Positions 1 to 64,000 of a stretch of DNA of 64,000 nucleotides are shown piece by piece (within the stretch, counting starts at the first letter, position 1; each line of letters starts with the position of its first letter). The stretch covers positions 124,001 through 188,000 of the forward strand of contig JAURZE010000005.1 in assembly GCA_030653545.1 (NCBI GenBank). Reading direction: 5' to 3'. The notes under the pieces are model-generated. The model had not been told where the DNA came from, did not search any database, and was given only the letters and a program-made list of their open reading frames with translations. The translations under genes were made by a program, and so were the position numbers. The stretch is from Nitrospira sp. (lineage in GTDB: Bacteria > Nitrospirota > Nitrospiria > Nitrospirales > Nitrospiraceae).

Positions 1-2
1 GC

Positions 3-776
3 ACGACGTTGGCGGCGTCGCTGGCCTTCTTCTCCCTGCTGTCGTTTTTCCCACTGGTGTTTTTGCTGCTCTCGCTGGCCAGCGGACTCAGCCACCAGAT
101 GATGGGACATGAGTATTTGCTTGGGCTGCTGCAAGGCTTCATGCCGGAGCTGGGCGATCAATTGGCCATGGAGGTAGGGAGGCTGGCTGGGGAAGACACC
201 GTGCGCTGGGTCGCGGCGATCTCCTTTGTGTGGTTCGGCTTGCTGGTGTTCTACGAGGTGGACTATGCCGTGAACATCGTATTCGGCGCCGGCCATTTGC
301 GGCATGCGTTCGGCGCCACGGCCATGGCCGTCGGCCTGCTCGGAATCGTCGGCTTATTCTTCACGCTGTCGTTTCTCGTGACGCAGATCTTGCGGATGCT
401 GCTCCATCAGGCTTCCCGGATCGGCAACCTGGATTTCGAGGCGTTGCTGATCAATCATTTCATGCTGTCGTATCTGGCGCCGTTCGTTCTGGTCTTCGCC
501 GTCGCCACGGGCCTCTATCGCTATGTGCCGAGAAGCCGCCCGGCGTGGCGGGAGGCCGCCATCGGAGGGATCGCGCTCACGCTGCTGTGGGAAGCGGCCA
601 AACACCTGTTCAGTCTGTACCTGCAGACGCTGTCGGTCTACAGCCTCATGTACGGGTCCTTCCTCGTGATGGTGTTTTTCCTGCTGTGGGTGTATTACTC
701 GGCGGCGTTGTTGTTGTTCGGCGCGGCGGTCGTGCATCGGTTGCAAATGGCCCGCGTGGCGCCATGTTCGCCATGA
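3..776 (+). CDS. YihY/virulence factor BrkB family inner-membrane protein (5' truncated by window)
   Basis: The reading frame is open at the left edge of the window, so the true start lies outside it; the TTG at position 9 is not needed as a start. About 255 residues remain. The first visible residues (LAFFSLLSFFPLVFLLLSLA) are the first transmembrane segment typical of the YihY/BrkB family. Further hydrophobic segments follow near residues 60-85, 105-130, 150-170 and 205-245 of the visible part. The family has six membrane helices and no firmly established biochemical function; older names such as ribonuclease BN are misassignments. The stop codon TGA at 774-776 overlaps an ATG (ATGA) that opens only a 29-codon frame with no visible similarity, so no overlapping gene is called. 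Confidence 0.85.
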   Translation, partial: TTLAASLAFFSLLSFFPLVFLLLSLASGLSHQMMGHEYLLGLLQGFMPELGDQLAMEVGRLAGEDTVRWVAAISFVWFGLLVFYEVDYAVNIVFGAGHLRHAFGATAMAVGLLGIVGLFFTLSFLVTQILRMLLHQASRIGNLDFEALLINHFMLSYLAPFVLVFAVATGLYRYVPRSRPAWREAAIGGIALTLLWEAAKHLFSLYLQTLSVYSLMYGSFLVMVFFLLWVYYSAALLLFGAAVVHRLQMARVAPCSP

Positions 777-892
777 GCGATCACGCCGCACATGATTGGA
801 CCGAAGGAGAGGATACGACACGCATGATTCACACAGATTCACAGGCCGCGGCCGTAGCGTGAGGCTGACGCTCGGAAGAGATTGCGTACTGT

Positions 893-975
893 CGCATGGT
901 GGTGTGCGCTCGTGGTGTTTCACGGGTTACCCTGCTTGACGGCGTCTAGTTCGGCCAGGCGGCGCGGCGAAAGGC
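893..975 (+). pseudogene. Leader-peptide fragment, decayed copy of the 6.4 kb exported-protein start
   Basis: In the 298-base gap before acs, about 80 bases match the start of the broken exported-protein gene near 6415-6490, at roughly 80% identity by eye. Shared blocks include ATGGTGGTG, GCGCTC and CCTGCTTGACGGCG. In the matching frame this copy reads AWWCALVVFHGLP, against AWWCALLVFQGLF in the other copy: the hydrophobic core of a signal peptide. Similarity stops after about 80 bases and no open frame continues. It looks like the residue of a duplicated gene start. The rest of the gap (777-892 and 976-1060) shows nothing recognisable, apart from the acs ribosome binding site just before 1075. 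Confidence 0.5.
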
Positions 976-1074
976 ACTGGTGATCCTCCTGAAACCGACG
1001 ACGAAATATGGCCTAGGTGCAACCATGGGAAACGACATGAATTTGACACACGACACCCCTTCTGGAGGATGCCG

Positions 1075-3009
1075 ATGAGCCAAGACCTCTATCCCGTTCC
1101 CGAAGAGTTCCGAACGCAGGCCCATATCACCGAGCCTCGCTATCAGGACCTGTACCAACGCTCGGTCGAAGATCCCGAAGGCTTCTGGAGTGAACAGGCC
1201 AAAAGGTCTGTGAGCTGGTCCGGGCCTTGGAGCAGAGTGCTGGATTGGGACTTCAAGACCGGTCATATCCGCTGGTTCGAAGGCGGCAAGCTGAACGCCT
1301 GTTATAACTGCGTCGACCGGCATCTGGTCGAGCGCGGCGAACAGCCTGCGATCATCTGGGAGGGGAATGAGCCGGATCAGAGTCGCAGGATTACCTACCG
1401 CGAACTGCATGAACAGGTCTGCCGCGTGGCCAACGTGCTCAAGAAGCGGGGCATCGGCACAGGCGACCGAGTGTGCATTTACATGCCGATGATTCCCGAA
1501 GCCGTGTTTGCCATGCTGGCCTGCGCCCGTATCGGCGCCATCCATTCGGTGGTGTTCGCCGGGTTCTCGTCCGAGGCTTTCAAGCATCGCGTCCAGGACT
1601 GCGATGCCCGGCTGGTGGTCACCGCCGACGGCTATTGCCACGGCGCCAAGACGATTGACCACAAGAAGAAAACGGACCAGGCGCTGGAGGAATGTCCCGG
1701 CGTCAAGACCCTGCTGGTGGTCAAACATCGCGGCGCGGCGATCGCCTGGAACAGCGAACGCGACGTCTGGTATCACGAGGCCGTCGCCGACAGTTCGCCC
1801 GAATGCCCGGTCGTGGAAATGGACGCCGAAGCCCCGTTGTTCATTCTCTATACCTCCGGCTCGACCGGCAAGCCGAAAGGCCTGGTGCACACGACGGGAG
1901 GCTATCTGGTGTTCGCCGCCATCACGCATCAGTACACCTTCGACTACCATGAGGGCGAGGTGTACTGGTGTACCGCGGACGTCGGCTGGATCACCGGCCA
2001 TACCTACATTGTGTATGGCCCATTGGCCAACGGCGCGACCACGCTGCTGTTCGAAGGCGTGCCCCATTATCCGGACTATTCCCGATTCTGGCAGGTCGTG
2101 GATAAGCACCGGGTCAATATTTTCTATACGGCGCCCACGGCGATACGCGCCCTGATGGCTGAAGGCGAGGAGCCGGTGAAGAAGACCAGCCGCCGGAGCC
2201 TGCGGGTGCTGGGCACGGTTGGGGAGCCTATCGATCCCAAGGCCTGGGAATGGTTTTATCGAGTCGTCGGGGAGCAGCGCTGTCCCATTGCGGACACCTG
2301 GTGGCAGACGGAAACCGGTGGTCTGCTCTTGACCCCTCTGCCAGGGGCCATGCCGTTGAAACCGGGGTCGGTGGCCAAGCCATTCTTCGGTGTGGTCCCG
2401 GCCCTGGTAGATGAGAAGGGCGCTATCCTTGAAGGCGAGGCCCAGGGCCGGCTGGTCATCACCCGCCCCTGGCCCGCGCTGGCGCGCACAATCTATGGCA
2501 ATCATGAGCGCTTCATCAAAACCTATTTCAGCAGATTCCCAGGCCTCTATGACACGGAGGACGGCGCCCGGCGTGACGCGGACGGCTACTACTGGATCAC
2601 CGGACGGGTCGATGACGTCTTGAATGTGTCCGGTCATCGCCTGGGGACCGCTGAGCTGGAGAGTGCGCTGGCCAAGCACCCGGATGTGGCCGAGGCCTCC
2701 GTGGTCGGGTACCCGCATGCGATCAAGGGGCAGGGTATCTATGCCTATGTGGTATTGAACGAAGGCGTCGCACCATCGGACGCATTACGCGCAGCACTCG
2801 TCGGACAGGTGCGCAGCGAAATCGGCCCCGTGGCCAAACCCGACGTCATCCAATGGGCCGAGGCTCTGCCCAAGACCCGCTCCGGAAAGATCATGCGCCG
2901 TATCTTGCGGAAAATTTCGGCGTATGAACTGAGTGACCTGGGGGATACCTCGACCCTGGCCGATCCCACCGTGGTCGAGGCCTTGATTGCAGGACGCAGG
3001 ACACCATAA
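1075..3009 (+). CDS. acs: Acetyl-CoA synthetase (AMP-forming)
   Basis: A 644-residue ANL-superfamily enzyme that converts acetate, ATP and CoA to acetyl-CoA, AMP and pyrophosphate. The length is normal for Acs. Visible motifs are the P-loop [20 protein letters not shown], the TWWQTETGG motif of the adenylation site, the [11 protein letters not shown] hinge region and the C-terminal [10 protein letters not shown], which carries the lysine acetylated in regulated Acs enzymes. Two in-frame ATGs exist (1069 and 1075). The second is chosen because GGAGG ends directly at the first ATG, leaving no spacing, but sits six bases before the second. It stands alone, 106 bases ahead of a USP gene. Together with PEP synthase and the former phosphoketolase it points to acetate or acetyl-phosphate recycling into central metabolism. 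Confidence 0.95.
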
Positions 3010-3115
3010 CTAAATGATTCGCGCATCATCATCTCGATGACATGTGTCAGTTGAACGTATCTGTTTGGACAGCGCGGCGGAGAAGGTAGTGCGGAGCGCA
3101 CACAAAGGAGGGGCC

Positions 3116-4072
3116 ATGAACGAAGCGTTGATCAATCGAGTCCTTGTCGCCACCGATTTTTCCGCCTGCGCGCGGCGGGCGCTTGCGTATGGCGTCTATG
3201 TTGCGCGGATCTGGTCGGCGCATATGGACCTGCTCCATGTGGTGGAAATGCAGCCGGGGTTGGAGCTTGACGCGTCCGTTCCTGATCCGCTGGTTGAGCT
3301 GCGCCGGAAGGAGTCGGAGCGGCTCCTTGGCGACCTGGTTTCCCGCGTGAAACGAGAAGGTCCGAGCGTGGATGGGCGCCTGCGTCAGGGGATTCCCAGC
3401 GAGCAGATCTCGCAGGCCGCGCTCGAACAAGGGGCCGATCTTGTCGTCGTCGGCACCCATGGGAGGACCGGACTGGATCATATTCTGCTCGGCAGCACGG
3501 CGGAGCGCGTCATCAAGCAGACGCCCTGCCCGGTGCTCACTGTTCGGGCCGCCCGTATCCGGGAGGAGGAGAGAGACGAGAGCGCGCCGCCCCGTATCCA
3601 GCACATCCTGGCACCGGTCGACTTCTCCAGCCCGTCCCTCGAGGCGCTGGAGTATGCGACTCAGGTGGCCGATCGCTTCGGAGCCCGGCTCACGCTGCTG
3701 CACGTGCTGGAGCCGGTCTACCTCGATCTGGAATTAGGGCCTGGGCGGATCGAGGATGAGCCCCAGAAGCGGGCTCACCGGGGGGCTCAGTTGGATGAGC
3801 TCGCTCAGGCGGTGAAGCGGTGCGAGGTGGCGGCGGAGTCTCTGATTCTCGGAGGGATTCCGTCCGAGTCGATTCTAGCCTGTGCCCGCGGGCAGGGCTG
3901 CGATCTGATCGTCATGGGGACCCATGGACGGCGGGGGCTGATGCGCTTCTGGTACGGCAGTGTGGCAGAAGCCGTGCTCCGGCAGGCACCCTGTCCGGTG
4001 CTCACGGTTCGAAGCCCGAAGTTCAGTCCCGGCCAGCGTCGGGTAGTCCCATCGACGATGACCGCGTCATAA
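3116..4072 (+). CDS. Two-domain universal stress protein (UspA family)
   Basis: A 318-residue protein of two tandem UspA domains, about residues 7-145 and 165-310. Each starts with the typical strand (RVLVATDFS; HILAPVDFS) and ends with a nucleotide-binding loop: GTHGRTGLDHILLGSTAERV in the first half and GTHGRRGLMRFWYGS in the second. The G-x2-G-x9-G(S/T) pattern suggests ATP binding. USPs are cytoplasmic effectors of starvation, hypoxia and other stresses. The start ATG follows AAAGGAGGGGCC. The C-terminal tail (SPKFSPGQRRVVPS) is shared with the USP at 7271, so the two are paralogs. Fifteen bases downstream lies the Rnk-like gene, probably co-transcribed. Confidence 0.93.
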   Translation: MNEALINRVLVATDFSACARRALAYGVYVARIWSAHMDLLHVVEMQPGLELDASVPDPLVELRRKESERLLGDLVSRVKREGPSVDGRLRQGIPSEQISQAALEQGADLVVVGTHGRTGLDHILLGSTAERVIKQTPCPVLTVRAARIREEERDESAPPRIQHILAPVDFSSPSLEALEYATQVADRFGARLTLLHVLEPVYLDLELGPGRIEDEPQKRAHRGAQLDELAQAVKRCEVAAESLILGGIPSESILACARGQGCDLIVMGTHGRRGLMRFWYGSVAEAVLRQAPCPVLTVRSPKFSPGQRRVVPSTMTAS

Positions 4073-4087
4073 AAAAGGAGCGTAGAC

Positions 4088-4504
4088 ATGGAACCGCGTG
4101 ACATTTACATCACCGAATTCGACCTGGCCCGCTTACAGGAACTGCTGGAGGTGGGCATCAGCTTCAAAGAACGAGACCGGGAGTATCTGGAGAGTTTGCA
4201 GAATGAGCTGGACCGCGCCCATATTGTGGAGCCGGCCGCAATTCCTCATGATGTGGTCACGATGAACTCTCGGATTCGCCTCAAGGATATGGATACAGAA
4301 GAGGAACACGCCTATACGCTGGTGTTCCCCGCGGACGCCGACATCGAGGCGAACAACATTTCGATTCTCGCCCCGGTCGGCACGGCGATCCTCGGATACA
4401 AGGCCGGCGACCTCATCGAATGGCCGGTGCCGGCAGGCGTGAAAACGCTCCGCATCAAAGAAGTGTTGTATCAACCCGAGGCCGCAGGCCGGTATGACCT
4501 ATGA
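4088..4504 (+). CDS. rnk: Rnk-like GreA/GreB-family protein (regulator of nucleoside diphosphate kinase)
   Basis: A 138-residue protein with the Rnk layout: a short N-terminal helical region (residues 8-45, with LARLQELLEVG and a predicted coiled-coil stretch) and a GreA/GreB C-terminal domain (about 50-130). The latter contains VTMNSRIRLKDMD and the signature SILAPVGTAILGYKAGD followed by WPVPAG. Rnk binds RNA polymerase in enterobacteria and influences nucleotide triphosphate balance; its short coiled coil lacks the acidic tip of true Gre cleavage factors. AAAAAAGGAG precedes the ATG. It follows the USP gene at 15 bases and probably shares its transcript. A GreA/GreB-like transcription factor of another subfamily is the main alternative. 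Confidence 0.88.
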   Translation: MEPRDIYITEFDLARLQELLEVGISFKERDREYLESLQNELDRAHIVEPAAIPHDVVTMNSRIRLKDMDTEEEHAYTLVFPADADIEANNISILAPVGTAILGYKAGDLIEWPVPAGVKTLRIKEVLYQPEAAGRYDL

Positions 4505-4564
4505 GAGCTAGGCTATGAGAGCCGGTGAGCGGCACGTTCGCTGTCGGGAACAGGAGGGTATCGC

Positions 4565-6315
4565 ATGATCGAGGCCGACAGACCCGTCGTCGCTTATTTG
4601 TCCATGGAGATTGCCTTGGAGTCTTCGATTCCCACCTATTCTGGAGGACTCGGGGTTCTGGCCGGGGATACGCTCCGGGCGGCAGCCGACCTAGGCATCC
4701 ACCTGGTGGGTGTCACGTTATCGCACCGCCGCGGCTATTTCCATCAGCGGGTGGACCCTCTCGGCCGGCAATCCGAGGAGCCGGTCTCCTGGTCCATGGA
4801 TGACTTTCTCGAGCCGATGGAGCCCCGCGTGACGGTTGAACTCGAAGGCCGGCCCGTGCAAATCCGAGCCTGGCGTTACCAGATCATGGGAGCGTCGGGA
4901 TCACGGGTTCCCGTGTATCTCCTGGACACGGACCTGGACGGGAACGCGCCGGAGGATCGCGCGCTGACGGATGTGCTGTATGGGGGCGATCTGGCCCACC
5001 GGCTCCGCCAGGAAGCGGTCCTCGGACTCGGCGGCGTCCGGATGCTGCGGGCCCTGGGGTACCGGACGATCACCAGGTTTCACCTCAACGAAGGGCACGC
5101 GGCGCTGTTGATCCTGGCGTTGCTGGAGGAGGAGTTCGCGCGGCGCGGAAGCAGCATCGCCCTGTCGCCTGATGTCATCGAGGAGGTCAGTGAACGCTGT
5201 GTCTTCACGACCCACACGCCGGTCCCAGCCGGGCATGACCAGTTTTCGCTCGATCTGGTGCGCCAGGTCCTGGGCGAGCGCCTGGCTGGTTGGCTCAAAG
5301 CGTGCGGCCAGGACCCGATCGTCAATCTGACCGATCTGGCGCTACGCGGTTCCCGGTTCATCAACGGCGTGGCCATGAAGCACGGGGAAGTATCGCGGGC
5401 GCTGTTCCCTGGGTACCCGATCCGCTCCATCACGAACGGCGTCCATGCGGTGACCTGGGCCGCGCCGTCGTTTCACGCGCTCTACGACCGGCTGCTTCCG
5501 GACTGGCGCCGCGACCAGTTATCGCTGCGCTATGCGGTGAGCATTCCCGAGGCGGACATCTGGGAGGCGCATATGGACGCCAAGCGCGCCCTGGTGGACA
5601 CTGTGAACCGCGAGACCAACGCGGGCTTCGATCGCGATGTGCTGACCCTCGGCTTCGCCCGGCGGGCGACCGCCTACAAACGCTGGACGCTGGTGTTTCA
5701 CGATCTGGACCGGCTGAAGCAGATTGTCGCGCAGCGGGCCGCCTGCAGATCGTCTTTGCCGGGAAGGCCCATCCGCGAGACCATGACGGCAAAGAAGTGA
5801 TCCGGCAGATCCACGCCATGCGCGAGGCCCTCAAGGGCGTGATTCCCGTCGCGTACCTGGCCAACTACGACATGGCTTTGGCCAGGCAGGTCTGCGCCGG
5901 GGTGGACGTGTGGCTGAACACGCCTATCCCGCCGATGGAAGCCTCGGGGACGAGCGGCATGAAGGCGGCGATCAACGGCGTGCCCAGCCTCAGCGTGCTC
6001 GACGGCTGGTGGATCGAGGGGCATGTCGAAGATGTCACCGGCTGGTCGATCGGCGATAGCGTCGACGCCTGCCTGGCCTCGGCTTCGGGCATGGATGGCT
6101 GCCATGCCGACGCGCTCTATGACAAGCTGGCGACGAAGGTGGCGCCCTGCTTCTATGAGGATCGCTCGCGGTATATCGGCATCATGCGGCATGCGATCGC
6201 GTTGAACGGCGGCTTCTTCAACACGCATCGGATGATGGTCCAGTATGTCCATAATGCGTACCGCCTTCCCGATGAATCCGTTGAGTTTTTGCGGCTGGAT
6301 CGGTCGAACCGGTGA
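4565..6315 (+). pseudogene. glgP: Alpha-glucan phosphorylase (GT35), interrupted by a single frameshift
   Basis: Together the two frames encode about 583 residues of a short-form glycogen/starch phosphorylase, which releases glucose-1-phosphate from alpha-1,4-glucans using pyridoxal phosphate. Frame one (from ATG 4565) carries the N-terminus (VAYLSMEIALESSIPTYSGG), FHLNEGHAA, FTTHTPVPAGHD and SITNGVHAVTW, then YKRWTLVFHD. After position 5736-5738 the homology moves to another frame with IVFAGKAHPRD and the PLP-lysine region EASGTSGMKAAINGVPS, ending at 6315. Restoring one G in the run GGG at 5736-5738 gives AQRGRLQIVFAGKAHP, so a single-base loss in a homopolymer explains the break. All catalytic blocks are otherwise present. 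It could be a recent pseudogene or a sequencing error. Confidence 0.85.
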
Positions 6316-6380
6316 GGGATGATGATGCTGACCGTAGACGATGAGGGCGCATCCTGAGTCGTCCTGCGGCTGTAACCTGG

Positions 6381-6671
6381 TTGCGAGATCGATGCTCTGA
6401 CGAGAGGGGTGCTGGCGCATGGTGGTGCGCGCTCCTGGTATTCCAAGGGTTGTTCCTGCTTGACGGCGGCGGGTTCGCCCGGGTGGCGCGCGCGGAGTGG
6501 CGGCTGAGCGGGGAGTCGGATGCGGCCTGGACCGACACAGTGGTGCAGTACTCGGCGGCATTCGCGCAGGCGCTACAGAAAGATCCAAGCTTCCCTACCC
6601 TGGATGTGTCTCTCGTCGGGGGTGTCATCATTCAGGGGGATGTCTTTCGTCGGATATGCCGGAGATCGTAA
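6381..6671 (+). pseudogene. Truncated exported protein of unknown family
   Basis: An open frame of up to 96 codons with a leader-like N-terminus (AWWCALLVFQGLFLLDGG, then ARVARA as a possible cleavage site) and a mature start (EWRLSGESDAAWTDTVVQYS). The frame ends after about 60 mature residues at GDVFRRICRRS. No family was recognised. The first codon would be TTG, with no good ribosome binding site, and the following 590 bases contain no continuing frame, so this is probably the 5' remnant of a longer exported protein. A second, shorter copy of the same leader lies at 893-975. Confidence 0.45.
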
Positions 6672-7257
6672 ACGTCGGTGCCAGTCCTCGCAAGGGCCAT
6701 GGCGCCGCAAGAGGACGCCGGGCGCTCCTCCGCTGGGAGAGTTTTCGCCGCCAACTGGGGTGTTCCCCAGTTGTCCGCAGAGGAGCGAGGTCGGTACGGT
6801 GCCCAGGCCTGCGGCGCCACGCTCGACAGGATTTGCGACAGGACTCGACGGATCGGCGCAGCGCCGCTGTCGTGCATCGCCCCATCCTGCAGGTGCTTTT
6901 GTCGCAGGACGCGTCAGTCAGCAGCCACCGAGATGATGGCGCAGAGGGGAGAAGTCCGCGCACAAGTCGCAGAAAGGGGGAGCATTCTCCTGCCTCTCGT
7001 GCGTGGCGCGGCTGCTTGGCGCGAGTTATGCGGTGGTGCTTGGCTATTCCGCTGGCGCCCGGAGCGATCTCGAGCTGTTGATCGCCATCTCCAACGGTGT
7101 CCTGTTCACCCCGATGCATTCGTGGTGGGGCCGGATCGCCGATGAAGACATGCTCCTCGTGACCGCCTCCGTGCGGGCTCTCGCGTCGGAGCATCCGTAT
7201 TTTAACCATTCGCTCCCCGCGCGAAGCCGCGTGCCGACGGGAGCGTGCGCCGCTTGA
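6672..7257 (+). other. Decayed coding region between glgP and the second USP
   Basis: About 590 bases with no convincing intact gene. All three forward frames are open for parts of the stretch, but none holds a continuous credible protein. The most protein-like piece is 7003-7257, which has a GTG start and a hydrophobic, low-repeat composition (SDLELLIAISNGVLFTPMHS, then RIADEDMLLVTASV); it resembles the 3' end of a real but unidentified gene. The segment probably holds a gene broken by several frameshifts, possibly the continuation of the exported protein beginning near 6381. No function is proposed. Confidence 0.3.
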
Positions 7258-7270
7258 TAAAGGAGAAGCC

Positions 7271-8233
7271 ATGATTGCATCGCCTGCGCGGACCATCCTA
7301 TTTGCGACCGACTTTTCGGACTGTGCCTTGCGCGCGCAGGATTATGCCCTGTATTGGGCGGGTCGTTTGCCGACCAGGATCGATGTGTTCCATGTGGTGG
7401 ATTGCCCGCGATGGCTAGAGGATTCTCCGGAGGTCGCCGCCTTCCTCGTCAAGGTTCGGCGGGAAGTCGACCGGCAACTGGAGGATGTTCGGAAGCTCTG
7501 TGAGTCGAAAGGGTTAGAGGTCACGGTCCGCCAGGTCACGGGGCTTCCCGGCATCGAGATTCCTACGGCGGCCTTGGATACCGGGGTAGAGTTGATCGTG
7601 CTCGGCGCTCGGGGAAGCTCAGGGTCGTCGGGTCCCCTGTTGGGAGGCGTAGTGGAACGGGTGACCAAGACGGCGCCGTGCCCGGTGTTGACCGTTCCGC
7701 TCCCTGGAGAGCGCGCCGGCGCCCAGCCGGTTCCGCAGTCGCCTCCGGTGGTTCACCGTATCCTGGCGCCGGTGGATTTTTCGAAACCGTCCTTGGAATC
7801 GGTCGAATATGCGGTCGATCTGGCACAGAAGCTGGACGCGACGCTCGAGCTCGTGCATGTGGTCGAGCCGGGGTATCAGGATTTGAATAAGGCGGTGCTC
7901 GGCGAGGAGGACCAGACGGACGCGCCGCCGGTTCGGAACGACAATCGCCTGAGGGAACTGGTGTCACTGATCAAATCGTTCGGTCTGCCGGGCGATGCCC
8001 TGATCCGAGGTGGGGTGCCTTCCGATGCCATCCTGGCGTGCGCCCAGGAACAACGAAGCGATCTGATCGTGATGGGTACTCATGGGCGGCGAGGCTTTTC
8101 GCGGCTGCGGTTCGGCAGCGTGGTGGAAACGGTGCTCCGCCTCGCATCCTGTCCGGTTCTGACCGTAAAGGGGCCGAAGTTCGCTCCGGACCATCGCCGC
8201 GTGGTGCCGACTTCCTGGGAGGAGAAACGATGA
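7271..8233 (+). CDS. Two-domain universal stress protein (UspA family)
   Basis: A 320-residue tandem UspA protein. Domain one (residues 6-150) starts with TILFATDFSDCALRAQDYAL but has a degenerate nucleotide loop (GARGSSGSSGPLLGGVVERV). Domain two (160-305) starts with RILAPVDFSKPSLESVEYAV and keeps a full loop (GTHGRRGFSRLRFGSVVETV), so ATP binding is more likely in the second half. AAAGGAGAAGCC precedes the ATG. The gene overlaps ppsA by ATGA at 8230-8233, implying translational coupling of a stress protein to PEP synthase. The C-terminal tail GPKFAPDHRRVVP parallels that of the USP at 3116. Confidence 0.93.
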   Translation: MIASPARTILFATDFSDCALRAQDYALYWAGRLPTRIDVFHVVDCPRWLEDSPEVAAFLVKVRREVDRQLEDVRKLCESKGLEVTVRQVTGLPGIEIPTAALDTGVELIVLGARGSSGSSGPLLGGVVERVTKTAPCPVLTVPLPGERAGAQPVPQSPPVVHRILAPVDFSKPSLESVEYAVDLAQKLDATLELVHVVEPGYQDLNKAVLGEEDQTDAPPVRNDNRLRELVSLIKSFGLPGDALIRGGVPSDAILACAQEQRSDLIVMGTHGRRGFSRLRFGSVVETVLRLASCPVLTVKGPKFAPDHRRVVPTSWEEKR

Positions 8234-10653
8234 TGGCTGCGAACGCAAACGCACCGACGCCGCTCGTGCGCTGGTTTGAGGAGATCGGCATCGAGGATGT
8301 GCCCCTCGTCGGGGGCAAGAACGCTTCGTTGGGTGAGATGTATCGGGAGCTGGCCTCCAAGGGGATCAAGGTGCCGAACGGGTTCGCAGTCACCGCGGCC
8401 GCCTATCGGGAGTTTCTCCGCGAGGCGGGCCTTGAGGCGACGATCGTTGAGGCCTTGAAAGACCTGGATGCCCAGGATCTGGAGAATCTCCGCCGCCGGG
8501 GCAGCCGCATCCGCCAGGCGATGCTGGCAGCGACCATCCCGCATGCGCTGGAGCATGCGATCATCGAGGCCTACGCGCGATTGAGCGAGGGGGCGCCGGA
8601 GCCGGTCGACGTCGCCGTGCGGAGCAGCGCCACCGCGGAGGACCTGCCGGACGCCAGTTTCGCCGGACAGCAGGAAACGTATCTGAACGTTCAGGGACCG
8701 CGCGCGCTGCTCGATACCTGCAAGCGCTGCTTTGCGTCCTTGTTCACCGATCGCGCGATCGCCTATCGCGTCGAGAAAGGCTTCGATCATCACAAGGTCG
8801 CTCTGTCGGTTGGCGTGCAGCGCATGGTCCGCTCGGATCTCGCCGCTGCCGGCGTCATGTTTTCGATCGATACGGAGACCGGGTTCGAGCAGGCGGTGCT
8901 GATCAATGCCTCCTATGGCCTCGGCGAGAACGTCGTGCAGGGGTCGGTCAACCCGGATGAATTCTATGTGTTCAAGCCCACCTTGAAGGAGGGGTACCGC
9001 CCGATCCTCAGTAAACGCCTCGGCAGCAAAGAATTCAAACTGGTGTACGACGTCGGTGGAAGCAAAATGGTCAAGAACGTGCCGGTGCCTCCCGACGACC
9101 GGGCCAGATTCGCGATCACGGACGACGAGATCCTCACCCTCGCCCGTTGGGCCTGCGTGATCGAAGACCACTACCGTACCAAACGCGGCGTTGCCAGTCC
9201 GATGGATATGGAGTGGGCGAAGGATGGGCGCACCGGCGAGCTGTTCATCGTGCAGGCGCGTCCGGAGACGGTCCATTCGCAGCGGGATATCGAGGTCGTT
9301 GAGACCTATCGTCTTTCGGAGCGAAGCCGGGTTCTCGTCAGCGGGCGGAGTGTCGGCGGCAAGATCGGCCAGGGAACGGTGCGGGTGCTCAAATCTGTCC
9401 AACAGATCGAGCAGTTCCGCGACGGCGACATCCTGGTGACCGACAAGACCGACCCGGATTGGGTGCCCGTCATGAAGCGGGCCGCGGCCATCGTCACCAA
9501 TCGCGGCGGCCGGACCTGCCATGCCGCCATTGTGAGTCGCGAATTGGGGTTGCCGGCCATCGTCGGTGCGGAGACCGCCACCGACCGGCTGAAAGACGGT
9601 CAGGTCGTGACGGTCTCGTGCGCAGAGGGTGAGACTGGGTTTGTCTACGAAGGCCGGCTGCCGGTCGAGATCGACCGCGTGAGCGTCAAGGATTTGGGCC
9701 GCCCCAAGACGGCCATCATGATGAACGTCGCCAATCCCGAGGAGGCGTTCCGGCTCTCATTCTTTCCCAACGACGGGGTCGGACTGGTTCGCGAGGAATT
9801 CATCATCGCCAACTCTATCAAGGCTCATCCGCTCGCCTTGGTGGAGTACGATCGCCTCGGCGACCCTGCGCTGAAATCGGAGATCGACCGGCTTACCACC
9901 GGCTATGCGGATAAGCCGCAGTTTTTCGTGGACAAGCTGGCCCAGGGCGTCGGGATGATCGCAGCGGCCTTCTATCCGAAGGACGTGATCGTCCGGCTCA
10001 GCGACTTCAAATCGAACGAGTATGCCAATCTGATCGGCGGCCGACAGTTCGAACCCGTCGAGGAGAATCCCATGCTCGGCTTTCGCGGCGCGTCGCGGTA
10101 CTACGATCCGCGCTACCGGGAAGGGTTCGCGCTGGAATGCCGCGCCTTGCGCATGGTGCGGGATGAAATGGGCCTGACCAATGTGAAGGTCATGATTCCG
10201 TTCTGCCGGACGGTGGAGGAAGGCCGCCGGGTGCTCGACGAGATGGCGGCGCACGGGCTCAGGAGAGGCGAGCGGGGGTTGGAGGTGTATCTCATGTGCG
10301 AAATTCCCAGCAATGTTTTGCTCGCGGAAGAGTTCGCGGAGATCTGCGACGGGTTCTCGATCGGTTCAAACGATCTCACCCAGCTCACGCTGGGGGTGGA
10401 TCGGGATTCGGAACTGGTCGCGGCGCTGTTCGACGAGCGGAATCCCGCCGTGAAGCGGATCATCGCAATGGCGATTCAGGCAGCCAAAGCCACAGGCAGG
10501 AAGATCGGCATCTGCGGGCAGGCGCCCAGCGACTATCCGGAATTCGCGCAATTCCTGGTGGAGCAGGGCATCGACAGTCTCTCGCTCAATCCGGATAGTG
10601 TGTTCAACACGACTGCAGCGGTTCTGGCGGTGGAGCGGAGTCATAGACGATGA
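8230..10653 (+). CDS. ppsA: Phosphoenolpyruvate synthase
   Basis: An 807-residue PEP-utilising enzyme, close to the usual PpsA length of about 790-800. It converts pyruvate, ATP and water to PEP, AMP and phosphate, the gluconeogenic entry step. The N-terminal ATP-grasp part shows VPLVGGKNASLGEM, VAVRSSATAEDLPDASFAGQ and a long nucleotide-binding region to about residue 360. The phosphohistidine domain shows GGRTCHAAIVSRELGLPAIVG, with the catalytic His near residue 431. The C-terminal TIM-barrel shows LGFRGASRYY, VMIPFCRTVEEGR, MCEIPSNV and SIGSNDLTQLTLGVDRDS. The start ATG lies inside the USP stop (ATGA), with GGAGAAACG upstream. PpsA is preferred over pyruvate phosphate dikinase by the N-terminal signature and length. 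Confidence 0.95.
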   Translation: MMAANANAPTPLVRWFEEIGIEDVPLVGGKNASLGEMYRELASKGIKVPNGFAVTAAAYREFLREAGLEATIVEALKDLDAQDLENLRRRGSRIRQAMLAATIPHALEHAIIEAYARLSEGAPEPVDVAVRSSATAEDLPDASFAGQQETYLNVQGPRALLDTCKRCFASLFTDRAIAYRVEKGFDHHKVALSVGVQRMVRSDLAAAGVMFSIDTETGFEQAVLINASYGLGENVVQGSVNPDEFYVFKPTLKEGYRPILSKRLGSKEFKLVYDVGGSKMVKNVPVPPDDRARFAITDDEILTLARWACVIEDHYRTKRGVASPMDMEWAKDGRTGELFIVQARPETVHSQRDIEVVETYRLSERSRVLVSGRSVGGKIGQGTVRVLKSVQQIEQFRDGDILVTDKTDPDWVPVMKRAAAIVTNRGGRTCHAAIVSRELGLPAIVGAETATDRLKDGQVVTVSCAEGETGFVYEGRLPVEIDRVSVKDLGRPKTAIMMNVANPEEAFRLSFFPNDGVGLVREEFIIANSIKAHPLALVEYDRLGDPALKSEIDRLTTGYADKPQFFVDKLAQGVGMIAAAFYPKDVIVRLSDFKSNEYANLIGGRQFEPVEENPMLGFRGASRYYDPRYREGFALECRALRMVRDEMGLTNVKVMIPFCRTVEEGRRVLDEMAAHGLRRGERGLEVYLMCEIPSNVLLAEEFAEICDGFSIGSNDLTQLTLGVDRDSELVAALFDERNPAVKRIIAMAIQAAKATGRKIGICGQAPSDYPEFAQFLVEQGIDSLSLNPDSVFNTTAAVLAVERSHRR

Positions 10654-10789
10654 CGAACGGCGAGGCATCCCGGGCCGTGTCCCAGCTGCGGCTGATGGGA
10701 ACAGAACCTGTAGGATCGGAGGACATCACGCATGCGCCTGCACACGAGGCTTGCCGGAAGTCAGGTGTCATGGGTATAAAGGCAGTCGT

Positions 10790-11260
10790 ATGAGCGCGCC
10801 GGGTTGGATAGCACTTCGGACGTCGCCCTTGCTGTGGGCCTTGACGCTGACTCTCGGTCTGTTGATCGGCATCGGGCTCTACACGTTCGGCTACGCGCGC
10901 GGCGGGTCCTATCTGACGGACAATCCCGCCGCCTGCACCAACTGCCACGTGATGCGCGAGCAGTATGCCGGCTGGCTCAAAGGCAGCCACCGGTCGGTGG
11001 CGGTGTGCAATGACTGCCATACTCCGGATGGCGTGATCGCAAAGTACGCCGCTAAGGCGAGGTATGGCTTCTTGCATGCCTATGCGTTTACGACCGGCCG
11101 GTTTCCCGACGAAATCCAAATCACGCCGCACATGCATGCGTTGACCGAGCACGCCTGCTTGAAATGTCACGCGGCGATCGTGGAGGCCATGACGATCACG
11201 GGCGCCCCTCACGACAAGCCGGCGTGCCTGCGGTGCCACCGCGACGTCGGACATCAATAA
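10790..11260 (+). CDS. nrfH: Cytochrome c nitrite reductase membrane subunit NrfH (tetrahaem)
   Basis: A 156-residue NapC/NirT-family quinol dehydrogenase that anchors NrfA and passes electrons from the quinol pool to it. One N-terminal membrane helix (residues 13-35, LWALTLTLGLLIGIGLYTFG) is followed by a periplasmic domain with four CxxCH sites: CTNCH (residue 49), CNDCH, CLKCH and CLRCH. The first site has the CTNCHVM pattern of NrfH, where the nearby Met can serve as axial ligand. A longer open frame extends upstream, but ATG 10790 is the start because it places the membrane helix at the N-terminus. The gene ends 12 bases before nrfA. Confidence 0.93.
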   Translation: MSAPGWIALRTSPLLWALTLTLGLLIGIGLYTFGYARGGSYLTDNPAACTNCHVMREQYAGWLKGSHRSVAVCNDCHTPDGVIAKYAAKARYGFLHAYAFTTGRFPDEIQITPHMHALTEHACLKCHAAIVEAMTITGAPHDKPACLRCHRDVGHQ

Positions 11261-11272
11261 CTGCGAGGTCTT

Positions 11273-12643
11273 ATGAAAGCGACACGCAAACTAGTGGTAG
11301 TGCTCATACTGACGATCGTGGCGACAGTCGCGGCCGTCGCGCTTCTCGTCAACATCTTCCAGCGCAAGCAGGAGGAACGAACCGGGTTCTTCCGCGTCGT
11401 CGAATTGACCGATGAGACTGATGACCCGGCTGTGTGGGGAAAGAATTTCCCGTTTCAGTATGACGCGTACGCGAGAACCGTCGATCAGGTGCGAACGCGC
11501 TTTGGCGGCAGCGAAGCGATTCCCCGGACCCCGACCGGGGCCGATCCCCGTTCCGTGGTCGCCCAATCCAAGCTTGAAGAGGATCCACGCTTGAAAACCA
11601 TGTGGGCCGGGTATGCCTTCGCCCACGATTTTCGTGAAGAACGGGGCCATGCCTATATGTTGGATGATCAGACCTATACGGAACGCCAGATTGTCGCCAA
11701 GCAGCCGGGAACGTGTCTGCAATGCCACTCGTCGGCCTATACGGCCATGAAGAAGCTCGGCGAGGGGGACCTCACCAAGGGTTTCGAGAAGATGAACCGT
11801 CTGTCGTATGGCGACGCGCGTCCCTTGGTCACCCATCCGGTCTCCTGTATCGATTGCCACGCGCCCGATACGATGCAACTTCGCGTCACGCGCCCCGCCT
11901 TCATCGAAGGCCTGCGGGCGCTCAAGGAGCATGAGGGGGTTCAGAACTATGACGTCAATAAGATGGCGACCAGACAGGAAATGCGCTCCTTCGTCTGCGG
12001 CCAGTGCCATGTGGAATACTACTTCAAGGGTCCGGAAAAACGGTTGGTCTATCCCTGGGCCAACGGTCTCCGGGTCGACGAGATCCTGGCCTACTACGAC
12101 GAGACGCAATTCAAAGACTGGATACATGCCGAGACCGGGGCGCCTGTGCTGAAGGCGCAGCACCCGGAATTCGAGATGTGGAACCAGGGCATCCATGCCC
12201 GCTCGGGGGTCGCCTGCGCCGATTGCCACATGCCGTACAAGCGCGAAGGGGCGATGAAGATCAGCGACCATCATATCCGCAGTCCGCTGTTGAATATCAA
12301 TCGGGCGTGCCAGACGTGCCACAAGTGGCCGGAGGCGGAGCTGAAGGATCGTGTCGAGACGATTCAGCACCGGACCTTTGAGTTACGCAATCGGGCGATG
12401 GACGCGATCGTGGCGCTGATCCGCGATCTGGCCGCGGCCCGGAAAGGCGGCCGAGGCGACGGCGCACTCGCGCCCGCGCAAGCGCTTCAGCGGAAGGCGC
12501 AGTTCATGGTGGATTTCGTGGAAGCGGAAAATTCGATGGGGTTTCATGCCCCCCAGGAAGCCGCGCGGATTCTGGGTGAGGCGATCGACTACGCCCGTCA
12601 GGGACAATTGGCCGTGAGAGAAGATGCTGGACCGAAGCACTAG
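11273..12643 (+). CDS. nrfA: Cytochrome c nitrite reductase catalytic subunit NrfA (pentahaem, CxxCH at haem 1)
   Basis: A 456-residue periplasmic ammonia-forming nitrite reductase (nitrite plus six electrons to ammonium). Residues 7-29 form an N-terminal signal or anchor segment. Five haem sites are at about residues 148 (CLQCH), 192 (CIDCH), 242 (CGQCH), 315 (CADCH) and 346 (CQTCH), and their spacing matches NrfA. The first, the active-site haem, is CxxCK in E. coli; here it is CxxCH, as in a known subgroup of NrfA enzymes. Calcium-site residues appear conserved (Glu and Tyr after CGQCH in VEYYF; K-x-Q in LKAQHPEFE), as does the catalytic His in that last motif. It forms an operon with nrfH. 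The product may serve as an electron sink under low oxygen or for detoxification. Confidence 0.94.
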   Translation: MKATRKLVVVLILTIVATVAAVALLVNIFQRKQEERTGFFRVVELTDETDDPAVWGKNFPFQYDAYARTVDQVRTRFGGSEAIPRTPTGADPRSVVAQSKLEEDPRLKTMWAGYAFAHDFREERGHAYMLDDQTYTERQIVAKQPGTCLQCHSSAYTAMKKLGEGDLTKGFEKMNRLSYGDARPLVTHPVSCIDCHAPDTMQLRVTRPAFIEGLRALKEHEGVQNYDVNKMATRQEMRSFVCGQCHVEYYFKGPEKRLVYPWANGLRVDEILAYYDETQFKDWIHAETGAPVLKAQHPEFEMWNQGIHARSGVACADCHMPYKREGAMKISDHHIRSPLLNINRACQTCHKWPEAELKDRVETIQHRTFELRNRAMDAIVALIRDLAAARKGGRGDGALAPAQALQRKAQFMVDFVEAENSMGFHAPQEAARILGEAIDYARQGQLAVREDAGPKH

Positions 12644-12645
12644 CA

Positions 12646-12796
12646 GATGCTGAAAAGGTCCGCCAGCGGCGTTCCCTGCCACCGCCGAAGCGCTTCGCGC
12701 AGGCAGGTCGCATCGCTCAGAGGCTCAACGCACGGCACACAGTGCGTTGAGCCTCTTCGTTCGCTGCGGCCTTGCTGGACGGCCTTGTTGAGCATC
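12646..12796. repeat. Nested inverted-repeat element with a perfect 15-bp inner stem
   Basis: About 150 bases starting just after nrfA form a nested palindrome. The inner stem is perfect: AGAGGCTCAACGCAC (12719-12733) pairs with GTGCGTTGAGCCTCT (12742-12756) across an 8-base loop. The outer ends, GATGCTGAAAAGGTCCGCCAGC at the left and a related inverse ending GAGCATC at the right, are imperfect inverted copies. A further self-complementary CGAAGCGCTTCG lies between. There is no T-run after the inner stem, so it is not a classical terminator, although it may block transcription. The structure suggests a dispersed, non-coding palindromic repeat or a MITE-like element. Confidence 0.6.
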
Positions 12797-13060
12797 GTGC
12801 GTGGCTGTTTGGTGTCGCCTCACACATCACAATTTGCGATGGCTTTAGGAGTCAAAATTGGTTTTCCCGCAGCCTGCTCGACGCGGCCTTCTGACCGCGC
12901 CCTGGCGGTGGGGGTGATGATTCGACGCCTGAACCCCGGTTTCGCAGGTCGTCCGATCCGCCTTCTGCAAACGGCACGACTAGCCTGTCGCTCGGCGACG
13001 GTCGCACGGCGGGGCCAGCCATCACGAAGGTATTGAAGGAAATGGATATTCAGTGGTTTT
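12797..13060. other. Intergenic stretch with no recognisable gene
   Basis: This segment follows the inverted repeat and precedes the ppsA fossil. A short forward frame (12824-13036) and overlapping reverse frames exist, but none resembles a protein family, has a good ribosome binding site or shows convincing codon use. No promoter or RNA structure was identified. Confidence 0.4.
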
Positions 13061-13214
13061 AGCGTCTGCGGGGCCACAGGGGTGAAGAGGAAGCGACTAC
13101 TCGGAACGTTCGCAGTTCCTGGTGGAGGAGGGGGATCGACAGCCCCTCTCCCTTAATTCCGAGACCGTCATGAACATCACCAACACGGTTCTCACGATCG
13201 AAGCGGCCTCGTGA
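13061..13214 (+). pseudogene. Fossil 3' end of a second PEP synthase gene
   Basis: The final 150 bases before the third USP cluster match the 3' end of the ppsA at 8230. The frame reads SDYSERSQFLVEEG, then LSLNSETVMNITNTVLTIEA and a natural TGA, against SDYPEFAQFLVEQG and LSLNPDSVFNTTAAVLAVER in the intact gene. Around GIDS an added G and an added CC shift and restore the frame, so the fragment has drifted without selection. Upstream similarity fades at the ICGQAP region (13067-13090). In the intact locus a USP precedes ppsA; here the fossil precedes a USP, suggesting that a USP-pps unit was once repeated. Confidence 0.75.
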
Positions 13215-13275
13215 GAAATAAAGGGCTAGTTCTGCATTGAGCGTCCAGAAGCAAACCGGCCATGAGGGGAATAGC

Positions 13276-14190
13276 ATGAAAGCGGCAACGAAGAAAGCCA
13301 CGGCCTGCCTGCTGTTACCGACGGACTTTCAGCAACCGGCTCGGCGAGCATTCAACTATGGGGTCAAGTTTGCGCGTCTGCTCGGGCTTCGAATGGAGAT
13401 CCTGCATGTGATCAAGACCCCGTCCGACAGGTCAGCCCCCCCGATTGACAGCCGCTATCTGAGATCCCTTAAGACGTCGGCGATGCTCGATCTGGGACGG
13501 CTGGCGCGAATCGCGACGGAAGCTGGAGTTCAGGTCGAGCCGTGCCTGCAATTCGGAGTTCCCGATGCCTGTATCTTGCGACAGGCGAATCATGCGCATG
13601 TCGAGATCATCGTCATGGGGACCGAAGGACGTGCGGGATGGGATCGCTTGCGTCTCGGCAGCACGGCGCACCGCGTTGTTTCTCAGACCCCCTGCCCGGT
13701 ACTGGCTGTTCATGGAGGGCTTGCCGGAGATGCCGCTCGCCACCCTGCCCGAGTGAAGCTGGAGCGGCTGCTGGCGGCGACGGATTTTTCGCCTGACGCG
13801 GATCAAGCGCTGCAGATTGTTTCCACGCTGGCGAGGTTGACGCAGGCCAAGGTCTGTGTCGTGCATGTTGCCGGTAAGGGGATGGGCAGGAAGAACGGGG
13901 AGCGGAAACTGAACGTCCTGCTGGACGGACTCCGGCGACAAGGCCTTGCGGTCGAAGGTGTCTGCCTTCCGGGCGAGCCGGTAGAGACGATTCTAAGCCA
14001 GGCGGCCGGATGGGAAGCCGACCTCATTTCGGTTGGCACGCAAGGCCGGCGGGGACTGTCGCGATTGATATTGGGCAGCGTGGCCGAAGGCGTCTTGAGA
14101 CGGGCCGGTTGCCCTGTCTTGGTCGTCAAGCACGTGTCGCCGCTCATTCAGACGGGTGCTTCCCCTGAGCGGCGGCACAAAAACGCATGA
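13276..14190 (+). CDS. Two-domain universal stress protein (UspA family)
   Basis: A 304-residue tandem UspA protein. Domain one (about residues 8-150) begins [20 protein letters not shown] and ends in [20 protein letters not shown]. Domain two (about 160-290) begins [15 protein letters not shown] and ends in [20 protein letters not shown]. Both nucleotide loops look intact. The ATG follows GAGGGGAATAGC. The stop overlaps the antiporter start by ATGA (14187-14190), so this USP heads a four-gene ion-transport operon (antiporter, P-type ATPase, DUF6868). It is more divergent from the two other USPs than they are from each other and lacks their shared C-terminal tail. Confidence 0.92.
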
Positions 14191-15701
14191 CGCTCACGAT
14201 CGAATATCTCTTGCTCGGGGCGTCTGTGCTGCTGCTGCTGAGCGTGATCGCGAGCAAAGCTTCCGGTCGCCTGGGTGTCCCGGTGCTGCTGTTGTTCCTC
14301 ATCATCGGGATGCTCGCGGGCTCCGACGGGCCCGGGGGCATTCACTTCGACAATCCGTGGCTCGCCCAGTCGCTCGGCGTCGTCGCGTTAGTGTTCATCC
14401 TGTTTGCGGGCGGGTTGGACACGGAATGGGCGAGCGTTCGCTCGCAACTCGGAAGAGGCGTGATGCTGTCCACGGTGGGTGTGGCGATCACGGCCGGTCT
14501 GGTCGCCTTGTTCGCGACGACGATCCTGGGGATGTCATGGCCGGAGGGGGTGCTGATCGGCGCCATCGTCTCCTCGACCGACGCGGCAGCGGTATTCGCC
14601 GTGATGCGGTCGCGATATGTGAGTCTCCGCGGTCCGTTGACGCCGCTCCTCGAACTCGAGTCCGGCAGCAACGACCCGATGGCGGTCTTTCTCACGATCG
14701 GGATGATCAGCCTGATCACCGGCGCCTCTTCGTCGGTGGCCGACCTGGTTCCGATGTTCATTCGTCAGATGGTGGTCGGCGCAGCCATCGGGTACGGTAT
14801 GGGCAGGTTGATGGTGGTGCTTGTCAACCGGCTGCGGTTGGAATACGACGGGCTGTACCCGGTGTTGACCCTGTCCCTGGTTCTGCTGATCTATAGCGGG
14901 AGCGCCTGGCTGGGGGGCAATGGGTTTCTGGCCGTCTATCTGGCCGGGTTGATCATGGGGAACAGCGATTTCATCCACAAGCGCAGCCTGCTGCGGTTTC
15001 ATGACGGACTGGCCTGGCTGATGCAGATCGCCATGTTTCTGACGCTGGGGTTGCAGGTGTTTCCGGCGCAACTCGTGCCGGTCGCCGGAACGGGACTGTT
15101 GCTGGCGCTCTTTCTGATGATCGTGGCCCGGCCTGCTGCCGTCTTCATGACACTCGGGTTCACGACGCTGACGCTGCGAGAGACAACGATGGTGGCCTGG
15201 GTCGGCTTGCGAGGGGCCGTACCGATCATTCTCGCCACATTCCCGCTCCTCGCGGGCATTCCCCAAGCTACGCTGATTTTCAACCTGGTGTTTTTCATCG
15301 TGCTGATGTCCGTCCTGCTCCAGGGCACGTCGATTCCGCTGGTCGCGCGCTGGCTCAAGGTGGATGAGCCGCTGCAGCGCCGTCTCAATGCCTCGCCAGT
15401 CTGGAATGCGCCGACCGGTCTCAAAAGCGGACTGGTCGAAATGACCATCCCAGAACCTTCCGTGGTGGTCGGTGAGCGGCTCATCGATATCGGTCTGCCC
15501 AAGTCCACGCTCGTCATCTTGATCGGGCGGAAGGGGCAATGCTTCGTTCCCGACGGCAGCACGGTGCTGGAAGCGAACGATTCGCTGTTGGTCTTCACCG
15601 ATCAAGCCTCATCCTTCCGACTCCGCGCCCTGCTTGACGCCAGTCGTCACGTGGCGGAGGAGAGTCCCTCAAAGGGGCAAGGAGGGGCCGTCGTCTCGTG
15701 A
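14187..15701 (+). CDS. CvrA/NhaP2-type K+(Na+)/H+ antiporter with C-terminal RCK_C domain
   Basis: A 504-residue CPA1-family antiporter. Residues 1-385 form a membrane domain of about 12-13 helices, including [23 protein letters not shown] (the conserved Asp region) and [17 protein letters not shown] cytoplasmic TrkA-C/RCK_C domain occupies about residues 410-490 ([14 protein letters not shown], then [10 protein letters not shown]). That layout matches CvrA/NhaP2 proteins, which exchange K+ or Na+ for protons and are gated through the RCK_C domain. Translation is probably coupled to the upstream USP by the ATGA overlap. The P-type ATPase follows 20 bases downstream. Substrate specificity cannot be read from sequence. 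Confidence 0.9.
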
Positions 15702-15721
15702 AAGACAAAAGGAGAGGAATA

Positions 15722-18523
15722 ATGGAGAACGCTCAGCGCGAACGTGATGTGCCGTCACAGGCCTCGATGGGCAGCCACCACCATCTGCCTGCCCACGAGG
15801 TGGTGCTGTTGCTCGAAACCGACCTGGCGAAAGGCCTGTCCTCCGAGGAGGCGGCGCGGCGGCTGGAACGATTCGGCCCGAACATCCTTCCGAAATTCAG
15901 GCGCCATGGTCCGCTGGTGCGATTTCTCTTTCAGTTTCACCACCCGCTGATCTATGTGCTGCTCGCGGCGACCGCTGTCACGGCATTCTTGGACGAGTGG
16001 GTTGATGCGGGGGTGATTTTCGGCGTTGTTCTGGTAAACGCCATCGTCGGGTTCATTCAGGAGTCGCGTGCGGAGGCGGCGCTCGATGCCCTCGCGTCCA
16101 TGATGAAGACCGAAGCCAGAGTCCGGCGGGACGGACAGACGGTCCGGGTGCCCTCCGAGGACATCGTGCCCGGGGATGTGGTGCTGCTGGAATCCGGCGA
16201 CAAGGTCCCGGCCGATCTGCGGCTGACGAGAGTTCGTGAATTGCGGGTGGACGAGTCCGCGCTGACCGGAGAATCGGTGCCAGTGGAAAAGACCGATCAT
16301 GTCCTGCCACCCGAGACGGTCGTCGCGGACCGCAAGAACATGGTCTTTTCCGGCTCCCTCGTCACCTATGGACAGGGGACCGGCGTGGTGGTTGGGACCG
16401 GTGTGGCCACCGAGCTGGGGCGGATCCACCAGTTGATCGGCGAGACCACCGAGATCTCGACGCCGCTGACGAAGAAACTCGCCTCCTTCAGCAAAGTCCT
16501 GACCGTGGCGATTCTCGGACTCGCGGCTGTGACGTTTGCTCTTGGCTTGTGGCGCGGGCAGGCGGTCACGGAGGTGTTCATGGCGGCGGTCGCACTCGCG
16601 GTGGCTGCGATTCCGGAAGGGCTGCCGGCGGCGGTCACCATCACGTTGGCGATCGGGGTCAGCCGCATGGCCCGGCGCAATGCCATCATCCGCAAGTTGC
16701 CGGCGGTGGAAACGCTGGGCAGCACCACCGTCATCTGTTCGGACAAGACCGGCACCTTGACGAAGAACGAGATGACCGTTCAGGCGATCTTTGCCGGAGG
16801 GGAGTCCTTCGAGGTGGACGGCGCCGGCTATGAGCCGGCCGGTCGCATACTGCGTGGGGGCCAGGCGATCGAATCCACGGCCAAACCCGCGTTGCGCGAA
16901 TGTCTCCTGGCCGGGGTGCTCTGTAACGATGCGGAGAATGTGGAGCGAGACGGGCGATGGACCATCGTGGGTGACCCGACCGAAGGCGCCTTGCTGGTGG
17001 CAGCGAAGAAAGCCGGGATTGATGTAAACCAGCTCAACGCGCAGTTCCCGCGCGTCGATGCCATCCCGTTCGAGTCTGAACGCCAATACATGGCGACTTT
17101 GCACCAAGCCGAAGGGGGACGTGAGGCCGTGGTCTATCTCAAGGGCGCGGTCGAGCGAACCCTTCGCCTCTGCGACCAGGCCCTCGCCGAGGACGGAACG
17201 GACCGGGCCCTTGACGCCCAGGCCGTGCTCACCCGAGTGGAGACTTATGCCGGACGAGGGCTGCGCGTGCTGGCCTTGGCCCGCAAATCCGTTCCGGCCG
17301 GGATGGCGATGCTGACGGACCGCGAGGTGGAAGGCGGCCTGACGTTTTTGGGACTCCAGGCCATGATGGACCCGCCGAGGCCGGAGGCCGTCGCGGCGGT
17401 GCGCGCCTGCCAGCAGGCGGGGATTGCGGTCAAAATGATCACGGGCGATCACGCGCTCACGGCCCGGGCGATCGCACAGCAGATCGGATTGGACGGTCGG
17501 AAAGATCACCAGAACGGGGAATTGATCGCGATGACCGGCCAGGAGTTGGCGGCCATTCCCCAGGCAGAGCTTGCGGACGCCGCCGACCGCACGGCGGTCT
17601 TCGCACGGGTCTCGCCCGAACAGAAGTTGCGGCTGGTCGAGGCCTTACAGGCGCGGCGCCATGTGGTGGCCATGACCGGCGACGGCGTGAACGATGCGCC
17701 GGCCTTGAAGCAGGCGGATATCGGCGTGGCGATGGGGCGTGGCGGGACCGAAGTAGCGAAGGAAGCCGCCGACATGGTGCTGACCGACGACAACTTCGCC
17801 TCCATCGAAGCGGCGGTCGAGGAAGGCCGGTGCGTGTTCGACAATCTCACGAAGTTCATCGTCTGGACGTTGCCGACCAACATGGGGGAAGGGCTGGTCC
17901 TGCTCACGGCGATTGCGTTCGGGGTGGTGCTTCCCATCCTCCCGGTGCAAATCCTCTGGATCAATATGACGACGGCGGTGGCGCTGGGACTGATGCTGGC
18001 CTTCGAACCCACGGAGCCAGGCATCATGATGCGGCCGCCGCGCGATCCCGGCCAGCCGATCCTGACGGGCGTGCTGATCGAACGGATCGTCCTGGTGTCG
18101 TTCTTGATGCTGGCCGGCGCCTACGGCGTGTTTCTCTGGGAGCTGGATCGGACTGAATCGATCCTCGCGGCCCGCACGGCGGCGGTGAACGTGATCGTCA
18201 TGGCGGAGCTGTTCTACCTGTTCAATTGCCGTTCGCTGGAGCTCACCATGTTCCATGTCGGCCTGTTCAGCAATCCCTGGATCTGGCGCGGGGTGACCGT
18301 CATGACCGCGCTGCAACTCCTGTTCACCTATGTCCCGGCCATGAACCGGTTGTTTCATACGGCCCCGATCGACGGGTCCGCCTGGGGGCTGGTTCTGGCG
18401 GCGGCCGTGACCGTGTACGTCGTGGTAGAAGTGGAGACCTGGCTGCGGTTGCAGTGGAACCGGCGGACAGCGCCCGGCGCGCCGACCAGGAGGAGCACGG
18501 ATGACGCTCAACACGCTGCGTGA
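15722..18523 (+). CDS. P2-type cation-transporting ATPase (Pma1-like, non-canonical M6 site)
   Basis: A 933-residue P-type ATPase with an N-terminal cation ATPase domain (residues 17-80), actuator domain with LTGESVPVEK, M4 motif AAIPEGLPAAVT, phosphorylation site CSDKTGTLT (Asp341) and hinge TGDGVNDAPALKQADIG. M6 reads ILWINMTTAVALG, where Ca2+ pumps have NLVTDG; the Asp that binds Ca2+ there is absent, so transport of Ca2+ by the SERCA mechanism is doubtful. Compare the canonical pump at 35810. ATG 15722 is chosen (AAAGGAGAGGAATA upstream); a GTG at 15698 overlapping the antiporter stop is less likely. The operon context is USP, antiporter and a small DUF6868 membrane protein. The ion transported is unknown (H+, Na+ or K+ possible). 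Confidence 0.92.
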   Translation: MENAQRERDVPSQASMGSHHHLPAHEVVLLLETDLAKGLSSEEAARRLERFGPNILPKFRRHGPLVRFLFQFHHPLIYVLLAATAVTAFLDEWVDAGVIFGVVLVNAIVGFIQESRAEAALDALASMMKTEARVRRDGQTVRVPSEDIVPGDVVLLESGDKVPADLRLTRVRELRVDESALTGESVPVEKTDHVLPPETVVADRKNMVFSGSLVTYGQGTGVVVGTGVATELGRIHQLIGETTEISTPLTKKLASFSKVLTVAILGLAAVTFALGLWRGQAVTEVFMAAVALAVAAIPEGLPAAVTITLAIGVSRMARRNAIIRKLPAVETLGSTTVICSDKTGTLTKNEMTVQAIFAGGESFEVDGAGYEPAGRILRGGQAIESTAKPALRECLLAGVLCNDAENVERDGRWTIVGDPTEGALLVAAKKAGIDVNQLNAQFPRVDAIPFESERQYMATLHQAEGGREAVVYLKGAVERTLRLCDQALAEDGTDRALDAQAVLTRVETYAGRGLRVLALARKSVPAGMAMLTDREVEGGLTFLGLQAMMDPPRPEAVAAVRACQQAGIAVKMITGDHALTARAIAQQIGLDGRKDHQNGELIAMTGQELAAIPQAELADAADRTAVFARVSPEQKLRLVEALQARRHVVAMTGDGVNDAPALKQADIGVAMGRGGTEVAKEAADMVLTDDNFASIEAAVEEGRCVFDNLTKFIVWTLPTNMGEGLVLLTAIAFGVVLPILPVQILWINMTTAVALGLMLAFEPTEPGIMMRPPRDPGQPILTGVLIERIVLVSFLMLAGAYGVFLWELDRTESILAARTAAVNVIVMAELFYLFNCRSLELTMFHVGLFSNPWIWRGVTVMTALQLLFTYVPAMNRLFHTAPIDGSAWGLVLAAAVTVYVVVEVETWLRLQWNRRTAPGAPTRRSTDDAQHAA

Positions 18524-18743
18524 GATGTTGTTGTGGTGCGCCGTGATCAATTATGGCCTGCTCCTGGGGTGGTTTCTGCTGTTCACCGTCGCACACGACT
18601 GGTTGTACCGGTGTCACGGCCGATGGTTCCGGCTGTCGAGTGAACAATTCGATGTGATCCACTATGCCGGAATGGCGCTGTACAAGATCGGCATCCTTGC
18701 CGTCAACCTGGTCCCGTATGTTGCCCTGCGTCTGGGTGGGTGA
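18501..18743 (+). CDS. DUF6868-like small membrane protein
   Basis: An 80-residue protein with two hydrophobic segments (about residues 8-32, MLLWCAVINYGLLLGWFLLF, and 52-76, AGMALYKIGILAVNLVPYVA) joined by a loop with YRCHGRWFRLSSEQFD. This pattern matches the DUF6868 family of small bacterial inner-membrane proteins of unknown function, although the family call rests on memory of the pattern. The gene overlaps the 3' end of the P-type ATPase by 23 bases in another frame, a strong sign of co-translation. A regulatory or accessory role with the ATPase is inference. Confidence 0.75.
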   Translation: MTLNTLREMLLWCAVINYGLLLGWFLLFTVAHDWLYRCHGRWFRLSSEQFDVIHYAGMALYKIGILAVNLVPYVALRLGG

Positions 18744-18854
18744 AGCGAAGGCAACGATCCCTGGTTGTGAACGTCGACCTCGCGACCCAGTGTCTGATTG
18801 GTCGTGATGGAGGAACCTGCACGGTTCATCTACGGTCTTCCCCCAAGCCAAACA

Positions 18855-18901
18855 CCCGTACTGTCCCTCGCCCCCAAAGTGGGGGCGAGGGACAGTACGG
18901 G
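18855..18901. repeat. Perfect 21-bp inverted repeat (long hairpin)
   Basis: Positions 18855-18875 and 18881-18901 are perfect reverse complements (arm CCCGTACTGTCCCTCGCCCCC) around the 5-base loop AAAGT. The hairpin lies 112 bases downstream of the DUF6868 gene, in a 470-base gap before the lipoprotein gene. No T-run follows directly. A smaller inverted pair (TGAGCAA/TTGCTCA) lies just downstream at about 18911-18926. It may be a dispersed palindromic element and could act as a bidirectional terminator. The rest of the gap (18927-19200) shows no gene. Confidence 0.75.
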
Positions 18902-19215
18902 GCAGGTCCCTGAGCAATTTTGCTCATTCCGCTTTCCGTCTTTATGCCACACTAACAAGCGATGTAACGATAGCGTCTTCCTGGCAGAACGGTGCGAATC
19001 CAAATGCAAAGCCGCCGTCAGTCTATGTCGAGGCAAAAGCTGGCTGAGGCAGAAAAGTATGAATTGTTATCGCCGAGAGTCAGCGCATATTACTGAGAAC
19101 CGGTCTGTTGTAGGGGGTGCTGGCGTGCCGGTATGACATGTGTGTGAGTGTGCCAATGCCCGTGGCAAACGCTGAAGGCGTCTGTCGATTTCATAACCTT
19201 ATGGAGGTGATGTCT

Positions 19216-19653
19216 ATGTATACGAGAGAGTCCCGTTTGGATGTTTCGATGAAAGCAATCGGCGTGGGTGTATTCGCGTTGCTCGTTGTCGGCTGCGCCC
19301 ATCCGCCAACGTCTAGGTCCGGTGCCGTGCATGATATCAGAGTGATCGAAGGCCCCGAGCCTGTGGATGTGGTCGTCAATCCCGGCGATGAGGTGCGCTG
19401 GGTGAACGCAAGGAACCTTGCCGTTCGTGTGGACCTTGTGGGGATCAAGCGCGAAGACCTCTCTTGTGAGCGAGGGTTCTCCAACTTGTTCGGGATGTTC
19501 CGGGAGTCGGCCACGATCGATCCAAATAAAAGCGCCAGCGTCTGTTTCAGCACAGCTGGCGCCGTCGGTTACAACGTCAGAATGGATTCGGCGCTCCCGG
19601 GGGGGAAGAAAATCGTTCCTGGCGTCGTCAGGATCGGCGAGATGAAGAAATAG
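19216..19653 (+). CDS. Cupredoxin-like outer lipoprotein, copy 1
   Basis: A 145-residue protein with a lipoprotein signal (hydrophobic core AIGVGVFALLVVGC, lipobox VVGC at about residues 24-27). The mature part looks like a small beta-sandwich: AVHDIRVIEGPEPVDVVVN, then PGDEVRWVNARN, typical of cupredoxin-like folds, a later Cys (DLSCERGF) and an end GGKKIVPGVVRIGEMKK. Copper ligands of true cupredoxins are not clearly present. ATG 19216 is chosen because GGAGGTG lies six bases upstream; earlier in-frame ATGs would bury the leader. A paralog lies at 59812 and a fossil at 62265. In both loci a mono-haem cytochrome c lies downstream, so a link to periplasmic electron transfer is possible. Confidence 0.8.
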   Translation: MYTRESRLDVSMKAIGVGVFALLVVGCAHPPTSRSGAVHDIRVIEGPEPVDVVVNPGDEVRWVNARNLAVRVDLVGIKREDLSCERGFSNLFGMFRESATIDPNKSASVCFSTAGAVGYNVRMDSALPGGKKIVPGVVRIGEMKK

Positions 19654-19860
19654 CTCTTCTTTAAGCCGGACTGCAGCGGGAGCATTCGAGTCTGGAGGGC
19701 GTATGACTGCGACGACAGGACTCCTCCGGCGAAAGGTGGTTAGCATTCCGTCTCTCCAGGTTCAAGGAGTAGACGGCTCGAAACAAAGAAGGCGCCCAGA
19801 CAGCCTGGTTTGGACGCTCGCACTAGACCCGGCCGATGACGATGAATGAAGGAGGAAACA

Positions 19861-20319
19861 ATGAAGCACGTGACGTTTGGACTCATAGCAGCGGGAGCGA
19901 TCATGCTGGTCGGGACGGTTGCCTTCTCGGCGCCGGAGAAAGACCCGCTGAAGCCGCGTGTACCGGTGGATCAAACGGAGAGCGCGAAAAAGCTGACCAC
20001 GCCGTTGTTCAAAGAGGCGAAGCAGGCTCCGGCGAAGATGGTCGAGGAGGGCAAGGCCCTCTACGATGGCAAAGGCACCTGTTTTAACTGCCACGGCAAG
20101 GCTGGTAAGGGCGATGGGGCGGCCGGCGCCATGTTGGACCCAGGGCCGCGTGACTTCACTAACTGTGAGTTCCAAAAGAAGCGGACCGACGGCGAGCTCT
20201 TCTGGGTCATGACGAACGGGATTCAAGGAACCGGAATGATGGCCCTGACCCCGATGGCGGTGACCGAAGAGGAAGCCTGGAAGACCATCGCGTATGTACG
20301 GAGCTTCTGTAAGTCGTGA
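19861..20319 (+). CDS. Exported mono-haem cytochrome c, copy 1
   Basis: A 152-residue periplasmic class I-like cytochrome c. A signal peptide (residues 1-22, ending VAFSA) precedes PEKDPLKPRVP. A single haem site, GTCFNCHGKAGKGDG, is followed by PGPRDFTNCEFQ and DGELFWVMTNGIQGTGMMA, where a Met is the likely distal ligand, and a C-terminal helix EEEAWKTIAYVRSF. The layout fits small soluble electron carriers. AAGGAGGAAACA precedes the ATG. The gene at 63567 encodes a close paralog with the same N-terminal motif and haem region. It lies 207 bases after the cupredoxin-like lipoprotein. Confidence 0.9.
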   Translation: MKHVTFGLIAAGAIMLVGTVAFSAPEKDPLKPRVPVDQTESAKKLTTPLFKEAKQAPAKMVEEGKALYDGKGTCFNCHGKAGKGDGAAGAMLDPGPRDFTNCEFQKKRTDGELFWVMTNGIQGTGMMALTPMAVTEEEAWKTIAYVRSFCKS

Positions 20320-20703
20320 GATGCCACTTTGGCGATTCGAACGGTGACGCGCGATAGAGCTTCCTGTGGATCGACATCACCGTGGCTTCGCGGCTGAATC
20401 TGATTTGCGTACAAGCCGTGCCAAGCACGATAAGCAGCAGGAACGGGAACCACAGCCATGAGTGGATCCGGATGTGTATCCGTGCTCCGGATCGCGGGCG
20501 GACTCGAGCCCGTCCGGCGGGCGCCTGGTTTCCGGCTTATTTGAAGGAGCCTGTCTCGGCAGTAAATCAGCCGACGGTTCTTCGGCAGAAGCGTGGAACC
20601 CTGTCGCATGCAGCGAGGACTTGATGCCGATGCGCTGAGACAGCCGAACTGGGAAGAAGGCCGTCACTTAATGGGTTCACTGCCAACCGAGGAGGGAGAC
20701 GCT
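20320..20703. other. Intergenic stretch between cytochrome c and an exported protein
   Basis: No gene is called here. On the minus strand a hydrophobic stretch (HSWLWFPFLLLIVLGTAC, about 20450-20400) looks like a lipoprotein leader, but it has no plausible start codon or ribosome binding site upstream, so it is at best a remnant. The only clear signal on the plus strand is the GGAGGGAGA ribosome binding site directly before 20704. Confidence 0.4.
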
Positions 20704-21225
20704 ATGAGGCATGATGAAAGGCCGTTGATTGTAAATACTCCGGGGCGCGGGAGGGCTCGCCAAGCAGGATGGGGCATCGTCGGGGCAACCGGCCTTGCCG
20801 CGTTGTTGTTGATTGCCGCTCCCGGAGAATCGATTTTGGAGCAGGCCCAGGCGGCCGACGTTTTGAAGACCCTCAAACATGTGGCGAAGGGCACTATCAC
20901 CAAGATCGAAGGGGGGACCTACTGGGTCAAACTCGGATCGGGCGTAGAGGTCAAGCTGCCGGTCTCCAAGGACACGAACATGGTCTGTCCTACAAGGCCG
21001 GACGAGCAGGATGAACTCTGGCAACCCAAGCAGGAGCCGGGCTCTACCGGGTTCCGGATCGGTGATTGTCCGTTCCAAGTCGGCGACGTGATTAAGGCCG
21101 AAACCACAGACATCGGGACCGTGACATTTATGCGAACGCTTGACCGTCCGGCGCCGACTACCACCCAGCGACTGGGACTGCCGCAGGGTTACCACGGACC
21201 GATCCTGATGCCGATCGAACGATGA
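20704..21225 (+). CDS. Exported hypothetical protein with small beta-rich domain
   Basis: A 173-residue protein. A hydrophobic segment at about residues 21-40 (GIVGATGLAALLLIAAPGES) and AQAADVL suggest a signal peptide with cleavage near residue 49. The mature part starts VAKGTITKIEGGTYWVKLGS, alternates short strands (GVEVKLPVSKDTNMV; FQVGDVIKAETTDIGTVTFM) and contains two Cys (VCPT; GDCP), probably a disulfide. It resembles short periplasmic proteins with an OB-like or DUF5666-like barrel, but no family is assigned. GGAGGGAGACGCT precedes the ATG; an upstream in-frame extension lacks one. The small exported protein at 48336 has a related-looking core (IRGVLISIKGDVYLMQD). Confidence 0.65.
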   Translation: MRHDERPLIVNTPGRGRARQAGWGIVGATGLAALLLIAAPGESILEQAQAADVLKTLKHVAKGTITKIEGGTYWVKLGSGVEVKLPVSKDTNMVCPTRPDEQDELWQPKQEPGSTGFRIGDCPFQVGDVIKAETTDIGTVTFMRTLDRPAPTTTQRLGLPQGYHGPILMPIER

Positions 21226-21370
21226 GCCGACGGCCTGATCGGTTCGGAGCGAGCTCTGCACGTGAAGACGGCTGATGCGATGGTCCAGCTTCGCTTACAT
21301 CATTCCTGACGTTGTGACCAGTATCGCAGAATCTTTTATGTAAGCAGGCTGACGAAATAGGGAGTAGTCA

Positions 21371-22534
21371 ATGACACAGAAGAGAACGTTGCTCACCCTC
21401 GAAGCACTGGCCGAGTTGGCATTAGCTCAGCAGCCGCCTTGTCTCTCGCTGTACCAGCCGACCCATCGGCGGCATCCCGAGAATCAGCAGGACCCGATCC
21501 GGTTTCGCAATCTCCTCAAGGAGATGGAGACATCGCTGCGGCAAAAGTATCCGGGCGTCGAGACCCGGCTCCTTCTGGAACCGTTTGAAGCCCTCGCTCA
21601 CGATCATGACTTCTGGAATCATACGCTGGATGGATTGGCCGTGCTAGGCGGGTCGGGCTTGTTTCGAGTGTTTCCGCTGCAGCGCACGGTGGCTGAATTG
21701 GCAGTCGTAGCTGACAGTTTTCACACCAAACCCTTGCGACGTTATCTTCAATCGGTTGATCGCTACCAGGTGCTCGGGCTGAGCCTGCGCAAGATTCAAC
21801 TCTTCGAAGGGAACCGCGACGCACTCGACGAGATCGATCCGGCCCCGGAAGTAGTGCGGACGATCACCGATGATTTGGGCAATGAGCTGACCGAGCCGAA
21901 CCAGTCGGTTGCCTCCTACGGCAGTGGCGGAGGGGTGAGCCGGCCCACGCCCCACAGCCAAGGCGGGCCGAAGGACGTGGAAGACATTGACGCGGACCGG
22001 TTCTTCCGTGCCATCGACCGCGCGGTGCTGGAGCACCATTCCAAGCTGTCAAGCCTGCCGTTGATCCTGGCGGCGTTGCCGGAGCATCATCATCGTTTCC
22101 ACCAGGTCAGCCACAACCCATTTCTGGCGCCCGAGGGGATCATGGTCAACTCCCACTCCGTGCCGGAAGCAGACCTTCGGGCCCTCGCCTGGCAGGTCGT
22201 TGAACCGCAGTACCACGCGCGGCTGACCAAGCTAAGCGAGGAATTCGAACAGGCCCGGTCGAAGGGGTTGAGCAGTGATGACTTGGCGCAGGTTGCACAG
22301 GCGGCTGCCGCCGGACGGGTCGCGGCGCTTCTGATCGAAGCCGACCGCCAGATTGCCGGACGGCTGGACAGTGCGACCGGTCAGGTCGAGTGCGCTGACC
22401 TGAGTCACCCGCAGGTCGATGACCTGCTCGACGATCTGGGCGAGCTGGTTGAAAAGATGGGCGGTCGGGTCCTGGTTGTTCCGATCGAGCGGATGCCGGG
22501 GCAGACGGGACTGGCAGCTACCTACCGACATTGA
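21371..22534 (+). CDS. baeRF3-type bacterial archaeo-eukaryotic release factor-like protein
   Basis: A 387-residue protein matching the baeRF group of bacterial relatives of archaeal/eukaryotic release factor 1. Recognised features are the N-terminal CLSLYQPTHRR, an RFRNLLKEME helix region, LRKIQLFEGNRDALDEID, a central RFFRAIDRAVLEHH, and the C-terminal Rossmann-like part with AAAGRVAALLIEADRQIAGR, then DDLLDDLGELVEKMGGRVLV and ERMPGQTGLAATYRH. Members are predicted to act on ribosomes or peptidyl-tRNA; biochemical proof is sparse. A Gly-rich loop (YGSGGGVSRP) lies at about residues 178-187, but a GGQ motif is not present. It is followed 28 bases later by an HPF/RaiA-like gene, suggesting a ribosome stress operon. 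Confidence 0.8.
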   Translation: MTQKRTLLTLEALAELALAQQPPCLSLYQPTHRRHPENQQDPIRFRNLLKEMETSLRQKYPGVETRLLLEPFEALAHDHDFWNHTLDGLAVLGGSGLFRVFPLQRTVAELAVVADSFHTKPLRRYLQSVDRYQVLGLSLRKIQLFEGNRDALDEIDPAPEVVRTITDDLGNELTEPNQSVASYGSGGGVSRPTPHSQGGPKDVEDIDADRFFRAIDRAVLEHHSKLSSLPLILAALPEHHHRFHQVSHNPFLAPEGIMVNSHSVPEADLRALAWQVVEPQYHARLTKLSEEFEQARSKGLSSDDLAQVAQAAAAGRVAALLIEADRQIAGRLDSATGQVECADLSHPQVDDLLDDLGELVEKMGGRVLVVPIERMPGQTGLAATYRH

Positions 22535-22562
22535 AGAACCCATACTCACGAAGGAGAATCGC

Positions 22563-22934
22563 ATGCAGATCCAAGTGAATACCGACCGTAACATCGAAGG
22601 GCACGAGGCGCTGGTCGCTCAGGTCCGTGGCGTCGTGAAAAGCGCCCTGAGCCGGCATGAAGATTTCATCACGCGAGTGGAGGTCCACCTGAGCGATGAG
22701 AACAGCAACAAGAAGGGTGGTAATGACGACATCCGTTGCGTGATGGAAGCTCGCCTTGAGGGCCGCCAGCCCGCCGCAATCACGCACCAGGCCGCAACCG
22801 TGGAACAAGCCGTCGACGGCGCGACCGATAAGTTGATTAGCTTGATCGAGAGCACTCTCGGGCGTCTGCGTGATCAAGCGATACGCAGGACTGACCCGCC
22901 TTTGTCCGGGCCGGAGCTCACTGAGCCGTCATGA
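22563..22934 (+). CDS. HPF/RaiA-family ribosome-associated protein
   Basis: A 123-residue protein of the ribosome hibernation factor fold: MQIQVNTDRNIEGHEALVAQ at the start, then FITRVEVHLSDENSNK and RCVMEARLEGRQPAAITHQA, and a long C-terminal helix (VDGATDKLISLIESTLGRL). Short members bind the 30S decoding region and silence ribosomes during starvation. An acidic, Asn-rich loop (SDENSNKKGGNDD) separates two strands, a variant seen in proteins annotated generally as HPF/RaiA family. GAAGGAGAATC precedes the ATG. It is probably co-transcribed with the baeRF3-like gene. Confidence 0.8.
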   Translation: MQIQVNTDRNIEGHEALVAQVRGVVKSALSRHEDFITRVEVHLSDENSNKKGGNDDIRCVMEARLEGRQPAAITHQAATVEQAVDGATDKLISLIESTLGRLRDQAIRRTDPPLSGPELTEPS

Positions 22935-23100
22935 GCGTCACGACGGCGAGTGTGTGTTGAATGATCGGCGAAGCCGGAATGTCCAACGGTCCTCCGCGGG
23001 CAGGCGTCTAATTCTGGCATTCCTGGCCCTGGTCCTCGGCACCTCCGATCTGGTGCGCCATACTTTCACCGTGGAAGAACCGCGCATCGAGATGGCGACG

Positions 23101-23262
23101 ATCCCGGCCGATGTGCGATTGGTTGAAGCTATTTTGCTCAAGATCGAAGAAGCAACGCTTACCGATGAGTCTGTGCCGGTGGAATAATAGGCGCGGTCGC
23201 TCACTGGGGATCCTTTCAACAAGGCCTACAAGTGGACGCTGAGCTATGGTCTGCGGAATCTG
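23101..23262 (+). pseudogene. Fossil of a P-type Ca2+-ATPase actuator region
   Basis: The frame reads IPADVRLVEAILLKIEEATL, then TDESVPVE, two stops (TAA TAG), then ARSLTGDPFNKAYKWTLSYG. Against the intact pump at 35810 this aligns with VPADVRLVETVQLKVEEAAL, TGESVPVEKQARPLT and GDRLNMAYKGTLVTYG, in a single frame. The Lys-Gln codons have become stop codons and six codons are lost. The essential TGES has decayed to TDES. About 160 bases are recognisable. The preceding bases (22990-23100) read as a hydrophobic leader then EEPRIEM, echoing QEPRIEI in the cupredoxin at 33483, so the fragment may be a patchwork. Confidence 0.8.
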
Positions 23263-23344
23263 ATCTCTGCTGTCTGGCCTTGTGGCCACTGCGTGTCATG
23301 ACTGACGTGATAACCCACTCCGGTGGAGGATTGGGTTTGTACTA

Positions 23345-24679
23345 ATGTTGTGGAAAGACGGCATGACGAGACACACAGCGAACTACCCGAACTCTCCAGT
23401 CGGCAGCGAAGAGATGCTGGACGCGCTTCAGCACCACGCGTTCGAATATTTCCTGCATCGGACCAATCCGAAAAACGGTCTGGTGGCCGACAGGACGAAA
23501 CCGGACGCCCCCGCGAGTATCGCCGCTGTCGGGTTTGCGCTGGCGTCCTATCCGGTCGGTGTCGAGCGCGCGTGGATAACGCGAGCCGAAGCCGTGAAGC
23601 GAACTCTGGCGGCATTACGGTTTTTCTGGAAAAGCCCGCAAGGCACGTCGGCACGCGCCACGGGCTACAAAGGGTTCTACTACCACTTCCTCGATATGAA
23701 GACCGGACGGCGGGCCGGGAAGTGTGAGCTTTCCACGGTCGACACCGGTTTCCTGCTCGCGGGAATGCTTGCCGCCGCAACCTATTTTGATCAGGAGAGT
23801 GCAGACGAGCAGGAGATCCGCACGCTGGCCGATGCGCTCTATCGCCGCACCAACTGGCAGTGGGCTCGTCATGGTAAAGCGACGATCATACACGGGTGGA
23901 AGCCGGAAAGCGGGTTTTTGAAGTACCGCTGGGAAGGCTACGACGAGGCTCTGCTCCTGTACGCACTGGGTCTTGGGTCGCCGACGTATCCGCTGCCGAA
24001 GGAAAGCTATTCGGCATGGATTTCAAGCTACGAGTGGAAGAAGATTTATGGGCACGAGTACCTCTATGGCAGCTCACTCTTCATCCATCAATACTCGCAC
24101 ATGTGGATCGACTTCCGCGGGATTCAGGACGCCTTCATGCGCGGCAAGGGCATCGACTACTTTGAGAACAGCCGGCGGGCAACCCACGTCCAGCAGCAGT
24201 ACGCCGTGCATAACCCTTTTGAATTTGTGGGCTATAGCCAATACTTCTGGGGATTGACGGCGACCGATGGGCCCGGCTGGACGGTGCGAAAGGTCAAGGG
24301 TGTCGAGCGCTCATTTTTTGATTATGCAGCGCGCGGCGTGCCGTACGGCCCGGACGACGGGACCATTGCACCGTGGGCGGTGGTCGCCTCATTGCCCTTT
24401 GCGCCAGAAATCGTCCTGCCGACGGTGTTGAATTTTCAGAAGGTCTACCCGCAGGTGATGGGCCGGTATTGTTTCAAGTGCAGCTTTAATTTGACCTTCC
24501 CGCACAAGGCGCATGGCCGGCTCGGCTGGAACTCGCCCTACCACTACGGGATCAACGCGGGTCCGGTCGTGTTGATGTGCGAGAACTTCCGGTCAGAATT
24601 ACTCTGGCGATTGACGAAGCGGTGTCCCTATATCGTCACGGGGTTGCGCCGGGCGGGATTTGTGAACGGATGGTTATGA
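23345..24679 (+). CDS. Glycoamylase-like (PF10091-type) glucoamylase-family protein
   Basis: A 444-residue (alpha/alpha) barrel-type protein. It begins with a helical part ([39 protein letters not shown]) and continues with [100 protein letters not shown] and [20 protein letters not shown]. This order is typical of the glycoamylase-like family related to GH15 enzymes and beta-1,2-glucan-acting proteins; the substrate is unknown. No signal peptide is seen, so it is probably cytoplasmic. Starts at 23345 or 23363 are both possible. It is one of four carbohydrate-active enzymes in the window. Confidence 0.8.
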
Positions 24680-24689
24680 GGAGATATAC

Positions 24690-26547
<1,858 letters not shown>

Positions 26548-26559
26548 GGCCCACACCAG

Positions 26560-26973
26560 ATGACAGACATGCAGACGCTACGCATGAATCTTAAAGTCCT
26601 TTTGCCATTCCATGTGTTTGCCGAGAAGGCCGGCGTGACCCGCATTGTTGCGGAAACCCGAGAGGGTTCGTTTGGACTTTTGCCGCATCGACTCGACTGC
26701 GTGGCCGCGCTTGCGCCGGGGATTCTGATCTACGAAGACGAATCTGAGGGCGAGGTGTACGTCGCCGTGGATGAAGGGGTGCTGATCAAGACCGGCCCGG
26801 AGGTACTCGTTTCCGTACGCAACGCCATAGCCGGAACGGACCTCCGCCAACTGCGCGAGGCGGTGGAGCGGGAATTTCTGAGCTTAAACGAACGAGAGCA
26901 GAGTGTGCGCTCGATGCTGGCGAAAATGGAAAGCGGTTTCATCCGCCGTTTGGCGGACGTTCATCATGACTGA
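26560..26973 (+). CDS. atpC: N-type ATPase epsilon subunit
   Basis: A 137-residue epsilon-like subunit: an N-terminal beta-sandwich (LKVLLPFHVFAEKAGVTRIV; REGSFGLLPHRLDCVAALAP; VYVAVDEGVLIKTGPEVLVS) and a C-terminal helical part (LREAVEREFLSLNEREQSVR). The GSFGLLPHRLD motif replaces the GxxGILPGHAP of ordinary epsilon subunits, as expected for N-ATPases. It lies 12 bases after atpD and overlaps atpQ by 8 bases. Confidence 0.9.
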   Translation: MTDMQTLRMNLKVLLPFHVFAEKAGVTRIVAETREGSFGLLPHRLDCVAALAPGILIYEDESEGEVYVAVDEGVLIKTGPEVLVSVRNAIAGTDLRQLREAVEREFLSLNEREQSVRSMLAKMESGFIRRLADVHHD

Positions 26974-27304
26974 CGAACGGCAACATCAACCGTTGAAGCC
27001 GAAGGCGCCGCTCAGTCAGGAGGTCGGCGCGAAGGCGGCACGCAAACTCCGGGCGCAGCGCCATGTTACGCGGACCGTTTGGTTTGGCCTGGGCATGATG
27101 GGGCTGGTCGGCTGGTCAGTGGCGATTCCGACGCTGCTCGGCGCAGCGCTTGGTCTCTGGTTGGACAGACACTATCCGGGAGGCCGATCCTGGACGCTGG
27201 CCCTGTTGCTTGTCGGCCTCGCAATCGGATGCTGGAATGCGTGGTATTGGGTGGCGAAGGAAGACAAGGAGATACGAGAGGAACAGGAGGATACTAATGA
27301 ATGA
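26966..27304 (+). CDS. atpQ: N-type ATPase accessory membrane protein AtpQ (AtpZ/AtpI family)
   Basis: A 112-residue protein with two membrane helices (about residues 40-63, WFGLGMMGLVGWSVAIPTLL, and 75-97, WTLALLLVGLAIGCWNAWYW) and a hydrophilic N-terminus. The GAALGLWLDRHYPG motif between helices is typical of the AtpZ/AtpI family. In N-ATPase operons this protein, with AtpR, is thought to help assemble the c-ring. ATG 26966 overlaps the end of atpC. Confidence 0.88.
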   Translation: MTDERQHQPLKPKAPLSQEVGAKAARKLRAQRHVTRTVWFGLGMMGLVGWSVAIPTLLGAALGLWLDRHYPGGRSWTLALLLVGLAIGCWNAWYWVAKEDKEIREEQEDTNE

Positions 27305-27611
27305 AACGGTGAAATTGGTCCTGGCTTTGATGGCCGGCGTGTCGCTCGGAGCGATTTTTTTCGGCGGCCTTTGGTGGACCGTGCGCAGGGGCCTCTCCTC
27401 GGAACGTCCGGCGCCTTGGTTCTTCGTCAGCCTCCTGCTGCGAACGAGCATCGTCCTGGCCGGGTTTTATTTTGTCTCGGGCGGTCAGTGGGCCCGGCTG
27501 CTGGCCTGTCTCCTTGGGTTTGTCATTGTGCGTTTCATCGTGACGCGGCCTGCAGACCCGCCAGTTAAACACCACAACTCCTCAGCGAAGGAGGCTGGGT
27601 ATGCGCCTTAG
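27297..27611 (+). CDS. atpR: N-type ATPase accessory membrane protein AtpR
   Basis: A 104-residue membrane protein with three hydrophobic segments (VKLVLALMAGVSLGAIFFGG; WFFVSLLLRTSIVLAGFYFV; WARLLACLLGFVIVRFIVT). An Arg within the second segment (LLLRTS) is a hallmark of AtpR, proposed in N-ATPases to contact the carboxylates of subunit c during ring assembly. It overlaps atpQ by 8 bases and atpB by 11. AtpR is found only in N-ATPase operons, which makes it the best identifier of this cluster. Confidence 0.88.
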   Translation: MNETVKLVLALMAGVSLGAIFFGGLWWTVRRGLSSERPAPWFFVSLLLRTSIVLAGFYFVSGGQWARLLACLLGFVIVRFIVTRPADPPVKHHNSSAKEAGYAP

Positions 27612-28302
27612 TCCCGACGAAATTATCTTCTGGCAGCAGGGGTTCCTTAAACTCAACGCCACCATTGCATTCACATGGGGGCTGATGCTTGTGCTGGCCG
27701 TCGGCGCCACGCTCATCACTCGCAAACTTTCCATCGGCCTGAAACGTGCCCGCTGGCAGAATCTTCTCGAAATCAGCGTCATCGCCATCGAGAAGCAAAT
27801 TGAAGAGATCGGCCTGAGTCAGCCGCAGAAATATCTGGGCTTTCTGGGCACACTCTTCTTGTTCGTCGCCGCCGCCAGCCTCTGTACCGTCATTCCCGGC
27901 TACGAGCCGCCGACTGCTTCGCTTTCGACCACGGCGGCACTTGCGCTGTGCGTGTTTGTGGCCGTACCTCTTTTCGGCATTGAGGAGCGGGGTTTGGGCG
28001 ACTACCTTAAGTCCTACGCGCAGCCGACGGTCATCATACTGCCGTTCAATATCATCAGCGAAATTTCCCGCACGCTGGCCCTGGCCGTCCGCCTGTTCGG
28101 CAATATGATGAGCGGGGCAATAATCATCGGTATTCTGCTCACCATTACTCCCTTCATCTTCCCGATCATCATGACGGCGCTCGGCTTGCTCACCGGCATG
28201 GTGCAGGCCTACATCTTCAGCATCCTCGCAGCCGTGTACATCGCGGCCGCCACGCGAGCCCGTAAGTCCAAGCCTGAACTTGGGCAAAACATTGAAGCAT
28301 GA
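27601..28302 (+). CDS. atpB: N-type ATPase subunit a
   Basis: A 233-residue membrane stator subunit that provides the ion half-channels. Five or so helices are visible. The key segment ISRTLALAVRLFGNMMSG holds the essential Arg (in VRLFGN) that faces the c-ring carboxylate. The last helices (LLTGMVQAYIFSILAAVYIA) match the family, with the conserved Gln in VQAYIF. It is shorter than the 270-residue E. coli subunit, as is usual for N-ATPases. It overlaps atpR and ends 26 bases before atpE. Confidence 0.93.
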   Translation: MRLSPDEIIFWQQGFLKLNATIAFTWGLMLVLAVGATLITRKLSIGLKRARWQNLLEISVIAIEKQIEEIGLSQPQKYLGFLGTLFLFVAAASLCTVIPGYEPPTASLSTTAALALCVFVAVPLFGIEERGLGDYLKSYAQPTVIILPFNIISEISRTLALAVRLFGNMMSGAIIIGILLTITPFIFPIIMTALGLLTGMVQAYIFSILAAVYIAAATRARKSKPELGQNIEA

Positions 28303-28328
28303 ACTACGATTCAACAAAAGGAGATGCG

Positions 28329-28610
28329 ATGGATAGCATGACGCTTATTGCAGTGGCCTCTATTGTCACCGCCGGCATTACCACAGGTCTCGGCACGATG
28401 GCTCCGGCACTGGGAGAAGGGAAGGCGGTCGCGATAGCGCTGAGCTCCCTGGCCCAGCAGCCTGATGCCTCCGCGACCATCACCCGGACCTTGTTCGTGG
28501 GCCTGGCGATGATCGAGTCTACAGCCATCTACTGTTTCGTGGTTTCGATGATTCTCATCTTCGCAAACCCGTTCTGGAACCACGTCATCGCCCAAGCCGG
28601 GGGAAAGTAA
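28329..28610 (+). CDS. atpE: N-type ATPase subunit c
   Basis: A 93-residue hairpin protein forming the rotor ring. Helix one ends GTMAPALGEGKAV and helix two holds GLAMIESTAIYCF. Ion-site residues are Glu30 (at the position of Gln32 in the Na+-binding Ilyobacter subunit), Glu63, Ser64 and Tyr68. The E-S-x3-Y pattern is a Na+ signature, but the second carboxylate at Glu30 is typical of N-ATPases, at least one of which has been reported to be proton-specific, so the coupling ion is open. ATG 28329 is used (AAAAGGAGATGCG upstream); a longer frame from 28299 overlaps atpB. Confidence 0.93.
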   Translation: MDSMTLIAVASIVTAGITTGLGTMAPALGEGKAVAIALSSLAQQPDASATITRTLFVGLAMIESTAIYCFVVSMILIFANPFWNHVIAQAGGK

Positions 28611-28613
28611 TCG

Positions 28614-29543
28614 ATGTTCATCGACTGGTTCACCGTCGTTGCGCAGGCGCTCAACTTTCTCATCCTCGTGTGGTTGATGAAGCGCTTCCTCTACAAGCCC
28701 ATCCTCGATGCCATCGACGCGCGGGAAAAGCGTATCGCCACGGAACTTGCGGACGCCGCCGAAAAAAAGGTCGAAGCCAAAAAGGAGCGTGATGAGTTCA
28801 AGTACAAGAACGATGAGTTCGAGAAGCAGCGCGACGAGCTCATGAGCCAAGCGACGGACGAGGCAAAGGTCGAACGTCAGCGCCTCCTCGATGAGTCGCG
28901 GCAGGCAGCCGACGCCCTCCGTATTAAACGACAGGACGCGTTGAAACGCGAACAACAGAAACTCAACGACGAAATCGCCCGACGAACCCGGGAGGAAGTG
29001 TTTGCCATTGCGCGAAAGACGCTGTCGGACCTCGCCGGGGCCAGTCTGGAAGAACGCATGAGCGAGGTATTCACGCGCCGCGTGCGAGAGCTGAACGGTG
29101 AGGCGAAGGAAGGTCTAGCGAAGGCATTGAAAACATCGACCGACCCGGCGCTCGTATGCAGCGCCTTCGAGCTGCCATCGGAGCAACGAGCCGCGATGCA
29201 ACAGGCGCTCAACGAAACCTTCTCCGCTGAAATCCACGTCCGTTTCGAGACCGCGCCGGACGTGATCAGCGGCATCGAACTCACTGCGAACGGACGAAAG
29301 GTCGGTTGGAGCATCGCGGATTATCTCGTGTCACTGGAAAAGAGTCTCGACGAATTGCTGAAAGACCAGTCCAAACTCCAGACGCAAGTGGAGACGAAGC
29401 GTACGTCCGAATCTGGACCAGACGCGTCCAAGCCGGAGCCTATGGTTGTGTCTAAAGACGCAATCAAGGAGCAGCTCAAACATGAAGTCGATGTTCAGCC
29501 GAAGTCTGGGACTAAGCCTGCGGATCCTGAGGAAGAAAAATGA
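28614..29543 (+). CDS. atpF: N-type ATPase subunit b with delta-like C-terminal part
   Basis: A 309-residue peripheral stalk protein. One N-terminal membrane helix (residues 5-22, [18 protein letters not shown]) precedes a long charged coiled coil (about 40-145). A C-terminal region (about 150-250; [20 protein letters not shown], then [20 protein letters not shown]) resembles the delta subunit that binds F1. No separate atpH gene exists in the operon, as in other N-ATPases. The final 50 or so residues are a Lys/Pro/Glu/Ser-rich tail ([26 protein letters not shown]), resembling the tails on alpha and beta. It overlaps atpA by ATGA. Confidence 0.92.
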
Positions 29544-31183
29544 GCACGCAGCCTAACTCTTTGCAACGGATCTTCGACTGCGCCTTCGCTGACCTAATCC
29601 AGGCACGCGAAACCTTCACGCCGCGACTGGCGCCGCACGAGGTAGGCACGGTCACCGGCGTCTCCACGGGCATCGCCCGGGTCTCCGGCCTTCCCAGCGT
29701 GGGCTTTGACGAGCTGGTGAAATTTCCAGGCGATGTGTTCGGCATCGCATTCAACGTGGATGAGAACGAAATCGGCGTCGTGCTGCTCGGCGAATACTGG
29801 CATCTGCACGCAGGCGATCACGTCGAGCGCACGGGTCAGGTCATGGACGTAGCTGTGGGAGACGAATTGGTGGGCCGCGTCATTGACCCGCTCGGCCGGC
29901 CGCTTGATGGATATGGGCCGGTAGCTGCCACAGAGCGCCTGCCCATCGAACGTCCCTCCGCGCTGATCTTGGACCGCGCGCCAGTCAGCGTGCCGCTCCA
30001 AACCGGACTGAAGGTCATTGACGCGCTCATTCCTATCGGTCGCGGCCAGCGCGAGTTGATTCTGGGCGACCGGCAGACGGGCAAAACCGCCATTGCGATC
30101 GACACCATCATCAACCAGCGGGACCAGAATGTCCTGTGCGTCTATTGTGCCATTGCCCAGCGGGCGTCCGGCGTGGCGAAAGTAATCGCTGCGCTGCGCG
30201 AAAAAGGTGCGATGGATTACACCGTGGTGGTGGTCACCGAGGGCAACGACCCGCCGGGCCTCGCTTACATCGCTCCGTACGCCGCCACCAGCATCGCGGA
30301 GCATTTCATGGAGCGAGGCCGCGATGTGCTGATCGTATACGATGATCTCACCCATCATGCCCGCGCCTATCGCGAGCTGTCTCTGTTGCTGCGGCGTCCG
30401 CCCGGTCGCGAAGCGTTCCCCGGCGACATCTTTTATATTCACTCGCGGCTGCTGGAGCGCGCTACGCACTTGCGCGAGGAACTCGGTGGAGGATCGCTAA
30501 CGGCGTTGCCGATTATCGAGACCGAAGCGCAGAACATCTCCGCCTACATCCCGACCAATCTGATCTCCATTACGGACGGGCAGATCTACCTCTCACCGTC
30601 GCTGTTCCAATTGGGAGTGCTGCCGGCGGTCGAGGTGGGGAAATCCGTGTCGCGCGTTGGCGGTAAGGCGCAACGGGCGGCCTACCGCGCGGTGGCAGGC
30701 GACCTCAAGCTCGCCTACTCGCAGTTCGAGGAACTCGAGACCTTTGCCCGGTTCGGGGCCCGCCTGGATGACGACACTCGCATGATCATCGAACATGGAC
30801 GGAGAATCCGCGCCTGCCTCAAGCAACCAGAATTCGCTCCGGTGTCCGTACCGGCGCAAATCGCCGTATTGGTGGCATTGACCGCGGAACTCTTCGACCG
30901 CATACCGCTTGACCAGATGACAATTGCCGAGCAGGCTGTGCGCGCGGCAGCGGCGGACATTCCGGCGGAGGTATGCGGGCGATTCGAAACCGGCAAAACG
31001 TTGAGCGATGAAGATCGCAAAACGATTATCGAAATCGCCCGCGCATCGCTCGTCCGTTTCCAGTCTATGCCAGGGTCAAAACCCGAACCCAAAGTCGAAC
31101 CCACGTCTGAGGCGGACGCCAAACCGAGGCCCGGGTCGACGACAAAGCTGAAGTCAGAGGTGGAGGCCAAGGAGCCGTCATGA
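29540..31183 (+). CDS. atpA: N-type ATPase alpha subunit
   Basis: A 547-residue non-catalytic F1 subunit. It shows the P-loop [78 protein letters not shown] and [20 protein letters not shown]. The ordinary alpha is about 510 residues; here a 38-residue C-terminal tail rich in Lys, Pro and Glu ([18 protein letters not shown]) is added after [10 protein letters not shown]. The start overlaps the atpF stop and the stop overlaps atpG (ATGA at both ends). Confidence 0.95.
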
Positions 31184-32148
31184 GCGACACAACAGCGAGC
31201 CTGCGTCGCAAGATCAACAGTGCTGGAGATCTCCAGTCCGTGGTCCGGACGATGAAAGCCCTGGCCGCCGCGAGCATCGGACAGTACGAACAATCGGTGC
31301 GCGCGTTGGCCGACTACTATCGGACAGTGGAATTAGGGTTGGCCGCATGCTTTCGAGAAATGGAGCCGAGCGTCTCGACGGTGGAACGGAAAAGACAAAC
31401 CGATGCGGGTGCCATTGGCGCTGTCGTGTTCGGTTCCGACCAGGGTTTGGTGGGCCAGTTTAATGATGTGGTGGCCGATCATGCGGTGAAAATCCTGGGA
31501 GATCTGACGGACACACCGCAGATCTGGGCGGTCGGCGAGCGCGTTCATGAGCGCTTGATGGACAGGGGCCTGCCGCTGATCGGCCTTTTTACCGTGCCGA
31601 ATTCCGTGAAAGCCATTACTCCACTCGTCGGCCAGATCCTCACGGAAAGCGAGGCGCACCGCAGCCATGGCGAGATTGTCGAACTTCACCTCTTCTACAA
31701 CCACCCCTCATCCGGAGCGGTGTACGTGCCTGTCAATCAGCAGCTGCTGCCGTTGGACGAAACCTGGCGCCGCAAGCTGGCCGAGCTTTCCTGGCCCATG
31801 AACAACTTGCCCCAGGTCGTGGGTGGCAACACCACGACCTTACGGGCGCTCATCCGCGAATATCTTTTTGTCTCGCTCTTCCGGGCGTGCGCCGAATCCC
31901 TTGCGAGCGAGAACGCGAGCCGCCTAGCGGCGATGCAGCGCGCCGATAAGAACATCGACGAGCTGCTGGAGGACTTCAACGGGACATTCCATCGGTTGCG
32001 CCAGGGTGGCATTGACGAGGAATTGTTCGACGTCATCTCCGGATTTGAAGCGCTGGCGAACGGGGGGAAACCCGCGGAGCGAGGATTCACGCCAAAGAGA
32101 ATTGAGCCAGGATATTCGAATCGACTGACGAAAACAAAGGCTGGATAG
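31180..32148 (+). CDS. atpG: N-type ATPase gamma subunit
   Basis: A 322-residue central-shaft subunit. The N-terminal helix has [20 protein letters not shown], the N-ATPase version of the usual gamma start, and the C-terminal helix has [20 protein letters not shown], matching the conserved gamma C-terminus; a Rossmann-like middle part has [17 protein letters not shown]. After the helical end a polar extension of about 25 residues follows ([14 protein letters not shown]). It is the last gene of the operon. No hairpin with a T-run was seen in the 75 bases to the next gene. Confidence 0.92.
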
Positions 32149-32223
32149 GCGGAACTGCATCCGTAATGCGGGGGGATCACTTGTTGCCTGCGGATTGGCG
32201 CAGATTAAATGAAGGGGGATGTG

Positions 32224-33294
32224 ATGGGAACAACCATGAAAGCATTCGTGATGCAAGCCATCGGCAAGGTGGGATTCACGGAGAAGCCGATTCCGAACGA
32301 GGTCGGGCCCAACGACGCCATTATCAAGACGACCCGCGCGCTCGTGTGCACGTCGGATGTGCACACCGTGAAGGGTGCCATCGGGACACGGGAGAACCTC
32401 ACGCTGGGGCATGAGGCTGTTGGCGTGGTGTACAAGCTCGGCAGCCAGGTCAAAGACTTTCGCGAAGGGGATCGCGTGGCGGTCAATGCGATCACGCCTT
32501 GCTACACCTGCGACAACTGCCTGCGGGGGTACTCCTCTCAGTGCGGGCAACTCCTGGGGGGCTGGAAGTTTGCCAACAGCAAGGACGGGAGCTTTGCCGA
32601 GTACTTTCACGTGAATGCCGCCTGCGGAAATCTGGTCCATATTCCCGATTCCGTGTCGGATGATAGCGCGGTCTACACGTGCGACATGATGTCAACCGGA
32701 TTTATGGGGGCCGAGCGGGCGAACATTCCGCTAGGCGGAGCCGTAGCCGTGTTTGCCCAAGGGCCGGTCGGGTTGATGGCGACGGTCGGTGCGCGGTTAC
32801 TTGGCGCCGGGTTGATTATTGCGGTGGAAAGCATACCCGGACGGCAGCAACTGGCCAAACAGTTCGGCGCCGACGTGGTGGTGGACTTTACCAAGCATGA
32901 TCCGGTCGAGGAGATTCTACGGTTGACGGGAAATCAGGGAGTGGACTCGGCCATTGAGTGTCTTGGCGCCCAGGTGACCTTTGAAGCTTGCGTGAAAGCC
33001 ACGCGTCCGGGCGGCACGATTTCTGTGGCAGGCTACTTTGGAGATGGCGACTACGTAAAGATTCCGCGGCTGGCCTGGGGCGTGGGCCTGGGCGACAAGA
33101 CGATCCGCACGGGGCTCTGTCCAGGGGGGAGAGAACGGATGGACCGCCTGATCCGCTTGCTTGAAGCCGGGCGGCTGGACCCGAGGCCCATGACTACGCA
33201 CCGGTTTGCATTCGACCAAGTCGATCGGGCATTTGCTCTGATGGAGACCAAGGAAGGCGGGATCATCAAGCCCTTGATTAGTTTTCACGGATGA
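32224..33294 (+). CDS. Zinc-dependent NADP(H)-type alcohol dehydrogenase
   Basis: A 356-residue medium-chain dehydrogenase close in layout to thermoanaerobic secondary alcohol dehydrogenases (MKAFVMQAIGKVGF; LVCTSDVHTVKGAIG; LGGWKFANSKDGSFAEYFHV; PGGRERMDRLI). Catalytic zinc ligands are visible: Cys in LVCTSD, His in LGHEA and Asp in YTCDMMSTGF. It also keeps four Cys of a structural zinc site (CYTCDNC, then QC), which the thermophilic secondary enzymes lack. The Rossmann fold has GPVGLMATVGARLLG. Start choice: ATG 32224 with AAGGGGGATGTG upstream; 32209 and 32236 are alternatives. It may reoxidise NAD(P)H by reducing a carbonyl under low oxygen, which is inference. Confidence 0.88.
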   Translation: MGTTMKAFVMQAIGKVGFTEKPIPNEVGPNDAIIKTTRALVCTSDVHTVKGAIGTRENLTLGHEAVGVVYKLGSQVKDFREGDRVAVNAITPCYTCDNCLRGYSSQCGQLLGGWKFANSKDGSFAEYFHVNAACGNLVHIPDSVSDDSAVYTCDMMSTGFMGAERANIPLGGAVAVFAQGPVGLMATVGARLLGAGLIIAVESIPGRQQLAKQFGADVVVDFTKHDPVEEILRLTGNQGVDSAIECLGAQVTFEACVKATRPGGTISVAGYFGDGDYVKIPRLAWGVGLGDKTIRTGLCPGGRERMDRLIRLLEAGRLDPRPMTTHRFAFDQVDRAFALMETKEGGIIKPLISFHG

Positions 33295-33333
33295 CAGTCT
33301 CGATTCCTTATCTCCAGGATAAAGAGGAGCACC

Positions 33334-33450
33334 ATGGAACCATTGGCCATTCTCGGCGGGATCGCCCTAGTTATCGGTATCGTTGGCCTATTCGTGCTGC
33401 TGAAAGGTAGGAGAAAGAACGTCCGTTTGACCGGTGGGACGGATAGGTGA
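33334..33450 (+). CDS. Tiny single-span membrane protein (38 residues)
   Basis: A 38-codon gene with a strong ribosome binding site (AAAGAGGAG, then CACC ATG). The product has one hydrophobic helix (LAILGGIALVIGIVGLFVLL), followed by a basic end (KGRRKNVRLTGGTDR), so its C-terminus is predicted to stay in the cytoplasm. It sits 39 bases after the alcohol dehydrogenase and 32 bases before the cupredoxin gene. The product is too short for family assignment. A similar tiny membrane protein lies at 44949. Confidence 0.55.
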   Translation: MEPLAILGGIALVIGIVGLFVLLKGRRKNVRLTGGTDR

Positions 33451-33482
33451 CTCTGTTGTATTCAGACATAGGGAGGTCGGCT

Positions 33483-33941
33483 ATGAACAAACACAGAATG
33501 GTGGGATCACGAAGGGTGCGCTGGGGTACCCTCGCTGTCCTGGGGCTGATGGGGTGGCCGATGATCGGTGCGACGCCGAGCGTCGCGCTGGACGTCGCAT
33601 CTGCGCAGGAACCGCGCATCGAGATCGTCATCCGCGACTTCAAGTACGTGCGCACGAAGATGGAGTCGATTCGCGCGGGAACACCGATGGTGTTCGTGGT
33701 CCGCAACGAGGATTTCGTCACACATGGATTCATCTCGCCGCTCTTCTTGGGCCGTTCCCTTCAGGGTGGAGGAGAGGGTATCGAGGCGTTCGGGACAGGC
33801 ATCGAAGGATTTCACATAGATCCGGGCAAGACTCTGATGATTCGCCTGACGCCGGATCAACAGGGCAAGATCACATTTCGATGTGACCTGCATCCAGAGG
33901 TGCAAGGCGAATTGTATCTGCTCGACGTGCCGGTCGGGTAA
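33483..33941 (+). CDS. Exported cupredoxin-domain protein
   Basis: A 152-residue protein with a twin-arginine-like or Sec leader (MVGSRRVRWGTLAVLGLMGW, cleavage near ASAQ). The mature part is a cupredoxin-like domain: RIEIVIRDFKYVRTKMESIR, GTPMVFVVRNEDFVTHGFIS, then the C-terminal ligand loop FRCDLHPEVQGELYLL. His in VTHGF and the Cys and His of CDLHPEV fit a type 1 copper site, but the usual axial Met of CxxHxxM is Val here, so redox properties may differ. GGAGGTCGGCT precedes the ATG. It belongs to the cytochrome oxidase II-like small copper proteins often found in nitrifiers; the partner is unknown. Confidence 0.8.
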   Translation: MNKHRMVGSRRVRWGTLAVLGLMGWPMIGATPSVALDVASAQEPRIEIVIRDFKYVRTKMESIRAGTPMVFVVRNEDFVTHGFISPLFLGRSLQGGGEGIEAFGTGIEGFHIDPGKTLMIRLTPDQQGKITFRCDLHPEVQGELYLLDVPVG

Positions 33942-34018
33942 CCGCTGAAACAGCGGATCGCGTTGGCTAACGGGGGCGGTGCGGGGGCACGGCCATACAC
34001 AATATTGAGAGGTGATCT

Positions 34019-35185
34019 ATGATCGGACAATCCGTGAAGCTGACGACCATCCGCGGGATCGAGATCGGCGTCCATTACTCCTGGTTCATCATCTTTTTCC
34101 TGATTACTTTTTCGCTGACCACTCGGTTTGCATCGGAGCATCCCCATTGGACGCTGGCGGAGCATTATGCGGTGGGAATCGCGACGAGCCTCCTGTTCTT
34201 TGCCTCGATCCTTCTGCATGAACTGGCGCACAGCTTCGTGGCTCTGGCCAAGGGCATCCCGGTCCGCTCTATCACGCTCTTCGTCTTCGGCGGCGTCGCG
34301 CAGATCGGCCGCGAGCCGGACCGGCCGATGACGGAGTTTCAGATCGCGATTGCCGGGCCGATCACCAGCGCGCTGCTGGCCGTCGGGTTCGGCGCGGTGG
34401 CGCATCTGGCCGGCGATGAGTTTGAACGGATCTCAGCGCTCGCCGGCTGGCTCGCGTCGATCAACCTGATGCTGGCGCTGTTCAACCTCGTGCCGGGCTT
34501 TCCGCTCGACGGCGGGCGGATCTTCCGGGCGCTGCTCTGGCGGGTGACGGGCAATCTGGCCACAGCCACCCGGATTGCAGCAGGCACGGGCCAAACGGTG
34601 GGGTACGCGTTCATGCTGGTCGGCATCTGGACCGTGTTCACCGTGAACTGGTTCAACGGGATCTGGCTGGCCTTCATCGGCTGGTTCTTGCTCAATGCCG
34701 CCCAGGAGAGCGTCCTGCAGATGAGCATGCGGTCAGCGTTGAGCGGCCTGACGGCCGAAGACATCATGGCGCGTGATTGTCCCACCGTGTCGGGTCAACT
34801 GAGTCTTGCGGACCTGGTGCACGAGCATATTTTACGGACAGGCCAGCGATGCTTTCTGGTCTCGCAGAACGGACGGCTCGAGGGCCTCGTGACGCTGCAC
34901 CAGGTGAAGACCGTGCCTCAAGACCGATGGAGAGACAGTTTCGTGGAGCAGGCGATGACGCCGATGGACCGGCTGCATGCGGTGGCGCCGGAGACGGCGA
35001 TTCTGGATGTCTTGAGAGTCATGGAACAACAGGATGTCAACCAGGTTCCGGTCACACAAGGCGGCCGGTTGCTGGGCATGATCACGCGGGATCACCTCCT
35101 GCGGGTGCTCTATGCCAATCTGGAGCTAGGGGGTCGTGAGGCACCGGCCTTCAGTGTGCGTGCCCCGGAACGGAACCGGACGTGA
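34019..35185 (+). CDS. M50-family site-2 protease with tandem CBS domains
   Basis: A 388-residue intramembrane metalloprotease of the Rip3/CBS type. Six membrane segments cover about residues 15-225. The zinc motif HELAH (from residue 67) and the second metal motif FPLDGGRIF (about residue 162) are intact. Two CBS domains follow (about 245-305, GLTAEDIMARDC; 310-370, VEQAMTPMDRLHAVAPETAI), which in other proteins bind adenine nucleotides and could make cleavage sensitive to energy state. Site-2 proteases usually release membrane-tethered anti-sigma or transcription factors. AGGTGATCT precedes the ATG. The target is unknown; the membrane coiled-coil protein at 46641 is one candidate, but that is speculation. 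Confidence 0.92.
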   Translation: MIGQSVKLTTIRGIEIGVHYSWFIIFFLITFSLTTRFASEHPHWTLAEHYAVGIATSLLFFASILLHELAHSFVALAKGIPVRSITLFVFGGVAQIGREPDRPMTEFQIAIAGPITSALLAVGFGAVAHLAGDEFERISALAGWLASINLMLALFNLVPGFPLDGGRIFRALLWRVTGNLATATRIAAGTGQTVGYAFMLVGIWTVFTVNWFNGIWLAFIGWFLLNAAQESVLQMSMRSALSGLTAEDIMARDCPTVSGQLSLADLVHEHILRTGQRCFLVSQNGRLEGLVTLHQVKTVPQDRWRDSFVEQAMTPMDRLHAVAPETAILDVLRVMEQQDVNQVPVTQGGRLLGMITRDHLLRVLYANLELGGREAPAFSVRAPERNRT

Positions 35186-35201
35186 GGGGGAGAATCTGGC
35201 G

Positions 35202-35291
35202 ATGAAAGTCCTGCTCGCCGTGGATCGTGTTTTCACGGAAGCGTCTCCCGCAAAGTCGCGCTGTAGGCACCCTGTTTGGTGCTTGTGGTGA
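35202..35291 (+). pseudogene. Possible fossil start of a universal stress protein gene
   Basis: A GAGGGGGAGAATCTGGCG leader is followed by ATG and MKVLLAVDRVFTEASP, which resembles the first strand of a UspA domain (MKVLLAVDGS). The frame stops after 29 codons and the rest is unrelated. The ribosome binding site is well formed, so this may be the stump of a USP gene that followed the M50 protease. The evidence is short and tentative. Confidence 0.35.
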
Positions 35292-35304
35292 GAAGCCAAA
35301 GACG

Positions 35305-35820
35305 ATGAGTATCAGGTCGGTAAGGGAATCGGCCATGCTGACGGTAGGAGGAATGTTTCTATTGAGTGCAGTGATGAATCATATCGCAGGAACCAGATTG
35401 TCTCACTATGCCGATCAAATTGCCGGGCATTCCGGTCTAGGGCGACTGTGGATCGGGGTGGTGGTACTGGCGGGAGCCACCTGCTTGTCGGAAGTCTTCA
35501 CCGCGGTCAACGACGTGCTGATTGACGCGCCGAATATTGCCGACGGCGATTTGTTCGGAAGCAATGCCTTCAACATGGCGATTCTGTTGATGGCGGATCT
35601 GGCCTACGGGAAAGGCCCTTTGCTGGCGGCCGTGGATCCGACCCACGCGATAACGGCCTTTGTGAGTATCTCGCTGATGAGTGTGGGCATGATGGGGATT
35701 GTCTATCGGGCGGAAAAGCGCTTCATGCTGATCGAGCCGGACAGTGTCTTGATGATCGTGGGCTATGGCTTGGGGATGCGATTCACTGCGAGTACCGGAG
35801 GAGACGGATATGAGATCTGA
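35305..35820 (+). CDS. Half-length Na+/Ca2+ exchanger-family membrane protein
   Basis: A protein of about 171 residues with four to five membrane segments and one alpha-repeat of the CaCA superfamily: VVLAGATCLSEVFTAVNDVL followed by APNIADGDLFGSNAFNMAIL. Normal exchangers of about 310-350 residues carry two inverted repeats; here only one is present. It may be a truncated pseudogene, or a half-size protein that dimerises. The frame is intact and its end overlaps the start of the Ca2+-type ATPase by 11 bases, which suggests it is still translated. The start is uncertain (35305 or 35335). Confidence 0.65.
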   Translation: MSIRSVRESAMLTVGGMFLLSAVMNHIAGTRLSHYADQIAGHSGLGRLWIGVVVLAGATCLSEVFTAVNDVLIDAPNIADGDLFGSNAFNMAILLMADLAYGKGPLLAAVDPTHAITAFVSISLMSVGMMGIVYRAEKRFMLIEPDSVLMIVGYGLGMRFTASTGGDGYEI

Positions 35821-38485
35821 CAACGTGAGTAGGCTGATATCCGAGGCGCCCGGTGTGGCCTCAGTTGCGTGGCATGTGCTCACTGCTCCGGACATTGCGC
35901 AGCAACTGACTGTTGATCCGCAGACGGGTTTGAGTGCCGATGAAGTCGCCCGGCGCCTGTCGACCTACGGGCTAAACGCCATTCAGGAGCATCGGGCCCG
36001 CAGTCCCTGGCGCATGCTGCTGGACCAGTTCACCGATTTCATGATCCTCGTCCTGATTGCTGCGGCGATCATCTCGGGCATGATCGGCGAGCCGCCGGAT
36101 GCCATCGCCATCATGGTCATTGTGTTGCTCAACGGCGTGATCGGGTTCATCCAGGAATACCGGGCGGAGCGGGCGGTCGCCGCGCTCAAGTTGCTCGCGG
36201 CGCCGAATGCGAAGGTGCTGCGTGAGGGCAAGCCGGCGACGATCCCGGCCTCGCAGCTCGTCCCGGGCGACGTCGTAGTGCTGGAAGCCGGCGACGGTGT
36301 CCCTGCGGATGTGCGGTTGGTGGAAACGGTCCAGCTCAAAGTCGAAGAGGCGGCGCTCACCGGCGAATCCGTGCCGGTGGAGAAGCAGGCGCGGCCGCTG
36401 ACCGAGGTGGAACTCCCGCTGGGCGACCGTCTCAACATGGCTTACAAGGGGACGCTCGTGACCTATGGGCGTGGGACCGGTCTCGTCGTCGGGACCGGCA
36501 TGCACACGGAGTTGGGCAAGATCGCCACGCTGCTGCGGGAAGAAGAGGAGGTCAAAACTCCGCTCCAGAAGCGGCTGGCGCAGTTCGGCCAACGGCTGGC
36601 CCTGGCGGCCCTCGCGATCTGTGCGATCGTCTTTCTCGTCGGCGTGCTCCGCGGCGAGTCGATGATCCTCATGTTCCTGACCGCCATTAGCCTGGCGGTC
36701 GCCGCGATCCCTGAAGCGCTCCCGGCCGTCGTGACCGTATCGCTGGCCTTCGGCGCCCGCAAGATGGTGAAGAAACAGGCCTTGATCCGGCGACTGCCGG
36801 CGGTCGAGACGCTGGGGTCCGTGACCTACATCTGTTCGGACAAGACCGGGACCTTGACGCTGAACAAGATGCAGGTCGAGCAAGTCATCGTGGGGGGGCA
36901 GGCCGCGGAGCGGGTGCCATCCGTTGGGGAACAGGGAGAGGCGGGACGGTTATTCGGCCAGGCGCTCGCGCTCAGCAACGACGCCATGCGTCAGGACCAG
37001 GATCGTGTGCTGGGCGACCCGACCGAAGTGGCCCTCTATGTCGCCGCGCGTGAAGCCGGGTACGACAAGGAGGGGTTGCAGATCAACGCGCCACGGCTCG
37101 CCGAACTGCCTTTCGACTCGGATCGGAAATGCATGACGACCTTCCATCGGGAAGGAGAAGGTCTTATCGCGTTTACCAAGGGCGCGCCGGAGCAGGTGGT
37201 GGCTCAATGTGAGCAGATTCTAGTTGAATCGGGGCCTACTCCTGTGAAGCGAGAGACGATTCTCGAGGAAGCGGAACGGATGGCGGCCAATGGCCTGCGG
37301 GTGCTTGCGGTGGCGTTCCGTCGCTGGCCCGCCCTGCCGGGCGAATTGGCGCCACATCAAGCCGAGCGTGATCTGATCTTCCTGGGATTGGTCGGCCTGT
37401 TGGATCCGCCGCGGCCTGAAGCGCAGGAGGCGGTCAAACTCTGCCAGTCAGCCGGCATCACACCGGTGATGATTACCGGCGATCATCCGGCCACCGCCCG
37501 CGCGATCGCCGTGCGACTGGGAATCATTACGAACGACGATGTGGTCATGACCGGGCAGGAACTGGCGCCCTTGTCGATTGAGGTGTTCGAAGAGCACGTC
37601 GAGCGGATCAGGGTCTACGCACGGGCCGCGCCGGAGCAGAAGATCAAGATCGTGAAGGCCCTGCAAGACAAAGGCGAGTTCGTGGCCATGACGGGCGATG
37701 GTGTGAACGACGCGCCGGCGCTCAGGCGGGCCGACATCGGCATCGCCATGGGATTGACCGGCACGGATGTCGCGCGCGAAGCCTCGCACATGATTCTCCT
37801 GGACGATAACTTCGCGACGATCGTGAGTGCGGTGCGGGAGGGACGCCGGATCTTCGACAATATCCGCCGGTTCATCAAGTACACGATGACCAGCAACGCG
37901 GGCGAGATCTGGACGATTTTTCTCGCGCCGTTCCTGGGTTTGCCGATTCCGCTGTTGCCCATCCACATTTTGTGGATCAATCTCGTGACCGACGGATTGC
38001 CCGGCCTGGCGTTGGCCGCGGAACCGGAGGAACGGGGAATCATGCAGCGGCCGCCTCGTCCGCCGAAGGAGAGCATCTTCGCGCGCGGGATGTGGCAGGA
38101 CATTCTCTGGGTGGGGTTGCTCATGGGGGGCGTGTCGCTGATCACGCAGGCCTGGGCCTATCATACCGGCCATGCCCACTGGCAGACGATGGTGTTTACG
38201 GTCTTGACCTTGTCGCAGATGGGCAACGTGCTGGCGATTCGCTCGGAGCGCGAGTCCTTCTTCACGCTGGGACCGTTGACGAATCGCCCCTTGTTGGGCG
38301 CCGTGCTCCTGACGTTCGCTTTGCAGCTGGGCACCATCTATATTCCCGCGCTCAATCCGATCTTCAAGACCGAGCCGCTGGATAGGGATGAATTACTGGT
38401 CTGTCTGGCCCTGTCGTCGGTGGTCTTTATCGGCGTCGAAATCCAGAAATGGTTGATGCGCCATGGGTGGATGACGCGAGCATGA
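35810..38485 (+). CDS. P2A-type Ca2+-transporting ATPase
   Basis: An 891-residue P-type ATPase with the full calcium-pump pattern: N-terminal domain, actuator domain LTGESVPVEK, M4 AAIPEALPAVVTV, phosphorylation site CSDKTGTLTLNKM (Asp344), hinge MTGDGVNDAPALRRADIGIA, and M6 ILWINLVTDGLPGLAL, in which the Asn, Thr and Asp that bind Ca2+ are present. It probably exports Ca2+ (Mn2+ possible). ATG 35810 has GGAGGAGACGGAT upstream. It overlaps the half-exchanger gene. Fragments of related pumps lie at 23101 and 38547. Confidence 0.93.
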   Translation: MRSDNVSRLISEAPGVASVAWHVLTAPDIAQQLTVDPQTGLSADEVARRLSTYGLNAIQEHRARSPWRMLLDQFTDFMILVLIAAAIISGMIGEPPDAIAIMVIVLLNGVIGFIQEYRAERAVAALKLLAAPNAKVLREGKPATIPASQLVPGDVVVLEAGDGVPADVRLVETVQLKVEEAALTGESVPVEKQARPLTEVELPLGDRLNMAYKGTLVTYGRGTGLVVGTGMHTELGKIATLLREEEEVKTPLQKRLAQFGQRLALAALAICAIVFLVGVLRGESMILMFLTAISLAVAAIPEALPAVVTVSLAFGARKMVKKQALIRRLPAVETLGSVTYICSDKTGTLTLNKMQVEQVIVGGQAAERVPSVGEQGEAGRLFGQALALSNDAMRQDQDRVLGDPTEVALYVAAREAGYDKEGLQINAPRLAELPFDSDRKCMTTFHREGEGLIAFTKGAPEQVVAQCEQILVESGPTPVKRETILEEAERMAANGLRVLAVAFRRWPALPGELAPHQAERDLIFLGLVGLLDPPRPEAQEAVKLCQSAGITPVMITGDHPATARAIAVRLGIITNDDVVMTGQELAPLSIEVFEEHVERIRVYARAAPEQKIKIVKALQDKGEFVAMTGDGVNDAPALRRADIGIAMGLTGTDVAREASHMILLDDNFATIVSAVREGRRIFDNIRRFIKYTMTSNAGEIWTIFLAPFLGLPIPLLPIHILWINLVTDGLPGLALAAEPEERGIMQRPPRPPKESIFARGMWQDILWVGLLMGGVSLITQAWAYHTGHAHWQTMVFTVLTLSQMGNVLAIRSERESFFTLGPLTNRPLLGAVLLTFALQLGTIYIPALNPIFKTEPLDRDELLVCLALSSVVFIGVEIQKWLMRHGWMTRA

Positions 38486-38546
38486 GGTTATGTGCCTCGA
38501 CGCGCGAGGCGGTCGCTACCCGCGTTCTCGATTCAGACGGCGGGGG

Positions 38547-38678
38547 TTGACCATACCGGCAGTTTCACCGGTGTTCAAAGTGGCTTCCTTGCCGATCGAA
38601 GATTGGATGCTGATGGGAGCGGCCAGTTTAGTACCTGTAGTCGTGATGGAGTTGATGAAAATGTTCCGACGTCGATGA
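38547..38678 (+). pseudogene. Fossil 3' end of another P-type ATPase
   Basis: Sixty bases after the Ca2+-ATPase stop the frame reads LTIPAVSPVFKVASLPIEDW, then MLMGAASLVPVVVMELMKMF, RRR and a natural stop. This matches the last membrane helix of calcium-type pumps, for instance the end of the gene at 35810 (TIYIPALNPIFKTEPLDRDE; VVFIGVEIQKWL). It differs enough to come from another paralog, not a recent tandem copy. The upstream part of a 63-codon frame from 38490 is unrelated. The following 90 bases to 38768 show nothing clear. Confidence 0.75.
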
Positions 38679-38768
38679 AACGGATGTCGATGAGAGGCGA
38701 TCATCAGAGTGCGGTCAGTCGGAATGTCGGCTTGTCATGCCGGATGGGATTCGGTATGATCGCTCGTG

Positions 38769-39050
38769 ATGAGGACTACACTGTATGCGAGCCGTTCACG
38801 GGGCCAGTTGCTGGTAGTATTCTGTCTATGCCTCTGCGTCATGGCCCAGATGCTTGGGGCGCCGGTGACGCTGCTCAGCCCCGCCGATGCTTCTGATCTT
38901 CTCGGGTCGTCGGTGTTGGAAGGATTTTCCGTCGTCCCCCCATCGCCGGAACTTATTTTGCCGAAGATCTCAATTGGAATATTGGACTTCTCACCGTCTG
39001 TGTCTGTCCTCGTGATTGCCGCCACGTTGTTTCGTCCTCCTGTGCGCTAG
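38769..39050 (+). CDS. Small hypothetical protein with N-terminal hydrophobic segment
   Basis: A 93-codon frame (ATG 38769 just after GTG). The product has a basic start (TLYASRSRG), a hydrophobic segment (QLLVVFCLCLCVMAQMLGAP), a Ser/Pro-rich middle (SPADASDLLGSSVLEGF) and a second hydrophobic stretch (ISIGILDFSPSVSVLVIAAT). It could be a small exported or membrane protein. No family was recognised and no strong ribosome binding site is visible. Position between an ATPase fossil and a convergent gene leaves its status uncertain. The 160 bases that follow, to 39211, contain no gene. Confidence 0.4.
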   Translation: MRTTLYASRSRGQLLVVFCLCLCVMAQMLGAPVTLLSPADASDLLGSSVLEGFSVVPPSPELILPKISIGILDFSPSVSVLVIAATLFRPPVR

Positions 39051-39211
39051 TCTTGGGTTAACGTCCAGATTCTTTCAAATCGCGTCGTGTCAAGAGCGGT
39101 CAGGCCCTGTTTTTGTTTGCTTATGCGAACCGGCTTGGTTCCGCTGAACGGATAAGCGGGACCGCTTCCTCACGGGTGGCGGTGACCGTTTGAAATTCCC
39201 ATTAGAGCACG

Positions 39212-40996
39212 TCAGAGCACGTCGCTCCAGGGAGGGCTGACGGCAAACGCGGCATTGATGAGGCCGACGTGGGAGTAGGCTTGGGGAAAGTTTCCGCATT
39301 GGGTATTTGTGGAGGGAATGAAGTGTTCGGAAAACAGCCCGACATGATTGGATGCCGTCAGTACGCGGTCGAGGATCGTACGTGCTTCATCCACGCACCC
39401 CAGGCGAGCGAGGGCTTGGGCGATCCAGAAGGAGCAGATGACGAAGGCGCCCTCCGGCTTCCCGAAGTCGTCGTTTCGCACATAGCGGTAGAAAAACCCG
39501 GTATCCTCGCCTCCGATGCGGAGCGACAGCTCGCGGGTGATGTGGGTGACCGTCGACTCGCACAGGGGGCGGTTCGGGTAGCCGAGGATCGGCAGCTGGG
39601 CCAGCGCGGCGTCGAAAGTGGGGTCAGTGGGGCCGTTCCGGACGGCCCCCTCGCGGACGGCGCGGAGCAAGGCGTCTTCCGCCTGGATTCGTCCGGCCGT
39701 GAGGCCGGTCGAGACGGAGGGGAGATGCCCGGCCTGTTTGATCCGTTCCAGTCGTTCGAGCCCGGCCCAGCACAGCAGATTCGTGAAGGAATGCTCCTGC
39801 CAGCCGTTGCGAATCTCCCAGAGACCGGCATCCGGCTGGCCGATACTGCGGACGCACAGCTTCGCCAGATGCGCCAGCAGGGCATCGAGATCTCTCGTGC
39901 GCAAATCGACATACCGTTCGTCGAAGAAGATCGGAGTGAAGGTCAGGATCATTTCGGCGTAGGCGTCGTTCTGCACGTGCTCCGCGGCCTGATTGTAGCT
40001 GCGCACCGGTCGGCTGCTCTGGTAGCCGGACCAATTCGGATGCTCCGTCTCGGGAAGCGGCAATCCTTGGCTGAGCGTATACACCGGCCGTAGCCGGTCG
40101 CGGGAATGTTCATGCGTATGCGCAATGTTCAACAGGAATTTCAGGAAGGATTCCATCTCTTCGAAATGGCCCAGGTTATGAAATGCCGTGAGCGCAAAAT
40201 AGGCATCGCGCAGCCAGCAAAACCGATAATCCCAGTTGCGCTGTCCGCCCGGCTGTTCCGGAAGGCTCGTCGTGAGGGCCGCCAGGATAGCTCCCGTGTC
40301 TTCGAAACAGTGCAGCTTGAGCGCCAACGCCGAACGGATGACTTCCTGTTGGTGCAGCAGCGGCACCGAACAGTTTTTGACCCAGGTGCGCCAATAGCGG
40401 GCGGTCTGCTCCAGAAAGTCGTGCGTGACCTTGATGAGATCGTCTTCGATGCCGAGTCCCCAGGTCATGGCGAAATAGAATTTCTGTGTCAGCGCCATCG
40501 GGATCTCTTCGCAGAGATAGGTCAGCGGCATGTTGGTCAGCAGCCGGAGGACGTCACCGCGAATCTCGTAGCGGAGGTGGTTGCTGCCTCGCACGGGTTG
40601 CACCGGAGTCTTGTCCCAGCCGGAAACCGGACAGCAGTTGACCCGGATCGCCGGAGTGCCCTGGAGCGGTTCGACCATCCGGAACAGGGCCGACGGCCGG
40701 TAGATACGGCCGTATTGTTCGAAACGCGGACAGAAGTCGGTGATCTGGAAAGCGTCGCCGTTCGGCAACGTGACGGTGGTGATCAGAATGTTCGTGTTCG
40801 GCAGATAGCGCTGCTCGGACCTGAGGCCGGAGGGCGCGAGGGGGCTCGAGATCGAAAAATGCCCGCCGTCCGGATCCAGCAGCCGGCCGAAGACCGGGGG
40901 ACTGTCCGGGCGTGGCGCGCACATCCATTCCACGCTGCCGTTCAAGCCGATCAGCGCCGAGGTTTGGCAATTGCCGACAAGGCCGTAGGGATACAT
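39212..40996 (-). CDS. GH15-family glucoamylase/trehalase-like glycoside hydrolase
   Basis: A 594-residue cytoplasmic protein (no signal peptide) of the bacterial GH15 type. The N-terminal beta-sandwich starts MYPYGLVGNCQTSALIGLNG, then SVEWMCAPRPDSPPVFGRLL. The (alpha/alpha)6 barrel contains NWDYRFCWLRDAYFALTAFH, with the WLRDA motif of the family, GLPLPETEHPNWSGY and the C-terminal EGAFVICSFWIAQALARLG. GH15 proteins of this form include glucoamylases and trehalases. Lying 48 bases from otsA on the opposite strand, with a shared promoter region, a role as trehalase or in alpha-glucan degradation is plausible; specificity is not determined. It is one of only two minus-strand genes here. Confidence 0.88.
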   Translation of the reverse strand: MYPYGLVGNCQTSALIGLNGSVEWMCAPRPDSPPVFGRLLDPDGGHFSISSPLAPSGLRSEQRYLPNTNILITTVTLPNGDAFQITDFCPRFEQYGRIYRPSALFRMVEPLQGTPAIRVNCCPVSGWDKTPVQPVRGSNHLRYEIRGDVLRLLTNMPLTYLCEEIPMALTQKFYFAMTWGLGIEDDLIKVTHDFLEQTARYWRTWVKNCSVPLLHQQEVIRSALALKLHCFEDTGAILAALTTSLPEQPGGQRNWDYRFCWLRDAYFALTAFHNLGHFEEMESFLKFLLNIAHTHEHSRDRLRPVYTLSQGLPLPETEHPNWSGYQSSRPVRSYNQAAEHVQNDAYAEMILTFTPIFFDERYVDLRTRDLDALLAHLAKLCVRSIGQPDAGLWEIRNGWQEHSFTNLLCWAGLERLERIKQAGHLPSVSTGLTAGRIQAEDALLRAVREGAVRNGPTDPTFDAALAQLPILGYPNRPLCESTVTHITRELSLRIGGEDTGFFYRYVRNDDFGKPEGAFVICSFWIAQALARLGCVDEARTILDRVLTASNHVGLFSEHFIPSTNTQCGNFPQAYSHVGLINAAFAVSPPWSDVL

Positions 40997-41044
40997 GCCT
41001 TCACCATAGGCGATTTGCTGTCCGATGTAAACGAGAGGTGAACT

Positions 41045-43294
41045 ATGCGGTTATCGCTGCGATTCCTGTTGCCGCTGGCCCTGGTGCTGGCGGGTCTGGC
41101 TTATGCCGTTATTCCTCTTGTCGATACGTTGACCCTCAAATGGTTCGTCCGGGATCTTGAAATCCGGTCGGCCCTGATCGGCCGCATGGTCGAAAGTCCT
41201 CTGGTCGATCTTCTGGCGACAGAGTCGAAGACCAAGCTGCTGAACTACTTCCATCGGATCATTCAGGACGAACGGCTGTACGCCGTCGGATTTTGCGACC
41301 GTGACGGCAAATTGATCTACAAGACTCTCACGTACCCCGACTCAATATCCTGTGATGGTGCGAGTACGCTCAAAACAGGTCAGACGGCCCTTCTGCGTTT
41401 CTCCCAGGGGGCTGTTCATGTCGCCGCCGTGGGCATCGAAGGGAACGGCAGGGACTGGGGACGCCTGATGCTCGTCCACGACATGAGCTGGATCGAGCGG
41501 CGGAGCAGCGATACGAAGTGGTATCTCTTCTACCTCTTCGCTGTCATCGGCGGCGTGATCTCACTGGTGACGGTTCTGGTCGCGCATCTGAGTTGGCGGG
41601 GATGGATCGCAGGTGTGCGGTCGATGCTTCGAGGAGAGGGCCTGGTCGCTTTGATCGGAGAGCCGACGCCCGGCGCCGACATGCATCCGGTCGCCCAGGA
41701 TCTTCGCGCCCTCATACACGATCTCGAGGCGGACAAACGCATGCGGGACGAAAGTCAGTTGAGCTGGACCCCCGCCACGCTGAAGACCATTCTTCACGAC
41801 CACCTTGCAGGCGACGAAGTGCTGATTGTCTCCAACCGCGAACCCTATATTCACAATTGGCACGATCAGCAGCTTGAAGTGCAGGTTCCGGCCAGCGGAG
41901 TGGTCACTGCGCTGGAGCCTGTCATGCGCGCCTGTTCCGGTGTGTGGATCGCGCACGGCAGCGGGACCGCCGATCGGGAGGTCGTTGATGCGCGGGGCCA
42001 TGTCCGCGTACCGCCGGACCATCCCGAATACGAAATCAGACGGATCTGGATGTCAGCGGAAGAAGAGGCCGGCTATTACTATGGATTTGCCAACGAAGGC
42101 CTCTGGCCGCTCTGCCACCTGGCTCACGTCCGGCCAGTCTTTCGTTCTTCTGACTGGCAGCATTACAAAGAGATCAATGAACGGTTCGCCCTGGCCATCA
42201 TCGAAGAGGCCAAGACCGATAATCCGGTCGTGCTCGTGCAGGATTACCATTTTGCGCTGGTGCCGAAGATGGTGCGCGATCATTTGCCGAACGCGACGAT
42301 CATCACCTTCTGGCACATTCCCTGGCCCAACCCGGAGCGCTATGCCATCTGTCCCTGGTATCGGGACATTCTTGAAGGGCTCCTGGGGAGCAGCATTCTC
42401 GGATTTCACACGCGCTTCCATTGCAGCAACTTCATCGAGACGGTGGACCGGTCACTCGAAACGAGAATCGACCGGGACAGCTCCACTATTTCTTATCAGG
42501 GGAAAATGACGGCCGTAAATCCTTACCCGATCTCTATCGCATGGCCCGGGCAGCAGATGGCCCAGTGGCCGCCGGTCTCCGAGTGCAAGACTCGTATTCG
42601 CACATTGAATACGCTTTCCCACACGCACCGCCTCGGGGTCGGGGTCGAGCGCCTCGACTATACCAAAGGCATTCTGGAGCGGTTTCTGGCCATTGAGCGG
42701 TTGCTTGAATTGCAGCCGGAATGGATCGGCCGGTTTTCGTTTATCCAAATCGCCGCCCCCAGCCGGTCGAAAATCGAGGAGTACCAGCAGCTCAGCCGGA
42801 ATGTGCTGGCGTCGGCCGAGCGCATCAACGCCCGATTCGGCCGCGAGGGCTATCGGCCCATTCATGTGCGGATCGAGCATCACGAACCGCAGGAGGTCAA
42901 CGTCTACTACAGAGGCGCGGACTTTTGCATCGTCAGCAGTCTCCATGACGGCATGAATCTCGTCGCGAAGGAATTCGTCGCCGCGCGGGACGACGAGCAA
43001 GGCGTGCTGATTCTCAGCCAGTTCACCGGGGCGGCGACGGAGCTGCCTGAAGCGGTGCTCATCAATCCGTACAATATCGATCAATGCGCGGCGGCCATGC
43101 ATCTGGCGCTCACCATGGCGCCGACCGAACAACGGGCGCGGATGCGCAGCATGCGCGGCATCGTGCAGGAGTTCAACGTGTACCGTTGGGCTGGCCGGAT
43201 GCTGATGGATGCCGCCCGCATGCGGCAACGGGCGCGCATTGTGCGTCAGACAGGAGCACGAGACGTGCGGACGATCACGGGAGGACAGGCATGA
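41045..43294 (+). CDS. otsA: Trehalose-6-phosphate synthase (GT20) with N-terminal membrane sensor-like module
   Basis: A 749-residue protein. Residues 260-735 form a GT20 domain ([92 protein letters not shown]), which makes trehalose-6-phosphate from UDP-glucose (or another NDP-glucose) and glucose-6-phosphate. Unlike ordinary OtsA of about 470 residues, it starts with a membrane helix (5-25, [20 protein letters not shown]), an extracytoplasmic domain of about 130 residues ([23 protein letters not shown]/Cache-like), a second helix (158-182) and a HAMP-like linker. That layout is typical of histidine kinases and suggests that an external signal may control synthesis. The stop overlaps otsB (ATGA). 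Confidence 0.92.
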
Positions 43295-44121
43295 TGTATT
43301 TGCTCTCGCCTGAGGGACGGGAAGCGATGAGAGCCCTCGCTGGCCGGCCGATGCTCTACGCCTTCGATTTTGACGGGACGCTGGCCAAGATTTCTCCGGA
43401 CCGCGAGTCGGTCAAACTCACCCGCTCGATCCATGAATGGCTGGTGGAATTGGCCAAGCGCGCTCCCTGCGCCGTGATCTCGGGACGGGCCCTCAGCGAT
43501 TTGGCGCCGCGAGTGAACGGGGCCGTTCCGTATCTGATCGGCAACCACGGGTTGGAAAGTCCGTTGACGCCATCGGTGACGCTCCTGTGGGCCGATGGGA
43601 TCTGTGCCGGGTGGAGAGCGGCGATCAAGGGGGAGTTGGCCCCGCAGTTGGCCGATCTCGGCATTGATGTGGAGGACAAGCGGTATTCACTGACGTTGCA
43701 CTATCGGGAACATGAAGACCAGGACCGCGTCCGTCTGGCTGTGCTGGCGCTGCTGACTCAGCTGAGCCCGGCTCCTCGTCTGGTCATCGGGAAACAATCG
43801 ATCAATCTCTTGCCTCCGGGGAAGGGAGGCAAGGGGGGGGCGGCCCTCGCATTGATGCGGCATCTTCGCCAGTCTGGCTTCTTCTTCATCGGAGATGACG
43901 AGACGGACGAGGATGTGTTTGGACTGACGGAGGGGCTGGTTATGGGTGTGCGAGTCGGGCTGCACGCCGGGTCCCGCGCGAAGTTGTATATCAAGCATCA
44001 AGGGGAGATCGAAGATGTCCTGCGGTTCCTGATTCATCGCCTGGATCGGACACCGGAACAGGGCCAGCACGCTGATCGACCGGCGATGATTCACCACAAG
44101 GAAGCGGAACATGACGGCTAA
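43291..44121 (+). CDS. otsB: Trehalose-6-phosphate phosphatase
   Basis: A 276-residue HAD-family phosphatase that removes phosphate from trehalose-6-phosphate. Motif I is YAFDFDGTLAKISPD (nucleophile Asp near residue 25), followed by VISGRALSDL, LIGNHGLES and, at the C-terminus, GGKGGAALALMRHLR and FFIGDDETDEDVF (motif III/IV acidic residues). ATG 43291 has GGAGGACAGGC upstream and overlaps the otsA stop. A polar tail (about residues 252-276) follows the catalytic domain, and the stop overlaps the next gene by 11 bases, so otsA, otsB and the lipoprotein form one operon. Confidence 0.93.
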   Translation: MMYLLSPEGREAMRALAGRPMLYAFDFDGTLAKISPDRESVKLTRSIHEWLVELAKRAPCAVISGRALSDLAPRVNGAVPYLIGNHGLESPLTPSVTLLWADGICAGWRAAIKGELAPQLADLGIDVEDKRYSLTLHYREHEDQDRVRLAVLALLTQLSPAPRLVIGKQSINLLPPGKGGKGGAALALMRHLRQSGFFFIGDDETDEDVFGLTEGLVMGVRVGLHAGSRAKLYIKHQGEIEDVLRFLIHRLDRTPEQGQHADRPAMIHHKEAEHDG

Positions 44122-44926
44122 GGCGGTAGTCTTGTGCGCCTGCTGTTTCGCCCTCGCGGGTTGCGGGAATCAGGATAATCCGGTCCAGACCGTCGTAGCC
44201 CACCCGGTCAAAGGGACAGATGGCGGCCGGCCGATCGGACAGGATGATGTTCCGGTCGCGGGTCGTCGGCGCTATGTGGCCTTCGAGTCTCGTGCCGCGA
44301 ACCTGACGGCACACGACACCAACGGGGTGACGGATGTGTTCGTCTACGACAATGACTCCAAGCAAACCGTGCGTGTCTCCATCAGCAGCAGCGGAGTTCA
44401 GGGGAACGGCGGGAGTTTTTCGCCCGCGCTCACGCCGGACGGACGGGTCGTGGTGTTCGAATCCTTAGCCTCAAATTTGGTGCCTGAGGATACGAATCGC
44501 CATCGGGACATCTTTGTCCATGATCGGACGACCGGCCTGACCGCCCGTGTGTCGGTGGACAGCCGCGGCAACCAAGCCAACAATTTCAGTCAAGCTTCGC
44601 ACCTCAGCGCCGACGGCCGCTACATCGTGTTCGAATCCCTCGCGTCGAATCTGGCGCCGGGCGACACCAACGGCGTGATCGACGTGTTCGTGCGCGATCG
44701 GCAGACAGGACGAACCAGCCGGGTGTCTGTCGGCAACAACGGGACTCAGGCCAACAACGCCAGCGTCAATCCGACAATCAGCGAGGACGGCCGCTACGTT
44801 ACGTTCGAGTCGATTGCCACTAATCTGCTGCCGGTCACGCCGGAGCAAGCGAAGCAGGTCTTTGTCTATGATCTGAAGACGGGAGCGATTCAGCGGGTGC
44901 CGGCCGGCTCCCGGGCGGCTGGTTGA
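44111..44926 (+). CDS. TolB-like beta-propeller lipoprotein
   Basis: A 271-residue lipoprotein (leader AVVLCACCFALAGC, lipobox LAGC near residue 18). The mature part has three or more WD40/PD40-like repeats of about 50 residues with the shared pattern YVAFESRAANLTAHDTNGVT, DVFVYDND and RVSI (also VVFESLASNLVPEDTNRHRD and YIVFESLASNLAPGDTNGVI). TolB-type repeats usually bind partner proteins in the periplasm; enzymatic roles are rare. It starts inside the 3' end of otsB, hinting at co-translation with trehalose genes, for which no reason is obvious. The number of blades is below a full six or seven, so dimerisation may be required. Confidence 0.8.
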   Translation: MTAKAVVLCACCFALAGCGNQDNPVQTVVAHPVKGTDGGRPIGQDDVPVAGRRRYVAFESRAANLTAHDTNGVTDVFVYDNDSKQTVRVSISSSGVQGNGGSFSPALTPDGRVVVFESLASNLVPEDTNRHRDIFVHDRTTGLTARVSVDSRGNQANNFSQASHLSADGRYIVFESLASNLAPGDTNGVIDVFVRDRQTGRTSRVSVGNNGTQANNASVNPTISEDGRYVTFESIATNLLPVTPEQAKQVFVYDLKTGAIQRVPAGSRAAG

Positions 44927-44948
44927 TCGCGCGCCTCCAGGGGGATGC

Positions 44949-45059
44949 ATGATGACTATCCATGATTGGATCGTGCTGGTCGGAGGAGTGATTTTTCTCA
45001 TTCTGGTCGTGTTGCTGATCAGGCGCGCGATCCGGGATGTGAAGCGGCCGGGAAGATAG
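44949..45059 (+). CDS. Tiny single-span membrane protein (36 residues)
   Basis: A 36-codon frame (ATG 44949, or 44952) preceded by AGGGGGATGC. The product has one hydrophobic helix (WIVLVGGVIFLILVVLLI) and a basic end (RRAIRDVKRPGR). It lies 22 bases after the lipoprotein. It resembles in form, not clearly in sequence, the 38-residue protein at 33334. Small proteins of this kind often adjust membrane enzymes; no role is assigned. The next 220 bases to 45281 contain no gene. Confidence 0.5.
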   Translation: MMTIHDWIVLVGGVIFLILVVLLIRRAIRDVKRPGR

Positions 45060-45281
45060 ATTCAGAGTCCGTCGGGATTGCGGCGCCCGGAGGCGATTTC
45101 GTGAGCCGGAAGCCGCTCGTGAGATCTGCGTGTCGTAACTTCGTCGTGCAAGAGGAGCGCTACGGTGCCGCTGGCTCATCCACTATTCGTGACTTGTCTT
45201 GGCTCGTCGTTCGGTCGGTGCCCGTTGGATCGGCGGGGGACGAGCGAGAGCTTTATGGAGGCGCCGGTGCAGACATACGGT

Positions 45282-45310
45282 GCGGGGCGCGGCGGACCGC
45301 CGCACCCCGC
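45282..45310 (-). terminator. GC-rich hairpin after the minus-strand repeat peptide gene
   Basis: GCGGGGCGCGGCGG (45282-45295) pairs with CCGCCGCACCCCGC (45297-45310), with one G-T pair. It lies 10 bases past the stop of the minus-strand gene at 45320. There is no T-run on that strand, so it may stop or slow transcription only in part. Confidence 0.4.
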
Positions 45311-45319
45311 CGGACCGGC

Positions 45320-45544
45320 CTACTTGCCGCTCTGGTCCTTTTTCTCATCCTTCTTGTCGTCGCTGAACACCACGTGGCCGCCCTTGTCCTTGTGCTCTTC
45401 CTTCTTATCGTCGCCGAACACGACCACGTGGCCGCCCTTGTCCTTCTTCTCTTCTTTCTTATCCTCATCGGCCAGGGCGAGCGTGGACATCGTGCTGAAG
45501 CTGAGGAACGCCACCAAGGCCATCAATCCGTTGAAGCGTGTCAT
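45320..45544 (-). CDS. Small exported protein with repeated Lys/Asp/His-rich motif
   Basis: A 74-residue protein with a clear signal peptide (MTRFNGLMALVAFLSFSTMS, then TLALA as cleavage site). The mature 50 residues are almost entirely two copies of a repeat, KKDKGGHVVVFGDDKKEE and HKDKGGHVVFSDDKKDE. The start is preceded, on the minus strand, by GGAGGTTCCT. Asp, His and Lys richness suggests metal, phosphate or polyanion binding, but there is no recognised family. A GC-rich hairpin follows at 45282-45310. Sandwiched between plus-strand genes, it probably has its own promoter, in the AT-rich region 45545-45640. Confidence 0.65.
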   Translation of the reverse strand: MTRFNGLMALVAFLSFSTMSTLALADEDKKEEKKDKGGHVVVFGDDKKEEHKDKGGHVVFSDDKKDEKKDQSGK

Positions 45545-45710
45545 AGGAACCTCCATAAATGAAAAATAAGGTGAAAATATTATTCCGGTCATGCCCCACG
45601 CAGAACCGATATCGAATTCTTATCAAGCGTGCCGCAGTCGGTACAATGGACAAAATCGCCGAATGGATAGCCGCTCTTGTCTAATGCGCGCAGATCGGAA
45701 AGGAGACACA

Positions 45711-46589
45711 ATGAGTTCCATCGGACAATCCCATATGCTCAATAGAGACCGTGCCATGTCGGATCGCATGACGGCTGTCGGCCGTCTTGAAGAAGTGGTG
45801 TCGACTGCCGAGGACTTCGACCGGGTTGTCTCGCAATCGCTGCCCCTGTTGCTCGACCGGGCGGCCGGCTATACCAGACGTTTTCTTCGGGAAACCGGCC
45901 AGTGGAGCGATGATGTCGCCCATGAAAAATTTGTGCTGCGCTGGGGGGCGGAATATCTCGAACAGTTTCTCGTGTCGGGCCGGAGCGAGGTGCCCTGCCG
46001 TCCGCTCTTCCTGCTGGATTCGATGGTGGCCAGACAGCATAGCCGGCCGGAGCCCTTCTGTTATCACAAGGATCTGCTCACGCCGCTCGGCCGCTTTCTT
46101 GATGGACTGGTAGGGCGCGCAGTCGTCAGCCGTGACGCGCTGATTGCCCTATACCATCATTGTTATGGGTTAGGACCCGGCCAGGTGATTACGGCGCTCC
46201 GGTTGAACGGTTCGGAGAGCCCGCGCATCTACAAGAATTTTCAACGATGGCGGGAGAGCGGATGGAAGCGCACGCTTGATGATATCGGCCTCACGGAAGC
46301 CGACGTGCAAGGGCTGACCGAACAGCAACAGCAGCGACACCGGTTCAACGGCGAGGCCGAACGCCTGCTGCGTTTGGCGCAGGCTCATTATCGGAAGAGT
46401 GAGCCCGACCATTATCCCTGCCTGTCCCGGCATCAGTGGGAGGACATGTTTCTGGAGGGCTACGGGGTTGAATACCGGATCTGGCATCTGGCTCTGTGCC
46501 TGGATTGTCTGCAGTTGACCTGGGATCTTGGGCTTGACGGGGCCTCGGTGACGGAGAAGCCACGCGTGGTTTTCCAGCTCCTGCCGTAA
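45711..46589 (+). CDS. Unknown cytoplasmic protein, possibly sigma-factor-like
   Basis: A 292-residue soluble protein with a clean start (GAAAGGAGACACA, then ATG 45711). Features that recall RNA polymerase sigma factors are an N-terminal helical part (LPLLLDRAAGYTRRFLRETG; QWSDDVAHEKFVLRWGAEYL) and a central HTH-like stretch (YGLGPGQVITALRL, then SPRIYKNFQRWRESGW) in the order region 2 to region 4. A Cys/His-containing C-terminal part follows (HYPCLSRHQWEDMF; HLALCLDCLQLTWDLG). No family is confirmed. The next gene encodes a single-span membrane coiled-coil protein, which mirrors sigma/anti-sigma gene pairs. It could equally be a Nitrospira-specific protein of another function. Confidence 0.6.
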   Translation: MSSIGQSHMLNRDRAMSDRMTAVGRLEEVVSTAEDFDRVVSQSLPLLLDRAAGYTRRFLRETGQWSDDVAHEKFVLRWGAEYLEQFLVSGRSEVPCRPLFLLDSMVARQHSRPEPFCYHKDLLTPLGRFLDGLVGRAVVSRDALIALYHHCYGLGPGQVITALRLNGSESPRIYKNFQRWRESGWKRTLDDIGLTEADVQGLTEQQQQRHRFNGEAERLLRLAQAHYRKSEPDHYPCLSRHQWEDMFLEGYGVEYRIWHLALCLDCLQLTWDLGLDGASVTEKPRVVFQLLP

Positions 46590-46640
46590 GGTGAGTGGAG
46601 TCAAGCTGAGCCGGTGGGAAGCAATGGGAAGGAGGAGGAT

Positions 46641-47906
46641 ATGGATTCCGAACACGAATTTTCAGGCTATCGCGAGCACCTGCTGAATGCCATACGGACA
46701 GGGCCCCGGCGATCCGGTTGCGGCGGATCTGACCCGATCCATGTCTTTGTGAATCAGCGGCGCGTCGGCTTGTTGGAAAGTGCGGGCGCCGAAGCCACAT
46801 TGCAGGTTCAGAGTCAGACTTCCGTTGACAGTGTTCAGCTGCGATCGGAAGATGGTGTGCTTCTCGGCGGACTGTCCGCTCCCGAGTATGGATTCAGGAG
46901 TTGTCGCATTGCCCTTACGCGAGCCGCCGTCGAACTCCGCGTTCATAATACTGCGCACGGCGGATCGGTCAATGCCGTGTTTCAACCTGTGCAGGGGTTC
47001 TGGAGCCGGGCGCGGCAAGCATGGAGCAGCGTAGCCGGAGGCACGGTCCCGCATCCGCTCACCGTTCCCCGCACTGGCGGCCGGGCACTTGTGTTCACAC
47101 AGATCCTGCTGGCCGTCACGTTGGCCGGACTGGTTACCGATCGGTTCACCGGCTGGATGACGCCGGTGAAGCCGCCGTTGACCGTTACGCAGGCAGAAGT
47201 CCCCTGGGCGGCCCCGCTTGCGGAAGTGACCAAGCTTGAGCGGCAACTCGTCGAACTCGCGCAGATGCAATCGAAAGCGATCGATACCATTCAGTCGCAG
47301 CAACAGGGAATGGCGCAACTCCAGCGGACGATGGCCAAGTTGTCCTCGACCCAGGAAACCGTCGCGTCCAGCGTGCTGACCGTGAAGCAGGAGATCGAAC
47401 AACGGCGGAAGGGGGCAGGCCGAGATACCGATCGTATGACGCGCGTGCTGATGAGCAAAGCCCTCAGTGAGCAGGAGCAGCTGGAAGCCGAGATCCACAG
47501 TCTGGTGATCGCGAACGAGCGGCTTGCCCGTGAACGGGCACAGTTGGAGCAACATAATCAAGAACTGAGCAAACGCCTGAAAACTGCCGGCACGGATATC
47601 TCAAAAGCGGTCGTTCCGGATCGTGAGAAACCGTTGGTGGCGCAGCAGAGTGCTCCGTCTCAATCGCCGCCGGTGGCGGAAGTGAAAGCCGTTCAACAGC
47701 CTCCGTTCTTATTCTGGGTCACGTTCAGTGAAGGGACCAGCCAGGACAGTATCGACCAGTGGGTGCGCGAGATGCGTGGGCGCAAGGGCGCTTTGTCGGA
47801 CGGCTGGCAGGCCGTGGAGATTCTTCCGCCCACCGAGCCGATGGAACGTTTTCTGGACCAGCTTAAACAGGCGAAAATCGTCAAGGCGGTGAAAGTCAAC
47901 CGGTGA
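46641..47906 (+). CDS. Single-span membrane protein with periplasmic coiled coil
   Basis: A 421-residue protein (AAGGAGGAGGAT directly upstream). The N-terminal part (1-140) is predicted cytoplasmic and beta-rich (HVFVNQRRVGLLESAGAEAT; RIALTRAAVELRVHN). One membrane helix lies at about 148-170 (ALVFTQILLAVTLAGLVTDR). Residues 195-320 are a long coiled coil (VTKLERQLVELAQMQSKAID; EQEQLEAEIHSLVIANERLA). A small C-terminal domain follows (FLFWVTFSEGTSQDSIDQWV; KQAKIVKAVKVNR). It lies 51 bases after the sigma-like gene. The topology suits a membrane-tethered regulator sensing the periplasm, an anti-sigma-like role being inference. Confidence 0.6.
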   Translation: MDSEHEFSGYREHLLNAIRTGPRRSGCGGSDPIHVFVNQRRVGLLESAGAEATLQVQSQTSVDSVQLRSEDGVLLGGLSAPEYGFRSCRIALTRAAVELRVHNTAHGGSVNAVFQPVQGFWSRARQAWSSVAGGTVPHPLTVPRTGGRALVFTQILLAVTLAGLVTDRFTGWMTPVKPPLTVTQAEVPWAAPLAEVTKLERQLVELAQMQSKAIDTIQSQQQGMAQLQRTMAKLSSTQETVASSVLTVKQEIEQRRKGAGRDTDRMTRVLMSKALSEQEQLEAEIHSLVIANERLARERAQLEQHNQELSKRLKTAGTDISKAVVPDREKPLVAQQSAPSQSPPVAEVKAVQQPPFLFWVTFSEGTSQDSIDQWVREMRGRKGALSDGWQAVEILPPTEPMERFLDQLKQAKIVKAVKVNR

Positions 47907-48335
47907 ACCGGAACGGGATCCTATCCGGTGCGACTCCCGTGCCGGACGGAAGCGGCCGCAGGTCCTGCCTCTCTGAACCCCCTGTCACGGGGTTGCCTTA
48001 TTAGCTCCTTCTCTCCCTCCCACCAATAGGGGGGTGCGGTCGGGATGTTTGTTTGTCAAAAAGACGAATATGGCTTGGTCTCTCCCGGAAGACGATCCGT
48101 CCCGCCGCACCATCGCCACAGTATGTCTGCGCGATTCGCCCATCACAGTATACGGAGGGACTTCTCAAGGGTGGTACGCAGCAAGTGACCTGGCCATCGC
48201 CTGAGCCTCGGATCGCCGGCTGCCACAAAAACCCGATGGGAGTCAAGCCGTCGATGCTAGACATAATTTGATGGAGGCCGCCGGTTTTGTCTGTTGCGGC
48301 TAACTCAGTCGGTTTATAGAATCACACCATGAAGA
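47907..48335. other. Intergenic stretch, no firm gene
   Basis: A short hairpin (AACCCC to GGGGTT, near 47977-47995) lies 70 bases after the membrane coiled-coil gene and may end its transcript. Farther on, a 44-codon frame (48070-48204, MAWSLPEDDPSRRT start) and a longer overlapping frame exist, but neither has a good ribosome binding site or similarity. No riboswitch or mobile element was recognised. Confidence 0.4.
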
Positions 48336-48689
48336 GTGGGCTGGCGGTATCATGCCGGAAAGGTGGTCGTGTCGGGTTTGATCTCCGGAGACCAGGGAAA
48401 GGTGCCCTATGCCCTCGTGGAGATGCATCGCCATGGTCCTGGCACTCACTTGTTCGGGCGCGCGACGCCTGGGCAGGCGCAAGAGCCTGCGGCGGTCATG
48501 ACGACGATCAGGGGAGTCTTGATCAGTATCAAAGGGGATGTGTATCTGATGCAGGATCTTTCCGGACGGTTTGTGACGTTTCATGCCGACGCGAATACGC
48601 AACGGCAGCGTCTCGTCGTGCCAGGGGAGCGAATCGAAGTTCAGGTGTCGACAACTCAACGGGCGATATCGATCAAACCGGCCCAGTAA
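48336..48689 (+). CDS. Small exported-type protein, leader probably frameshifted
   Basis: The second half of this frame (from about 48495) encodes MTTIRGVLISIKGDVYLMQD, then LSGRFVTFHADANTQRQR and ERIEVQVSTTQRAISIKPAQ, a small beta-barrel-like domain of the kind common in periplasmic proteins of nitrifiers. Before it, GQAQEPAAV looks like a signal peptidase site, but the preceding residues in this frame are not hydrophobic. A hydrophobic leader (CIAMVLALTCSGA) is present in a different frame at 48412-48460. A one- or two-base change near 48460-48475 would join them. The start codon is therefore uncertain (GTG 48336 or ATG 48423 in this frame). Either a recent frameshift or a sequencing error is likely. 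Confidence 0.5.
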   Translation: MGWRYHAGKVVVSGLISGDQGKVPYALVEMHRHGPGTHLFGRATPGQAQEPAAVMTTIRGVLISIKGDVYLMQDLSGRFVTFHADANTQRQRLVVPGERIEVQVSTTQRAISIKPAQ

Positions 48690-48741
48690 TCGAAACGATC
48701 GTCGGCATCGATCGATCAACAGTGGCTGAAAGGAACGGATC

Positions 48742-49884
48742 ATGAGAATCGCGCAAGTCTCTCCGCTGTGGGAAAGCGTCCCCCCAAAATTGTACGGCGG
48801 AACGGAACGAATCGTGTCGTATGTCACGGAGGAGCTGGTGCGACTGGGACACGACGTGACGCTGTTCGCCAGCGGAGACTCCCGGACGGCCGCGCGCCTG
48901 GAAGCGATCTGTCCGCAGGCGCTGCGCCTGAACACGGGCATCTTCAACCGGGATGCCCCGATGATTATGCTGCAAGAGCGTGCTATGGGCGCGGCGGGCG
49001 ACTTTGACGTGATCCACTCGCACTTGGATTTCCTGGGCTTTCCCTTGGCCAGAAGAAATGCTGTGCCAGTCGTGACCACCCTCCACGGGCGTCTCGATCT
49101 GCCGGAACTGGAGCCGGTGTTTCAAGAATATGCTGAGATGCCGCTGGTCTCAATTTCGGGTGCGCAGCGCATACCGCTGCCCCGGGCGAACTGGCAGGCG
49201 ACGATACATCACGGGCTGCCGCGCGGCCTGTATTCGTTCCATCCGCAACCGGAAGGATATCTGGCGTTTCTCGGGCGTATTTCTCCTGAGAAGCGGCCAG
49301 ACCATGCCATCGCGCTGGCCAAGCGGACCGGGCTTCCGTTGCGCATCGCCGCCAAGGTCGATCCCGCAGACGAGCAGTACTACCGCAAAGAGATCGAGCC
49401 GTTGCTCGACCATCCGCTCATTGAATTCCTTGGCGAGATTTCAGATGCGGAGAAAAATGACTTTGTCGGGAATGCCCTGGCGCTCGTCTGCCCCTACGAC
49501 TGGCCGGAACCCTTTGGGCTGGTGTTGATCGAAGCGCTTGCATGCGGCACGCCGGTGTTGGCCTACCGGCGGGGATCGATCCCCGAAGTCATTGATCACG
49601 AAGTCACGGGCTTTGTGTGTGAGACACCGACGGAGATGGCGGAAGCAGTCGGGCGGCTCCCACTGATCGACCGGCGGCGTTGCCGGTCGGCATTTGAGGA
49701 ACGGTTTACCGCCGATCGCATGGCGCGGGATTACGTCGCGCTGTTTGAGCGCTTGATTGCACAGAAATCCGCACAGGTTTCGCCGCGCACCAGTTCGAAG
49801 ACCTCACGGCAGCCCATTGAGGATCCCTCCTCAGGGCGGCGTTCCGACGGGTCCTTGCGCATCGCCGGAGGCCGGCATGCCTGA
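48742..49884 (+). CDS. GT4-family glycosyltransferase
   Basis: A 380-residue GT-B glycosyltransferase, predicted cytoplasmic. N-terminal acceptor part: MRIAQVSPLWESVPPKLYGG, DVIHSHLDFLGFPLARRN and VTTLHGRLDLPEL. C-terminal donor part: AFLGRISPEKRPDHAIALAK, FVGNALALVCPYDWPEPFGL and EALACGTPVLAYRRGSIPEV, the GT4 nucleotide-sugar motif. It may add a sugar to an oligosaccharide, lipid or small molecule; the substrate is unknown. A low-complexity C-terminal tail of about 40 residues (SPRTSSKTSRQPIEDPSSGR) extends past the fold and overlaps the MFS gene start. It heads a run of overlapping genes to 55492. Confidence 0.88.
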   Translation: MRIAQVSPLWESVPPKLYGGTERIVSYVTEELVRLGHDVTLFASGDSRTAARLEAICPQALRLNTGIFNRDAPMIMLQERAMGAAGDFDVIHSHLDFLGFPLARRNAVPVVTTLHGRLDLPELEPVFQEYAEMPLVSISGAQRIPLPRANWQATIHHGLPRGLYSFHPQPEGYLAFLGRISPEKRPDHAIALAKRTGLPLRIAAKVDPADEQYYRKEIEPLLDHPLIEFLGEISDAEKNDFVGNALALVCPYDWPEPFGLVLIEALACGTPVLAYRRGSIPEVIDHEVTGFVCETPTEMAEAVGRLPLIDRRRCRSAFEERFTADRMARDYVALFERLIAQKSAQVSPRTSSKTSRQPIEDPSSGRRSDGSLRIAGGRHA

Positions 49885-51217
49885 TGAATTCACCGAGAAG
49901 GTGGATGCCGGCCCCGCTCAGGGCACCTCCCGCGGTTGGGAGTTGCTCAGAACCAGGGACTTCGGTTTCCTGTTCGCCGGCCAGACGATCTCTCAGATCG
50001 GCGACAGCCTGAACAAAGTGGCGCTGCTCTGGTTTGTGTACGAGCTGACCGGCTCGGCCCTCAAGATGACGGTTGTCGGCCTGCTCCAGACGCTGCCGCC
50101 GCTACTCTTCGGGGCGCTGATCGGTGTGTATCTGGACCGCGTCAGAAAGAAGCCGGTAATGATTGGGGTCGATCTGCTGCGGACCCTGCTGATCCTGCTT
50201 ATCCCCTTACTCCACTTGGCAGGCGCCTTGACACTGGAGCGGCTCTATGCCCTGGTGTTCGTCAACGGGATCGTCTCAACCATCTTCGGCCCGGCTTTGG
50301 CCTCCGCCGTCCCGTTGATTGTGCCCAAAGACCGGCTTGTCGCCGCCAATGCCTTGATGCAATCGACGACCAATATCGGGCTGCTGGTGGGGCCTGTGAT
50401 TAGCGGGGTCGGGATTGCGATGGTGGGAGCCCAAAACGTGCTATATGCGGATGCGGCCACATTTTTGCTCTCCGCGCTGTGCATATTGCCCATCAGAATT
50501 AACGAAGCACTTCCCTGCGTGAACGGGGAGAGAAGAGGCTGGACAGACGGTGTGGGGCAGGACCTCCTTGCCGGGTTTCGCTTCGTGTTTGTTGAACAGA
50601 AGACGGTCCTGCTGTTGATGCTGACCGCAGCACTGTACAGTGTGGGAGTCAGCGCGTTCGTCTTCCTGCTTCCTGTCGTCGCGAAAGAGGTGCTGGGAAT
50701 GGGGCCGATGGAGCTGGGCTGGCTTTGGTCATCGCTCGGGGTCGGGATGTTGATTGCCTCGCTCTGGCTCACGTCCACTACGCATGGGAATGTGTCCCGG
50801 CGGCTGCGCCTCATGGCGGGAGCCTTGGCTGTCGGCGGATTTGCCGTCGGTGCGCTCAATATTTTTCAGGCCCCCCTGGTGGCAGGCGCTTTGATTGCGG
50901 TGATCGGAGGCAGCACTGCTTTGTTTACTCCGCTCGTCTGGACTATGCTCCAAGAGCTGACGCCCGCCCATATGCTGGGTCGTGTGTTTACGAGTTTCGC
51001 GACCGGCGGGATGGCCGCGTCGATGGCCGGAATGGCGGGGTTCGGATGGGCCGCCGACGTCATGGGGCCAGGCGTCAGTCTCGCAGGCATCAGTTTGATT
51101 CTGTTGACGACTGCGGTGATGGCGGGAGTGTTCAGCCGACACAAGCCGTCTGCGCCGAGTGTGACGGCGGCTCACGGGTCCGGGACCTTCTCGCCCCAAC
51201 CGGTCGCGGCCTCCTGA
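49877..51217 (+). CDS. MFS transporter, copy 1
   Basis: A 446-residue 12-helix major facilitator protein (MFS_3-like). After a short cytoplasmic start comes LLRTRDFGFLFAGQTISQIG, ALLWFVYELTGSALKMTVVG and the loop motif IGVYLDRVRKKPVMI (motif A). A second half begins near residue 225. The best-known relatives export siderophores or drugs. ATG 49877 (GGAGGCCGGC upstream) overlaps the glycosyltransferase end; a longer upstream frame is not needed. It is paralogous to the gene at 52041, with the BON protein between them. Confidence 0.88.
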   Translation: MPDEFTEKVDAGPAQGTSRGWELLRTRDFGFLFAGQTISQIGDSLNKVALLWFVYELTGSALKMTVVGLLQTLPPLLFGALIGVYLDRVRKKPVMIGVDLLRTLLILLIPLLHLAGALTLERLYALVFVNGIVSTIFGPALASAVPLIVPKDRLVAANALMQSTTNIGLLVGPVISGVGIAMVGAQNVLYADAATFLLSALCILPIRINEALPCVNGERRGWTDGVGQDLLAGFRFVFVEQKTVLLLMLTAALYSVGVSAFVFLLPVVAKEVLGMGPMELGWLWSSLGVGMLIASLWLTSTTHGNVSRRLRLMAGALAVGGFAVGALNIFQAPLVAGALIAVIGGSTALFTPLVWTMLQELTPAHMLGRVFTSFATGGMAASMAGMAGFGWAADVMGPGVSLAGISLILLTTAVMAGVFSRHKPSAPSVTAAHGSGTFSPQPVAAS

Positions 51218-51261
51218 CGAGGCCGCGTCGGGAACCAATTTCTACCGTATTTAGGCACACT

Positions 51262-52041
51262 ATGAACACACCGGCAAGGTTGGCGATAAAGGGTGCTTCA
51301 CGCACGAATGTATGGTCAAGCCGACTGTTTTTTTTCACATGGGCAGGAGGTTGCCTCCTGTCTGTGCTAGCCGGCACCGCGTGGCCGGAGCAGTCCGACA
51401 AAGAAAAGGGACCTGACAAATCTCCCGCTCAGCTGCATAATACCGGGCCGTCTCAGCCTCCTGTTGAAACCCAGCCTGCTCCCCCCAAACTTTCCGGTGA
51501 AACCAAACCGCAACCCCGCGTCACCCCTCCCGCGAAGGCCGACGCTCAGCCGGAGCACGATGTCAAGGAGAAAGAAACCTCCAAGAGACCGGTAGGGTCC
51601 CTTATTCTTACGGTCAAACTCGCGTTGCTGGCCGATTCCAGGCTGTTCCACTATGAGCTCGATGCCGAGGAGGATGAGCAGGCAATCACGCTGACCGGGC
51701 GCGTCTCAAGCGAGGAGGAGAAAATCATCGCCTCGGATGTTGCCCGCTTGGTTCCGGGAGTCAAAGCGGTCGCCAACAAGCTTGAGGTGTCTAAGGACCT
51801 TTCACGGGCGCTGGTCAGGAAGCTGGACGACAATATTACCGTCCTTGTCAAAGAGCGGTTCGCGAAAAGCGCCACGCTGAAAACGGCGAACTTCGACGTG
51901 AAAACCGATGAAGGCATCGTGTCGCTGAGCGGGGTTGTGCGCTTTCAGGTCATTGTTCTTGAAGCGGCTGAGGCGGCCCGGCACGTGCCGGGAGTCAGGG
52001 CCGTCAAGACAGAGAAAGTGCGGCTGGAGGGTGAAGGCTAA
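51262..52041 (+). CDS. Exported BON-domain protein
   Basis: A 259-residue protein. A hydrophobic segment (about residues 20-40, LFFFTWAGGCLLSVLAGTAW) is a signal or anchor. A Pro/Lys/Glu-rich linker (about 45-110, PPVETQPAPPKLSGETKPQP) is followed by two BON domains: one at about 112-175 (LTVKLALLADSRLFHYELDA, ITLTGRVSSEEEKIIASDVA) and one at about 185-255 (ITVLVKERFAKSATLKTANF, GIVSLSGVVRFQVIVLEAAE). BON domains bind lipid or peptidoglycan surfaces in the periplasm. Stop and next start overlap as TAATG. The MFS genes on both sides suggest a shared export or envelope function. Confidence 0.85.
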   Translation: MNTPARLAIKGASRTNVWSSRLFFFTWAGGCLLSVLAGTAWPEQSDKEKGPDKSPAQLHNTGPSQPPVETQPAPPKLSGETKPQPRVTPPAKADAQPEHDVKEKETSKRPVGSLILTVKLALLADSRLFHYELDAEEDEQAITLTGRVSSEEEKIIASDVARLVPGVKAVANKLEVSKDLSRALVRKLDDNITVLVKERFAKSATLKTANFDVKTDEGIVSLSGVVRFQVIVLEAAEAARHVPGVRAVKTEKVRLEGEG

Positions 52042-53327
52042 TGCCGGGCCGTCTCGGCCCTGCGCCATCCACCGCTCCCGCTCGTCTCCTTACGCATCGT
52101 CCCTTGCTGCTGACCCGCGATTTCGGACTGGTCTGGTCCGGACAGCTGATCTCTCAAATCGGCGACGGCATTTCCAAGCTGGCCCTCTTGTGGTTCGTTT
52201 ACGCGATCACCGGCTCGCCGCTCAAAACTTCCATCATCGGTCTCCTCCAGACCATCCCGCCGATCGTCCTGGGTCCGGTCATCGGCGTGTATGTGGACCG
52301 GCTGCCGAAAAAGCTCCTCCTCATCGTCAGTGATCTGCTTCGCGCGTTGTTGATCGGGCTGATTCCTTGTCTCATCCCGGTTGAGTCGTTTACGGTCACC
52401 GTGCTCTACGCGCTGGTTCTGCTGCATGCCATTGCAACCGCCGTGTTCGGCCCCGCGCTCACGGCCGCGATACCAGCCATCGTGCCCAAGACGCAATTTA
52501 CCGCAGCCAATGCGCTTCTGCAGGGCACCACCAGTCTCGGGATCATCTTCGGTCCGGCGCTTAGCGGGCTGGGGATCGCAGCCTATGGATCGCAGGAAGT
52601 CCTCTGCTTGAACGCTGCGACCTACATGGTGTCGGCGGGCTTCCTGCTGTTCGTGCGTTTCGCCGATCCTCTTCCGAAAGGACTCCCTGCGGTTGCATCG
52701 ACGACCCTGCTGGAGGATCTACGCGAGGGGCTGCGCTACAGCATCGTGAGCCAGCCGCTCATTCTGTTCTTGACCGCGACGGCGGCGCTGTATACCTTCG
52801 GCACCAGTGCCCTGACGGCGCTCTTTCCCGTGTTCGCCAGAAAACTGCTCGACTTAGGTCCGGTCGAGGTCGGCTATCTGTGGTCGACGTTAGGCGTGGG
52901 TTTGCTGTTCACGTCGGTCGGGCTCCTGCGGATCACAGACTGGACGCTCAAGGAACGGATGCGGCTGATTGTCGCCACAAGTGTCTTGAGCGGCGTTGCC
53001 ATCTGTGCGCTGACCGTGACGCCCGATCCATACCAGGCCGGTTTCTTAATGGCCGTGATCGGCAGCGGGATGGGCGCGTTCACGCCGATTGCCTGGGGCG
53101 TCATTCAGGAACTCGCCCCCAGCCATATGCTCGGCCGGATACTAGGGCTATACGGAACCGGCGCCATGATCGCTGCCATCATCGGCATTTCCGCATTCGG
53201 ATGGATCGCCGAACGGCAGGGTCCTGAAACCGGCCTTCTTGGAATCGGCATGGTGCTGCTTGTGACCGGACTGGTCGCCGAACGGATGACTCGCAGAAGT
53301 GCGACGCACCAAGGGAATGGTTCATGA
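52041..53327 (+). CDS. MFS transporter, copy 2
   Basis: A 428-residue 12-helix MFS protein clearly paralogous to the one at 49877: LLTRDFGLVWSGQLISQIGD and ALLWFVYAITGSPLKTSIIG, then IGVYVDRLPKKLLLIVSDLL, align almost position for position. Divergence is large enough that this is an old duplication. The start overlaps the BON gene stop (TAATG), and the stop overlaps the debranching enzyme start (ATGA), so it is tightly coupled to both. The substrate is unknown; an oligosaccharide or small-molecule export role would fit neighbours. Confidence 0.88.
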   Translation: MPGRLGPAPSTAPARLLTHRPLLLTRDFGLVWSGQLISQIGDGISKLALLWFVYAITGSPLKTSIIGLLQTIPPIVLGPVIGVYVDRLPKKLLLIVSDLLRALLIGLIPCLIPVESFTVTVLYALVLLHAIATAVFGPALTAAIPAIVPKTQFTAANALLQGTTSLGIIFGPALSGLGIAAYGSQEVLCLNAATYMVSAGFLLFVRFADPLPKGLPAVASTTLLEDLREGLRYSIVSQPLILFLTATAALYTFGTSALTALFPVFARKLLDLGPVEVGYLWSTLGVGLLFTSVGLLRITDWTLKERMRLIVATSVLSGVAICALTVTPDPYQAGFLMAVIGSGMGAFTPIAWGVIQELAPSHMLGRILGLYGTGAMIAAIIGISAFGWIAERQGPETGLLGIGMVLLVTGLVAERMTRRSATHQGNGS

Positions 53328-55492
53328 ACGACGTCATCCGCTGGAATGACAACTTCTACATTCGCGCATCGTCCTCGATGGCCGACGACCGCGTGGAGGT
53401 CCTCAAGCAGGGGGAGACGTTTGCCGTCTTCGATCGGTGCGGCGATATTCGCCCGATTCTCCCCGGTCCGCAAGGCCTCTACCATGAAGGGACGCGCTTC
53501 CTGTCCCGCTTCGAATTCTCGATCGGAGACCAACGCCCGTTGCTCTTGAGTGCGGCGGTAAGGGAGGACAATGCGCTCCTCACGGTCGATCTCACCAACC
53601 CGGACATGATCCGGGATGGACGGCCCCCATTGCCTCGCGGGGCGGTTCACCTCCGCCGAATGAAGTTCCTCTGGCAGGGAACCTGCTACGAGCGCCTCTG
53701 CGTGCATAATTACAGCCTCGCGGAAATTCCATTGACGCTCTCATTCGCCTTTGATGCCGACTATGCGGATCTGTTCGAAGCGCGAGGCCGCCAACGGACG
53801 CATCGGGGCCACCGCCTAGACACAGTTCAGACAGGCGACGGACTTGTGCTGGCGTATGAAGGACTGGACCACAGGGTCCGTCGTACCTATGTGCGTTGCA
53901 CACCGGTCCCTGCGCAAGTGACACCGGATTGTTTCGTTCTCGACGCGCAGCTGGCACCCGATGCCGATGCCATATGGGATCTCACCATCGCCTGTGAAAT
54001 CGAGCCGCGCCGGCCGCAGGCGTTCCTCTCCTATGAGCAGGCCCGCGTCGCGGCGGATCACACACTGCAAGAGGCCGCGTCTCGTGACTGCCACATCTAT
54101 ACCTCGAATGAGCAGTTCAACCACTGGCTGAATCGATCAGCCGCCGATCTCCACATGCTGATTTCGGAAACCCCGGAAGGCCTCTATCCCTATGCCGGCG
54201 TGCCCTGGTTCAGCGCCCCATTCGGTCGGGACGGGATCATCACCGCATTGGAGTTTCTCTGGGTGAACCCGGGCGTCGCCCGAGGCGTCCTGGCCTACCT
54301 CGCCTCCACCCAAGCAACGGAGGTGCGTCCGGAACAGGATGCGGAGGTCGGAAAAATCCTGCATGAGACGCGCGGCGGGGAAATGGCTGCGTTAGGGGAA
54401 ATTCCGTTCGGTCGCTACTATGGCAGCGTGGATGCCACGCCGCTATTCATCATTCTGGCCGGTGCCTACTATGAACGGACCGGCGATCGGACATTCGTGC
54501 AAGCCCTCTGGCCGAACATTCAACTCGCCTTGCATTGGATCGCGCAGTATGGCGATCCAGCCGGGACTGGATTTGTCACGTATGATCGCCGGTCTTCCAA
54601 CGGACTGGTGCACCAGGGGTGGAAGGATTCCCACGATTCTGTGTTCCACGCGGACGGCACTTTCGCAAGCGGACCGATTGCGCTCTGCGAGGTTCAGGCC
54701 TATGTCTATCAAGCCAAGAGGAAGGCGGCGGATTTGGCGCGTCTCGTCGGGGAGGTCCATCAAGCCGAGACGTTGCTGAGGGAAGCTGAATCTCTCCGCG
54801 AGCGGTTTGAGGGCGCTTTCTGGTGTGAGGAGCTCGGCTCCTATGCGCTGGCTCTGGATGGGCACGGCCGACCCTGCCGCGTTCGCTCATCCAATCCCGG
54901 CCATTGCCTGTTTGGCGGGATCGCGGGACCTGAACGAGGATTGCGCGTCGCACGATCCTTGCTCGCCGACGAATTCTTCAGCGGCTGGGGCATCCGGACG
55001 CTCGCGACATCGGAACGGCGGTACAACCCCATGTCTTACCACAACGGGTCGGTGTGGCCTCACGATAATGCTCTCATTGCTGGCGGTATGGCTGCGTATG
55101 GGTACAAAGAGGGCGTCATCAAGATTCTCGCCGGGCTCTTCGATGCCAGCCTGTTCCTTACGCTCCATCGAATGCCGGAGCTCTTTTGCGGGTTTGCCCG
55201 GCGCTCCGGAGAAAGCCCGACCCTCTATCCGACTGCCTGTGCTCCCCAGGCCTGGGCCGCCGCCGCCGGATTTTCCATCCTGCAATCCTGCCTGGGCCTG
55301 CAGATCGACGGCGCGCGCCGCCGGATCTGTTTCGACCGTCCGGTACTTCCCCCGTTTCTGGAGCGGGTCGAGATCCGAAACCTCTCGGTCGGAAGCGCGC
55401 ACGTCGACCTGATTCTGGAACGGCATCAGGAAGACACGATCATGACCGTCGCCAGGCGCGACGGCGATGTAGAGATCTCGGTGGCGAAGTAG
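53324..55492 (+). CDS. Amylo-alpha-1,6-glucosidase / glycogen debranching-type enzyme
   Basis: A 722-residue cytoplasmic protein. N-terminal domain (about residues 20-250) of the GDE_N_bis type: QGETFAVFDRCGDIRPILPG, GLYHEGTRFLSRFEFSIGDQ. C-terminal (alpha/alpha)6 barrel (about 265-700) with YAGVPWFSAPFGRDGIITAL, the catalytic acid region, LVHQGWKDSHDSVFHADGTF, RYNPMSYHNGSVWPHDNALI and SPTLYPTACAPQAWAAAAGF. It hydrolyses alpha-1,6 branch points after phosphorylase action, although some family members have other alpha-glucosidic substrates. It overlaps the MFS gene by ATGA. It complements the frameshifted glgP at 4565. Confidence 0.9.
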   Translation: MNDVIRWNDNFYIRASSSMADDRVEVLKQGETFAVFDRCGDIRPILPGPQGLYHEGTRFLSRFEFSIGDQRPLLLSAAVREDNALLTVDLTNPDMIRDGRPPLPRGAVHLRRMKFLWQGTCYERLCVHNYSLAEIPLTLSFAFDADYADLFEARGRQRTHRGHRLDTVQTGDGLVLAYEGLDHRVRRTYVRCTPVPAQVTPDCFVLDAQLAPDADAIWDLTIACEIEPRRPQAFLSYEQARVAADHTLQEAASRDCHIYTSNEQFNHWLNRSAADLHMLISETPEGLYPYAGVPWFSAPFGRDGIITALEFLWVNPGVARGVLAYLASTQATEVRPEQDAEVGKILHETRGGEMAALGEIPFGRYYGSVDATPLFIILAGAYYERTGDRTFVQALWPNIQLALHWIAQYGDPAGTGFVTYDRRSSNGLVHQGWKDSHDSVFHADGTFASGPIALCEVQAYVYQAKRKAADLARLVGEVHQAETLLREAESLRERFEGAFWCEELGSYALALDGHGRPCRVRSSNPGHCLFGGIAGPERGLRVARSLLADEFFSGWGIRTLATSERRYNPMSYHNGSVWPHDNALIAGGMAAYGYKEGVIKILAGLFDASLFLTLHRMPELFCGFARRSGESPTLYPTACAPQAWAAAAGFSILQSCLGLQIDGARRRICFDRPVLPPFLERVEIRNLSVGSAHVDLILERHQEDTIMTVARRDGDVEISVAK

Positions 55493-55589
55493 CCGACCGC
55501 CGTCAAGGCCGGTCTTCATGGTAGGGCACTGTGTCGATCGCCTGGTGAGCAGGAAGGGAGTCATGCGATCGTTGCCCCTTCGACCATTG

Positions 55590-55790
55590 CACCATCTTCT
55601 CCATGCACAAAGGGGTGCCGCTGTCGGCAACTGGCGTAGTGAGGGGCCTGCTGGCAGGCAAGACGGTCCATTGACTCGAATAATTCACGCCGAACGTTTT
55701 GCCGGCATTATGGCGCCACGGCTCGCTACGATCCTATCTCTTTCAGCTGCATCATCCGTGCTTCTATGATTTGCCGGCTGTAGTTTTCAG
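55590..55790 (+). pseudogene. Fossil 5' part of a Pma1-like P-type ATPase
   Basis: At 55704-55787 the frame reads LWRHGSLRSYLFQLHHPCFY, then DLPAVV. This matches FRRHGPLVRFLFQFHHPLIY, then VLLAATAV, near residue 60 of the intact pump at 15722, the end of its N-terminal domain and start of M1. Upstream, HHLLHAQRGAAV and GAACGTTTT correspond to HHLPAHEVV and ERF of the same pump, with gaps and frame changes. About 200 bases of the 610-base gap between 55493 and 56101 are thus explained; the remainder (55491-55589 and 55791-56085) shows nothing recognisable, apart from AAAGGACC before 56102. Confidence 0.7.
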
Positions 55791-56101
55791 CACGCCGTTG
55801 CGGGGCGAATGCATCGCTGTGAGGTGGCTTTCAGCGTTTTTTTGGGGAAGCCCGTCGTCGGGTTTGGTCGAGGGACGCTCGGAAGCGGCGCCCGCTGCCA
55901 TTTTGTCGTGATCACGATTTCGCGGTAATGGACAGTTGCCGATGCGGGTAGGCTGGGAAGGATCTTTGCCGCAGGACGCTCCGATGGCATGACGCCTGAC
56001 CGGTGCCTCCCCCCTGGGTTGCGGAGACTGTTCGGACAGTCTCCTGACGGCATGAATGCGCGGGCCTGTCCCCCCAACCGATAGGATATGAAAGGACCAT
56101 C

Positions 56102-59100
56102 ATGTCAATGCCGCTCATTCCACGCTGGGTGTTTGTTGCCGCCGTATTGATCGCATCCGTTCCTTGCGCAACCCTCTTCCTCAATCATTCGGTCGTGAAA
56201 GGAGTAATCGTAGAACGTCTGAAGACCGATACTGGGATCGAGATCACCGATCTTCGCATCCGCCTCTTCCCGAGGCTCGTGATTGAATTCTCGAATTTGG
56301 TAATGCGGGACGATCGGCAGCCGGATGCGACCGTTCGCGTCCGTCAGGGCTCGCTTACGTTGCGTGTCCTACCCTTGCTGAGAAAGCAGGTCGCCGTCGT
56401 CAAAGTCGTCGCGGTCGAACCACAGTTCGTCCTCCGGAGGGATCGGGAGGGAGGTTGGCATGTTCCACTGGCCGGCGAGCCAGCACCGGCGGCACCCGGC
56501 CGCGAAGGGGGATTCCGGTTGCGGTGGCTCCTTCCTGACCTTCAGCTGACCGGAGGGAGCATCCTCATCGTGGACGAGCAGGGGCGGGAGACGCCCCACG
56601 AACTGAGAATCCAAAACGTGAAGGGGGAGCTGGACAGCGATTTTCTGCGAACCGAGGCGGAGCTGGCACTCACGGGAGAGGTCGACGAAGCCGGAGCGCC
56701 GGCTGCGATGACGCTCGCGGGGACTCTCTCCATGGAGGCGCTCTCCGCATCCTCCGCGATATTCGATGCCGACCGGCCTCCGGTTCGATTCGAGGGCTCC
56801 ATCACGATTGACCGGTTCGATCTGGCGCCATGGATTCATGTGCCCGACAGGCCTGGTTCGCGCGAGGAACGGCCGTGGCACGCAGACCTGTCTGCCCGGG
56901 TTCTCGTCATGCCGGGGGGTGCGGGATATGACACGGAGATATCTCATGTCGAGGCGCGAATGGATTGGGTGGTTGTTCGCGGCCAGGGACGGATTCAGGA
57001 CCTCGGCGCGGAGCATCCCGCCTATTCGGCAACCCTCTCGACGTCGCTGGTCGGGCTTGAGACTGCTCTGCGGCTGGTTCCGAGCGCGTGGATTCCTCCG
57101 AGCGTCCGCTCGGCCGCCAGCGAGCATGAATTGACGGGAACGCTCGAACTTGTATCTGCAACGCTCAGCGGGCGAATGGATCGGCCGGAACAGGGAGACT
57201 GGAAAGGGGTAGCCAAGCTCTCGCAGGGAGGCGGGCTGTTCGGACCCGACCGGACGCCCGTCCGGAACCTGTCGGGCACCGTGTTTTTCGGTCCGGCTCG
57301 GGTGGATGCGATGAACCTGGCAGGCGGCGTTGGGGCGTTGCAGGTCTCGGACGGCACGCTGGCGCTGTCTCATCTGGATGTGCAGCCGGCTCTCGATCTT
57401 CAATTGACCGGCACTGGGAAGATGCGGGCCCTGTTCGAGCTGCTGCGGGCCTTCAGCGGAACCGCCGCCGGCGTGACGGCGTTGAACGCGATTGCGGATC
57501 CGAAGGGGGATGTGCAGGTGTCGATCCATATCGCCGGGCCGCTTGCGCCGGTTCCGCACATCGATCTCGTCAGGGCCGAGATGACCGTTCATGATTTTGG
57601 CGCGCGTCTTCCGGAGTGGAACCTTTCGGCTGAACATCTTGACGGAACCGTTGGAATTACGCCCGGCTTCATAGAACTCAAGCATGTGCGGGGGAGTGTG
57701 GGGGCAATCCTTTTCGATGCTCAAGGCGCCGTGCAGTTGGGAGCGACGCCTCGCTTTGAGGATGTGACTGTGGAGATGTCCTCCGAGGGGGCCGAATTGC
57801 GCCGGTTTCTGTCAGCGAAGCTCTCCGTGGCGTCCGATGTCCTGCTGGAGGGACCGACCCATGCGACCGTTCACTTGTCCGGTCCTGTCTCCTCTCCCGG
57901 GTGGAAAGGCCGCATCGACATGACCGAGTTGGAGGTCGTGGTGCCGCCCGCAATCAGAAAACATCGCGGCGTGGCCGCGGCGCTGGAAATCGAGGGGACG
58001 CTGATAAAGGGCAACCGGCTGGCGGCACGCCGTCTTGCGCTAGTGTTGCCTCTGGCCCGTGTGGAGGGGCAGGCGGATCTGCGCCTGGGAAACCGGCCTG
58101 ATTTCACCGTGCGTGTGAAGGTGAGCCCTCTTCCGCTCGCCAGACTGGCTGAAGGGTTCACCATACCGCCCGGGACAGAGGGAGTGTTCCAGGGCGCGAT
58201 CACGGTGACGGGGCGCGGTTTGAATTGGCGCTCGTGGACTTCGTCAGGGTTCGTCGAGCTGCACCAGGGGGCGATCACGATTGACGGCCTGCGGGATCGG
58301 TTGCGGGAGGTGTCGCTCCGGGCGCAGGCGGCGGGCCGCGACGCCATGATCGAACGGGTGTCGTTCAAACTCGGGGACAGTGATGTGATGGTGCGGGGAC
58401 TGGTGAAGAACTGGGCGACGCGTCCGGTACCGACACTCACGGTGGAATCCTCACGCCTCGATTTCAGCAGGCTGTTTTCGGACGGCGGCACGGCAGAGCC
58501 CGACGACGGTTCGCGCGATCGAGTTCGGCAATGGGCTCAATCCGGTCGCGCCGAGATCACCGCGCTGGTCAGGCAAGCCCGGTACCATCGGCTGCTGTTC
58601 ACGATGCTTTCCGGTCATCTTCACGTCGGCGAGGGGAAGGCAGAATTCGCGCATCTGATCGGAGAGACTCCGCAGGGCAATCTCTCCGGGCGGATCGTGG
58701 CAACCATCCGGCCTCGAATGCCGATCGAGATCGAGGCCGAGATGAAGATCGACGGGATGCCGGTGCACCAGATCCTTTCGATCATCGACCCGGAGGCGGA
58801 GCCTCTCCGGGGGTTGCTCTCGTTGACCGGAGGTCTGCACGGGACGCTGTCCTCAGCCGCTCCCTTTCTCGGCACCTTGAACAGCCGCGGTCCGTTGACG
58901 CTGCGTCTCGACAAGGGGCGTGTTCTGCACGGCACGGTGCTGCCCAAAGTGCTGAAGGTCCTGAATCTGCCGGCTCTGCTGAAAGGCAAGGTGGATCTCG
59001 ATCATGACGGGATCCCGTTCGACTCGGTCACGGCCACCGTCACGGTACTGGACGGAGTATTAACGTCTCGGAACATCGTGTTCGACAGTCCGTTGGTGAA

Positions 59101-59410
59101 GATCACCGGGGCCGGCACGCTTGATCTTCCGGCGGATGAACTCGATCTGGCCATCGCGGTGAGTCCGCTCGGCGCCTATTCCGATCTGATCGGCAAGATC
59201 CCGCTGTTCGGTCGGCTGCTCGCGGGCGATCGCCCCGGATTGTCCACGGCCCTGTTCGAAGTGAAGGGCCCTCGGAGCGATCCCGATATCCGGTATCTTC
59301 CGCTTGAGTCCATCGCCAAGGGGCTGACAGGCTATCCCCGCCTGGCCATCGACGTGCTGACGAACGTGTTCACGCTTCCCGGAAAACTGCTCTCGCCGGA
59401 CGCGCCATAA
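56102..59410 (+). CDS. Large AsmA-like envelope protein
   Basis: A 1102-residue protein with an N-terminal membrane helix (residues 8-27, WVFVAAVLIASVPCATLFLN) and a long periplasmic part. The start (VVKGVIVERLKTDTGIEITD, then LRIRLFPRLVIEFSNLVMRD) is typical of AsmA-family proteins, and the C-terminal quarter (LLSLTGGLHGTLSSAAPFLG; NSRGPLTLRLDKGRVLHGTV; PADELDLAIAVSPLGAYSDL) matches the AsmA-like C-terminal domain found in YhdP/TamB-related proteins. These are believed to form elongated lipid-transfer structures between membranes. It ends with ALFEVKGPRSDPDIRYLPLE. It is transcribed alone, with an AAAGGACC site before the ATG. Confidence 0.88.
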   Translation: MSMPLIPRWVFVAAVLIASVPCATLFLNHSVVKGVIVERLKTDTGIEITDLRIRLFPRLVIEFSNLVMRDDRQPDATVRVRQGSLTLRVLPLLRKQVAVVKVVAVEPQFVLRRDREGGWHVPLAGEPAPAAPGREGGFRLRWLLPDLQLTGGSILIVDEQGRETPHELRIQNVKGELDSDFLRTEAELALTGEVDEAGAPAAMTLAGTLSMEALSASSAIFDADRPPVRFEGSITIDRFDLAPWIHVPDRPGSREERPWHADLSARVLVMPGGAGYDTEISHVEARMDWVVVRGQGRIQDLGAEHPAYSATLSTSLVGLETALRLVPSAWIPPSVRSAASEHELTGTLELVSATLSGRMDRPEQGDWKGVAKLSQGGGLFGPDRTPVRNLSGTVFFGPARVDAMNLAGGVGALQVSDGTLALSHLDVQPALDLQLTGTGKMRALFELLRAFSGTAAGVTALNAIADPKGDVQVSIHIAGPLAPVPHIDLVRAEMTVHDFGARLPEWNLSAEHLDGTVGITPGFIELKHVRGSVGAILFDAQGAVQLGATPRFEDVTVEMSSEGAELRRFLSAKLSVASDVLLEGPTHATVHLSGPVSSPGWKGRIDMTELEVVVPPAIRKHRGVAAALEIEGTLIKGNRLAARRLALVLPLARVEGQADLRLGNRPDFTVRVKVSPLPLARLAEGFTIPPGTEGVFQGAITVTGRGLNWRSWTSSGFVELHQGAITIDGLRDRLREVSLRAQAAGRDAMIERVSFKLGDSDVMVRGLVKNWATRPVPTLTVESSRLDFSRLFSDGGTAEPDDGSRDRVRQWAQSGRAEITALVRQARYHRLLFTMLSGHLHVGEGKAEFAHLIGETPQGNLSGRIVATIRPRMPIEIEAEMKIDGMPVHQILSIIDPEAEPLRGLLSLTGGLHGTLSSAAPFLGTLNSRGPLTLRLDKGRVLHGTVLPKVLKVLNLPALLKGKVDLDHDGIPFDSVTATVTVLDGVLTSRNIVFDSPLVKITGAGTLDLPADELDLAIAVSPLGAYSDLIGKIPLFGRLLAGDRPGLSTALFEVKGPRSDPDIRYLPLESIAKGLTGYPRLAIDVLTNVFTLPGKLLSPDAP

Positions 59411-59811
59411 GCAGTTCTGGAACGATCTCAGGAGCCGTAGTCTGCGAAGAGTGCAGTAGTTCCAGTTCAGATTCAGCCACGATTGGTCAGATACTCCTAT
59501 GTTCGGGCTATGCCTAAATCGGGCAAGATCGCCGACGGCCATTGGGGGACAGCCGTCTGGTCCGATGTGGTGGTAGTCAGAGGGATCGCTGTTGTGTCGG
59601 TTGTCCAACAGCGGTGTCTTTTCACGCAGGCGGAGACGCCGTATTTGTTCCAAGCGCTTGCCGATGTCTGAAAGAATCTCTCATTTCCGGAGGGATCGCG
59701 CGGGAAGTACTCCCCTGGTGTAAGCATTTTCGGTGTGCTAGCTTGCTGATATAGAGGAAGAAGATTTTTCGGCGATTGCCGGTTTCCACAACATTGATGG
59801 GAGGTGTGATT
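59411..59811. other. Intergenic stretch before lipoprotein copy 2
   Basis: Four hundred bases without a supported gene. Short frames on both strands lack similarity or ribosome binding sites. The last 20 bases carry the GGGAGGTGTGATT ribosome binding site of the lipoprotein. No repeat shared with the region upstream of copy 1 (18902-19215) was found by eye, apart from the binding site itself. Confidence 0.4.
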
Positions 59812-60249
59812 ATGCGCAGACAAGCGTCCTGCATTTCTGTCCCGATGAAAGCCATTGGCGCGTTTGCCAGCATTCTTCTCGCTGCCGCCTGTGCCGGTCC
59901 CATGACCACGAGGACCGGTGCTGTGCACGACATCAGAGTCGCTGAAGGCCCGGAGCCGGCAGACCTGGTCGTAAACCCGGGCGATGAGGTCCGATGGGTC
60001 AACTCGCGGACACTTCCGCTGCGCGTCGATCTGGTCAACGTGAATTCGGAAGATGTGTCCTGTCAACATGGGTTTTCCAATCTGTTCGGCATGTACAGGG
60101 AGTTGGCCACGATTGAGCCGAATGGAACCGCCAGCGCCTGTTTCTCGAAGGCCGGGGTAGTGCAGTACAACTTGCGGATGGATTCGGCGCTTCCTGGGGG
60201 GCGAAAAATCGTTCCCGGTATCATCAGGATCGGATCCATGGCGCAGTAA
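59812..60249 (+). CDS. Cupredoxin-like outer lipoprotein, copy 2
   Basis: A 145-residue paralog of the protein at 19216. Leader MKAIGAFASILLAAAC (lipobox AAAC), then GPMTTRTGAVHDIRVAEGPE, PADLVVNPGDEVRWVN, DVSCQHGFSNLFGMYRELAT and the end GGRKIVPGIIRIGSMAQ. The two share a conserved Cys (SCQHGF / SCERGF), the GFSNLFGM block and the GG-KIVPG end; overall identity looks above 60% by eye. The conserved acidic and Cys residues could bind metal, but this is unproven. The OmpA-type lipoprotein follows after 440 bases, and cytochrome copy 2 lies 3.3 kb downstream. Confidence 0.82.
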   Translation: MRRQASCISVPMKAIGAFASILLAAACAGPMTTRTGAVHDIRVAEGPEPADLVVNPGDEVRWVNSRTLPLRVDLVNVNSEDVSCQHGFSNLFGMYRELATIEPNGTASACFSKAGVVQYNLRMDSALPGGRKIVPGIIRIGSMAQ

Positions 60250-60402
60250 GTCTCATTCGGATGATCCGTGGAAATGCATCCGGAAGAGAGGAGCTGGATG
60301 CTCAGCGCTGACGCGCAAGTCCGGTTCCTGAGGCGTACCGCAGTTGGGCGCTAACGGACATTGTTCGGTGTTCACCACAACTTCCAACAGCAGCTGATAT
60401 GT

Positions 60403-60439
60403 ATCCGGATCGTTCTCATCCGACGGGAGCGATCCGGAT
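60403..60439. repeat. Inverted repeat / hairpin downstream of lipoprotein copy 2
   Basis: ATCCGGATCG (60403-60412) is a perfect reverse complement of CGATCCGGAT (60430-60439); G-T pairs extend the stem inward to about 15 pairs around a 7-base loop. No T-run follows. It may act as a transcript end or RNA stabiliser. The surrounding gap (60250-60688) otherwise contains no gene, only the GAAAGGAGACGGCG ribosome binding site before 60689. Confidence 0.5.
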
Positions 60440-60688
60440 GCCCACTGAGCTGAGCCCGCCGGATCGACCCCGATCCGGCAGCGGTCTTGATGGTGCTCTT
60501 GTTTAAGCCGGCCGGGTGGAGGATTATCGATTCATGGGGCGCCGAGTTGAAGCTGCACCCGAAGACTGGAGTCCTCGATGGCTCCTGTTGTGGAGAGGGA
60601 CTCTGTATTCTTCGAGCTGTTGCAGCGTCTCCCGGATGGTCGGGATACCAGTCTGCAACCGCTACCATTAGATCGAAAGGAGACGGCG

Positions 60689-62176
60689 ATGCGACAGCCT
60701 GCAATGGCAAGCGCGGTTTTCATCTCATTTCTCGTGACGGGCTGCGTGAGTACCGGCACCCACACCCAGACTCTGGAGGAGCTGGAGGGCGCGAAGAAAT
60801 CCGCGGCAATATTGGAGGCCGACAAGAAACAGGCGGCGGTTCGGGTCGCAGCGCTGGAAGCCGACAACGCCAACCTGGCCCAGGACCTGGCGGCGTCCCA
60901 GGCGGCGGGCAGCCGGACCGGCCAGGCCCTTGCCACGTCCAATCAAAACCTCGATCGGGCGCTGGCAGGACTGCGCGACCGTGAGGAGGACGCCAAGAAA
61001 TCGCAGGAGGAGGCTCGACAGGCGCAGATCACGTCGGGAGAATTGCGGCGGGAGCGGGATCTGCTCCGGGTGAAGGCCGACGATCTCGAACGGAAGCTTC
61101 AGACCGCTCAGCACGCGCAAGCGGCCTCGGCCCAAGCGGTCACGGAGGCCAATCAGCAGATTGCCGCGTCGGAGAAAGAGAAGGAACAGGTGGCGGCAGC
61201 GTTGCAGGCGGCCGAGAACCACGTCCGGGATTTGACGACGAACCTGAATGCGGAACAGGGCAAAGTGGCCGCGCTCCAGCAGGACAAGCAGAGACTCCTC
61301 GGTGGCACGACGACGGCTCAGGACGAGATCGCCCGGCTGCAAAAACGGGCCGGCGAACTGGAAACCGACGCCGCCCGCGTGAAGGATTTGGAGAAACGGC
61401 TTTCCGAGCGCGATCAGCAGATCGGGACGTTGCGCCAGGAGGCGACGGATCGCCATATCCTCGCCGCCAAAGCCGCCTTGTTGGCGGAAGAGCTGGAAAA
61501 GAACAAACAACGGGTCGTGGGGCTGACGAGCGAGCTGGCCAATCTCGGCGAAGAGGCGGCGGCCGCGAAGCAGGAGCGGGACCGGCTGCAGGCGACGGTG
61601 GAGGAAGAGCGTGCGCGGCTGAAAGCCGGAGACGCGGAGCGAGCCCGGCTCGAGCAGGAACGGGCGGCGAAGGAAGCGGAGATCGCCCGCCTGACCCGCA
61701 CCCACGAGGATCTGACCAATTCACTCAAGGCGGAAATCGAGAAGGGGGATATCAAGATCAAGCAGGTGCGCGACCGGTTGACGATCAATATGGTGGATCG
61801 GGTGCTCTTCGATTCCGGCCAGGCGCAAGTCAAGCCCGCCGGCCTGAAAGTCTTGAAGCAGGTCAGCGACGTGCTGAAGAAGGTGACGGATAAGCAGGTC
61901 CGCATCGAGGGCCATACGGACAATGTGCCGATCGGCGTCAAGCTGCGGGAAAAGTTCGCGACGAATTGGGAGCTCTCCACGGCGCGCGCGACCAGCGTCG
62001 TGCGCTATCTGATCGAAGAGGGCGGCGTGGACCGCACGATACTGGCCGCCGGCGGCTATGCCGATACCAGGGCGGTCGACTCGAACGACACCGACGCCGG
62101 CAAGGCCGCCAACCGGCGCATCGAAATCGTGCTCTATCCGAAGGATCTCACGGATTTGGCTGGAACGATCAAGTGA
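60689..62176 (+). CDS. OmpA-family lipoprotein with long coiled coil
   Basis: A 495-residue lipoprotein. Leader with lipobox VTGC (FISFLVTGCVSTGTH). Residues 28-350 are an Ala/Glu/Lys/Arg-rich coiled coil (KKSAAILEADKKQAAVRVAA; EITRLQKRAGELETD-like repeats), long enough to span much of the periplasm. Residues 370-480 form an OmpA C-terminal domain: NMVDRVLFDSGQAQVKPAGL, then RIEGHTDNVPIGVKLREKFA and NWELSTARATSVVRYLIEEG, with the Asp and Arg (in KAANRRIEI) that bind peptidoglycan. It probably links outer membrane and cell wall. ATG 60689 has GAAAGGAGACGGCG upstream; an upstream in-frame extension is not supported. Confidence 0.9.
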   Translation: MRQPAMASAVFISFLVTGCVSTGTHTQTLEELEGAKKSAAILEADKKQAAVRVAALEADNANLAQDLAASQAAGSRTGQALATSNQNLDRALAGLRDREEDAKKSQEEARQAQITSGELRRERDLLRVKADDLERKLQTAQHAQAASAQAVTEANQQIAASEKEKEQVAAALQAAENHVRDLTTNLNAEQGKVAALQQDKQRLLGGTTTAQDEIARLQKRAGELETDAARVKDLEKRLSERDQQIGTLRQEATDRHILAAKAALLAEELEKNKQRVVGLTSELANLGEEAAAAKQERDRLQATVEEERARLKAGDAERARLEQERAAKEAEIARLTRTHEDLTNSLKAEIEKGDIKIKQVRDRLTINMVDRVLFDSGQAQVKPAGLKVLKQVSDVLKKVTDKQVRIEGHTDNVPIGVKLREKFATNWELSTARATSVVRYLIEEGGVDRTILAAGGYADTRAVDSNDTDAGKAANRRIEIVLYPKDLTDLAGTIK

Positions 62177-62264
62177 CGGAGCGTGTTGCAGGCCGGTCGT
62201 CCGACGGGCAGAACAGCGCTACGATGATGTTGTGCAGCGCAACGAAGGAAGCCGAGACCTTTAC

Positions 62265-62317
62265 GAGGCGGTGAGGAGATGGTCTCCGGTGTCGTCAGAA
62301 TCGGCGAAGTGAAGTAG
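62265..62317 (+). pseudogene. Fossil 3' end of a third cupredoxin-like lipoprotein gene
   Basis: The bases read EEMVSGVVRIGEVK and a natural TAG. This aligns with KKIVPGVVRIGEMKK at the end of the lipoprotein at 19216, with GTCGTCAGAATCGGCGA almost identical in DNA. Upstream the similarity fades at once. The fragment is closer to copy 1 than to the neighbouring copy 2 (IVPGIIRIGSM). A small inverted repeat (GAGCCGGAT / ATCCGGCTC, 62365-62399) follows in the remaining gap to 62476, which has no gene. Confidence 0.7.
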
Positions 62318-62476
62318 GAGCTCTTGTTGAAGACATCTGGCGGTTGGACCATAGCAGCAAGAGGGAGCCGGATGTCTGGAGAGCTGCAGGATCCGGCTCT
62401 CCAGCGAGTTCCGACAGCGGGCACGTTGCCGAATAGGAAGTGTCCGATGGGTCTTAAGGACGCAGATCAGGACTAG

Positions 62477-62776
62477 ATGGAAGCTCAGTTGAGGGAATGG
62501 AGTGCCAGAATCGGTCAATGGAAGGCCAAGGCCGATCAGGCTGAAGCCGGCGCCAAGATTGAGTACGACAAACAGATAAACGAGGTGCGAGCCAAGGTCG
62601 ATGCCGCTGAGGTGAAGCTCCACGAGCTGAAGGCGTCGAGCGGCGACGCGTGGGAGACGCTCAAGGGCGGTGTGGAGCGCGCGTGGACCGACCTCAAGAC
62701 TGCCGTCAACGGAGCCCAAAGTTTCACAAGCCCGCGTGCCGGTCCACGACCCCGGCGCCGTCTGAAGGATGGGTGA
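62477..62776 (+). CDS. Small coiled-coil protein (stress-associated type)
   Basis: A 99-residue, almost wholly helical protein: MEAQLREWSARIGQWKAKAD, then KIEYDKQINEVRAKVDAAEV and DAWETLKGGVERAWTDLKTA. It resembles small cyanobacterial and proteobacterial coiled-coil proteins annotated as stress-response or phasin-like. A basic end (GPRPRRRLKDG) could bind nucleic acid or acidic lipids. There is no signal peptide. No strong ribosome binding site is visible before the ATG. It precedes the ROK-type kinase by 48 bases. Confidence 0.65.
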   Translation: MEAQLREWSARIGQWKAKADQAEAGAKIEYDKQINEVRAKVDAAEVKLHELKASSGDAWETLKGGVERAWTDLKTAVNGAQSFTSPRAGPRPRRRLKDG

Positions 62777-62824
62777 GAATTGATCATGGGGAGTGGGAAG
62801 AGGACTCACGCAGTGGGAGGACGC

Positions 62825-63544
62825 ATGCAAGTGCTCGTTGTGGATGTGGGAGGCTCCAGCGTCAAGATACGGGTGTCGGGAAGCCGGGAGGTTCGCCGGT
62901 TTTTGTCCGGGCCGGAACTGACGGCAGCGCAGATGGTGGCCGGCGTGAAGCGGGCCGCGCAGGACTGGCGGTACGACGCGGTGACGATCGGCTATCCCGG
63001 GCCGGTTCGCCGGGGCCGGGTGCTCGCGGAGCCGAAGAATCTGGGGTCCGGCTGGATGAAAGTTGATTTCAGCCGCGCGTTCGGCCGGCCGGTCTTGCTG
63101 CTGAACGACGCCGCCATGCAGGCTCTGGGGTGTTACGCAGGGGGCCGGATGCTGTTTCTGGGGCTCGGTACAGGGCTGGGCAGCGCGGTGATCTCGGAGC
63201 ATGCCGTCCTGCCGATGGAGCTCGGGCATCTCCCGTATAAAAAGAGACAGACGTTCGAGGACTATGTGGGATATCGTGGGCTCAAGCGATTGGGGCAGAA
63301 AAAGTGGCGGCGCGCTGTCGCCGATGTCGTGGCGCGCCTCAAGGACGCGCTGGTGGCCGACCATGTGGTGGTGGGGGGCGGCAACGCGAAAAAACTGCGG
63401 CGTCTTCCCGAGGGCGCGCGGGTGGGTCATAACGCGTACGCCTTCGTCGGGGGGGAACGAGTCTGGGACGCACGGTGGCGCGAAGACATCGAGCCGGAAC
63501 CGCCGTCCCGATCACGGAAACGGCGAGTGATGAAGAGGACGTAG
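62825..63544 (+). CDS. ROK-family / polyphosphate-glucokinase-type sugar kinase
   Basis: A 239-residue member of the ROK kinase group. The phosphate-binding start is VLVVDVGGSSVKIRVSG, followed by VTIGYPGPVRRGRV, the catalytic-Asp motif LLNDAAMQALG and the adenosine/phosphate loop MLFLGLGTGLGSAVIS; the final helix region includes VADHVVVGGGNAKKL. The length matches polyphosphate glucokinases, which phosphorylate glucose with polyphosphate or ATP. The usual ROK zinc site (CxCGxxGC) is absent, also as in polyphosphate glucokinases. ATG 62825 (GGGAGGACGC upstream) is preferred to an upstream ATG at 62786. It could return glucose from glycogen or trehalose breakdown to metabolism. Confidence 0.82.
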   Translation: MQVLVVDVGGSSVKIRVSGSREVRRFLSGPELTAAQMVAGVKRAAQDWRYDAVTIGYPGPVRRGRVLAEPKNLGSGWMKVDFSRAFGRPVLLLNDAAMQALGCYAGGRMLFLGLGTGLGSAVISEHAVLPMELGHLPYKKRQTFEDYVGYRGLKRLGQKKWRRAVADVVARLKDALVADHVVVGGGNAKKLRRLPEGARVGHNAYAFVGGERVWDARWREDIEPEPPSRSRKRRVMKRT

Positions 63545-63566
63545 TAACCAAACCAAGGAGGAACTG

Positions 63567-64000
63567 ATGCAACTGCGGATATATGCGCTATGTGTGACTA
63601 CTGTGGTGTTGATGTCGGCCAGCCTGGCGGTCGCCGCCCCGGAAAAGGATCCGCTGAAGACGCGCGTGCCGGCGGCGCAACTGGAAGAAGCGAAGAAGCT
63701 CGCCACCCCGTTGTTCAAAGACGCCAAGAGCGCGCCCCAGAAAGTGGTGGAAGAGGGGAAGGTTCTCTATGAAAGCAAGGGCACCTGCTTCAACTGCCAT
63801 GGCAAGAGCGGCAAGGGCGACGGCATGGCCGGCGCCATGCTTGATCCGGGAGCGCGCGATTTCACGAACTGCGCATTCCAGAAGGCGCGCACGGATGGGG
63901 AGCTTTTCTGGGCCGTCAAGAACGGCGTGCAGGGAACGGGGATGGTGTCCTTTGCGCCGGGAATGGTGACGGAGGAAGAAGCCTGGAAGATTCTTGCCTA
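63567..64000 (+). CDS. Exported mono-haem cytochrome c, copy 2 (3' end cut by window)
   Basis: At least 144 residues of a close paralog of the cytochrome at 19861. Signal peptide (ALCVTTVVLMSASLAVAA), then PEKDPLKTRVP, EEAKKLATPLFKDAKSAPQK, the haem site GTCFNCHGKSGKGDGMAG, PGARDFTNCAFQ, DGELFWAVKNGVQGTGMVSF (distal Met region) and TEEEAWKILA at the window end. It is about 70-75% similar to copy 1 by eye. AAGGAGGAACTG precedes the ATG. Only the final few residues are missing. It probably acts as a soluble periplasmic electron carrier. Confidence 0.9.
   Translation, partial: MQLRIYALCVTTVVLMSASLAVAAPEKDPLKTRVPAAQLEEAKKLATPLFKDAKSAPQKVVEEGKVLYESKGTCFNCHGKSGKGDGMAGAMLDPGARDFTNCAFQKARTDGELFWAVKNGVQGTGMVSFAPGMVTEEEAWKILA

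Follow-up and report, generated by a model that had tools for sequence, protein, structure and literature searches.

A Balon-HPF gene pair of Nitrospira whose close relatives occur inside N-type ATPase operons

We report that several close relatives of a Balon-HPF gene pair, found in a Nitrospira sp. on a stretch of 64,000 nucleotides (the window), are located inside operons for N-type rotary ATPases, in the order atpA-Balon-HPF-atpG. Our preferred reading, to which we assign a probability of roughly 0.6, is that the pair belongs to a clade of ribosome-silencing pairs that live in N-ATPase operons and are co-expressed with the pump under ion or energy stress, and that the pair of the window has left such an operon. 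As the adjacency of Balon and RaiA genes was published in 2019 and 2024, the pair alone is not new: baeRF-HPF gene neighborhoods were reported together with a proposed non-catalytic insertion into the A site alongside HPF (Burroughs and Aravind, PMC6514570), and Balon genes are described as "most frequently" adjoining RaiA (PMC10901736). The new part is the N-ATPase operon context of the close relatives. The literature matches listed included no report of a link between Balon-HPF and N-ATPases; Dibrova 2010, the first description of the operon, which may mention extra genes, falls outside the scope of these matches. An earlier, sequence-only reading of the window was right in outline, although its interpretation was not new and missed the N-ATPase context.

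Results

The pair is encoded by two genes on the same (+) strand, separated by a gap of 28 bp, with the following features:

21371-22534, + strand: Balon/baeRF_family3 homologue, 387 aa, without GGQ (Pfam PF18845, phmmer, AlphaFold model)
21461-21478, + strand: HP motif THRRHP, residues 31-36, aligned with THREHP of Psychrobacter urativorans Balon
21893-21967, + strand: low-confidence loop, residues 175-199, roughly at the place of the aeRF1 GGQ loop (pLDDT < 50; loop alignment)
22563-22934, + strand: short HPF/RaiA (S30AE), 123 aa, starting 28 bp past the Balon homologue (PF02482, phmmer, structure model)

The first protein matched PF18845 (baeRF_family3) with 155.5 bits (cut-off 31.5) and, by phmmer, the Balon of P. 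urativorans (8rd8_B; E = 2e-15). Its AlphaFold model, with its own relatives as input (mean pLDDT 83.9), is predicted to have the three-domain, aeRF1-like fold; the top PDB match by Foldseek was ribosome-bound Balon (8rdw_B; E = 3e-24, TM 0.64-0.67, 392 alignment columns), and the matches ranked 2 to 5 were Balons too. A motif search of the 387-aa protein found neither GGQ nor NIKS. The second protein matched PF02482 (Ribosomal_S30AE) with 33.7 bits (cut-off 23.7) and, by phmmer, the HPF on the Acinetobacter baumannii ribosome (7m4z_v; E = 6e-20). Its model, also built with its own relatives as input (mean pLDDT 84.7), showed the HPF fold, with 7m4z_v as best PDB match (TMt 0.90) and the RaiA of the Balon structure, 8rd8_D, as third (TMt 0.81). 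As the NCBIfam equivalog cut-offs were missed by both proteins (NF052287, AOC03_06830 family, 174.6 bits against 330; TIGR00741, yfiA, 19.7 bits against 40.9), both are family homologues, not equivalogs, by those models. Searches of the window's genome gave one match to baeRF3 and three to S30AE, and of the latter only the HPF gene described here adjoins the baeRF3 gene. Another S30AE gene of this genome (L002, 1243-1797) has a C-terminal extension that, by eye, resembles a cold-shock domain, and adjoins what appears by eye to be a Lon-like ATPase gene.

The sequence-only reading had named a baeRF3-like protein without GGQ and an HPF/RaiA-family gene 28 bases downstream; both identifications stand, and one of its refuting conditions, a lack of match to baeRF models, did not come true in view of the PF18845 score. 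Its remark that the baeRF families are largely uncharacterised is outdated, as the family includes Balon, for which ribosome-bound structures are available (PMC10901736). The common task on idle ribosomes that it proposed holds, but recycling or rescue is unsupported, given the lack of GGQ and given that the closest solved relatives are hibernation factors. Balon has been solved on ribosomes and, after cold shock, close to two thirds of the ribosomes with Balon also carried RaiA (Helena-Bueno et al. 2024, PMC10901736). In our reading, THRRHP would be the HP motif by which Balon contacts the decoding centre according to that paper. THRxHP was present in 14 of 15 N-ATPase-linked Balons and in 54 of 68 other relatives, counts that are biased because one of the two search peptides held the HP motif.

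To survey the neighborhoods of related genes, one genome per species was scanned with a Balon alignment, which yielded 250 relatives, and the best 80 were kept. An HPF gene (detected with a profile built on domain envelopes) was located on the same strand and within 250 bp of Balon in 44 of these 80 loci (39 downstream, 5 upstream), including one weak match (L093; E = 4e-9); the pairing is thus not unique to this genome, which was the other refuting condition of the earlier reading. HPF was more distant in 3 loci, no HPF was found in 26 loci with > 1 kb of flank on either side, and none was found in 7 loci on short contigs, where the flank is too short to tell. The Balon-HPF pairing is more than chance. 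Moreover, a clustering of neighbor proteins made independently of the window placed HPF at the top (28 loci in the largest cluster) and alpha/beta ATPase subunits second (14 loci, including L093). Other recurrent neighbors (L022-L101; names given by eye) were an MscS-like channel (11 loci), histidine kinases (10), a DUF2254-like membrane protein (9), P-type ATPases (8) and a PPK2-like kinase (5).

Many phylum names are represented among the best 80 Balon loci (52-76% identity), a sign of extensive lateral transfer, with the caveat that most records in the set are titled MAG. Balon is rare in Nitrospirota, occurring in 5 of 148 genomes, the window's own included. Carriage by plasmids or phages was considered and rejected: the best plasmid match was 29.7% identical (11 records) and a single weak phage record was found, matches so distant that the searched collections hold no close relative on a plasmid or phage. 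In genome G119, a more divergent Balon-like gene whose product lacks the HP motif (L008, 890-2640) is followed 47 bp later by an S30AE-like gene whose product has a C-terminal extension like that of the L002 protein (both labels by eye), apparently a separate pairing.

Of the 80 loci kept as those closest to the window's Balon, 14 have N-type rotary ATPase genes next to Balon, a proportion biased upward because the loci were chosen by similarity to a Balon that itself sits near an N-ATPase. The full order atpA-Balon-HPF-atpG was found in nine loci (L022, L025, L028, L035, L053, L056, L069, L074 and L088). With gene starts picked by script, the atpA stop and the Balon start overlap as ATGA in six of the nine (L035, L053, L056, L069, L074 and L088), and the spacing from HPF to atpG ranges from -4 to +10 bp in all nine. 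Three of these nine records are not titled MAG, i.e., L035 (a Candidatus), L056 (Methyloversatilis sp. XJ19-49) and L088 (Beta proteobacterium AAP65). Partial arrangements were also observed: atpA, a 934-bp gap, Balon and atpG without HPF (L023); atpA and Balon followed by 320 bp up to the contig end, with no HPF found (L029); Balon and atpG with no HPF, and no atpA in the 1.9 kb upstream (L030); and Balon-HPF upstream of atpD, as in the window (L026 and L034). In a fifteenth locus, L093, the ATPase is of a divergent alternate type, lies in convergent orientation approx. 1.2 kb away and has an alpha subunit that scored 641.8 bits against a cut-off of 750.5; the alpha subunits of L056 and L022 passed the alternate-F1F0 alpha model.

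Published N-ATPase orders place alpha directly before gamma (PMC4154653, PMC11738941). We examined 37 N-ATPase loci from other sources (12 from the Balon-bearing set and 25 from surveys, all from AtpR-positive genomes; fetched stretches of 6.4-19 kb each): none held a Balon match, and atpA and atpG were neighbors, at most 180 bp apart, in all 31 loci showing both. As none of these 37 loci holds Balon, embedding is a minority state.

In the window, the pair is located upstream of atpD and not between atpA and atpG; the intact N-ATPase operon begins approx. 2 kb downstream, with two ORFs (glucoamylase and a phosphoketolase fragment) in between:

22931-22950, + strand: sequence at and after the HPF stop resembling the start of a decayed atpG piece of a sister genome, G145 (17 of 20 bases alike)
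23101-23250, + strand: P-type cation ATPase gene fragment, between HPF and glucoamylase (61% over 57 aa to the P-type ATPase at 35765-38485, E = 7e-12)
23345-24679, + strand: putative glucoamylase (PF10091, 271.6 bits)
24690-25043, + strand: phosphoketolase C-terminal fragment, directly ahead of atpD (PF09363, profile positions 125-202 only)
24991-32148, + strand: intact N-type ATPase operon atpDCQRBEFAG (NCBIfam alternate F1F0 and Pfam models)

The operon belongs to the N type by its alternate F1F0 subunits (beta, alpha, gamma, B and C each exceeded the cut-off of their NCBIfam model), by AtpR (PF12966, 112.8 bits) and an AtpQ-type protein (PF09527, 62.7 bits) and by its gene order, DCQRBEFAG; ATP-synt_A matched with 142.6 bits. 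The gene at 26560-26973 we take to be atpC (epsilon) from its place, not from a family model; tblastn matches to it were located at the corresponding place in relatives. Helix 1 of the c subunit contains ALGEGK and helix 2 contains IESTAIY, which fits the EST-Y sodium motif reported for Nitrospirales (PMC12342949). Two full-length P-type ATPases are encoded in the window (15698-18523 and 35765-38485). Upstream of the pair, a stress cluster (3044-15701) encodes a Na+/H+ antiporter and three universal stress proteins whose Usp domains are repeated, with a putative PpsA-like ORF in between. Elsewhere in the window's genome, a long frame matches XFP_N (C7; E = 5e-184), and XFP C-terminal matches were also observed in L026, ahead of Balon-HPF, and near the N-ATPase operons of L207, L216 and L236.

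A profile search for ATPase remnants covered 138 flanking segments (from the window, G042, G145 and 66 unlinked loci), with 1810 segments drawn from those unlinked loci as controls. Next to five pairs (L032, L042, L058 and L068, all among the 80 loci, and G145), decayed remains of atpA or atpG were located at the place and on the strand that the operon arrangement predicts, direct evidence that these pairs were once inside such an operon; the four loci first classed as unlinked were accordingly re-read as separated pairs. In the sister genome G145, where Balon and HPF are each 86% identical to those of the window, an 86-residue internal atpG piece (AtpG residues 153-238, 73%, E = 4e-38) begins at the HPF stop codon, and a full set of N-ATPase subunit matches, with atpA and atpG adjacent, is located 173 kb away. 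In L032 (Thiocapsa imhoffii), whose genome has no AtpR match, an atpA tail precedes Balon and an atpG head overlaps the HPF stop by ATGA. An atpG head follows HPF in L042 (Marinobacterium sedimentorum) and L058 (Polaromonas glacialis), and an atpA tail is retained in L068, where a single one of three alpha queries matched it and a search with the alpha of the window did not. For the two atpA tails, HMM matches were weak (E = 0.012 and 0.19), with BLAST values of 6e-7 and 5e-6. Control matches at i-E < 1 were limited to the ATPase genes of L093, an ATPase-like gene of L096 and one segment of L067; this last segment (1020-1530), approx. 5 kb upstream of Balon, resembles the C-terminal part of N-ATPase gamma. 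The flanks of the window's pair and of G042 showed no atpA or atpG piece in this profile search. The 20 bases at the HPF stop of the window may be an atpG relic, a match too short to be proof alone; from the sister genome, we infer that the window's own pair was formerly in an N-ATPase operon. Separated pairs survive, and the genome of one of them (L032) has no AtpR match, so that the pair does not depend on the pump.

In the Balon tree, the 15 linked Balons (window included) all fall within a set of 40 rows (SH-aLRT 99), the embedded loci occupy two parts and at least 7 changes between the linked and unlinked state are needed. In the ATPase tree, which placed 9 of the 12 loci first labelled embedded (L029, L030 and L035 are missing), the five betaproteobacterial embedded operons form one clade and the other four are mixed with unlinked operons. 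Both trees are quick ones with many open forks, and 11 rows of the ATPase tree have less than half of the columns. Monophyly of the embedded loci was thus not shown, as they fall in two parts in both trees; one ancient insertion followed by losses and two insertions are both possible.

We also assessed whole-genome co-occurrence, calling AtpR by matches over cut-off and Balon by phmmer in Nitrospirota and by PF18845 over cut-off elsewhere. Balon was found in 3 of 3 AtpR genomes as compared to 1 of 144 others in Nitrospirota (window's genome left out), in 3 of 9 as compared to 8 of 357 in Gammaproteobacteria (three preselected genomes left out), and in 5 of 13 as compared to 12 of 174 in Planctomycetota (centre genome left out). 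Pooled over the three lineages, AtpR and Balon co-occurred in 11 genomes as compared to 1.5 expected (exact p = 1e-8, with genomes treated as independent rather than in a tree-aware manner). The two genes are on different contigs in seven of these 11 genomes and on the same contig in four (18 kb apart in G744, approx. 130 kb or more in G651, G145 and G444); where they share a contig, they are always more than 17 kb apart. One of the 11 genomes, G119, has a Balon-like protein devoid of the HP motif. In the Balon-bearing set, 50 of the 80 genomes were examined and 21 had AtpR; nine of these are the linked loci themselves and one is L093. As N-type ATPases without atpR have been reported for Nitrospiraceae (PMC12342949), AtpR-based counts miss some N-type ATPases.

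Specificity of this co-occurrence to Balon was rejected when phosphoketolase (clear XFP matches only), searched to test for a shared package, was found to co-occur with AtpR as well. In Planctomycetota, phosphoketolase was present in 6 of 13 AtpR genomes as compared to 18 of 174 others (odds ratio 7.4, p = 0.0022; for Balon, odds ratio 8.4, p = 0.0028), and in Nitrospirota, own genome included, in 4 of 4 as compared to 48 of 144 (p = 0.014; for Balon, p = 2.6e-7). Co-occurrence therefore proves no direct link between Balon and AtpR, and as phosphoketolase, AtpR and Balon all lie within approx. 27 kb in G162, the genes partly represent one gene package.

Discussion

Translation is a main consumer of ATP. 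According to our preferred reading, a Balon-type A-site factor and a short RaiA/HPF would jointly put ribosomes to sleep, as their predicted folds, their motifs and the published structures suggest, and their clade would have lived, and in several lineages still lives, as two cistrons inside the N-type ATPase operon. The N-ATPase is a second rotary ATPase that moves laterally. By this energetic logic, the pump would spend ATP on holding an ion gradient while translation is off, sparing ATP; N-ATPases are presumed to be ATP-driven ion pumps for Na+ or H+ (PMC11738941, PMC7784846). Judging by the operon arrangement, co-expression of the pair with the pump is likely; co-expression under ion or energy stress, from a common transcript, would be its most plausible sense. 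The lineage of the window would probably have lost the embedded arrangement when its pair left such an operon, to lie now approx. 2 kb upstream of an intact one. As separated pairs are kept without the pump alongside, the link between pair and pump is more likely regulatory than structural.

We are evenly divided on a further proposal, in which Balon and HPF would belong as genuine cistrons to an N-ATPase operon that spreads laterally, with translational coupling to alpha and gamma, so that one mobile switch would turn pumping on and protein synthesis off and would be the source of the clade's free-standing pairs. Two loci in which Balon is present and no HPF precedes atpG (L023 and L030) speak against our preferred reading.

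The main rival is hitch-hiking: the pair would serve hibernation and its placement in N-ATPase operons would be an accident of lateral transfer, within a mobile stress and energy set (phosphoketolase, P-type ATPases, universal stress proteins) that shares habitats and no common function. The co-occurrence of phosphoketolase with AtpR, the lack of Balon in the 37 N-ATPase loci from other sources and the persistence of pairs without an ATPase all speak for such an accident; the order atpA-Balon-HPF-atpG is nevertheless kept in two parts of both the Balon and the ATPase tree, with ATGA overlaps in six loci, and a neutral insertion between coupled subunit genes would be expected to be lost. We regard hitch-hiking as somewhat unlikely.

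A much smaller chance is left for a Balon homologue that acts in rescue or release, with a conserved His-Gly-rich loop, HG[HQ]GG, replacing GGQ. At about the GGQ position, most relatives carry HHG[HQ]GG followed by RFFRAVD, unlike P. urativorans Balon (the window protein has PHSQGG), and seven relatives have a GGQ string in this loop, a few residues ahead of HHG. However, the window protein has no GGQ, the loop is modelled at low confidence, pairing with HPF points to silencing, and none of the 25 GGQ strings found in 23 relatives represents a conserved motif, 18 of them being close to the C-terminus and 7 within the loop's variable part. That the operon-encoded proteins now serve as assembly, inhibitor or regulatory factors of the N-ATPase itself, as their overlapping coding sequences, placed between the genes for alpha and gamma, might suggest, is the least probable alternative, given the HP motif kept in linked relatives, the predicted ribosome-bound Balon fold of the window protein and the survival of separated pairs next to dead atpA or atpG pieces, including one pair whose genome has no AtpR match.

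Operon embedding with overlapping genes ties together the function of N-ATPases and the natural condition for Balon-type hibernation, pointing to a concrete condition, i.e., ion or energy stress. If our preferred reading is right, a bioenergetic operon would here carry a module for ribosome silencing, which would be unusual.

Comparison with known systems

The P. urativorans Balon (AOC03_06830; 8rd8, 8rdv and 8rdw) shares with the window protein the three-domain aeRF1-like fold, the lack of GGQ, the HP motif and RaiA neighbors, and differs from it by an identity of approx. 23% and by the HHG[HQ]GG loop of most members of the window's clade; an N-ATPase context is absent from the main text of the Balon paper, where the word ATPase occurs 0 times (PMC10901736). 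The mycobacterial Balons Rv2629 and Msmeg1130 (8v9j-8v9l) have a common fold with it by Foldseek and are stress-linked according to the Balon paper, but are only 15-17% identical over the structural alignment. The window's HPF resembles that of A. baumannii (7m4z chain v), a short S30AE protein, with 39% identity over the structural alignment and a TMt of 0.90; it is encoded beside Balon, and relatives of its pair lie inside N-ATPase operons. Finally, the operon of the window agrees with known N-ATPase operons, atpDCQRBEFAG, in passing the alternate-F1F0 models, while a subset of the relatives differs from these in having two hibernation genes inserted between alpha and gamma.
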